This document shows, in pieces, positions 1 to 29,306 of a stretch of 29,306 bases of DNA. Position 1 is the stretch's first letter, and every line of letters begins with the position of its first letter. Position numbers and translations under genes: made by a program. Under the pieces are notes generated by a model. That model made no database searches. It had not been told where the DNA came from and worked only from the letters and a program-made list of their open reading frames with translations. This DNA comes from a virus: positions 1 to 29,306 of the IMG/VR virus record IMGVR_UViG_3300031565_000252; one strand, given 5' to 3'.

Positions 1-2
1 CA

Positions 3-137
3 CCAAAGCCAGCCGTAACGAACAAGGCCCACAAGTCTCCGCCAGGCGTTCGCGGCGCACAGAAGACACAAGCGGCGGATGGCGAAAGGTTCAACAGGGG
101 CGCAGTCAAGCCCTGGAAGCCGAAAGGCAGAAAATGA
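3..137 (+). CDS. C-terminal end of an upstream protein (5' truncated)
   Basis: Frame 3 is open from the window edge to a TGA at 135-137 and encodes about 44 residues of a basic, Pro/Lys-rich, probably disordered tail ending in PKGRK. The stop overlaps the next start as ATGA, the coupling style used throughout this phage, which supports this frame over the also-open frame 2. Its position just before small genes, scaffold and capsid is where a portal protein often lies, so a portal C-terminus is possible. The visible piece has no diagnostic motif, so the identity is inference only. Confidence 0.55.
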   Translation, partial: PKPAVTNKAHKSPPGVRGAQKTQAADGERFNRGAVKPWKPKGRK

Positions 138-412
138 CCAGACCAGGATGTAAGTCAAAGAAGCATACGCCTTACGTCTCGGAAGCGCAGACAACGGCGG
201 GCAACATTGCTTTAGCGGCCAAGAAAGGCAAAATTCCAAAGTCCAAACTGAAAGGGGCATCAAAACAGATGGCAAGGGGAATGACGATGGAAGAGCTTGA
301 AAGCCATAGCAAAGAGGCCAAAGGCAAGAAGCTACCCAGGAAAAAACGCCAGAGCGAAGTCAAAGCATACGTCAAAGAACGCCAAGAGCAGAGAAATCGA
401 AGAATAGGATAA
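134..412 (+). CDS. Small basic DUF3008-like protein
   Basis: 92 residues, strongly basic. The pattern SEAQ..AGNIALAAKKGK..KSKLKGASKQMA..MTMEELE..SKEAKGKKLPRKK resembles the DUF3008-type small proteins, which share a SKAQ..AG.ALAAKRG core, a KGAS..M segment and a KGLP end. Function is unknown; the charge suggests nucleic-acid or capsid contact. The ATG overlaps the upstream stop (ATGA), implying translational coupling. The frame is also open upstream to the window edge, so the start rests on that overlap and the family-like N-terminus. The stop overlaps the next ATG by one base (TAATG). Confidence 0.72.
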   Translation: MTRPGCKSKKHTPYVSEAQTTAGNIALAAKKGKIPKSKLKGASKQMARGMTMEELESHSKEAKGKKLPRKKRQSEVKAYVKERQEQRNRRIG

Positions 413-594
413 TGAGCAAATTAAGTGAATGGATTAAAAAGCATTGCTACAAGGTAACAATGATTGACCGCCGACCATTTGGAGAGGTAACAATGCGGTT
501 TTGGGAACCCCGAAACATTATTGGCCGGGCATATAGTTGGTTGAAAACGAGAAGGTCACTCAAAATCATTAGAAATAAGAGGGCAGAACAATGA
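412..594 (+). CDS. Small hypothetical basic protein
   Basis: 60 residues, rich in Lys, Arg and Trp (SEWIKKHCYK..., RAYSWLKTRR). No transmembrane segment or recognised domain. It is accepted because it fits exactly between neighbours: the start overlaps the previous stop by one base (TAATG) and the end overlaps the next start by four (ATGA). The function is not recognised. A small nucleic-acid-binding or morphogenesis accessory protein is possible but unsupported. Confidence 0.6.
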   Translation: MSKLSEWIKKHCYKVTMIDRRPFGEVTMRFWEPRNIIGRAYSWLKTRRSLKIIRNKRAEQ

Positions 595-842
595 TAAATC
601 TACATATAGGAACTGGCCCGAAATTCACAGTAGACCAGATAAGTCTACCTTTTACCGGAGTGGACATTGGTCAATTATTTAACTGTACGGGAACAGTAAA
701 ACTGGACGCTATAAACCCTGAAGGCCCGACCTATGTTTTTGAGGTTTTAGAGCTGGGATTTCCTGAAATGGAACGGGGCACACTCAAAATCCGCAAGGCT
801 GGTAGGAAAAAACAGGCCCAAGCGCCGTCGAAAAAGAAATGA
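591..842 (+). CDS. Small hypothetical protein
   Basis: 83 residues. The first 65 look like a compact beta-rich domain (alternating hydrophobics, TGPKF, LPFTGVDIGQLF, YVFEVLELGF). The last 18 are a basic tail ending in PSKKK. It is joined by ATGA overlaps to the genes on both sides and probably shares their mRNA. No family is recognised. The coupled run of small genes ahead of the scaffold suggests late expression with the head genes. Confidence 0.65.
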   Translation: MINLHIGTGPKFTVDQISLPFTGVDIGQLFNCTGTVKLDAINPEGPTYVFEVLELGFPEMERGTLKIRKAGRKKQAQAPSKKK

Positions 843-1117
843 TGGATAACGAAACCAGAGCAGAGCTAATTGAGGACGCTGAGGCATTTCGGGCCATTGA
901 CGAGATGGTCAAAACAACGGGCTGGCAGAATGTTGTTATACCCCGCATCGAGCAGCTCAAAGAAAGCAGTATGAAGACGCTGATTACGGCCACGAACTAT
1001 CGGGATATAGTCAGGGCGCAGGAAACCGTCAAGGCCGTAGAAGATATATTACTTACGTTGATGATGAAGATGAAAATGGGAGAGGAAGCTATAGAGCTAT
1101 TGGATAAACAGGAATAG
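839..1117 (+). CDS. Small helical hypothetical protein
   Basis: 92 residues, predicted almost wholly alpha-helical and acidic at the N-terminus, with heptad-like spacing in the second half (RDIVRAQETVKAVEDILLTL). Two adjacent ATGs at 839 and 842 are possible starts; 839 overlaps the upstream stop as ATGA and is preferred. It is the last gene of the coupled small-gene run before the terminator at 1162. The family is not recognised; an oligomeric helical bundle is likely. Confidence 0.65.
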   Translation: MMDNETRAELIEDAEAFRAIDEMVKTTGWQNVVIPRIEQLKESSMKTLITATNYRDIVRAQETVKAVEDILLTLMMKMKMGEEAIELLDKQE

Positions 1118-1161
1118 TCGTTTTTTGAAAACGCTCAACACCCTGAGCGATGGCACTGGTT

Positions 1162-1185
1162 AGCCCCGGAAATGGGGCTTTTTTT
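1162..1185 (+). terminator. Intrinsic terminator before the scaffold gene
   Basis: A 6-bp stem AGCCCC/GGGGCT with a 6-nt loop is followed by a run of seven T. A second 6-bp hairpin, CGCTCA/TGAGCG at 1132-1149, lies just upstream. The pair separates the small-gene run from the scaffold-capsid genes and may attenuate rather than stop transcription, since no promoter is evident before 1233. Confidence 0.75.
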
Positions 1186-1232
1186 ATGCGCCAACACGTC
1201 ATCACGGGACTGAGCCTAAAAGGAGTTGAATT

Positions 1233-1871
1233 ATGGCCGAAGAACAAGAAGGACTTCAGGAGCAAGAGACACCCGCCGAAAGCGAACCTCAAGCCACTGA
1301 AACACCCGAAACCCACGAAGAAACGGTAGACTGGCAGAAACGCTACAAGGACTTACAGACAGACCACACCCAGACAAAACAGCGGTTGGCAAGGCTTGAA
1401 GAGCAGCCCCCCGAAGAACCCCCTGAAGATGATTACGAAGATGAGGGGTTTGTCGACCGCAAAACTGTCAAAAAGATAGTAACGGAAGCCGTAACAAAGG
1501 CTGTTAGTAGCGTTCGGATGCAGGCAGCAGATTCTTATTTTCGCAGGACCTACAAGGACCTCGTTAAGCACGAAAACGCCATCAGTGGCATACTTCGCAA
1601 CCCCAAAGACCCCACTTCATTAAAAGGGGCTTCGGCGGAAGAAAGGATTGATGCCGCAGTAAAAGAGTTTAACGCGTTGACAGAGGAGGCTAAAACTACC
1701 GCGAAAGCGGAAGCGGAAGCCGCAGCAAAGGAGCGCGAAGAAAAGAATCGTCTGGCTGCCGGACTCGGCGGGTCACCAACTCCACCATCAAAGGACGAAA
1801 CAGTGGTAACGGATGCGCAGGAAATCGCGGCCCGAAAAGCACAATCGGCCAAACGACGTAATATGGCCTAA
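1233..1871 (+). CDS. Phage capsid scaffolding protein (predicted)
   Basis: 212 residues. A very acidic Glu/Pro/Thr-rich N-terminus (about 1-70, disordered) leads into helical coiled-coil segments (about 30-55 and 130-175, including an EAEAAAKEREEKN stretch) and a basic C-terminus ending SAKRRNMA. This acidic, helical, basic-tail composition and the position immediately before the major capsid gene are typical of phage scaffold proteins, which template procapsid assembly and bind coat through a basic C-terminal segment. AAAGGAG lies upstream of the ATG. No protease motif is visible, so it is not a fused protease-scaffold. The call rests on composition and synteny, as scaffolds diverge rapidly. 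Confidence 0.8.
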   Translation: MAEEQEGLQEQETPAESEPQATETPETHEETVDWQKRYKDLQTDHTQTKQRLARLEEQPPEEPPEDDYEDEGFVDRKTVKKIVTEAVTKAVSSVRMQAADSYFRRTYKDLVKHENAISGILRNPKDPTSLKGASAEERIDAAVKEFNALTEEAKTTAKAEAEAAAKEREEKNRLAAGLGGSPTPPSKDETVVTDAQEIAARKAQSAKRRNMA

Positions 1872-1899
1872 ATTTATTTAACAGAAAGGAGCTACTAAC

Positions 1900-2844
1900 A
1901 TGGGACAGTTATGGGTAACCAGTTCCCTTGGTGGCTATCTTGGTAATCGGAAGCTGTCGAGAACGGTACGGCACGCAGCTCAGCCCCTTCAGAAGTTCAG
2001 ACAGTTCTGCAATATCAAGGAAGCTCTTGGGAAGAACAAGAACGATTTAGTTTTCTTCGATAAAATATCGAATGTGGCTACAGCCGGTGGGACTCTCGTA
2101 GAGACCAATACAATGCCGGAAACGCAGGTAACGATTCAAACCGGGACAATTCAAGTAACCGAATTTGGAAATTCAGTTCCGTTCACTGGAAAGTTGGAAA
2201 CTCTGGCTGAGTTTGACGTTGACAACATCATTACCGTCGCCTTGAGAAATGACCAGTCGAAGGTACTTGATTCTGCGGTTGCCGGGCAATTTGTATTGAG
2301 CCAGCTCAAGTACACCTGCCTAACGGCGTCTTCGGCGGGTTCATTCCAGACCCTTACCGCAGATGCTACGCAGGGAACAACTACCTCGGCAGTCACCGTC
2401 GATATGTACCATCTCAGAGAGTGTGTTGACAAACTAAAGGTTCTCAATATCCCGAAATATGACGGCGAGAACTACGTGATGATTGCTTCAGTCAACGCTT
2501 TAAGAGGTATTAAGAATCATTCCGCATGGCAGGATGCAGCCAAATACGGCGACCCGGAAAGGCTGTTTTCAGGCGAGGTCGGAAGGATTGAAAGCGTAAG
2601 ATGTATCGAGGAAACGAACTTTTTGAGTAACGCACGTGGCGGAAGCACCTACGGTGAGGCCGTAATGTTCGGCGCGGACGCATGTATGGAGGCTATAGCC
2701 TTGCCGGAGGAGATACGTGCCAAGATTCCCGGGGACTACGGGCGAAGCAAGGGTGTTGCGTGGTACGGCATCCTTAACTTCGCAAAAATCTGGGATTACA
2801 CAGGTGACGGTGAGTGCCACATTATCCACATTAACAGCGTCTAA
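1900..2844 (+). CDS. Major capsid protein, N4-gp56 family
   Basis: 314 residues. It carries the pattern of N4-gp56-family coat proteins: an N-terminal Gly/aromatic stretch, a VTEFGNSVPFTGKLETLA segment (about 88-105) like the E-loop to core transition, and the conserved LFSGEVGRIESVRCIEET block (about 224-241). Late in the protein, GEAVMFGADA and a Trp/Tyr-rich LNFAKIWDYT segment match the family's C-terminal half. It would form the HK97-fold icosahedral shell. It follows the scaffold after 28 nt with a good ribosome site (AAAGGAG). Length is somewhat below N4 gp56 itself but normal for the wider family. Confident by pattern and synteny. Confidence 0.88.
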   Translation: MGQLWVTSSLGGYLGNRKLSRTVRHAAQPLQKFRQFCNIKEALGKNKNDLVFFDKISNVATAGGTLVETNTMPETQVTIQTGTIQVTEFGNSVPFTGKLETLAEFDVDNIITVALRNDQSKVLDSAVAGQFVLSQLKYTCLTASSAGSFQTLTADATQGTTTSAVTVDMYHLRECVDKLKVLNIPKYDGENYVMIASVNALRGIKNHSAWQDAAKYGDPERLFSGEVGRIESVRCIEETNFLSNARGGSTYGEAVMFGADACMEAIALPEEIRAKIPGDYGRSKGVAWYGILNFAKIWDYTGDGECHIIHINSV

Positions 2845-2865
2845 GGCGCAGAAAGGGAAATAACT

Positions 2866-3792
2866 ATGAAAAGTTTAAGACACATTTCGTTGGGATTAGT
2901 CATAGGCTTCCTTCTCGTCTTAGGGATGGGAGCTGCTTATGACAAGACGTACCAGACACACAACAGGATTTACGAGGATGACTATGGCATTTACTTTGGA
3001 AGCGATAGCGATGTAACGCTTGAATTTGACGGCACTAACTTTGAATTATTTGCCGCCGCCGTCGATACGCCTTTTGTTATTGGTTCAACTTCTTATGGTT
3101 TCGACATCACTTACTATTTTGAGGATGCCGGTACTATTGCCATTGACTTCGACGGTGACTGTATTACGATCAGCGACGGTATGGCCATCAATATAGGCGG
3201 GACACCGGCAACTGACGGCGTTTTGAGTTGGGACAATACCAACGCAGAGGTAGATTTGACTACGGCAACGGGAAGTATTCACTTTACCGCCTCGGCAGTT
3301 CCCGACGCTCAGTATGGCTTTGAGGTTGGCAGTACGATTGCCGGAACAACGAGGTCGGAAGGTGCTTCAGGGTATTTCCATACTACAGTTACGGGTAATC
3401 TCGATGGAGCTACTTATGTAACGGGAACGTGGATGGATATTGGCACTTGTACGCCGACAGCCAATGTTATGGCCCCCGGTGATTTTGGTATCTATGAGTC
3501 GGGTGGGACCCTGTCTTCGGTTGGGTGCATGGCCGCTCTTAATTTAGGGCTATATCTCGATGCGACAAGCGGGCCGCCCAACCTTGCCATGTTCAGATTC
3601 AATGCCAACTCAAACCCTTCAACAGGTACTTTGCCTGACTATTTCTTCTATGCCGTGAATAAGGCTGCTGTGGCCTACAGTTACGGTACAGGAACGGATG
3701 GTACTAAACAGGGTGCTATCAAGGTTTACATTGCAGGCGGTGATGTTGGTACGAACACTATGTATATCCGTTTGTATGATGCAGCTAATTAG
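2866..3792 (+). CDS. Virion-cluster protein with N-terminal signal peptide
   Basis: 308 residues. It starts with a textbook signal peptide: basic MKSLRH, a hydrophobic core ISLGLVIGFLLVLGMG, then small residues before AYDKT. The mature part is Gly/Thr/Asp-rich and beta-rich, with IYFGSDSDVTLEFDGTNFEL near residues 42-61 and no catalytic motif. The position directly after the coat gene suggests a decoration or accessory virion protein, but those normally lack a signal peptide, so it may instead be an exported or surface protein made with the head genes. It starts 21 nt after the coat stop and is followed by a strong terminator. The family is not named with certainty. Confidence 0.7.
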   Translation: MKSLRHISLGLVIGFLLVLGMGAAYDKTYQTHNRIYEDDYGIYFGSDSDVTLEFDGTNFELFAAAVDTPFVIGSTSYGFDITYYFEDAGTIAIDFDGDCITISDGMAINIGGTPATDGVLSWDNTNAEVDLTTATGSIHFTASAVPDAQYGFEVGSTIAGTTRSEGASGYFHTTVTGNLDGATYVTGTWMDIGTCTPTANVMAPGDFGIYESGGTLSSVGCMAALNLGLYLDATSGPPNLAMFRFNANSNPSTGTLPDYFFYAVNKAAVAYSYGTGTDGTKQGAIKVYIAGGDVGTNTMYIRLYDAAN

Positions 3793-3817
3793 TTTCGTAT
3801 AAGCGAAAAGATTGTTT

Positions 3818-3845
3818 AAGGTGGGGGTTTCGGCCCCCACCTTTT
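3818..3845 (+). terminator. Strong intrinsic terminator after the head genes
   Basis: A perfect 10-bp stem AAGGTGGGGG/CCCCCACCTT with loop TTTCGG ends in a T run. It closes the scaffold-coat-signal-peptide protein unit. The next gene starts 17 nt after the T run. Confidence 0.9.
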
Positions 3846-3862
3846 AAGAAAGAAGGTATATT

Positions 3863-4075
3863 ATGGCTATCGACCCATTACCGAATTATGAAGGGACGTG
3901 CAAAGTTTGCAAGTTTGTAGTTGCTCACGAATTGCAAGGCGTAAAAACAGGATACGGGCATTGTACTAAGCTCGGTTCTATGGCCTTAAAGAGTATAGAT
4001 GACAGGGCAAGAATTGAGGGCACGCCCATCGTCTGGCACGAATGTACCTGCCCTTATGGAGAACTAAAAGAATGA
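3863..4075 (+). CDS. Small Cys-rich, putative zinc-binding protein
   Basis: 70 residues with a CKVCKF pair near the N-terminus, GHCTK in the middle and HECTCPY near the C-terminus, five Cys plus nearby His. The spacing suits one or two zinc sites, but the fold is not recognised. A ribosome site (AGAAAGG) precedes the ATG. The stop overlaps the next ATG as ATGA, so it heads the surface-modification cassette. The role is unknown. Confidence 0.65.
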   Translation: MAIDPLPNYEGTCKVCKFVVAHELQGVKTGYGHCTKLGSMALKSIDDRARIEGTPIVWHECTCPYGELKE

Positions 4076-4362
4076 AAATTGAAGCAAAACCGAGAACACT
4101 CGTAGCGGCAGTATTAGTAATTGTCATTCTGGTCGGTGGTTATTTCTATATGAACAAGACCGCACCGAAACGGGCCTATGTAAGACAGCTAAAGGATATG
4201 CGTTTAATTCACGAACGCCAGCAACTTGACATAGAAATTTACGAGCAGCAAAAGAGGCTGGCTGCAATCAAGGCCGAAAAAGAGGCGGCTATCCCAACCT
4301 ACGAACTTACTCCGGCCCAGAAGGCAGAGAAAACGAAAGTCATAGAGGGTCTGAACCAATGA
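4072..4362 (+). CDS. Single-pass membrane protein with coiled-coil
   Basis: 96 residues from the ATG at 4072; a longer in-frame start at 4042 lies inside the previous gene and is not preferred. A basic N-terminus (MKIEAKPR) is followed by one transmembrane segment, LVAAVLVIVILVGGYFYM (about 9-26), and then a long charged helix (about 35-75) with heptad character. This layout (N-in, membrane, periplasmic coiled coil) resembles inner-membrane spanins and some membrane anchors, but no outer-membrane partner is adjacent. It is coupled by ATGA to both neighbours, including the glycosyltransferase, so it could anchor that machinery. Function is not established. Confidence 0.62.
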   Translation: MKIEAKPRTLVAAVLVIVILVGGYFYMNKTAPKRAYVRQLKDMRLIHERQQLDIEIYEQQKRLAAIKAEKEAAIPTYELTPAQKAEKTKVIEGLNQ

Positions 4363-5099
4363 TAGGTTTCGTAATACCGGCATACAAGGCCCCGGACGAT
4401 CTGGAGCGATGTAAGGAATGTATCAGGAACCAGAAGGTTGACCTTGATATATTCGTACATGACAACAGTATCGACAATCTATACTTCACAGCGGCGGTCA
4501 ATAAGGGCATAAAGCATTTTTTCAGAAATCTCGATGTTTCTCATATCTGTATAATAAACCAAGACTGTTTTTTGGAAGATGATGCACTCAGAAATATGCT
4601 CTTAACAATGAAGTCAAATCCAGATATTGGAATAGTTACCGCTTGTCATATCACGAGCGAGGACACGAATATCTGCATAGACACGGGCGGATTATGGGCG
4701 ATACCGAGCGGCGGCTCTCTTACTATGCCGCGACAGGAATTAAAAGCTGCTCCTTTGTTGTGGGCGACTGCCGCCTGCTGGCTCCTGAGACCGGAGATGA
4801 TAGAGGAAATCGGCCTGCTCGATGAGAACCTTGTCCATTTCTGTAGTGATGTGGATTACTGCTATACCGCCCGCGCCCGAGGATGGGAAGTGTGGCGCAG
4901 CACGGCTATCGGAATCCACAAGCCAAAAAGCCTGCAATTATCCGAAGAGTTATATCTGCGAAAGAGCAAGGACATGGAGTATCTCCTGAAGAAGTGGTGT
5001 GGTTGTGTGTTCCACGAGCTTAACTTTACCTGGCAAAAAGAGCCGTTAGAGCAGGAAATAGCGGTATTCAAAAAAGGCGAAAAGAATGTGGTCGGCTGA
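4359..5099 (+). CDS. Family 2 (GT-A) glycosyltransferase
   Basis: 246 residues. The N-terminal VIPAYKAPDDLERC strand-loop, HDNS near 34-37, NKGI near 48-51, the nucleotide/metal motif IINQDCF at 65-71 and the ATAACWLLRPEMIEEIGLLDE...SDVDYCYTARARGW block (137-176) match rhamnosyl-type GT2 enzymes, with the acidic SDVD region as likely catalytic base. It would transfer a sugar from a nucleotide sugar in the cytoplasm. It is coupled by ATGA to the membrane protein and overlaps the methyltransferase-GT9 gene by 14 nt. The pair next to the capsid genes suggests glycosylation of a virion component or of the host surface. Substrate is unknown. Confidence 0.85.
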   Translation: MIGFVIPAYKAPDDLERCKECIRNQKVDLDIFVHDNSIDNLYFTAAVNKGIKHFFRNLDVSHICIINQDCFLEDDALRNMLLTMKSNPDIGIVTACHITSEDTNICIDTGGLWAIPSGGSLTMPRQELKAAPLLWATAACWLLRPEMIEEIGLLDENLVHFCSDVDYCYTARARGWEVWRSTAIGIHKPKSLQLSEELYLRKSKDMEYLLKKWCGCVFHELNFTWQKEPLEQEIAVFKKGEKNVVG

Positions 5100-6762
5100 T
5101 TTACCTGAAGGCAATGAGATGGCGAAGTGCCGCAACCGCGTGGCATCTTTCCTCAAGGGCGCGGGTCTTGACCTCGGCTGTGCCAAGGCGAAGGTCTGTG
5201 AATGGGCAATCGGAATCGACAACGCCCATAAAGAGGCGGATGTAAATATAGACCTGTCCGGTGTTGATGCCTTGAGAATCTTCTCGGATGGCGCTTTCGA
5301 CTATGTTTTTTCGAGTCATTGTTTGGAGGATTTTCACGCCACCGATGCGGTTCTGGAGGAATGGTGGAGAGTTATAAGGCCGGGCGGACACATAATACTT
5401 TACGGACCCGACCCGGACTACTATCCGAGAATCGGAACGGCGGGAGCTAACCCGACCCATAAGAAAGACCTCTTCTGGCAGGATGTCTGGGAAATCCTCA
5501 AAGGGTTCGGCAACGCCCAACTCATACAACATTCGCGCCATAACGAATCTAACGAGTATAGCTGGCAGCTTGTCGTCCAGAAAAAATATGCGAGACTAAA
5601 AAAGGTCAAGGCGGCCTTCGGTAAGGTCTATGACGGGATGGTGGCTTTTCCGCGAGTCCGAAAAGGACAGAAGGAAGCCCTTGTCATTAGGTACGGCGCG
5701 CTGGGCGATATGATAATGATTACCCCCGTCGTCCGCCAGTTAAAGAAGGATGGTTTCCACGTCGTCCTCAACTGCTCGGAGTACGCCACACAGGTCCTGA
5801 AAGAAAATCCGCACATTGACGAGTTCATCGTTCAGCAGAAAGACGTAATACCGAATGACCAACTCGATGAATACTGGGCGGAGATAAGTAAGGGTTTCGA
5901 TAAGGTGGTGAATCTGACCGGCACTATCGAGCAGGACCTTCTAAAAGTACAGGGCAAAGAGGAGTTCAACTGGTCTCACAAAAAGAGAAAGATGGAATGT
6001 AACAAAAACTACATCGACTACACTATGGAGCGGGCGGGTTACGACTTAAAGGGCGAACCTACGGAGCTTTTCTTTACCGAGCAGGAAGAGCAGCTTGCCC
6101 GGATATTCTTAGACCATTACAAAGACAAATTTCTCATTGTGTGGGCGATGAGCGGCTCATCAATACACAAGGTTTATCCCTGGTCTGAGTACATTGCAGG
6201 AAGTATCTGTCAGAAATACGGTGATGAAACTCTTATAGTCACAGTCGGCGATGATGTTTCCCGAATACTCGAATGGAGCCTGCCAAACACCCTGCCCCGC
6301 TGTGGGGTATTTACCATAAGGCAGTCGATGATACTTACGAAATACGCAAATCTTGTCATTGGTCCGGAGACCGGAATCCTGAACGCCGCAGGCTGTTATG
6401 ATACACGTAAAATTATATTCCTCAGCCATTCGAGCGAGGTAAATCTAACGAAATACTGGCAGAATGTAACGGCCCTGCACCCTGAAGACTGCCGTTGTCA
6501 TCCGTGCCACAAACTTGTTTACGTAGATACCTGCCCATCAGGAAAGATAACAGGAAGGCCGCGATGTGCGGAAAACATCAAGCCGGAGACCGTATTCAAA
6601 GCAATCGAAACATATATTAAGGAATGGAAAAATGTCAAACAAGAAAACAGACCCGTCAGTGATTCTCAAAGGAGCGGACGAGTTCCACTTAGGAACAGAC
6701 GTCTTCTTCGTAAAAGACAAAAGGGCGTACTTCAAAGACGGAAGGCCCGTAAAGCCGGATAG
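5086..6762 (+). CDS. Methyltransferase-GT9 glycosyltransferase fusion
   Basis: 558 residues in two domains. Residues about 15-165 form a class I SAM methyltransferase: LDLGC at 28-32, the acidic strand GIDN at 43-46, and FDYVFSSHCLEDF at 71-83 before the RPGGHIILYGPD strand. Residues about 193-515 form a family 9 (heptosyltransferase-like, GT-B) enzyme: IRYGALGDMIMITPVV at 201-216, VWAMSGSS at 352-359 and the donor-site GPETGILNAAG at 426-436. A Cys cluster CRCHPCHK (469-476) follows. The last 43 residues (after IKEWKN) are read in a second frame over the next gene and are Arg/Lys-rich, so they may be non-homologous tail. It probably works with the GT2 enzyme to build a methylated glycan. Confidence 0.83.
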   Translation: MWSADLPEGNEMAKCRNRVASFLKGAGLDLGCAKAKVCEWAIGIDNAHKEADVNIDLSGVDALRIFSDGAFDYVFSSHCLEDFHATDAVLEEWWRVIRPGGHIILYGPDPDYYPRIGTAGANPTHKKDLFWQDVWEILKGFGNAQLIQHSRHNESNEYSWQLVVQKKYARLKKVKAAFGKVYDGMVAFPRVRKGQKEALVIRYGALGDMIMITPVVRQLKKDGFHVVLNCSEYATQVLKENPHIDEFIVQQKDVIPNDQLDEYWAEISKGFDKVVNLTGTIEQDLLKVQGKEEFNWSHKKRKMECNKNYIDYTMERAGYDLKGEPTELFFTEQEEQLARIFLDHYKDKFLIVWAMSGSSIHKVYPWSEYIAGSICQKYGDETLIVTVGDDVSRILEWSLPNTLPRCGVFTIRQSMILTKYANLVIGPETGILNAAGCYDTRKIIFLSHSSEVNLTKYWQNVTALHPEDCRCHPCHKLVYVDTCPSGKITGRPRCAENIKPETVFKAIETYIKEWKNVKQENRPVSDSQRSGRVPLRNRRLLRKRQKGVLQRRKARKAG

Positions 6763-7084
6763 AGCTTTGGTATGCCAGCATTGTAAACAATCGCCCCCGT
6801 TTATAGCTACAGTACAGAAAGACCCGAAAACAGGTTTGACCAAGAGTGTGGAGTTGGTCTTTGCCAGGCACATGGTCGAGAAACACCCGGAACACGCAAA
6901 AGGAAAGACGCCGGAAGCCAAGGAAGCGGCAGAGAAAGTCGAAGCGGCCAAGAAAGCAGATGCAGACCTGAAAGTGGCAGCCAAGAAAGCAGTAGTTGAA
7001 AAAGCTGAGGCAGATAAGAAAGCCAAGGAAGCCGCGAAAGTTGCTGCTAAGAAAGCTAAAGACGAAGCAACCGAGAAAAAATAA
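6632..7084 (+). CDS. Lys/Ala-rich protein with C2H2-like motif
   Basis: 150 residues from the ATG at 6632; an earlier in-frame ATG at 6566 would add 22 residues lying wholly inside the GT9 domain and is disfavoured. The N-terminal half holds CQHC (about 49-52) and a later HMVEKH (about 82-87), a spacing compatible with a Cys2His2 zinc site. The C-terminal 60 residues are a Lys/Ala/Glu helix with KKADADLKVAAKKA-type repeats, like basic helical tails of DNA- or lipid-binding proteins. The gene overlaps the end of the upstream reading frame by 131 nt. Fourteen nucleotides separate it from the adaptor. No family recognised. Confidence 0.68.
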   Translation: MSNKKTDPSVILKGADEFHLGTDVFFVKDKRAYFKDGRPVKPDRALVCQHCKQSPPFIATVQKDPKTGLTKSVELVFARHMVEKHPEHAKGKTPEAKEAAEKVEAAKKADADLKVAAKKAVVEKAEADKKAKEAAKVAAKKAKDEATEKK

Positions 7085-7097
7085 GGGGAAATAACCG

Positions 7098-7877
7098 ATG
7101 TCAACGCTCCTCTCTACGATAGTAACGCAGGCGCAAGCTAATTTTCCGTCCGGGTTTCACGCGAACGAGCTGACAACAACGGTTCTTGCCCGCTATGCAA
7201 ACGACCTGCAAAGGCAACTTTGCCGGGCGCACAACTTCGCATTTATGAAGCAGGAAGTGACCCGCTCGACTGCCGATGAGACCCAGAAATACACCGTCCC
7301 CACAGCAGAAGCATCAGGTACTACCTGGAAAGAAGTTATTAGCGGTGCAACTATTCGACGGTTCAAACGGGATATTAGTCTGGAACTCATCAATTCTCAG
7401 AGCTATCGTGTGCCGCTTATTAAACTTCATAAGCAGATTCTCGAAGACAAGAATATTTTAGTCAAAGAGACGGGCAAAGGAATCCCCCAATACTACGATG
7501 TAGACCAGGACAGGATATGGCTCTACAAAATACCCGACCACAGCTACAACGCGGATACGGGCTGGACGATGAACTTCGAGTTTTTCGGCTATCTGGCTGA
7601 CTTGGCGGCGGCTGACAATAACGTCTTGACCAACAATCATCCTCTCATTTTGGAATATGGGATAACCGCAAGTGGCTATCAATTCGCTAAAGACTGGGAC
7701 GAATTTGCGAAATGGAAGCAGATGGCGCAGGACATATTCTTACAGATGATAGAGGAAGATACCGACTTGCAGCTTTCAGGCCAGGAAGAAGGCTTTTTCC
7801 CCGACCCGGCGCAATCTATCGGCGGCGGCGACCCGTACAAAGGGTTCCTACAGGGAACCGAATGGTACACAGCCTAA
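7098..7877 (+). CDS. Head-tail adaptor protein, SU10-type
   Basis: 259 residues, largely helical at both ends with a beta-rich middle. An N-terminal helix bundle (TIVTQAQANFPS...ELTTTVLARYANDLQRQLCRAHNFAFMK) precedes a PQYYDVDQDRIWLYKIPD strand pair (about 131-149) and a C-terminal helix pair carrying YGITASGYQFAKDWDEFAKWKQMAQDIFLQMIEED. This organisation is that of the SU10/P22 gp4-like adaptors that dock on the portal ring. It sits upstream of fibre and nozzle genes, as expected. Ribosome site AAGGGGAAATAACC precedes the ATG. The C-terminal Gly/Pro-rich tail may line the channel. Called from pattern and order. Confidence 0.72.
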   Translation: MSTLLSTIVTQAQANFPSGFHANELTTTVLARYANDLQRQLCRAHNFAFMKQEVTRSTADETQKYTVPTAEASGTTWKEVISGATIRRFKRDISLELINSQSYRVPLIKLHKQILEDKNILVKETGKGIPQYYDVDQDRIWLYKIPDHSYNADTGWTMNFEFFGYLADLAAADNNVLTNNHPLILEYGITASGYQFAKDWDEFAKWKQMAQDIFLQMIEEDTDLQLSGQEEGFFPDPAQSIGGGDPYKGFLQGTEWYTA

Positions 7878-7889
7878 AAGGAGAATAAA

Positions 7890-8702
7890 ATGGCTTTTAC
7901 AAGAGATTGGAACGAATCAGCGCCGGATGGTAAGGACAATGCAAGTGCCGGTGATGACTCAATTAGAAATCTAAAAGTTGAGATGTCCGACCGGCTAAAG
8001 GATATGCTTTACGGTTTTATAGCCGGAGAGAACTCCTTAGCTCAGCATTTTCAATATATGCAATTTTACGAGCAATCAAGCGTAGCTCAGCCTTCTGCGG
8101 CTTATGGAAGGCTTTATTGCAAAGCGGTAAGTGGTAAGTGTGAGTTGTTCTGGCACGATGAGGATGGGGACGAGATACAACTAACAACTGGCGGCAAGTT
8201 GAATGGTGCGGTTTTGGCTAATGATTCTGTTGATAGCGCCCAATATGCTGCGGCCTCGATAGACAACGAACATTTGGCTGCCGATTGTGTCGATGGGACA
8301 AAGATAGCTGATGATTCGATAGATTCGGAACATTACGCTGCTGCTTCAATCGACAATGAACACTTAGGGGCGGATGTGATGCACGATGCCGAGGGCGGGT
8401 ACAACCAATGCGATGTCGATGGCACAAAGACAAAGGTTTACACGAAATACCTTACGGGTACAACCGATGCTGACAGTGAAACAGCCGTAGCTCATGGCGT
8501 TACCGTAAGCAAAATTCTTCATGTCTCCGTGATAATTTATGACAGCGGCATCAGTAAGTATTCCGTTGCTGAATATAGAAGTACCAGCAGCACAACCCAG
8601 ACGTTCACCATTCGGTATGATGCAACTAATATTGTATTAACAAGTCTGGGTTCAACTGTTCAGGGTCAGGCGTACAGAATAAAGATAGATTATACGGCCT
8701 AA
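7890..8702 (+). CDS. Tail-fibre-type virion protein
   Basis: 270 residues. The N-terminal DWNESAPDG...DDSIRNLKVEMSDRLKDML segment (6-40) is a common opening of phage structural/fibre proteins. Residues about 109-162 contain two near-identical 24-residue blocks with a 30-residue period (NDSVDS.QYAAASIDNEHLAAD), the NDSVD-type spacer repeats that form fibre shafts. The C-terminal 90 residues (VYTKYLTGTTDADSE.AVAHGVTVSKILHVSV...) look like a compact beta-sandwich head. It probably forms a trimeric fibre or spike attached near the nozzle. It starts 12 nt after the adaptor with an AAAGGAG site. Confidence 0.73.
   Translation: MAFTRDWNESAPDGKDNASAGDDSIRNLKVEMSDRLKDMLYGFIAGENSLAQHFQYMQFYEQSSVAQPSAAYGRLYCKAVSGKCELFWHDEDGDEIQLTTGGKLNGAVLANDSVDSAQYAAASIDNEHLAADCVDGTKIADDSIDSEHYAAASIDNEHLGADVMHDAEGGYNQCDVDGTKTKVYTKYLTGTTDADSETAVAHGVTVSKILHVSVIIYDSGISKYSVAEYRSTSSTTQTFTIRYDATNIVLTSLGSTVQGQAYRIKIDYTA
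8216..8375 (+). repeat. Two in-frame 70-nt fibre shaft repeats
   Basis: Copies at about 8216-8285 and 8306-8375 (90-nt period) encode the two NDSVDS/DDSIDS blocks of the fibre protein. Protein identity is higher than DNA identity: many third positions differ, so this is an old duplication kept by selection. Confidence 0.8.
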
Positions 8703-8713
8703 GTAGTAGTAAT

Positions 8714-10351
8714 ATGCAACAGATACAGATAAAACCATTATTAGCGCCTCGCGGCGGGCTTCGATACGATTTGCCCGCCGACCTTATTTCAGAACTTGAG
8801 ATGAGCGACTGCCAGAACGTCTTTTTCGAGGACGGTCTGATAAAGAAACGCTACGGCTATGCGACTATGGGAAGCAATTTGCCGTTGGACGGAGCGGTCC
8901 TTGGTATGGACCAGTTTTATAAGTTTGACGGCAATAGTTGGCTTATCGTAATGACGGAGAACCAGATTTACCAGTGGATACCCGCTTCGGAAGTGTGGGA
9001 TTCGATAAGCGATGCGGAGGGCTTATACGGTGCAGGACTTTATGGAGCAGAGGCTTACGGGGCCAATGCCGGAAATCCTTTTACGGGAACGGATAGTGAC
9101 CTGTTTAGTTATGATTATATTCGTAAAAGTACGGAGACCGACCCCTGGTGGATTATGACCAACGGGGTAGACCCAATAAAAAAGTTTACCGGGACAGGCG
9201 CAATTTCCAACCTTATCAGTGATTATCCGACCGGGGTGGTAACTTTGCTCTCGAAGCACGTAATCGAGTTCAAAGACCATCTATTGCTCCTGGACGTAAC
9301 CGAGAACGGCAACAGGTATCCTCAAAGGGTCAGATGGTCGGATACGGCAGACCCGGAAGATTTTATAAACGGCAACGCAAGTTATCAGGATTTGCCCGGG
9401 GCCGACTGGGTTGTCGGGGCCATAAAGTTTAAGGGCGATTACCTCGTCATTTTTAAGGAGCGAAGTATTTGGGTGGGTTATGCGACCGGCGACACGGACA
9501 TTTTTCAATTTGACCGAAAAGTGTCAGGCACGGGCAGCCCGGCTGGTAGAACAATTGAATCTCTGGGCGATGAGATTATTTTTCTCGGCTGGGACGATGT
9601 GTATGTTTTTAACGGAATAGATTACGAGCCGATAGGAACGCCGATACAAAGACGATTATTTGCCACGTTGAACCCGGAAGAGATGGCCCGATGTTTCGGG
9701 GTAGTGATTGAAGAACAGAAGGAATACTGGCTTTTTGTGCCTTCAACAGATAAATCGCACATTTCAGGCGTCGGCCCTTCGACTTATCCCGACATAGCCT
9801 GGTGTTTCAATTATGACCTTAATAAATGGACGCGACATTCGTATAACGATTTTCTCACGATGTACGGATATTATGAGCTTGAGAGTACGAAAAAGTGGGA
9901 CGACCTTGTAGGGACCTGGGACGAGCAGACGTGGAGATGGGACGATAGAACGACCTTGCAGACTGCACCGACTAACTTATTCGGCGACAATGCCGGTAAC
10001 ATATACGAATATTCCCGCTCTGTTAATAACGAGGACGGCACGGCGATAGACGCCTGGTTTTCGACCAAAGACTTCAACCTTACTCAATTGATGGAACGGA
10101 TGTTTCTTTTCAGGATTGACATATATTACACAGGTCAGGGTCTCGACGTCCACTATTCAACAGACAAGGGCGGGAGCTGGACTTCTATAGGTTCGCTTTC
10201 CGCCAACAACGACCTTGAATCGGTACAGAGATTATTCTTTAGATTGAATTGCAATATGGTTCGTTTTCGGTTCAGGAACAATAGTTCAGGCCAACATTTT
10301 GAATTTTCGCGGGCAAACCTCTATTGGCAGCCCGCCGGAGGTAGATTGTAA
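8714..10351 (+). CDS. Tail nozzle-like beta-propeller protein
   Basis: 545 residues, almost entirely beta with many Trp/Tyr and repeated blades. The opening LLAPRGGLRYDLPADLI and DCQNVFFEDGLIKKRYGY (about 9-48) is the usual start of P22 gp10/SU10-like nozzle and stabilisation proteins, where a (D)GGL segment and N.....G...KR.G recur. Blade-like segments include YPQRVRWSDTADPEDF (about 202-217), GDEIIFLGWDDVYVFNG (about 288-304) and KEYWLFVPS (about 335-343). It would form the hexameric tail nozzle below the adaptor. It follows the fibre gene by 11 nt, and its stop overlaps the next ATG (TAATG). Family assignment is by pattern; it could instead be another tail-tube propeller. Confidence 0.72.
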   Translation: MQQIQIKPLLAPRGGLRYDLPADLISELEMSDCQNVFFEDGLIKKRYGYATMGSNLPLDGAVLGMDQFYKFDGNSWLIVMTENQIYQWIPASEVWDSISDAEGLYGAGLYGAEAYGANAGNPFTGTDSDLFSYDYIRKSTETDPWWIMTNGVDPIKKFTGTGAISNLISDYPTGVVTLLSKHVIEFKDHLLLLDVTENGNRYPQRVRWSDTADPEDFINGNASYQDLPGADWVVGAIKFKGDYLVIFKERSIWVGYATGDTDIFQFDRKVSGTGSPAGRTIESLGDEIIFLGWDDVYVFNGIDYEPIGTPIQRRLFATLNPEEMARCFGVVIEEQKEYWLFVPSTDKSHISGVGPSTYPDIAWCFNYDLNKWTRHSYNDFLTMYGYYELESTKKWDDLVGTWDEQTWRWDDRTTLQTAPTNLFGDNAGNIYEYSRSVNNEDGTAIDAWFSTKDFNLTQLMERMFLFRIDIYYTGQGLDVHYSTDKGGSWTSIGSLSANNDLESVQRLFFRLNCNMVRFRFRNNSSGQHFEFSRANLYWQPAGGRL

Positions 10352-10521
10352 TGGCTACAAAACCAGCACAAGGCGGAAGTACCGGAACGTGGGGTACTGA
10401 ATTAAATGCTCATCTTGAGGTCGAGCACGATGCGAACGGCAACCACGTTTACGTTGTCTGTAACGAAAACCAAGTGGTTTGCAATGAGAACCATGTAGTA
10501 TCTAATCCAGCCACATATTAG
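10351..10521 (+). CDS. Small fibre-tip-like protein (56 aa)
   Basis: 56 residues starting MATKPAQGGSTGTWGTELNAHLEVEHDANG. The GGSTGTWGTELN..L.VEHD..G.H pattern is a widespread motif of phage tail-fibre N-terminal regions, here as a stand-alone gene. The C-terminus has a 7-residue tandem repeat, VVCNENQ-VVCNENH-VVSN. The TAATG overlap with the nozzle-like gene and the 10-nt gap to the next gene support expression. It may be a small subunit that decorates the tail or a fragment split from a larger fibre gene. Confidence 0.65.
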   Translation: MATKPAQGGSTGTWGTELNAHLEVEHDANGNHVYVVCNENQVVCNENHVVSNPATY

Positions 10522-10531
10522 GAGATTTATT

Positions 10532-10942
10532 ATGGCGATTAACAATCCAAGTATCCAGAGTCACAACTCACCAACTTTATTGGGCAGTGTAGACTCAATA
10601 AATATGCAAACGGAAACGGTTACCACGCTTTATACCGTGCCCGTAGGCAAAGTATTCATTCCACACTTTATTATAATAAGGAATGTTTCAGCTTCCTTGG
10701 CGGGCTGTGTCCTGACATTTGGCCAGGTCGGCGCTCTCACGGATTTCCTTCCCAGCCAAACGCTGACAAATATCGACGCCGCTGGGGAAGCCGTTATTCT
10801 TCGACCCATTCCGTACGCGACGCCCGCGCTTGCAATAGTTCAATATACCGCCGGGGAGATTTTCCAAATGGACGTGGCAACTGCCTCAACGGGTGCGGCT
10901 ACGGCTACGGCAGAAGTATATGGGACGCTCGACGATGCCTAA
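10532..10942 (+). CDS. Small beta-rich virion protein
   Basis: 136 residues, hydrophobic and beta-rich (TVTTLYTVPVGKVFIPHFIIIRNVSASLAG), with Ala/Thr-rich C-terminus (TASTGAATATAEVYG). The pattern of a 'T.YTVPAGK.....' strand followed by II.N.S resembles small phage head or tail decoration proteins, but no family is assigned firmly. Good ribosome site AGGAG before the ATG. It overlaps the next gene by 8 nt. Confidence 0.65.
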   Translation: MAINNPSIQSHNSPTLLGSVDSINMQTETVTTLYTVPVGKVFIPHFIIIRNVSASLAGCVLTFGQVGALTDFLPSQTLTNIDAAGEAVILRPIPYATPALAIVQYTAGEIFQMDVATASTGAATATAEVYGTLDDA

Positions 10943-11282
10943 ATTTTTGAGAACACAACTGATACCGGCGGTATCGAAGATAAAGGATATTGCCTCTACA
11001 AGGGAATGGGCGGAGAAGATAACGGCTTTTCTTGACGCTACTTTTCGCAAAATCGCCGATATTCCGTTTAATCAATCGGGGTCTCTAACTGTCGCGGATT
11101 CCGGTACGGCAAATGTAGAGTTTTCTTTTACTCACCATCTTGGCCGAACTCCGGCAGGATTCATCGTAACCAAAAGCGATGCGGCGTGTTCTGTGTACGA
11201 TTCGGGAACTACCTGGACGACAACAACGATATATTTGAAATGCGATGCGGCCAATGTCGCATTAACGATAACCGTATTTTGA
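10935..11282 (+). CDS. Fibre- or receptor-domain-like virion protein
   Basis: 115 residues from the ATG at 10935; an upstream in-frame ATG at 10893 lies inside the previous gene. An N-terminal helical part (AVSKIKDIASTREWAEKITAFLDATFRKI) is followed by a beta domain with HHLGRTPAGFIVTKSDAA.SVYDSGTTWT..TIYLKCDAANVALTITVF, which matches the common small beta-sandwich (H.LG..P.G.IV...) seen at the ends of phage tail-fibre and baseplate proteins. Likely a virion component. The 8-nt overlap suggests coupling to the gene before it. Confidence 0.68.
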   Translation: MPKFLRTQLIPAVSKIKDIASTREWAEKITAFLDATFRKIADIPFNQSGSLTVADSGTANVEFSFTHHLGRTPAGFIVTKSDAACSVYDSGTTWTTTTIYLKCDAANVALTITVF

Positions 11283-11292
11283 GGCAACTGAA

Positions 11293-11469
11293 ATGGATAC
11301 TATTAAACAATTAAAACAGAGAATCGCAGATATTGATGATGATTATACTTTGATATTTGAACAACAAAAAGGCTCTTCGCTTTACATACTAAAAGCCATA
11401 GAGCCGGAAAAAAAAGGTCATGATATTAGAGGCACAATAGAAATTTTTCATCAATTTTTAAGAGGATAG
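11293..11469 (+). CDS. Small hypothetical protein (58 aa)
   Basis: 58 residues: MDTIKQLKQRIADIDDDYTL then a short beta-like region (LIFEQQKGSSLYILKAIE) and a helix (GTIEIFHQFLRG). It fills the 190-nt space between two virion genes and ends 4 nt before the next ATG region. The sequence is clearly AT-richer than its neighbours, which suggests a recent arrival. Ribosome site is weak (GAGGCAACTGAA). No family recognised. Confidence 0.5.
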   Translation: MDTIKQLKQRIADIDDDYTLIFEQQKGSSLYILKAIEPEKKGHDIRGTIEIFHQFLRG

Positions 11470-11473
11470 TACG

Positions 11474-12280
11474 ATGTCAATTTTTACCACCAAAGAAAAA
11501 ATTAAACAGGCGCCTGAATCATTCCCTGGTGCTGCGACGATGCGCAAGAATTTGGCGACGACGGCGGAGCCGGGGGCTTTAGAACGCCTCAAACTTGCAG
11601 GCACGGAATACCAGGGGCCTCTGGTAGCTGCTTTGAGCGAATTTGAAGAGACGGGATTACAGGGTTTGGAGGATTATCTCGGCCAGCCGCTTCCAACAGA
11701 AGGAACGATGTATAAAAGCGCGGTCGATGAGATTATGAAGACCCTAACCGGAGAATACGACCCTGCCGAAAGCGAATATTACAAAGCCTATAGAACAGGA
11801 GTTATGCGCGAGCTTGAGGAGTCCAAAGACCGATTAGCCGCCCGCGCTTCTGCGGGAGATAAGTTTTTCGGCGGCGGAAGAATTGCAACGGAAGGCGAGC
11901 TTGAGGAGTCGGCAATGGGCGACATGGCTATGGTTATGGGCCAATTGGCCGAAAGCGAAAGAGAACGCAGGCTCGGCGCCGTACCACAAGCCCTCGGTTT
12001 GACCCAGTATGGAGAAGAGGCCCAATTACAGAGGGTCGCCGCAAGTCAGCAATATGGCGAACTTCCCAGACTAATAGAGCAGGCGGAGATGGACGCCGAT
12101 TATCAGGAATGGATAAGGGCTTTGGGCGATTTGGGAATTGCACTCGATACGGCGACCGGATTAGCTACTTATCAACCAACTGCCGTTAAAACCGGCGGCG
12201 GTTTAACAGATTTGGGTATGGTTTTACTGGCTGGTTCCTCTGCTGCGGGTAGTTACTTCGGCAGTAAGCCTAAGGAATAA
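11474..12280 (+). CDS. Putative ejection/internal virion protein
   Basis: 268 residues, mainly helical with acidic and Ala/Leu-rich stretches, and a Gly-rich hydrophobic C-terminus (GGGLTDLGMVLLAGSSAAGSYFGS). The segment YDPAESEYYKAYRTGVMRELEESKDRLAARASAGDKFFGGGR (about 95-136) is of a type common in the genes just upstream of large ejection proteins in podovirus-like genomes. The GG-rich hydrophobic tail could contact membrane during DNA injection. Role is inferred from composition and position between the tail genes and the giant protein. Confidence 0.62.
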   Translation: MSIFTTKEKIKQAPESFPGAATMRKNLATTAEPGALERLKLAGTEYQGPLVAALSEFEETGLQGLEDYLGQPLPTEGTMYKSAVDEIMKTLTGEYDPAESEYYKAYRTGVMRELEESKDRLAARASAGDKFFGGGRIATEGELEESAMGDMAMVMGQLAESERERRLGAVPQALGLTQYGEEAQLQRVAASQQYGELPRLIEQAEMDADYQEWIRALGDLGIALDTATGLATYQPTAVKTGGGLTDLGMVLLAGSSAAGSYFGSKPKE

Positions 12281-12295
12281 AAAGGAGATTACATT

Positions 12296-12937
12296 ATGAT
12301 ACGAACACCAATTTATCAGCCACGAATACCTATAGGCAGGGGTGGCGGCGTTATAGATTTAAGCAGTAAGGAGAATGAAAGCAATCGCCTTATCGCCCAG
12401 GCCGTCGGAGAGATGTTTGGAAATATCGCTAAAGGTATGCAAAAACAGAAGGAACAGCCGGTTCAGGGCAAAATCGTTATGGCCGGTGATAAAGCCCTGC
12501 TAATCGACCCTTATACCGGCGAAACGATAAAAGAGATACCTATGCCGCCGGATAGTGGGCGTAAAGTTTTAGAGGAGCTCGCGAAAACCACTAAGGCCGC
12601 AGAAGGTATCCCCCAAGAAACACTTGAGCAGCCGATAATTGACGCAATAACCGAACCTTTGCGCCAAAAAGCTATTGGAACGGCTGGTTTTGAAGAATAT
12701 GAGATACCAGCCGAAAAACGCAGCAGGTTAGGTATCGACTGGTTGGCAAGGGATAAACCAGCTCGTACAGGGGTCCGCAAAAAGGGTGTTCAGCCCCAAG
12801 TCGCAGGCCCAGCCGAAGGCCCTGTCGAAAGCAAAACACGCCCACCACAACCAAAAGAATACCCCGATGCCGAATGGAGCGAGGAGCATCAAATGTGGAC
12901 AATCATCAAAAACGGCAGAATTATGGGAGTTAAGTAA
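12296..12937 (+). CDS. Hypothetical protein preceding the giant ejection protein
   Basis: 213 residues. The Gly/Pro/Arg-rich N-terminus (PRIPIGRGGGVIDLSSKEN) leads to a short helix and a beta turn with MAGDKALLIDPYTGETIKEIPMP. The C-terminus is Pro-rich and ends PDAEWSEEHQMWTIIKNGRIMGVK, a short aromatic beta motif also seen at the ends of phage virion proteins. Ribosome site AAAGGAG. The stop overlaps the giant gene's ATG (TAATG), so the two are translationally coupled. Probably a small partner packaged with it; no family recognised. Confidence 0.6.
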   Translation: MIRTPIYQPRIPIGRGGGVIDLSSKENESNRLIAQAVGEMFGNIAKGMQKQKEQPVQGKIVMAGDKALLIDPYTGETIKEIPMPPDSGRKVLEELAKTTKAAEGIPQETLEQPIIDAITEPLRQKAIGTAGFEEYEIPAEKRSRLGIDWLARDKPARTGVRKKGVQPQVAGPAEGPVESKTRPPQPKEYPDAEWSEEHQMWTIIKNGRIMGVK

Positions 12938-15900
12938 TGCCTTTAGTGGATTTAGGGCCGGTTAAAAAAAAAGAACTTATCGACCTCGGACCCGCCCCTA
13001 CCCCGATAACTGAAGCACTCAAAGAAACCGAACCAGACTTTCTGCGGATGCCCCCTGCCGATTTTGAGCCGAATGTGCCGAGCAAACTGGCCATTTCTCC
13101 CGGAATAGAACAGAAAGAAAAACCGATTGGTGTGATTGAATCTTTTAAGAGGGAAGGTGCTATCGGTGCGCTGAAACGTGCGCCGTTCAGTCCGTATAGA
13201 GGAGCTGAAGAAGCAGGATATTTACAGGCCCAAAAACGCCTCAAAGAAGGCAAGTACCCTTATGAGCCACGTTATGAGATGACCCCGATGGGCGGATATA
13301 CGATGGTGCGTCCCCGCAGAAGTCTTGAGCAGGATAAGGCTTTTGTCAGTCAATATGAAAAGAGAAAAGAAGAAGAACAGCGTAGAGGATTTACCATTCC
13401 CGCCCATATAGCGCAAGGTGTTGCCGAGTTACCTTCCTGGATGGCCGAAATCTATGCGACCGGCGGAATCGCTACTGGATTCAAAAAGGCTTTACCACGC
13501 ATCGCTACAAGAGCAGCCGTAGCTACAGGCTTGATGCCGCACCGTTTTAACGAAACTTATGGGAAATCCCGAATTGACCGGCCTAAAGAAAAACCCTCTG
13601 TCTCTATGGCAAAGGCTTACGGTTCGGTCTATATTGAAAACTTCTCCGAACTAACGGGAGAATTTTTAGTCAAAGGTGCAAAGCGATTGCTCGCTCCCGT
13701 ATGGAAAAAATTGCCCTTTGGCAAGAAGTTCATAACAAGTTTAGGAAAAGTCGCAGAGGAGTTAAAAGTTGTCAAATCGACAAAAGATTTTCTCAACAGA
13801 ATTTCAACAAGAGCGGGCTATAGTGGTTTATTGGCCGAAATCGGCGAAGAGAGAATTGCTACTATTATGCACTCCATCGCGGGCACAGAAGATTTTGGTG
13901 CCGGTCCCGATGCGAAATGGGACGAAAGATTAAAAGCCGGTATTTTGCAGGACTTACAGCCTCGTAATATCATTATCGAAACTGCGGTATTATCCGTCCC
14001 GGGTATGGCAAGATATGTGGCGGGCAAGGCTATGGCCAAACCGTTAGCCCCTAAAATCACTCCTGAACCACAACAACCGTCAGGAGAGAAGCGGAAGGCC
14101 ATTCGCGAGAAAGGAATCGAGGAGTATCGCGCCAAGGTAACAGAGCAAAAAGCCCAACAGTTAGCCAAAGAGCTTGAGAAAAGCCTGAATCTCAGTCCAG
14201 AAGCGGCTTTGAGAGTGGCCCGAAAGAAACTTGAGATTGACGCGGGAAAAGCCACCGAAGCCAAGGCAATAGAAACGGCTAAAACAGCCGCAGAGAGGGT
14301 CGAGAAGCCCCCTGTGCCTGCCGTACAGCCGTCAAAGACAGAAATAGCAGTCACAAGATTTGTTGACGAGATAAGTCTGAAAGTTCCGGGTCTAATAGTT
14401 AAAGAAGGAGATGCAACAGGCTTAACCTACACACAAGTCCAAAGTGGCCCAGCTAAAGGTATGATTCAACCAACTCTACATATCAACAAAAAACAGTTAA
14501 AATCTCGGTTGAATGAAGTCCAAGAAAGGGTAAGGCAAGAAAATCCAAATGCCACAGATGTGGAAATCCAAGAAGCACAGAACGAATGGATTGATAATGC
14601 TATAAAAGAAGAACTGATTCATATAGAACAACAGAAAGATGGTACAACTTCAAATATTGAATCGAAATGGGAGGCATTACCTAAAAAAACCAAGCAACGA
14701 ATACGATTATTATATGATAGAACTTTATTTGGAGACAAAGGAAGAATTGTATCTAATGAAGAGTTATATCTTGAATACGACCGAATTAAAAGACAAATTC
14801 AGTCAACAGGGACATTTACGGAAGCCATTTTGTTTGGAGATGAAGATGCTTTTGTATCTGGTTTAAGAAAAGCGATAACCGAGGAAACGGCTAAAACAGC
14901 CGCAGAGAGGGGGGTAGAAGAGCCACAGCCGCCCACAGAGACGCGAAAGCCCCCAGAAGCACCCAAGATAGCCCAAAAGCCAGAAATAAGCCCCGTAGAG
15001 GGGGAAGTAGATTATGAAAAAATAGCTATAGACCTTGGTGGGCGTTCCCACGCATTGCCGTTTCTACCAAAAGTTATTCGTACTTATGCAGAGCAAGGAA
15101 TAGAAAGAGGCCAGTTTGAATTAGAGCAATTAGTTGATAGGATGTCTGAGAGCGAGGGGGACTTGACAACAGGCAAAGTATTCAAAACGCCCGAATCGCC
15201 AGAAGCTGAAAGATACTTCAATGAAATGGATGCTGCTATACAAGAAGAATTAGGAATAACCCCCGCCGAGCCAGCCGTAGAGGGGGAAGTGGTTGTCACA
15301 GAAGTTACTCAGGAGATGAAAAAGCTACCTAAAGAAGAACGAATAGAACTTTTGGAATCATTCAGAGACGAAATTGTCGCATCTTTACCAGAAAAAGGAC
15401 CTGGCTTTGCTTTATTAGCTGGTGGAAGAATTAACTCGATGCTAATTAAAGCAGGTAAGGAATTAGGATTATCAAACGAGGAGGTCACAAAATTTCTAAT
15501 ATCTGTTACTCCGAGCGGGCAGCCCCCCTCCAAGCCAGCCCCCAAGATAGAGCCAGCCGTAGAGCCAGAGGCTAAGACCAAAGCGAAAGTAGGGAAAAAG
15601 AAAATATCAGCCAAAGACGAATTTAAGGTTGGCGATGTCGTAAACACAAAAGGGCAGTCAAATATGGCTGACCCTGTAACAATAAATGCGATACAAGGAA
15701 ATACTTTGAAATTTACTGATGCCAAAGGCGTTGAGTATGCTGGAATGGCCAGAGCGACTGTAAGACGACTTATTGAAGGTAGTAGTTGGGAAAGAGTCAG
15801 CGGCGAAGCCCTGAAAGCCCCAGCAGTAGAGCCAGAGGCTAAACCCCCAGCGAAAGAGAAAGAGTTTGAAATCGAACCCGGCAAATTTTATACACAGGCC

Positions 15901-18237
15901 AAGATTGATGAGGCTATTACGAAAGGCGAGATGGGAGAGATTGAGATTGAACCTGTATCAGAAACTGAAAGTAGTTCATTTAATAAGCACATTGATTATT
16001 TTCAGACCCGGCAATTACCAGAGACTTCGCAGATAAGAAAAATCCAAAAGCAGATGCAGGTCTTAAACGGAAAGAGATTAGCCGGTACAATCACAGCCAA
16101 GGAAGCGAATACAAAAATCCGGCAATTGCGAAAGGTCTTATTTGAAACGGCTGAAAAGGAAGGCATTGCCCTGCGAATGACCAAAGGCGGCAAGGTCTCG
16201 GTTGCGGTAAGAAAGGCCGGTACTTACGTCCCTGTTGAATTTGCGAAATATAAAAAGTTCCAAGACATCTACCCCCGGGCGCAGGACGTTACTCGCTCAA
16301 TACAGCAGATTGACGGAGCTTTATCGGTTAAGGAAAAGAAAAAAATGCCAGGCCAGGCAGGGATGGCGGAACAGCACATTCTATGGCCGACCCGTGAAAT
16401 ACACATGCAGAAAGACAGATACATAAAGGAAAAGGCCGTTCAACTTAAAAAGATACTTACGGTGAAAAAAGGAAGCAAAAAGGACACGCAAATCAATCTT
16501 GTTCTGGAGAAAATAGCAAAAGCCGATAGGGATAAACCGATAAAAGACGTATTGAGTGCGAAAACTATTAAGGCAATGGGCGTGACACCGGATGTTGTCA
16601 ATCAGGCTGTAGCACTTCGTAAATGGTATGATGAATCACATGACGAGCAGAACATCGCTCGCAGGATGCGAGACCAGAAAGAAATCCCCTATCACCGAAA
16701 TTACTCACCACAAATTTTGAGGGATGCTACTATTTGGGAACAAATAACGATGACGGGTAAAACCGCTGAGGATGTCTTTGGTAAAAAAGCCCCCATCCCC
16801 GATTACATAAGACCAAACAAACCCTTTAATCCTCGTGAAATGGCAAGGAAGGCCGGTATCCGGTATGAGGATAGAATCAAGTCGGCAACAGAATTGGCTG
16901 GCAGGTATCTATCAACGGCGGCTAAGGACATTTTTAATACGTCAATAATCCAGAACAACAAGGCTTTCATTCAGCAACTTGAAGCGATGGGATATGAAAA
17001 ACCTGCAAGATACCTGGCGGATTGGACTTCGCAGGCTTACGCCGGGATTATGCCATCCATCGACCGTGCCCTGATGTTGGGAGAAACACCCAAAGCAAGA
17101 AAGGGCATGATGAAGTGGAATCAGGTAAGAAACCTGGCCGTGTTCCCTTTGAATGTGGGTTGGACATTGGGAACACAAATAAAGTCTTTTGCTATGACTA
17201 TTGGCAGGTATGGTTCGGTAAATATAACCAGGGGATTTTACCAATGGTTGAAGCCAAGCGTAAGAAGACAGGCCGCAGAGGATTATTATTCTTTCATAGT
17301 CAAGTCCGCCAAGCAGGGGAAAGTCACAAGACAGGATGCGAAGAACCTTATCGGGGAAGAGGTCAAGATTCGCAGGACAAAAGGGGAGATTGCAAGAGAC
17401 CTGACAACTTTATTCTTAGAGGAAATGGAAAAACTTCTGACAGGGACTTCGATTAGAGCTGCACATTTACACGGTAAGAAACGGGGTTTGACAGGTGAAG
17501 CCCTAAAGAACTATGCCTCAGACGGCGGTGCTAAAACTCAATCTATGTACAACGATGAGGACAAGCCCCTCTTTTTAACGAACCTGACTGTCAAAACAGT
17601 AACACCCTACCAGACATACTGCTATGAAACTATGAACACCCTTAGAGAATGGGCTGGTAGAACGGGAACACCGCCGGACAGTAAGATGTATGCAATCTGG
17701 TCGTTGGTTCGCTATTTAGCTGCTATGGCCGTAATGAACCAGATAGAGGCGTCAATTCGTGGAAGAAAGTGGAGTTGGTTAAGATTAGTGCCAATGCCAT
17801 TTTCTGAATTATGGCTTAGTCCAATATACAAACATTTCACAAAGGAATGGTTGCCTGGCGGTTCGGGATTATTATCACCTGTAGAGACCGCATCAAGATT
17901 AGCTAAAGGTATTGATGATGTTCTTGAAACGGGTAGTTGGCGAAAACTGCGGAATGAACTTATAAAATATGGACCCGGTCTTTTTCTTGTACCCGCAGGC
18001 GTTCAATGGGCAAGGTTAGTTGATGGCATTATCACCTATTCTCAGGGCGGTGTTTATGACAGGCGAGGTAAATTATTATTTAAGATGAAAGACCCGCAGG
18101 ATTTAGCCCGTGCAATCTTCACGGGAGTTTGGTCAACAAAAGGCGGTCAAGAATATCTTGAGAAAAGAACTGGCAAAAAGCAGGAAGGCAAACGCAAAAC
18201 TCGTTTAGAGCGAGAAAAGAAGATGCTCAGGAAATAA
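12937..18237 (+). CDS. Giant modular ejection/polyvalent-type virion protein
   Basis: 1766 residues. The N-terminus carries a duplicated V/IDLGP motif. Residues about 360-965 are short modules joined by Pro/Ala/Glu-rich linkers. Module A (about 455-649) holds EELIHIEQQ at 558-566, a degenerate metallopeptidase-like EExxH. A later module, about 890-945, opens DEFKVGDVVNTKGQS and looks like a small SH3-like barrel. The C-terminal about 380 residues have aromatic and hydrophobic stretches (AVFPLNVGWTLGTQIKSFA near 1395-1415, YAIWSLVRYLAAMAVM near 1585-1600, LFLVPAGVQWARLVDG near 1682-1697), like the membrane-contacting ends of polyvalent phage proteins. Probably injected with the DNA to shield it or build the translocation channel. 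No polymerase or lysozyme motif is seen. Confidence 0.75.
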   Translation: MPLVDLGPVKKKELIDLGPAPTPITEALKETEPDFLRMPPADFEPNVPSKLAISPGIEQKEKPIGVIESFKREGAIGALKRAPFSPYRGAEEAGYLQAQKRLKEGKYPYEPRYEMTPMGGYTMVRPRRSLEQDKAFVSQYEKRKEEEQRRGFTIPAHIAQGVAELPSWMAEIYATGGIATGFKKALPRIATRAAVATGLMPHRFNETYGKSRIDRPKEKPSVSMAKAYGSVYIENFSELTGEFLVKGAKRLLAPVWKKLPFGKKFITSLGKVAEELKVVKSTKDFLNRISTRAGYSGLLAEIGEERIATIMHSIAGTEDFGAGPDAKWDERLKAGILQDLQPRNIIIETAVLSVPGMARYVAGKAMAKPLAPKITPEPQQPSGEKRKAIREKGIEEYRAKVTEQKAQQLAKELEKSLNLSPEAALRVARKKLEIDAGKATEAKAIETAKTAAERVEKPPVPAVQPSKTEIAVTRFVDEISLKVPGLIVKEGDATGLTYTQVQSGPAKGMIQPTLHINKKQLKSRLNEVQERVRQENPNATDVEIQEAQNEWIDNAIKEELIHIEQQKDGTTSNIESKWEALPKKTKQRIRLLYDRTLFGDKGRIVSNEELYLEYDRIKRQIQSTGTFTEAILFGDEDAFVSGLRKAITEETAKTAAERGVEEPQPPTETRKPPEAPKIAQKPEISPVEGEVDYEKIAIDLGGRSHALPFLPKVIRTYAEQGIERGQFELEQLVDRMSESEGDLTTGKVFKTPESPEAERYFNEMDAAIQEELGITPAEPAVEGEVVVTEVTQEMKKLPKEERIELLESFRDEIVASLPEKGPGFALLAGGRINSMLIKAGKELGLSNEEVTKFLISVTPSGQPPSKPAPKIEPAVEPEAKTKAKVGKKKISAKDEFKVGDVVNTKGQSNMADPVTINAIQGNTLKFTDAKGVEYAGMARATVRRLIEGSSWERVSGEALKAPAVEPEAKPPAKEKEFEIEPGKFYTQAKIDEAITKGEMGEIEIEPVSETESSSFNKHIDYFQTRQLPETSQIRKIQKQMQVLNGKRLAGTITAKEANTKIRQLRKVLFETAEKEGIALRMTKGGKVSVAVRKAGTYVPVEFAKYKKFQDIYPRAQDVTRSIQQIDGALSVKEKKKMPGQAGMAEQHILWPTREIHMQKDRYIKEKAVQLKKILTVKKGSKKDTQINLVLEKIAKADRDKPIKDVLSAKTIKAMGVTPDVVNQAVALRKWYDESHDEQNIARRMRDQKEIPYHRNYSPQILRDATIWEQITMTGKTAEDVFGKKAPIPDYIRPNKPFNPREMARKAGIRYEDRIKSATELAGRYLSTAAKDIFNTSIIQNNKAFIQQLEAMGYEKPARYLADWTSQAYAGIMPSIDRALMLGETPKARKGMMKWNQVRNLAVFPLNVGWTLGTQIKSFAMTIGRYGSVNITRGFYQWLKPSVRRQAAEDYYSFIVKSAKQGKVTRQDAKNLIGEEVKIRRTKGEIARDLTTLFLEEMEKLLTGTSIRAAHLHGKKRGLTGEALKNYASDGGAKTQSMYNDEDKPLFLTNLTVKTVTPYQTYCYETMNTLREWAGRTGTPPDSKMYAIWSLVRYLAAMAVMNQIEASIRGRKWSWLRLVPMPFSELWLSPIYKHFTKEWLPGGSGLLSPVETASRLAKGIDDVLETGSWRKLRNELIKYGPGLFLVPAGVQWARLVDGIITYSQGGVYDRRGKLLFKMKDPQDLARAIFTGVWSTKGGQEYLEKRTGKKQEGKRKTRLEREKKMLRK
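14272..15842 (+). repeat. In-frame linker repeats bounding modules of the giant protein
   Basis: Three pairs of exact direct repeats lie in the Pro-rich linkers: 28 nt at 14272-14299 and 14884-14911 (204 codons apart); 16 nt at 14993-15008 and 15275-15290 (94 codons); 17 nt at 15559-15575 and 15826-15842 (89 codons). All spacings are multiples of three. The first pair flanks a visibly AT-richer module. The arrangement would let modules be gained or lost by recombination without breaking the frame. Confidence 0.8.
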
Positions 18238-18241
18238 TAGG

Positions 18242-18496
18242 TCAATCGGAAATATGTTTTTCTTTTCTCTTGCTTTTGATGTCTTGAATTTTGGCTCTGT
18301 GGAGACCAAAAACAGTGCCCATTATGAAGAAAAATCCTGCTGCAAAAATATATTCAATAATCTCATCTGCTTTATCACTAAAAATGAGAACGAGAATGGC
18401 TATAAAAACGAGAATGCAAAAACAGCCACTTAGGCCCAAAAATGTTTCTGAGTATGTTAACTTGTCCCATAGTTTTTTAAGTTTTGAATTTTTCAT
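18242..18496 (-). CDS. Two-pass small membrane protein (minus strand)
   Basis: 84 residues: a basic N-terminus (MKNSKLKKLWDKL), a first membrane segment LGLSGCFCILVFIAILVLIF (about 20-39), a short acidic loop SDKADE, a second segment IIEYIFAAGFFFIMGTVFGL (about 46-65), and a charged basic tail ending KRKEKHISD. It has GAGGG seven bases upstream of the ATG and an ATGA overlap with the 33-aa gene before it, both on the minus strand, which makes it far more credible than the plus-strand frame over the same DNA. It lies tail to tail with the giant gene. A holin, antiholin or superinfection-type membrane protein would fit, but none is demonstrated. Confidence 0.74.
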   Translation of the reverse strand: MKNSKLKKLWDKLTYSETFLGLSGCFCILVFIAILVLIFSDKADEIIEYIFAAGFFFIMGTVFGLHRAKIQDIKSKRKEKHISD

Positions 18497-18594
18497 AAGT
18501 AATCCCTCATAGAGTAGGCAAAAATGCAGGTTAATACCAATAGAATAATGGCGACTATGTTCCAGAACAGGCTATCGGTTTTAGGTTGTTTCAT
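18493..18594 (-). CDS. 33-residue single-pass membrane micro-protein
   Basis: The peptide opens MKQPKTDSLFWN, then one membrane segment IVAIILLVLTCIFAY, then SMRDYL. GGGAG lies seven bases before its ATG, and its TGA overlaps the next minus-strand ATG (ATGA). The consensus promoter at 18628-18655 places the mRNA start about 27 nt upstream. Its size and layout suit a regulatory or toxin-like membrane peptide acting with the two-pass protein. No family is recognised. Confidence 0.7.
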   Translation of the reverse strand: MKQPKTDSLFWNIVAIILLVLTCIFAYSMRDYL

Positions 18595-18627
18595 CCCGAA
18601 TCTCCCGGCCTCCATGCCTTCCGTATG

Positions 18628-18655
18628 ATTATAAGGTACTGATATAAATTGTCAA
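18628..18655 (-). promoter_or_regulatory. Consensus sigma70 promoter for the minus-strand membrane genes
   Basis: On the minus strand TTGACA (18655-18650), a 16-nt spacer and TATAAT (18633-18628) match both consensus hexamers exactly. The predicted start is near 18621, 27 nt before the 33-aa gene. Both hexamers are perfect, so strong use by the host RNA polymerase early in infection or in a lysogen is likely. Confidence 0.82.
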
Positions 18656-18660
18656 GGAAA

Positions 18661-18680
18661 AAATGAGATTTAGGCTAATA
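18661..18680 (+). repeat. 20-bp direct repeat, copy 1
   Basis: Positions 18661-18680 and 18824-18843 are identical 20-mers in the same orientation, 163 bp apart. Read on the minus strand, each lies directly upstream of a TTGACA box, so each may be an upstream promoter element. Copy 1 also recreates the first six codons of the ATP-grasp gene (MRFRLI). Confidence 0.85.
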
Positions 18681-18682
18681 AG

Positions 18683-18790
18683 AAAAAAGGGCAGGCAGGA
18701 GTCGAACCTGCAACGGAATCGCAACCCCGCTTCCAGACCAGCGTTTAGTATAGGCGGGTCATTCAGACCACGCCCCGCCGCAACCCTTCC
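18683..18790 (-). ncRNA. Self-contained tRNA-like small RNA
   Basis: The minus strand has a perfect tRNA T-arm, GCAGG-TTCGACT-CCTGC (18711-18695), followed by CTGCCCTT (18694-18687), which pairs with AAGGGTTG (18788-18781) with one T-T mismatch to give an 8-bp acceptor-like helix. A GGCGGG/CCCGCC hairpin lies in the D-arm position. No canonical anticodon arm fits: the best hairpin, CGCT/AGCG, has an 8-nt loop. A promoter-like TTGACA-17-TAGATT starts it near 18790, and a T6 run (18688-18683) ends it. No CCA is encoded. It could be a decayed tRNA, a tRNA mimic or a 3'-tRNA attachment remnant. Confidence 0.5.
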
Positions 18791-18796
18791 CTTTAC

Positions 18797-18825
18797 AATC
18801 TAATAGATAAGATGAGAGTTGTCAA
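18797..18825 (-). promoter_or_regulatory. Promoter of the tRNA-like RNA
   Basis: Minus-strand TTGACA (18825-18820), a 17-nt spacer and TAGATT (18802-18797). The start would fall near 18790, exactly where the structured RNA begins. Its -35 region overlaps the start of copy 2 of the 20-bp repeat and the ATP-grasp start codon. Confidence 0.6.
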
Positions 18826-18843
18826 ATGAGATTTAGGCTAATA
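18824..18843 (+). repeat. 20-bp direct repeat, copy 2
   Basis: Second copy of the repeat at 18661-18680. It contains the ATG and the first codons of the ATP-grasp gene, so one sequence serves as plus-strand coding DNA and minus-strand promoter-upstream DNA. Confidence 0.85.
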
Positions 18844-20046
18844 TCAAAACACGCAGACGGTATAGGTCTCTTGTACCGGATATGGCAGGAAGGCCACGAT
18901 GTATCGTTCTGGGTGCAGGAGAAGAAGGCCAAGCCCACTTACAGGGGCATACTGCCCCAGGTTCAGACTTACGCCCAGGACCTAAAGAAAAGCGATATTG
19001 TTTTCTTCGATATGGTCGGTCTCGGTTTTTTGGCCGATAAGCTCAAGAAATCCGGCATTGCCGTCTATGGCGGGGGCGGGATTAACGACAAACTGGAACT
19101 CGACAGAGTGTTCGGTATTCAAACCGCAGAGGCCGCCAGAATTAAGGTTCCCGAATACAAGCCTTTCAGCTCTTACGAGAAGGCGGTCGATTTCGTAAAA
19201 AACAGTAAGAAAATATGGGTCTTCAAACCGCTTGACAATAAAAGCCCTATGCTCACCTACGTTTCCGAAGGCGCGGACGATATGGTTGGTATTCTTGAGC
19301 ATTACAAACCTAAGAAGTTCATTTTGCAGGAGAAAATTGAAGGGACGGAAATCTCGACCGAGGCGTGGTATGTCAACGGCGAGCTTGTTCCTAACAGCAT
19401 AAACTCGACCATCGAGACGAAAAGGTTTATGGACGGCGACAAAGGCCCGAACACCGGCTGCATGACGAGTGTCGTATGGTTCCATAAGGGTAAACCAAAG
19501 ATATATTTTCAGACCCTTGCAAAACTTGAGAAATTCTTGAAACGGAAAAAATACTCCGGGCCGCTCGATGTCAATTGCATCGTTACCAAAGAGGGGCCGT
19601 ACTTTTTGGAGTTTACTTCACGGTTCGGATATAACGCCATTTACGCCGCATTATCTGAATTTGGCGAGTTTGGTTCGTTTCTCTCCAAGTTGGCGCGTGG
19701 TAAGATTCCGAAAATAAAACCTTCACGACAGTATTGTGGGGCGGTCAGACTTTCAATACCCCCCTATCCCAACGATGTCGATGCAACTGCGGGCAGGCCC
19801 ATAGGGGTAAAGTCGCTCAAAGACGTATTTTTGCTCGATGCAAAATACGACGGCAAAATGGTAACCGCTGGTGTCGATGGCGTGGTGTGTGAAGTAACCG
19901 CCAAAGCGGATGATCTTAACACTTTGGAAAAACAGTTATATGCGAAAGTCGATAGAATTAAAATCCCCGACAAACAGTACCGTTCAGACGCTGTAAAAGT
20001 CGCGCAAGAACGGTTAGGAGAAATCAATGCGCAAACAAAAAGGTGA
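18826..20046 (+). CDS. PurD-like ATP-grasp enzyme
   Basis: 406 residues, close to the length of phosphoribosylamine-glycine ligase (PurD). An N-terminal Rossmann-like part (GIGLLYRIWQEGHDVSFWV; DIVFFDMVGLGFLADKLKKSGIAVYG; LELDRVFGI at 90-98) precedes an ATP-grasp core with LQEKIEGTEISTEAW (167-181), FMDGDKGPNTGCM (201-213), PLDVNCIV (246-253) and the metal site LEFTSRFG (261-268). PurD has E.N.RFGDPE at the last site. Here Asn is Thr and DPE is missing, so the acceptor substrate has probably changed. It likely makes an amide or peptide-like bond with ATP. The start is weakly supported (GAGAG) and lies within the duplicated 20-bp element. Confidence 0.8.
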   Translation: MRFRLISKHADGIGLLYRIWQEGHDVSFWVQEKKAKPTYRGILPQVQTYAQDLKKSDIVFFDMVGLGFLADKLKKSGIAVYGGGGINDKLELDRVFGIQTAEAARIKVPEYKPFSSYEKAVDFVKNSKKIWVFKPLDNKSPMLTYVSEGADDMVGILEHYKPKKFILQEKIEGTEISTEAWYVNGELVPNSINSTIETKRFMDGDKGPNTGCMTSVVWFHKGKPKIYFQTLAKLEKFLKRKKYSGPLDVNCIVTKEGPYFLEFTSRFGYNAIYAALSEFGEFGSFLSKLARGKIPKIKPSRQYCGAVRLSIPPYPNDVDATAGRPIGVKSLKDVFLLDAKYDGKMVTAGVDGVVCEVTAKADDLNTLEKQLYAKVDRIKIPDKQYRSDAVKVAQERLGEINAQTKR

Positions 20047-20218
20047 CCTAAGACTTTGGGTAATTATGGCTATCAGCTTGGCTGGACTAATCTACAATAT
20101 CGTAAGTGGTTACGCTATACGTGGGAACGAACTGAAACACATCAACCAAACTCTTAATGACGTTCGAAGTCGCGTTGAACGAATCGAAAATATGTTTTTG
20201 AAAGGAGACCTGAAATGA
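20027..20218 (+). CDS. Small membrane protein with coiled-coil tail
   Basis: 63 residues: MRKQKGDLR, one membrane segment LWVIMAISLAGLIYNIVSGYAI, then a charged heptad helix LKHINQTLNDVRSRVERIENMFL. It starts 20 nt inside the ATP-grasp gene behind TTAGGAGAAATCA and ends with an ATGA overlap to the next gene. The layout is that of small phage lysis or anchoring proteins (pinholin- or XhlA-like in size), but there is no diagnostic motif. The position in a coupled run with another hydrophobic protein and a hydrolase supports a lysis or envelope role. Confidence 0.65.
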   Translation: MRKQKGDLRLWVIMAISLAGLIYNIVSGYAIRGNELKHINQTLNDVRSRVERIENMFLKGDLK

Positions 20219-20418
20219 ACTGGATTGAAATTGTGAATTTGATTGTGGCTTTGTGGCCGTTGATTCTGCAAATTCTCAATGCCATAAGCGATGAGAGCAA
20301 GCGGAATCAAGTTGCAGATGCGGTAACGACCGTTGCCGGTCGTATGTTTACCGGCGACATCCAAGTCGCAAATGCCGCTGATGTTATTGCTAAATTAAAA
20401 GAGCCATTGTTGGCGTAA
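20215..20418 (+). CDS. Small holin-like protein
   Basis: 67 residues. The N-terminal MNWIEIVNLIVALWPLILQIL is one long hydrophobic helix. The rest is a soluble helical segment (DESKRNQVADAVTTVAGRMFTG..QVANAADVIAKLKEP). The start overlaps the previous stop (ATGA) with AAAGGAG ahead, and its stop overlaps the next ATG (TAATG), giving tight coupling to the hydrolase-like gene. A single-helix holin is plausible, but the segment could also be amphipathic. Confidence 0.6.
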   Translation: MNWIEIVNLIVALWPLILQILNAISDESKRNQVADAVTTVAGRMFTGDIQVANAADVIAKLKEPLLA

Positions 20419-21170
20419 TGCAAAAGGACTTCCACTTTCACGTTACCGATGTTCTGGCCTGCAAGGCCGGAATAGAAGAACCGCTGATAGTGGCCTGGGC
20501 TAATCAGTACACAGACGAACTAAAGAAGGCCAGGCTACACGGCATCCAGACCCAATCCGGCATATTGGGCAATTGGGCTGACCGTCAAATCCAGCGGACG
20601 GTCTTGGTCCCATTCCATTTCTTGCCGGGCGACAATCTCGAAAAGACTTGTGTTGTAACGCCCGATTCTCGGTTAGCCAGGATGCTAATAGATGAGGCGG
20701 GGGACTTCTTTGAATTGGGAATTGCGCTCCACTCTTTCCAGGATACCTATTCACATCAGGGATTCACCGGCTGGCTTGAAAAAGAAAACGAATGTTTCCC
20801 CTGGTGGTATCTCGGCAATCCCCAGCCGCCGATAGGCCACGCCGAAATGGGCGTTATTCCTGATGTAGTCAGTGCCGAATGGACGGATTTGCGGACCGGC
20901 ATAGTAATAGACAACCGGCGAAGGGCTTTGGCCTGCGCCAAGAGAACCTATGAGATTTTATGCGGGTTCACCGAAAAGGAAAACAACTGGCCGGATTTGA
21001 GGGTAGAATTTCAGACACTTTTCGCCATAAGGTCTTATGATGAGCGCAAGAAAACCTTACTGAAGCTGGGCAGCGGCAAGAGATTTTCAGAACTTACCTA
21101 CTCGAAAACGTACCGGGACGAATTTGAAACCGCCGCCGCCAAACAGCTCGGTATCGTAACAATGGCATAA
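20418..21170 (+). CDS. DUF6765-like predicted zinc hydrolase
   Basis: 250 residues. The MQKDFHFHVTDVLACKAG opening, QYTD (30-33), PFHF (65-68), the central LGIALHSFQDTYSHQGFTG (100-118) and PIGHAEMGVIPD (138-149) match DUF6765-type proteins. They place His6/His8, Asp33, His67, His105, Asp109, His113, His141 and Asp149 as candidate metal ligands, like those of the zinc-dependent phospholipase C/P1-nuclease fold. It would cleave a phosphodiester or lipid bond. No signal peptide is seen. Coupled behind two small membrane proteins and followed by a terminator, it occupies the place of an endolysin. The substrate is inference. Confidence 0.7.
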   Translation: MQKDFHFHVTDVLACKAGIEEPLIVAWANQYTDELKKARLHGIQTQSGILGNWADRQIQRTVLVPFHFLPGDNLEKTCVVTPDSRLARMLIDEAGDFFELGIALHSFQDTYSHQGFTGWLEKENECFPWWYLGNPQPPIGHAEMGVIPDVVSAEWTDLRTGIVIDNRRRALACAKRTYEILCGFTEKENNWPDLRVEFQTLFAIRSYDERKKTLLKLGSGKRFSELTYSKTYRDEFETAAAKQLGIVTMA

Positions 21171-21180
21171 AACCTCTTTC

Positions 21181-21216
21181 AAATGCCCCGATTCAACCTT
21201 GCTTTCGGGGCATTTT
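21181..21216 (+). terminator. Intrinsic terminator after the putative lysis genes
   Basis: An 11-bp stem AAATGCCCCGA/TCGGGGCATTT with a 13-nt loop ends in T residues. It separates the late block from the promoter at 21278. Confidence 0.88.
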
Positions 21217-21277
21217 CCCCCTCTTGACTTTGTCCTAAAAACCATCTGTCCAAACACTCATTTTTTTTATTTTGTTC

Positions 21278-21306
21278 TTGACCAATCACAATAAGTTGTC
21301 GATAAT
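21278..21306 (+). promoter_or_regulatory. Sigma70 promoter of the small-gene block
   Basis: TTGACC (21278-21283), a 17-nt spacer and GATAAT (21301-21306); each hexamer is one base off consensus. TAATAT at 21303-21308 is a less well spaced alternative -10. Preceding DNA is AT-rich. The start is expected near 21313, about five bases before arm A of the leader structure. Confidence 0.72.
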
Positions 21307-21312
21307 ATGAAT

Positions 21313-21444
21313 ATGAAGACTATCAGGGCTATTCAGATGAATCAATCGAGTAGAGGATTTCGCGCAATCAGTTTTTTTGTAGGGCAAAGTTTTTGCACTT
21401 CTTTCTCCCTGATAGTCGTTCAGAGCTTTGCCCTACTTTTTTTT
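21313..21444 (+). promoter_or_regulatory. Pseudoknot-capable leader with looped terminator
   Basis: Four arms occur in the order A (21318-21328), B (21379-21389), A' (21407-21417), B' (21426-21436). A/A' is an exact 11-bp complement and B/B' another exact 11-bp complement, extendable to 16 bp (21379-21394 with 21421-21436). B-B' plus eight T is an intrinsic terminator whose 26-nt loop contains A'. A is at the transcript 5' end and contains the AGGG ribosome site of a leader ORF. Pairing of A with A' would give a pseudoknot. This could be a cis attenuator of the gene at 21456 or a free-standing RNA of about 130 nt. Confidence 0.72.
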
Positions 21445-21459
21445 GAGGTGATAAGATGA
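21337..21459 (+). CDS. Possible 40-residue hydrophobic leader peptide
   Basis: An ORF begins at 21337 behind CAGGG, passes through the whole terminator and ends with an ATGA overlap on the next ATG at 21456. The product is basic at the N-terminus (MNQSSRGFR) and then hydrophobic (ISFFVGQSF, FSLIVVQSFALLFFEVI). An in-frame ATG at 21307 would add ten residues but lies at the promoter. Translation would hold the terminator open, as in leader-peptide attenuation. The frame may also be fortuitous, since the structure alone explains the sequence. Confidence 0.35.
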   Translation: MNQSSRGFRAISFFVGQSFCTSFSLIVVQSFALLFFEVIR

Positions 21460-21665
21460 GAACAGAAACAAAGAAATTCGTTATTGACTGTATCAACCAA
21501 CGCCGATGCGATGACTTTTATCGAGCAAAATTGGCTTTTAGAAATTGCACGCCCGAAGAAATGAATCAAGAGTATGGGCAATCCGGCCAAACCCGCCAAC
21601 AAATTCTCGATGGTTACGAACAACGCGAGAAACAATGCGATGAAGCTATCACAGAACTTGAGTAG
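21456..21665 (+). CDS. Small hypothetical protein, first gene after the leader
   Basis: 69 residues, charged and helical, with scattered Cys (VIDCINQRRCDDFYRAKLAFRNC; REKQCDEAITELE) and a Gln-rich middle. GAGGTG lies just before the ATG, immediately after the leader terminator's T run, so read-through of that terminator would control it. No family recognised. Early phage genes of this size often bind host proteins, but this is only context. Confidence 0.68.
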   Translation: MRTETKKFVIDCINQRRCDDFYRAKLAFRNCTPEEMNQEYGQSGQTRQQILDGYEQREKQCDEAITELE

Positions 21666-21673
21666 GTGATATA

Positions 21674-21883
21674 GTGGCTGAACAAGACATAACATCCAAG
21701 TTAGAAGCTATGAATCGCATTAGTGAATTGGTTAGGCAACGCGATGATTTGCTGGTAAAATTGGAAAGTATGATTTGCAAGGGATGTAATTGCTCTGATT
21801 GCAAAATAGCCAGAGCAACCATAGCAAAGGCTCAACCATCTAATACGTCGGTACAACCTAAGAAATCGGGGGTCATAAGATGA
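21674..21883 (+). CDS. Small Cys-containing coiled-coil protein
   Basis: 69 residues starting at a GTG (21674) with AGGTGA before it. The N-terminal half is a coiled-coil helix (SKLEAMNRISELVRQRDDLLVKLESM), followed by CKGCNCSDCKIA with four closely spaced Cys, a likely zinc knuckle or metal cluster. The C-terminus is Ser/Pro/Lys-rich. An ATGA overlap joins it to the next gene. Role unknown. Confidence 0.65.
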   Translation: MAEQDITSKLEAMNRISELVRQRDDLLVKLESMICKGCNCSDCKIARATIAKAQPSNTSVQPKKSGVIR

Positions 21884-22053
21884 AGGTATATTTTCTCCGT
21901 TACTGCAATCGTGGAATGGCCCATTATTCGGCTTACAATGGCGATATTGACGCCTTTTACCAGCAGAATGGTACAGAATCTATGTCGGTAGCTGTGTGGT
22001 CCCGCGATTGGGATGCCAGCTTTACGCGACAGGGATTTTATCGCCTAATTTAA
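21880..22053 (+). CDS. Small hypothetical protein (57 aa)
   Basis: 57 residues starting MKVYFLRYCNRGMAHYSAYNG and ending WDASFTRQGFYRLI, aromatic and mixed alpha/beta. The start overlaps the previous stop (ATGA). It is the last gene before the RNA island. No recognised family and no membrane segment. Confidence 0.6.
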   Translation: MKVYFLRYCNRGMAHYSAYNGDIDAFYQQNGTESMSVAVWSRDWDASFTRQGFYRLI

Positions 22054-22084
22054 CAAATTATTTTTTCTTATTGAAAAGTGAATA

Positions 22085-22176
22085 CGAGAGCAAACCGCGA
22101 AAGCGGCTCACGAAGCTCAGAAACGTCAACTGAGGGAAACTATCAGGCGTGACCAGCCCGGGAGAGTAGCGGGCAT
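22085..22176 (+). ncRNA. Unknown structured RNA, first of the island
   Basis: About 90 nt between boxes 1 and 2 with no ORF. Three hairpins are visible: CCGC-GAAA-GCGG (22096-22107, GNRA loop, extendable by flanking GAG/CTC), CTCAG/CTGAG with a 9-nt loop (about 22116-22134), and GCCCG/CGGGC with a 9-nt loop (about 22156-22174). Purine-rich GAAAC/AGAAAC joins them. There is no T-arm consensus, so it is not a canonical tRNA. Its place in a tRNA array suggests co-processing with the tRNAs. Confidence 0.5.
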
Positions 22177-22194
22177 ATTTTGACAAGTGAATAC

Positions 22195-22266
22195 TGCGGG
22201 GTAGAGAAGTGGTATCTCGTCAGGCCCATAACCTGGAAATCGCTGGTTCGAATCCAGCCCCCGCTA
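22195..22266 (+). tRNA. tRNA-Met(CAU), initiator-like
   Basis: A full 72-nt cloverleaf. The acceptor pairs GCGGGG/CCCCGC with a T1-T72 mismatch at its end. The D-stem GAGA/TCTC gives A11:U24. The anticodon stem is TCAGG/CCTGG with loop CCCATAA, and the T-arm is GCTGG-TTCGAAT-CCAGC. CAU at 22227-22229 reads AUG. The 1:72 mismatch and A11:U24 are bacterial initiator hallmarks, but only two of the three G:C anticodon-stem pairs are kept and position 33 is C rather than U. Discriminator is A and CCA is not encoded. Box 2 ends one base before the 5' end. Confidence 0.9.
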
Positions 22267-22310
22267 TTATGGGCTCGACAGTTTGAAAAGTGAATATGAG
22301 AGGCGGCGGC

Positions 22311-22426
22311 GGGGACGGTAGCCCAGTCAGGTAGGGCGTCGGCCTGAAAAGCCGAAGGTCGCAGCAGGCTTGCCTCGCTGCGGTGCGAATAGGCAAGCTG
22401 GGTTCAAATCCCGCCCGTTCTCGCCA
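22311..22426 (+). tRNA. tRNA(GAA) with 8-bp acceptor and very long variable arm
   Basis: The acceptor is GGGGACGG/CCGTTCTC (eight pairs, two G-T), then G discriminator and encoded CCA. The D-arm is GCCC-AGTCAGGTA-GGGC. The anticodon arm TCGGC-CTGAAAA-GCCGA reads GAA (22346-22348), a Phe anticodon. The T-arm (C)TGGG-TTCAAAT-CCCG(C) has a C-C mismatch at 49-65. Between anticodon and T arms are 42 nt instead of about 5. They can form an 8-bp hairpin (22368-22375 with 22391-22398) or a competing 6-bp one (22360-22365 with 22377-22382). The 8-bp acceptor plus big variable arm recalls tRNA-Sec, but the anticodon is not UCA. Confidence 0.75.
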
Positions 22427-22485
22427 AAGGTAGGCTCTTGAGAAATCAATCCTGCCCGCCTCTCTCCCTTTTGAAAGGAGAAAAA

Positions 22486-22749
22486 ATGATTTTATCAAAA
22501 ATAGCAATTAGAGAACATAGAGCATTGAAAAGCCGGTGGTCTGACGAGAGCAGATTAAGCCAACAGGTTTTAATAGCTGTTTTGTGGCGGTTGGAGCAAC
22601 AGAACGAATTGCTCACAAAGTTAATTCGACAGAAAAAGACGAAAAAGCCACTCACAAAATATCAACGATTTTTCGGCAAACAAATCAAAAAAGGCTTAAC
22701 GGCAAAGGAGACGGCCAAACTTTGGCAAGAGAAGCAGACACAACTTTGA
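22486..22749 (+). CDS. Small basic helical protein
   Basis: 87 residues from the ATG at 22486, which has GAAAGGAGAAAAA directly upstream; the ATG at 22438 would read back into the tRNA flank and is disfavoured. Helical throughout, basic in the second half (RQKKTKKPLTKYQRFFGKQIKKGLTAKETAKLWQE), where the KGLTAKETAKLW segment has a helix-turn-helix-like cadence. The ribosome site lies in a short inverted repeat (CTCC...GGAG), possibly limiting initiation. It sits inside the RNA island, and its stop is overlapped by box 4. Possibly nucleic-acid-binding; no family recognised. Confidence 0.62.
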   Translation: MILSKIAIREHRALKSRWSDESRLSQQVLIAVLWRLEQQNELLTKLIRQKKTKKPLTKYQRFFGKQIKKGLTAKETAKLWQEKQTQL

Positions 22750-22764
22750 CAAGTGAATCTTAAG

Positions 22765-22823
22765 CGCAGGGCGGTGGGGCCTCCCAACCGAGAAAAGGTG
22801 CGCGGGAGTGAGCGAAGCCGCCC
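22765..22823 (+). ncRNA. Unknown structured RNA, last of the island
   Basis: After box 4, a nested fold is visible: outer stem GGGCGG/CCGCCC (22769-22774 with 22818-22823), middle stem CTCCC/GGGAG (22781-22785 with 22804-22808), inner ACC/GGT with loop GAGAAAA. A short T run follows. It lies in the leader of the gene at 22842 and could be a cis element, or a co-processed small RNA like the others of the island. Confidence 0.5.
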
Positions 22824-22841
22824 ATTTTTAGGGAGTGAATT

Positions 22842-23051
22842 ATGATTGGTATTGATTTGATAACAAACCGTTTTTTCACAACAACTGGCGAAGATATATG
22901 GAAAGTTGAGTGGTATTTCACTCAGCCTTCGTGCAGGCTAAAAAATCTCGAAACAGGCGATGTGGAAGAATTTGGAATGGGAGGGCTAACGGCACAAAAA
23001 TTTCATCGTATCGAAATGCCCATAAAACCTAAAGAACCTTTACCTTTTTAG
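22842..23051 (+). CDS. Small hypothetical protein, probably beta-barrel-like
   Basis: 69 residues: MIGIDLITNRFFTTTGEDIWKVEWYFTQPSCRLKNLETGDVEEFGMGGL, then a polar tail ending EPLPF. Alternating hydrophobics and an ETGDVEEF turn suggest a small beta-barrel like those of phage host-interaction proteins. AGGGAG precedes the ATG, seven bases after the structured RNA region ends in T. No family recognised. Confidence 0.62.
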   Translation: MIGIDLITNRFFTTTGEDIWKVEWYFTQPSCRLKNLETGDVEEFGMGGLTAQKFHRIEMPIKPKEPLPF

Positions 23052-23062
23052 GAGAAAGCATT

Positions 23063-23236
23063 ATGAGAAAAATCATAATAGAAATCAAGAAGATGTTAAG
23101 GCGGGAGTATAAAATGAACGGCATCCAGGCGACTTCCATTATTGCCGATGCTTTCCGAATACTTCCCCAAGAAGGTGCAAACCCAAAAGATTTGGCACAG
23201 ATTGCGATACGTTTAGCGAACAGTGGAATTTATTGA
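23063..23236 (+). CDS. Small hypothetical helical protein (57 aa)
   Basis: 57 residues: a basic N-terminal helix MRKIIIEIKKMLRREYKMNG followed by a helical domain (IQATSIIADAFRILPQEGANPKDLAQIAIRLANSGIY). TTAGGAGAAAGCATT before the ATG is a strong ribosome site. An internal Met (at KMNG) also has GCGGGAG upstream and is an alternative start. It ends 10 nt before the lipoprotein gene. No family recognised. Confidence 0.58.
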   Translation: MRKIIIEIKKMLRREYKMNGIQATSIIADAFRILPQEGANPKDLAQIAIRLANSGIY

Positions 23237-23246
23237 AAGGAGAAAA

Positions 23247-23477
23247 ATGAGCAGAGAAAGAAAGGCAAAGTATGTGTTGTGTTTGGTAATGGCGTGGCTG
23301 GCCGCCCTGTTTATTTTTGTTTTGTCGGGCTGTCAGATGGGACGTGGAGCCGTTGGCGACACAAAATGGTTACTTCAAGCTGCCTTCGATAATATGCGAC
23401 CGGCAGAAGAAGACCAGCAACCGGCGCCAAGGCGTCAAGGAATGACGACAGATGATTTGTTTCACCGTGGCAAATAG
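23247..23477 (+). CDS. Small predicted lipoprotein
   Basis: 76 residues from the ATG at 23247 (AAAGGAGAAAA upstream); the earlier ATG at 23223 is disfavoured. A basic start MSRERKAK, a hydrophobic core YVLCLVMAWLAALFIFVL and a lipobox LSGC (positions about 25-28) predict signal peptidase II cleavage and lipid attachment at Cys. The mature part is about 49 residues and polar, with a Gln/Pro stretch EEDQQPAPRRQ. Phage lipoproteins of this size act as outer spanins or as superinfection-exclusion factors. The low Pro content and distance from the hydrolase make exclusion at least as likely. Presence in this early block is compatible with either. Confidence 0.7.
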   Translation: MSRERKAKYVLCLVMAWLAALFIFVLSGCQMGRGAVGDTKWLLQAAFDNMRPAEEDQQPAPRRQGMTTDDLFHRGK

Positions 23478-23549
23478 GCAAGGACGACGAGTACGGGGCA
23501 ATGCTCGAAAGGATGCCCCAAGGAATTATACTTATAGAAAGGATGAACG

Positions 23550-23768
23550 ATGCAAGAAAGAGACGGAACATTTACACAGTTATCTGAAACAGAAGTTGGG
23601 AATTTGCGGCCTTGGCAGCTTTCAAAAACAATATGCGAAGGCCAAATTTTCAAGGTTAAGAAATGCCATTTTCAGGTAACGGAAATTACAAAAAAAGGAA
23701 TTGTTGCCAAGGGCATTTCTCGCAAAGAATATCACGACCTAAAAAGAGGCCGCCCAGATTGGTGTTGA
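23550..23768 (+). CDS. Small hypothetical protein
   Basis: 72 residues, MQERDGTFTQLSETEVGNLRP then VKKCHFQVTEITKKGIVAKGISRKEYHDLKRG, mixed beta and basic. A GAAAGGATGAACG ribosome site and short gaps on both sides make it the best frame here; an overlapping frame from 23452 has no such site. The basic C-terminal half might bind nucleic acid. No family recognised. Confidence 0.6.
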   Translation: MQERDGTFTQLSETEVGNLRPWQLSKTICEGQIFKVKKCHFQVTEITKKGIVAKGISRKEYHDLKRGRPDWC

Positions 23769-23780
23769 GGAGTAATGATT

Positions 23781-23972
23781 ATGGCTAAAGAAGACGAAAT
23801 TTGCCCTGTAAAGGATTGCCAAAATCCTGCAACAGTAAAATTTGGGCCACTAAAAGTATGCTGGCAATGCTTTGATAAATGTGCATACGATATGCAACCG
23901 CTTATCCTGAAACCAACGGAGAAAGTAGAGGACAAGCAAGAAGCCCTCTCCGAGGAGAAGCAAGATGACTGA
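23781..23972 (+). CDS. Small zinc-ribbon-like protein
   Basis: 63 residues from the ATG at 23781; GGAG lies eight bases before it, whereas the ATG at 23775 would be only two bases from that site. CPVKDC near the start and CWQCFDKC further on provide five Cys in a zinc-ribbon-type layout. The C-terminus VEDKQEALSEEKQDD is encoded by the repeated junction sequence that supplies the next gene's ribosome site. It overlaps that gene by 8 nt. Function is unknown; a nucleic-acid or host-protein binding ribbon is plausible. Confidence 0.62.
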   Translation: MAKEDEICPVKDCQNPATVKFGPLKVCWQCFDKCAYDMQPLILKPTEKVEDKQEALSEEKQDD

Positions 23973-24638
23973 AGAGCGCAGGAAAAATCCAGAGGGATGG
24001 CCGGATACAGACCCTTATCCGTTTCGGGATTTGAAGTCTCTGCACAAAGAACCTCCCGATTGCCCTTTTGTTGCCGCTGACAAAGAATATGCCAAAGAAG
24101 TCAAGGTCGAAGAGCTTGGTGATTATGCTTATATTATGAGAGTTGCCTGGCAAAATCTCAACGAACTGTATAAAAAAAACCAACAACTCGAAGACCATAT
24201 TAAGTGGCTAAATAATGTTGGCGGCGAGCGATTAAATACGGCTTGTGGCATAGACATCCTTTGTAGAGATATGGTACTCAAAAAAAGGAAAAAACAAGCC
24301 GAGGAGAAGCCCAATGGCCAAAGACCTGCCTGAAAAACTTACAGTACAAAGTATCCTGGGTGTACGAACAATAACAGATGATTATTGTAGCCATCAAATG
24401 TCCGTAGAAGTATTTGACGAAATCATCCGCCGCTGCAAAGCCCACAATCCTTGGATACTAACAGATGACCCACCTAACGATATAGATTGGGACAAAAAAG
24501 TGTTTGCGTTGGAATGTGATTCGGAGATACCGCGAGTTATGACTATGGCAGAGATATTTTTAGATGAAGGTTCCGAGGTTGAATACTGGAAGCCAATAGT
24601 TTTACCAGAGCAAGCCCTCTCCGAGGAGAAGCAAGATG
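23941..24638 (+). repeat. Repeated gene-junction/RBS sequence
   Basis: Exact 27-nt copies at 23941-23967 and 24612-24638 run from the C-terminal codons (EALSEEKQD/QALSEEKQD) through GAGGAG to the next ATG. A shorter relative lies at about 24296-24316 (AAGCC-GAGGAGAAGCCCAATGGC). Three consecutive junctions are therefore related, while the genes between them are not. Confidence 0.8.
23965..24333 (+). CDS. Hypothetical protein, accessory block
   Basis: 122 residues. A Pro-rich N-terminus (NPEGWPDTDPYPFRDLKSLHKEPPDCPF) is followed by a long helix (AYIMRVAWQNLNELYKKNQQLEDHIKWLNNV) and a basic end (KKRKKQAEEKP). GAGGAG before the ATG is supplied by the junction repeat. It overlaps the next gene by 20 nt. 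No known domain is visible; a coiled-coil dimer is likely. Confidence 0.6.
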   Translation: MTEERRKNPEGWPDTDPYPFRDLKSLHKEPPDCPFVAADKEYAKEVKVEELGDYAYIMRVAWQNLNELYKKNQQLEDHIKWLNNVGGERLNTACGIDILCRDMVLKKRKKQAEEKPNGQRPA

Positions 24639-24643
24639 GCTAA
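24314..24643 (+). CDS. Hypothetical acidic protein, accessory block
   Basis: 109 residues, acidic, with Trp and Pro (HNPWILTDDPPNDIDWDKKVFALECDSEIPRVMTMAEIFLDEGSE). Its ribosome site GAGGAG lies in the upstream gene's end. Its own C-terminus EQALSEEKQDG repeats that of the gene at 23781, because the same junction DNA was reused. The high acidity would suit a DNA-mimic or host-protein-binding role, but nothing in the sequence proves it. Confidence 0.6.
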   Translation: MAKDLPEKLTVQSILGVRTITDDYCSHQMSVEVFDEIIRRCKAHNPWILTDDPPNDIDWDKKVFALECDSEIPRVMTMAEIFLDEGSEVEYWKPIVLPEQALSEEKQDG

Positions 24644-24806
24644 AGACAGATGCGATAAGTGTGAGTGGTGGGGATGTGCCGGGAAAAGAGAGAAATGGTT
24701 GTTATTGGGTTGGTGCAAAAACCGCAAATCCCGAAGATACAACGGGGATGTACGAGAAGATGATTGTTGTGGCGAATTTAAGGTGAAGCCCAATAGCTCT
24801 ACATAG
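24636..24806 (+). CDS. Small Cys/Trp-rich protein (56 aa)
   Basis: 56 residues, MAKDRCDKCEWWGCAGKREKW then GWCKNRKSRRYNGD and DDCCGEFKVK. Six Cys (CDKC, GC, WC, CC) suggest a zinc-binding or disulphide micro-protein. It is coupled to the upstream gene through the repeated junction (GAGGAG, 8-nt overlap). No family recognised. Confidence 0.58.
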   Translation: MAKDRCDKCEWWGCAGKREKWLLLGWCKNRKSRRYNGDVREDDCCGEFKVKPNSST

Positions 24807-24826
24807 CTTTAGAAAGGAATCAAACG

Positions 24827-25018
24827 ATGGGTACAAAAATCCATTTAGACGAAAAGGAAATCATAGAGGCCATCGCCCAGTATATTTCAAGGGATGGTTA
24901 TTCAATAAAAACCTCAACTATTACCAATGATAAAGACATAACTCTTTGCCATCACGAAGCAGACAGAGCTAAAGGTGTGTATGTTTACGATGCTTACATT
25001 GAAGTTGTACCTAAATAG
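24827..25018 (+). CDS. Small hypothetical protein
   Basis: 63 residues, MGTKIHLDEKEIIEAIAQYISRDGY then an alternating-strand second half ending VYDAYIEVVPK, with a helix-strand-strand feel. AAAGGAATCAAACG precedes the ATG. A terminator follows, so it closes this sub-block. The family is not recognised. A CHHE segment (CHHEAD) might bind metal. Confidence 0.62.
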   Translation: MGTKIHLDEKEIIEAIAQYISRDGYSIKTSTITNDKDITLCHHEADRAKGVYVYDAYIEVVPK

Positions 25019-25040
25019 CTTTTCATCACCCTCCTCCGAA

Positions 25041-25074
25041 AGGTTCCCAGCCTTCGGGCTGGGCGCCTTTTTTG
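25041..25074 (+). terminator. Intrinsic terminator in the accessory block
   Basis: CCCAGCC-TTCG-GGCTGGG, a stable 7-bp stem with a UUCG tetraloop, lengthened by AGG/CCT across a small internal loop, ends in six T. Confidence 0.88.
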
Positions 25075-25087
25075 AAAGGATAGGATT

Positions 25088-25237
25088 ATGCGTAAGGCAC
25101 TAACAATACTCACCTGTTTTGCGGTGTTCGCTGCTGCGGCTATATGTTTCCTGCAATACGCAAAAGCCGAGCCTGTTACATCACTAACTTTGCTTTTGGT
25201 GGGTGGGCTTTATATCGAAAGGATAATAGTAAAATGA
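25088..25237 (+). CDS. 49-residue membrane micro-protein
   Basis: MRKALTILTCFAVFAAAAICFL, QYAKAEP, then VTSLTLLLVGGLYIERIIVK: two hydrophobic segments separated by a short polar turn, or a signal peptide cut after AKA. It follows the terminator by 14 nt with GAAAGGATAGGATT, and its stop overlaps the YopX-like gene (ATGA), so the two are translated together. No promoter is visible in the gap. A membrane micro-protein of unknown role. Confidence 0.6.
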   Translation: MRKALTILTCFAVFAAAAICFLQYAKAEPVTSLTLLLVGGLYIERIIVK

Positions 25238-25680
25238 GACCATACAGAGGCGAAAGAATTGATAACGGCGAGAGGGTATATGGCAACCTGATTATTCATA
25301 ATGCACGGGAAGCCATCCACGAAAAACAGCCATTGAAAGCATTTATCCAAGAGCGGGATAAGCGGTGGACGGACGAATCCAACGATAGATGTTGGACGCA
25401 TCTTTGCTTTGAAGTCATCCCCGAAACAGTAGGCCAGCAAACAGGCCTCAAGGACAAGAACGGCAAAGACCTGGACTGGTGGGAGAATGATATTGTTAAA
25501 GATACAAGACGATATATTCCAAAAAAGGAAAGAACTTATAAAATAATATTTAAGCAAGGAAGTTTTTGGTTGAAATCAATTCACGGCAAATTATGCCTTA
25601 CTTGTGAATGCCTGACTCCATTTCTTCATATTTTCAATAAAATCGGCACAGTCCACGACAACCCGGAGCTACTGAAATGA
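25234..25680 (+). CDS. YopX-like phage protein, copy 1
   Basis: 148 residues from the ATG at 25234. The MRPYRGERIDNGERVYGNLI opening, the central PETVGQQTGLKDKNGKDLDWWENDIVKD (about 68-95) and the end FNKIGTVHDNPELLK match the YopX family, in which PETVGQ.TGLKDKNG..I.EGDI and G.I.DNPELL are the defining blocks. The function of YopX proteins is unresolved; they are frequent in phage accessory regions. A longer in-frame start at 25144 lies inside the micro-protein gene and is rejected. An ATGA overlap joins it to a second, divergent YopX-like gene. Confidence 0.8.
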   Translation: MRPYRGERIDNGERVYGNLIIHNAREAIHEKQPLKAFIQERDKRWTDESNDRCWTHLCFEVIPETVGQQTGLKDKNGKDLDWWENDIVKDTRRYIPKKERTYKIIFKQGSFWLKSIHGKLCLTCECLTPFLHIFNKIGTVHDNPELLK

Positions 25681-26075
25681 GCAGAGAGATAAAATTCAGA
25701 GCACTCAATAGGGCAACGAATGAATGGTATTACGGATGTCCAAATCCAGATGAATCAAATCCTTATGAAATGGTTCTCTGGAGTTTTTGGATTAAAGTTG
25801 ATGAAGGTATTTTAGACCCCGAAACAGTAGGCCAGAGTATAGACCTCAAGGACAAGAACGACAAGGAGAGATACGCTTCTGACATAGAGAAATCTGAAGA
25901 TGGTGGAGTATATGAAATTATCTGGGTTCAGGAATGGGCGGGGTTCTTTTGGAGAATAATAAAAAAGAGCAAATACGAACCAGGCAAAATTGTTACAAAT
26001 ATTGGCGAGATTGTTCCTTTGGGCAGGCGAAATACAGAAATCATCGGCAACATCCACGACAAGGAGGCGGAATGA
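25677..26075 (+). CDS. YopX-like phage protein, copy 2
   Basis: 132 residues. MSREIKFRALNRATNEWYYG, PETVGQSIDLKDKNDKERYASDIEK and TEIIGNIHDKEAE follow the same order as copy 1 but the family block is eroded (TGLKDKNGK became IDLKDKNDK; GDIV became SDIE). It is probably a diverged paralogue made by tandem duplication or acquired separately. Coupled by ATGA on both sides, with AAGGAGG near its end serving the next gene. Confidence 0.75.
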   Translation: MSREIKFRALNRATNEWYYGCPNPDESNPYEMVLWSFWIKVDEGILDPETVGQSIDLKDKNDKERYASDIEKSEDGGVYEIIWVQEWAGFFWRIIKKSKYEPGKIVTNIGEIVPLGRRNTEIIGNIHDKEAE

Positions 26076-26383
26076 ACCCAAGCGAGACGACAGGAATGAT
26101 GAATCGAGGTTCTTTATGGCGGGGCTTTGCCGGAAAAATCAAACAGTCCCGACGCCGCGAGGAGCATCTTCACAACGAGATGTATCCTCTGAAAGTCGGC
26201 GAAAAGTATCTCATAAGCGCAAAGGTACAGACTGGCCTTGCCAATCGTTTATTACCCAACGGTATTTATACAATCCAAGAGGTCAAATATTTTGAAGGTA
26301 TTGGTTTTGGTACACAATTTAGAGTAAGTGGCAAAAAAGGTGTATATGTTAAGAAGTGGTACAACTTCAAAAGGGAGATATGA
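26072..26383 (+). CDS. Small hypothetical protein with beta domain
   Basis: 103 residues from the ATG at 26072 (ATGA overlap, AAGGAGG eight bases upstream); a much longer in-frame start at 25934 lies in the YopX-like gene and is rejected. A basic helical N-terminus (GFAGKIKQSRRREEHLHNEM) is followed by a beta-rich part (YPLKVGEKYLISAKVQTG..IYTIQEVKYFEG..TQFRVSGKKGVYVKKW), which could be an SH3- or OB-like fold. No family recognised. Confidence 0.65.
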   Translation: MNPSETTGMMNRGSLWRGFAGKIKQSRRREEHLHNEMYPLKVGEKYLISAKVQTGLANRLLPNGIYTIQEVKYFEGIGFGTQFRVSGKKGVYVKKWYNFKREI

Positions 26384-26386
26384 GTA

Positions 26387-26662
26387 ATGAGCGAAATAGA
26401 TAAAATAATCGAGCCTATAAAAGAATGGTATGGTGGAGGAACAGAAGGTGAACGTACAAACCTTGAAATATTAGCCGATGCAATCGCTGACCTTCAAGAC
26501 AACAGGAAAGAATTGTTTGTGCTACAAGCCGAGAACAAATGGCTGAAAGAAGAACTTATAGAATTTGGTCGTCACGGGCAAGGATGCTCAAGGCAATGGG
26601 GCACAAAATATCGTTGTAAATGTGGCTGGGAGAAGATTGAGCAAGCCCTAAAGGAGATATGA
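26387..26662 (+). CDS. Hypothetical protein with coiled-coil and Cys pair
   Basis: 91 residues: a helical N-terminal part (DKIIEPIKEWYGG...NLEILADAIADLQDNRKELFVLQAENKWLKEELIEF) with heptads, then GCSRQWGTKYRCKCGWEKIEQ with three Cys. The start uses the GGAGATATGAGTAATG junction seen again before the next gene. No family recognised. The helix-plus-Cys layout suits a dimer with a small zinc site. Confidence 0.62.
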   Translation: MSEIDKIIEPIKEWYGGGTEGERTNLEILADAIADLQDNRKELFVLQAENKWLKEELIEFGRHGQGCSRQWGTKYRCKCGWEKIEQALKEI

Positions 26663-26960
26663 GTAATGTTAGAAATATTTTGGCGAAAAAAAACTTATCA
26701 AGTGAAAAATGAAATTGACGCTTTTGTTGATATAGATGCTTATGCTGAAATTGAGAAAAATCACGCCAAACTCCAAGACGAGAACAAGCGTCTGAAAGAG
26801 AAAATCAAAAAAATTTGTGTAGGAATAGACGCTCCTAAATTTGAACCGGACAAAATCGAAATTACGAAGATAGACTTAACGAAACCAGAGCTTGCTTATT
26901 TGTGGGGTTGGGAATCTGCCATATTAGAATGTGGCGAAATTTTGAGCAAGCCCTAAAGGA
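26637..26960 (+). repeat. 19-nt repeat at two gene ends read in different frames
   Basis: TTGAGCAAGCCCTAAAGGA occurs at 26637-26655 and 26942-26960. In the first gene it codes EQALKE, in the second LSKP plus the stop. Its GAGCAAGCCCT part recurs at the junction near 24609. The change of frame shows that the DNA, with its ribosome site, is what is conserved, not the peptide. Confidence 0.8.
26666..26956 (+). CDS. Hypothetical coiled-coil protein
   Basis: 96 residues. After MLEIFWRKKTYQVKNEIDAFVDIDAYAEIEKN comes a coiled coil (HAKLQDENKRLKEKIKKICVGI), then an acidic end with LAYLWGWESAILECGEILSKP. It resembles its neighbour at 26387 in having a mid-protein LQAEN/LQDEN coiled coil, so the two may be distant paralogues. 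The start follows GGAGATATGAGTA. The last codons are part of the 19-nt repeat. Function unknown. Confidence 0.62.
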   Translation: MLEIFWRKKTYQVKNEIDAFVDIDAYAEIEKNHAKLQDENKRLKEKIKKICVGIDAPKFEPDKIEITKIDLTKPELAYLWGWESAILECGEILSKP

Positions 26961-26965
26961 TAACA

Positions 26966-27196
26966 ATGGAACAGATGCTATTGAGTGAAATCAAAGAGAC
27001 TCAAACCAAGCGTCTTTTGCGATTTTTCCGCAAAGGTGGAAATCTAACGTCTTTTGAGGCGTATCTGAAATTTGGAATTACTCAACTTGGTCGCTGCATC
27101 AGTGATTTAGAAAATGAAGGACACACATTCAATCGTCCAAGAGTTCAGCTTAAAAACGGAAAAGTAGTATGTCGCTACTCGTTAAGGAAGGACTGA
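26966..27196 (+). CDS. Winged helix-turn-helix protein (HTH_39-like)
   Basis: 76 residues. TKRLLRFFRKGGNLTSFEAYLKFGITQLGRCISDLENEGHTFNRPRVQLKNGKVVCRYSL follows the small phage winged-helix pattern (LL.YL..G..LTS.EA...FGI..L..RI.DL...G..I......NGK...Y.L), with the recognition helix at about ITQLGRCISDLENEGH and the wing at VQLKNGKVV. It probably binds DNA as a local regulator or replication/recombination accessory. AAAGGATAACA precedes the ATG. It sits just before the recombination genes. Confidence 0.75.
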   Translation: MEQMLLSEIKETQTKRLLRFFRKGGNLTSFEAYLKFGITQLGRCISDLENEGHTFNRPRVQLKNGKVVCRYSLRKD

Positions 27197-27197
27197 T

Positions 27198-27413
27198 ATG
27201 GCAAAGACACAGATAGTTGAGTTGTATCGCAAATTAAGCAATAACGAATGTTGTTTGTGGTTTTATGAAGATGGCGTCCCGCTTAAAACTGAATATTGCT
27301 GGAAAGGCTTTAAGCGAACCAACCCTGTGCTTTGTCGAAATATGCGCCCTGGACAAAACCGCAAGCTCAAACGAACACAACTCAAAAACGGATTCAAACT
27401 GGAGAGATTATGA
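27198..27413 (+). CDS. Small basic hypothetical protein
   Basis: 71 residues: MAKTQIVELYRKLSNNECCLWFYEDGVPLKTEYCWKGF then a Lys/Arg-rich end (RNMRPGQNRKLKRTQLKNGFKLERL). Three Cys in the first half. One base separates it from the winged-helix gene and an ATGA overlap joins it to the next. The basic tail suggests nucleic-acid contact. Family not recognised. Confidence 0.6.
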   Translation: MAKTQIVELYRKLSNNECCLWFYEDGVPLKTEYCWKGFKRTNPVLCRNMRPGQNRKLKRTQLKNGFKLERL

Positions 27414-27712
27414 AAAAGAAAACAGCAAAGAAAAAAGCCAAGAAAACAGCCAAGAAAAAAGCCAAGAAAACAGCCAAGAGCAAAACAAAATCAAAACCAT
27501 CAAAGCGTAAACCCAAAGGTCCCGTAGGTCTGCACGAAAAGAAGCTACAGATAATGCGCGAGGCGCAGAGAAGGAGAGGAATCAAATACGAGATAGTAAA
27601 TTTTGAAGGCAGTAAATACCAAGAACACCTCAGAAAGAAGGGATATTATGGCAAAGAAAAAAGCCAAGAAAACAGCCAAGAGCAAACCAAAATCGAAACC
27701 ACCAAAGCGTAA
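27410..27712 (+). CDS. Histone-H1-like Lys/Ala-rich protein
   Basis: 100 residues from the ATG at 27410 (ATGA overlap). The N-terminal 38 residues are tandem KKAKKTA units (two 24-nt DNA repeats) ending SKPSKRKPKGP, like the Lys/Ala tail of histone H1 or bacterial HU-like basic tails. A short helical part follows (LHEKKLQIMREAQRRRGIKYEIVNFEGSKYQEHLRKKG). The last 21 residues (KEKSQENSQEQTK...) are an out-of-frame reading of the next gene's basic tail and may be read-through without function. It probably coats or condenses DNA non-specifically. Confidence 0.65.
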   Translation: MKKKTAKKKAKKTAKKKAKKTAKSKTKSKPSKRKPKGPVGLHEKKLQIMREAQRRRGIKYEIVNFEGSKYQEHLRKKGYYGKEKSQENSQEQTKIETTKA

Positions 27713-27713
27713 A
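27428..27713 (+). repeat. Lys/Ala-tail repeat shared by two genes
   Basis: A 24-nt unit repeats at 27428-27451 and 27452-27475. A block of about 60 nt starting at 27452 recurs, nearly identical, at 27654-27713. The second copy lies in the next gene's N-terminus in its own frame, so a basic tail was copied onto a second, unrelated protein. Confidence 0.82.
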
Positions 27714-28337
27714 ATCAATCCGAAATTATTGTTACTCAAAAAGATTAGTCGCATAAGAGCGCGTGTGCCCCAGATAGAGCCGACCGGAGAATGTATTGAC
27801 CCGGATACGAAGGAAGTCATGTTCAGGTTCACCGAGGCGCAGTACGTCTTTGAAATCTACCTTGACCAATGCGCCCGGGAAAAACTCATCTTTCGGCCCT
27901 ATGTGGATGAGCACATACAACCCAAAGCAATCGCAGTCGGGAATATGCCCTTATTGTTAGGAACATTCTGCATTGAGGATTTGGAGACAGGGGCCCGGCT
28001 GGTAGGTTTCGGCTCAGGGATGGGCAGAAATCTCGATTGGTCAGCCAACACAGCAGGCACACGCGCTCTTAAACAATTTCTCTTAACTACTTTCGGGGCC
28101 ACCTGGAAGGACCCCGAAGATACAAAGAACGCCAGAGAGCAGCTAAAGGAGGAAGTCAAGAACGAACTAATAGCCGATGGCACGATGAGCGCCATTGATG
28201 AACTTAAAAATTTTTACGGACAACAATTTGAAAGGAAAAAAGATGATTCCCAAGGAAAAAATCCCCCAGACAGTAGACGTCCAGATAGTAAGAAAGCTCG
28301 AACAGGAAAGAAACGGGACAATCGGCGAGGCAAATAG
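27648..28337 (+). CDS. ERF-like single-strand annealing protein with basic tail
   Basis: 229 residues from the ATG at 27648 (GAAGGGATATT upstream). Residues 1-25 are the Lys/Ala tail shared with the previous gene. A beta-rich core (about 35-120) leads to ETGARLVGFGSGMGRNLDWSANTAGTRALKQFLLTTFGATW (about 110-152), where the G.GSG...D...NTAGTRA.K..LL.TFG pattern resembles the ERF/Sak-type recombinases that anneal complementary strands. The C-terminus is disordered and basic (PDSRRPDSKKARTGKKRDNRRGK). It overlaps the next gene by 95 nt. It would recombine or repair phage DNA; assignment by pattern only. Confidence 0.62.
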   Translation: MAKKKAKKTAKSKPKSKPPKRKINPKLLLLKKISRIRARVPQIEPTGECIDPDTKEVMFRFTEAQYVFEIYLDQCAREKLIFRPYVDEHIQPKAIAVGNMPLLLGTFCIEDLETGARLVGFGSGMGRNLDWSANTAGTRALKQFLLTTFGATWKDPEDTKNAREQLKEEVKNELIADGTMSAIDELKNFYGQQFERKKDDSQGKNPPDSRRPDSKKARTGKKRDNRRGK

Positions 28338-28908
28338 ATTCAAAGTAACGTGTTCAAGAGATAACGACCGCGCCGATACGGTAATGAGAAAGCTCACTGC
28401 CATAATCAAGATTATCAAAAACCGATTCGCTCCCATTGAGGCAAAGCAAAATGAAGCATTGCGACAGATAAGAGAGTTAAAGGTCGATATGCTCGCGCCG
28501 GTAGAGGAAGCGAAGCGTAGTTTAGACCTCAAAAAGAGAGAATGGCGAGCTGAGAAACAGCAAGCTATTGCCAAGATAGAAGCCGAGAACGCCGCAAAAC
28601 GGCGGGAACGCGAAGCCCTTGAAACAAAACACGCCAAGGTAGGCCACGAAGTTCCTGGTCCCGAACCTGTAATCGAAAAACCAGCTCCTATCGAAATGGT
28701 GGACGTAACCAATTACCGGGTATCGTGGAAACCTGTAATTATTGATGTGTGGAAAATCCCCGACGAATATCTCGTATTCAATGAGGGGGCTATCCGGGCC
28801 AAACTACAAAAGGCGATAACCGCAGCCCCAAAGAATGAAGACAAAGAGCCTCAAATCGAAATCCCCGGCGTCAGTATCGAAAGAACAGAAACGGGTGTCT
28901 ACGCTTAA
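28243..28908 (+). CDS. Coiled-coil protein linked to the recombinase
   Basis: 221 residues from the ATG at 28243 (GAAAGGAAAAAAG upstream); the 28195 start is disfavoured. A mid-protein coiled coil (about 45-135, with AKRSLDLKKREWRAEKQQAIAKIEAENAAKRREREAL) is followed by a small conserved-looking domain, VTNYRVSWKPVIIDVWKIPDEYLVFNEGAIRAKLQKAI, ending in IEIPGVSIERTETGVYA. The W...I.D..KIP.EYL....I...... IPGV pattern is typical of phage proteins encoded beside single-strand annealing recombinases. The 95-nt overlap with the recombinase gene suggests co-regulation. Biochemical role unknown. Confidence 0.65.
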   Translation: MIPKEKIPQTVDVQIVRKLEQERNGTIGEANRFKVTCSRDNDRADTVMRKLTAIIKIIKNRFAPIEAKQNEALRQIRELKVDMLAPVEEAKRSLDLKKREWRAEKQQAIAKIEAENAAKRREREALETKHAKVGHEVPGPEPVIEKPAPIEMVDVTNYRVSWKPVIIDVWKIPDEYLVFNEGAIRAKLQKAITAAPKNEDKEPQIEIPGVSIERTETGVYA

Positions 28909-28957
28909 TCGAGGGTGGTGGCGAAACTTCACCGCCCTTTATTTAGAAAGCAAAGGA

Positions 28958-29209
28958 ATGAATATAATAGAAATCGAGGAACACAAAAACGGCTTATTTA
29001 AGGCATTTTGGAGATACACCTCTGATTATAAAATGCCCAACGGATACACTAATGAGCGACACACAGACCGCCTTTTATTCGTTACAGGTGGTCACGTTGG
29101 GGATTTTCCTTCTGCTTCGCGCGTAGAGGCCGCAGTTGAAGCAGAAAGATTCCGCGAGAAACGTCCTGAAATACAGGACATTAAGTTTAAGAGTATGCAA
29201 TGCACTTAG
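28958..29209 (+). CDS. Small hypothetical protein, start uncertain
   Basis: 83 residues from the ATG at 28958: MNIIEIEEHKNGLFKAFWRYTSDYK...RLLFVTGGHVGDFPSASRVEAAVEAERFREK. Other in-frame starts are GTG at 28895 and ATG at 28835, both overlapping the previous gene and lacking a clear ribosome site. The upstream codons (GWWRNFTALYLESKG) look peptide-like, so the longer form is possible. No family recognised; mixed alpha/beta. It overlaps the last gene by 10 nt. Confidence 0.55.
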   Translation: MNIIEIEEHKNGLFKAFWRYTSDYKMPNGYTNERHTDRLLFVTGGHVGDFPSASRVEAAVEAERFREKRPEIQDIKFKSMQCT

Positions 29210-29306
29210 TGCCAATAAAACAGAAGGATGCTAAGGCTTTTGTCAAGGCTCATCATCGCCACCACAAGCCCCCTGTCGGCTCTATATTTCAAATTGCTTG
29301 TGCTGT
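29200..29306 (+). CDS. XF1762-like protein, N-terminal part (3' truncated)
   Basis: The first 35 codons to the window end read MHLVPIKQKDAKAFVKAHH followed by RHHKPPVGSIFQIACA. The HLVPI...A.AFV.AHHRHH.PPVG..F.IA pattern is that of the XF1762 family, small proteins common beside phage recombination genes and of unknown activity. The His cluster is a conserved feature of this family. It starts 10 nt inside the previous gene. Confidence 0.75.
   Translation, partial: MHLVPIKQKDAKAFVKAHHRHHKPPVGSIFQIACA

Follow-up and report, generated by a model that had tools for sequence, protein, structure and literature searches.

Does an intrinsic terminator whose loop can pair with the 5' end of its own transcript act as a switch for the genes that follow it, and if so, in which direction? 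The question is raised by a leader RNA, here called leader 1, in the 29,306-nucleotide (29.3-kb) window analysed, part of the genome of a tailed phage. Leader 1 comes after the last gene of the late operon, and a series of small early-type genes follows it. That last gene (20418-21170) encodes a DUF6765 protein and is followed by an inverted repeat at 21181/21205, ahead of leader 1. The first gene after the leader (21456..21665, plus strand) begins with an ATG at 21456, 11 nt past the T run of the terminator, and encodes a protein of 69 amino acids; one 45% relative was found, on a 203-kb phage contig that has no leader of this type. We tentatively place leader 1 at the head of the early operon of the phage, as one of two leaders of similar build in the same genome.

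Reading the locus base by base confirmed the sigma-70-type promoter that had been proposed in a preliminary description, TTGACC-17-GATAAT (21278..21306, plus strand), with its -35 at 21278-21283, its -10 at 21301-21306 and a spacer of 17 bp. It scores 10/12, which ranks it near the top of the 19 promoter-like sites counted across 18000-29306. Upstream of it lies an element of 51 bp (21232..21282) in which the direct repeats GTCCTAAAA and GTCCAAACA, 16 bp apart, are followed by an A/T-rich tract reaching into the -35. A terminated leader RNA of 132 nt (21313..21444) is predicted from the spacing to the -10 and the end of the T run. Its arm A, GACTATCAGGG (21318..21328, +6 to +16), is the exact 11-bp complement of arm A', CCCTGATAGTC (21407..21417), which resides within the terminator loop, as had been described. 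The terminator itself consists of arms B (21379..21393) and B' (21422..21436), forming 15 consecutive pairs with two G-U among them, and a T8 tract (21437..21444); the stem and the T8 tract described earlier are therefore present, with 15 pairs in place of the 16 given. The order A-B-A'-B', noted as permitting a pseudoknot, also holds, and by approximate energies the formation of both helices at once is favoured. On the sequence, the architecture of promoter, arm A, terminator and A' is well supported.

A search with 21230-21460 revealed one copy of the 51-bp element outside the window, at 14686-14736 of the sister contig (G001), with 84% identity over 51 bp by BLAST. The stretch that runs from this second copy into leader 2 corresponds to L093 8187-8352. 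Leader 2 is preceded by the same GTCCTAAAA/GTCCAAACA repeats 16 bp apart, an A/T-rich tract and the promoter TTGACA-16-GATAAT, whose -10 is followed by six bases and then by ATGAACGTAGCGC...GGCCCC...GCGCTGCGTTC...GGGGCTTTTTT. In leader 2, arm A is GAACGTAGCGC (+3 to +13) and A' is GCGCTGCGTTC; they form an 11-bp helix that includes one G-U, and a 3x3 internal loop interrupts the 15 pairs of the terminator stem. A' is again inside the terminator loop, where it directly adjoins B' with no spacer, and the predicted terminated RNA is 86 nt in length. The arm order A-B-A'-B' and the helix lengths of 11 and 15 pairs are common to the two leaders, and in both the distance from the -10 to an ATG is 6 nt. 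Apart from the promoter and the starting TATGAA, the bodies of leaders 1 and 2 show no alignment beyond chance, and their pairing is therefore not inherited sequence. Leader 2 came to light through its promoter element and was tested for the architecture afterwards, so that it serves as an independent check. A related locus, L103 (89% terminase identity), has a different sequence upstream of the terminase, with no leader 2 within the stretch covered.

Homologous leaders had been proposed as a source of compensatory changes in both helices. Our search in IMG/VR and genomes returned the same-species contigs 3300031566_005444 and 3300031673_000910 with an identical leader 1, and the remaining relatives are without the region, so that no compensatory changes were readable. 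Contig 3300031566_005444 is 99.75% identical to the window over 5.6 kb and its leader 1 is identical in sequence; covariation within leader 1 therefore offers nothing. All 14 differences over the 5.6 kb fall in 20818-20916, in the DUF6765 gene, and this 100-bp patch is suggestive of a recombination or conversion tract. The contig also includes parts of the genome that are missing from the window, and the coordinates, by which contig and window overlap at both ends, imply a circularly permuted phage genome of about 42 kb.

The complementarity was further compared with chance expectation. The window contains three exact 11-mer inverted repeats within 150 bp, two of which are the leader 1 arm pairs, with 1.0 expected in all. 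When the terminator was kept fixed and the rest shuffled, a run of 11 bp, with no more than one G-U, joined +1..+20 to the loop in 0.06% of the leader 1 shuffles and 0.04% of the leader 2 shuffles; a looser test based on duplex energy in 30-nt segments gave 0.4% and 2.4%, respectively. We then scanned both strands of the window and L093 for stems with a T run whose loops have an 11-bp partner no more than 120 nt upstream, and only leaders 1 and 2 were retrieved. In 400 simulated second-order genomes the same architecture occurred 0.005 times per genome with a stem of at least 8 pairs and 0.055 times with a stem of at least 5. It was absent from 238 kb of other phage loci, and 306 kb of model phages (Lambda, HK022, N15, P2, T7, P1 and part of P4) gave one weak match, in N15; the stem there is of 5 pairs, A adjoins B, and the match was taken as chance.

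Both leaders have an ATG at the predicted +1 and a frame that is open through the terminator. In leader 1, the frame from the predicted 5'-terminal AUG (21313..21459, plus strand) comprises 48 codons and its stop, TGA 21457-21459, overlaps the ATG at 21456 of the next gene. It is in frame with a second ATG at 21337, from which the previously described short ORF, reading through the terminator and overlapping the next start codon, was confirmed. The leader 2 ORF runs for 29 codons through the terminator and ends some 10 nt short of the start codon that follows. Such frames are open in 8% (leader 1) and 52% (leader 2) of shuffles and are weak evidence when taken alone, and the leader peptides have no match in Pfam or PHROGs. 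A Shine-Dalgarno sequence in arm A, as had been suggested, is seen in leader 1, where AGGG precedes the ATG at 21337, and has no counterpart in leader 2, which is without an internal in-frame start of this kind. The start feature common to both leaders is the AUG at the predicted transcript start, not the Shine-Dalgarno sequence of arm A. This ATG may have been inherited along with the promoter. AUGs at the very 5' end of E. coli mRNAs can load 70S ribosomes and have an effect on the gene downstream (PMC4965119); the leader 1 ORF may likewise be started at its 5' AUG.

The minimum free energy of the leader 1 RNA is -36.4 kcal/mol (z -2.6). In nested folding along the transcript, A:A' has the lowest energy of all structures from about nt 100 to 118 in leader 1 (-30.5 kcal/mol at nt 106) and from nt 58 to 76 in leader 2 (-19.8 kcal/mol at nt 64), and is replaced by the terminator only once B' is nearly complete (-36.4 kcal/mol for leader 1 and -28.2 kcal/mol for leader 2). 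A and A' share no bases with B and B', and the nested folds are exclusive only through the pseudoknot topology. Approximate energies, estimated by hand with Dirks-Pierce-type penalties, are -39.3 kcal/mol for the pseudoknot versus -36.4 kcal/mol for the best nested fold in leader 1, and -37.6 versus -28.2 kcal/mol in leader 2; by these estimates the coexistence of A:A' and B:B' is plausible. The loops of the H-type pseudoknots would be 50/13/4 nt in leader 1 and 16/6/0 nt in leader 2. On a geometric estimate the leader 2 pseudoknot would be strained, because its loop 3 is 0 nt and A' abuts B'.

The reading that we prefer, although with less than firm confidence, is that both leaders are cis-acting attenuators of phage operons, gated by the prompt loading of a ribosome. 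RNA synthesis would start at or beside AUG 21313, and the 5' AUG would remain free until A' is transcribed, which corresponds to about 95 nt in leader 1 and 54 nt in leader 2. A ribosome loaded before A' is made would trail RNA polymerase through the leader ORF and cover B, and the operon would be read. If no ribosome arrives in time, A' would capture A and the 5' AUG region would be buried; the terminator would then close around A:A' as a pseudoknot, and the 132-nt (or 86-nt) RNA would be released with its 5' end sealed. Arm A lies within the first 16 nt of both leaders, and an 11-bp helix at this position would bury the 5' AUG region. Ribosome gating is favoured because A is found at the extreme 5' end in both leaders and the frames pass the terminator, and action in cis is favoured since neither loop has a better partner in the phage than its own A. 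The direction of A:A' control is one that we infer. A compact switch had been suggested for this locus, and the finding of a second leader with the same A-B-A'-B' order in different sequences, together with the favourable pseudoknot energies, strengthens that suggestion. With regard to the accompanying proposal that A:A' hides the ribosome site and stabilises termination, the sequence is compatible with A:A' either favouring or delaying termination: its dominance in nested folds equally suits a transient antiterminator.

It is possible, though somewhat doubtful, that the two leaders form a separate class of phage attenuators, where the terminator loop seals a 5'-terminal start codon, the time taken to transcribe A' sets the window for the first ribosome, and two copies with unrelated helices serve separate operons. 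The leaders may represent a novel form of leader attenuation. If this is true, an RNA timer of very small size (86-132 nt), needing neither ligand nor protein, would tie phage expression to the speed of ribosome loading and would join leaderless initiation, pseudoknots and intrinsic termination, which are usually studied apart. The two versions, different in sequence, define the rule well enough for others to be searched for and for reporter testing.

The main rival to ribosome gating, which we consider unlikely, is that A:A' is a transient antiterminator: formed early, it would hold B in its loop and delay B:B', giving readthrough by default, and loss of A to a factor, a ribosome or a second RNA would result in termination. 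Such a role agrees with the sequential folding, where A:A' dominates until B' is nearly complete, and with leader 2, where A' abuts B' and the helices would hinder each other. It agrees less well with the absence of bases shared between the two helices, unlike usual antiterminators, and with the approximate energies that favour both together; nor would it need A to be at the very 5' end, where A sits in both leaders. A more improbable explanation is a small RNA, whose A' loop would act in trans as in P4 CI or Gifsy-1 IsrK, or whose 5' end would be protected by A:A' in a stable transcript. Searched for in the phage, a site that would pair more strongly with either loop than its own A was not found, and the loops of leaders 1 and 2 differ in sequence and would need different targets. 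About 700 nt downstream, at 22139-22147, the non-coding DNA ahead of the tRNAs contains a 9-nt copy of A, ACTATCAGG, as a potential partner of A' in trans; leader 2 is without a downstream copy of its A. The leader does possess its own promoter and a strong terminator, and IsrK is known to serve both as a small RNA and as a read-through mRNA (PMC4825925), but no Rfam match was obtained.

That the folded leaders are loaded on RNA polymerase, which would then pass its own and later terminators like the put elements of HK022, seems highly improbable: put RNAs are about 70 nt, have sequence in common, form two stem-loops and suppress terminators further downstream (PMC9378689), whereas leaders 1 and 2 have no common body sequence and each ends in a terminator. 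The resemblance is that HK022 likewise has two put copies, one per early promoter, of which putL starts near +1 (PMC9378689), and that a long operon follows leader 1. Lastly, the terminator might merely insulate the operon, with A:A' arising by chance or as an inverted repeat that a protein binds at the DNA level. An 11-bp repeat alone is indeed not very rare in 29 kb, but the position, the recurrence and the scan statistics argue against chance and make this explanation very unlikely. A DNA site would be expected to have the same sequence in both leaders, but the arms differ, and the G-U pair of leader 2 breaks the DNA symmetry; the operator reading was rejected on the lack of common sequence between the A arms.

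Among known systems, both leaders resemble intrinsic-terminator attenuators in having a promoter and a stem-loop with a T run upstream of the first gene. With pyrBI/trp-type attenuators they share the promoter-proximal intrinsic terminator and a short leader ORF entering it, and presumably also the coupling of translation to readthrough. They differ in that neither leader has competing arms that share bases with the terminator, in the pairing of the loop with the 5' end, and in the start codon at the predicted +1. P4 SeqA/CI and Gifsy-1 IsrK (PMC4825925) are similar in the phage promoter directly before a terminator, the short and read-through forms and the complementarity within one leader. 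The P4 leader was nevertheless rejected as an example of the same architecture on reading its sequence, which has a nested CGCCTG/CAGGCG pair upstream of the terminator and not the order A-B-A'-B'. A check for antisense pairing of the P4 CI type gave 11 bp upstream; on the downstream side, leader 1 has 9 nt at 22139 and leader 2 has no complement. In the P1 C4 antisense RNA, the upstream segments a1 and b1 of its own transcript are annotated as complementary to the downstream RNA; unlike our leaders, C4 also has downstream targets, and no terminator with loop-to-upstream pairing was found in P1. Leader 1 resembles E. coli mRNAs with a 5'-terminal uAUG and a Shine-Dalgarno-led start (PMC4965119) in combining a 5' AUG with an in-frame start of this kind, but in those mRNAs the downstream start is that of the gene itself and terminator-loop pairing is absent from the description. 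In Rfam, only tRNAs reached the gathering score in the window and nothing came near threshold for either leader; isrK gave no match for the leaders at E up to 5, and a separate genome search was likewise silent, as were its controls. No described case of a terminator loop paired with the 5' end of its own RNA was found in the open-access literature.

Elsewhere in the viral collection, the upstream element with its promoter gave only one dissimilar match, obtained with a relaxed promoter pattern. It lies on an unrelated phage contig (L097 556-623, minus strand), where GTCCAAAA repeats 16 bp apart are present upstream of a TTGACA/TATAAT promoter. We rejected this match as a further leader since it has an ordinary 5' UTR; the promoter-upstream repeat may be a site for a wider regulator. 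Back to back with leader 2, a late-operon promoter, TTGCAT-17-TATAAT, is present in L093 8100-8190 along with a near-palindrome, ATACCGGCTTTTCTGGTAT. The first gene of this late operon, divergent from leader 2, has its ATG 8 nt after the -10 TATAAT. Near the start of the late operon, L093 7669-7854 (minus strand) encodes a small protein whose helix-turn-helix resembles sigma-70 region 4 and which is a candidate regulator of these promoters.

Other RNA and promoter elements are visible in the window. On the minus strand, two sigma-70 promoters in the region 18661-18849 have a 26-bp upstream element in common (copies at 18661-18686 and 18824-18849). The first precedes a structured RNA of about 114 nt (18795-18682) with a T-arm-like GGTTCGACTCC and the end CCTGCCCTTTTTT, which is weakly tRNA-Sec-like (20 bits), and the second, a perfect 12/12 promoter, is found before the ORF 18496-18242. 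A tRNA at 22312-22422, whose anticodon appears to be GAA and whose variable region carries an insert of about 40 nt, was detected by Rfam (46 bits) and missed by ARAGORN. In 22071-22302, three TTGAAAAGTGAATA-like copies each stand before an RNA unit (two tRNAs and an unannotated stretch of about 90 nt) and are possibly processing or spacer elements.
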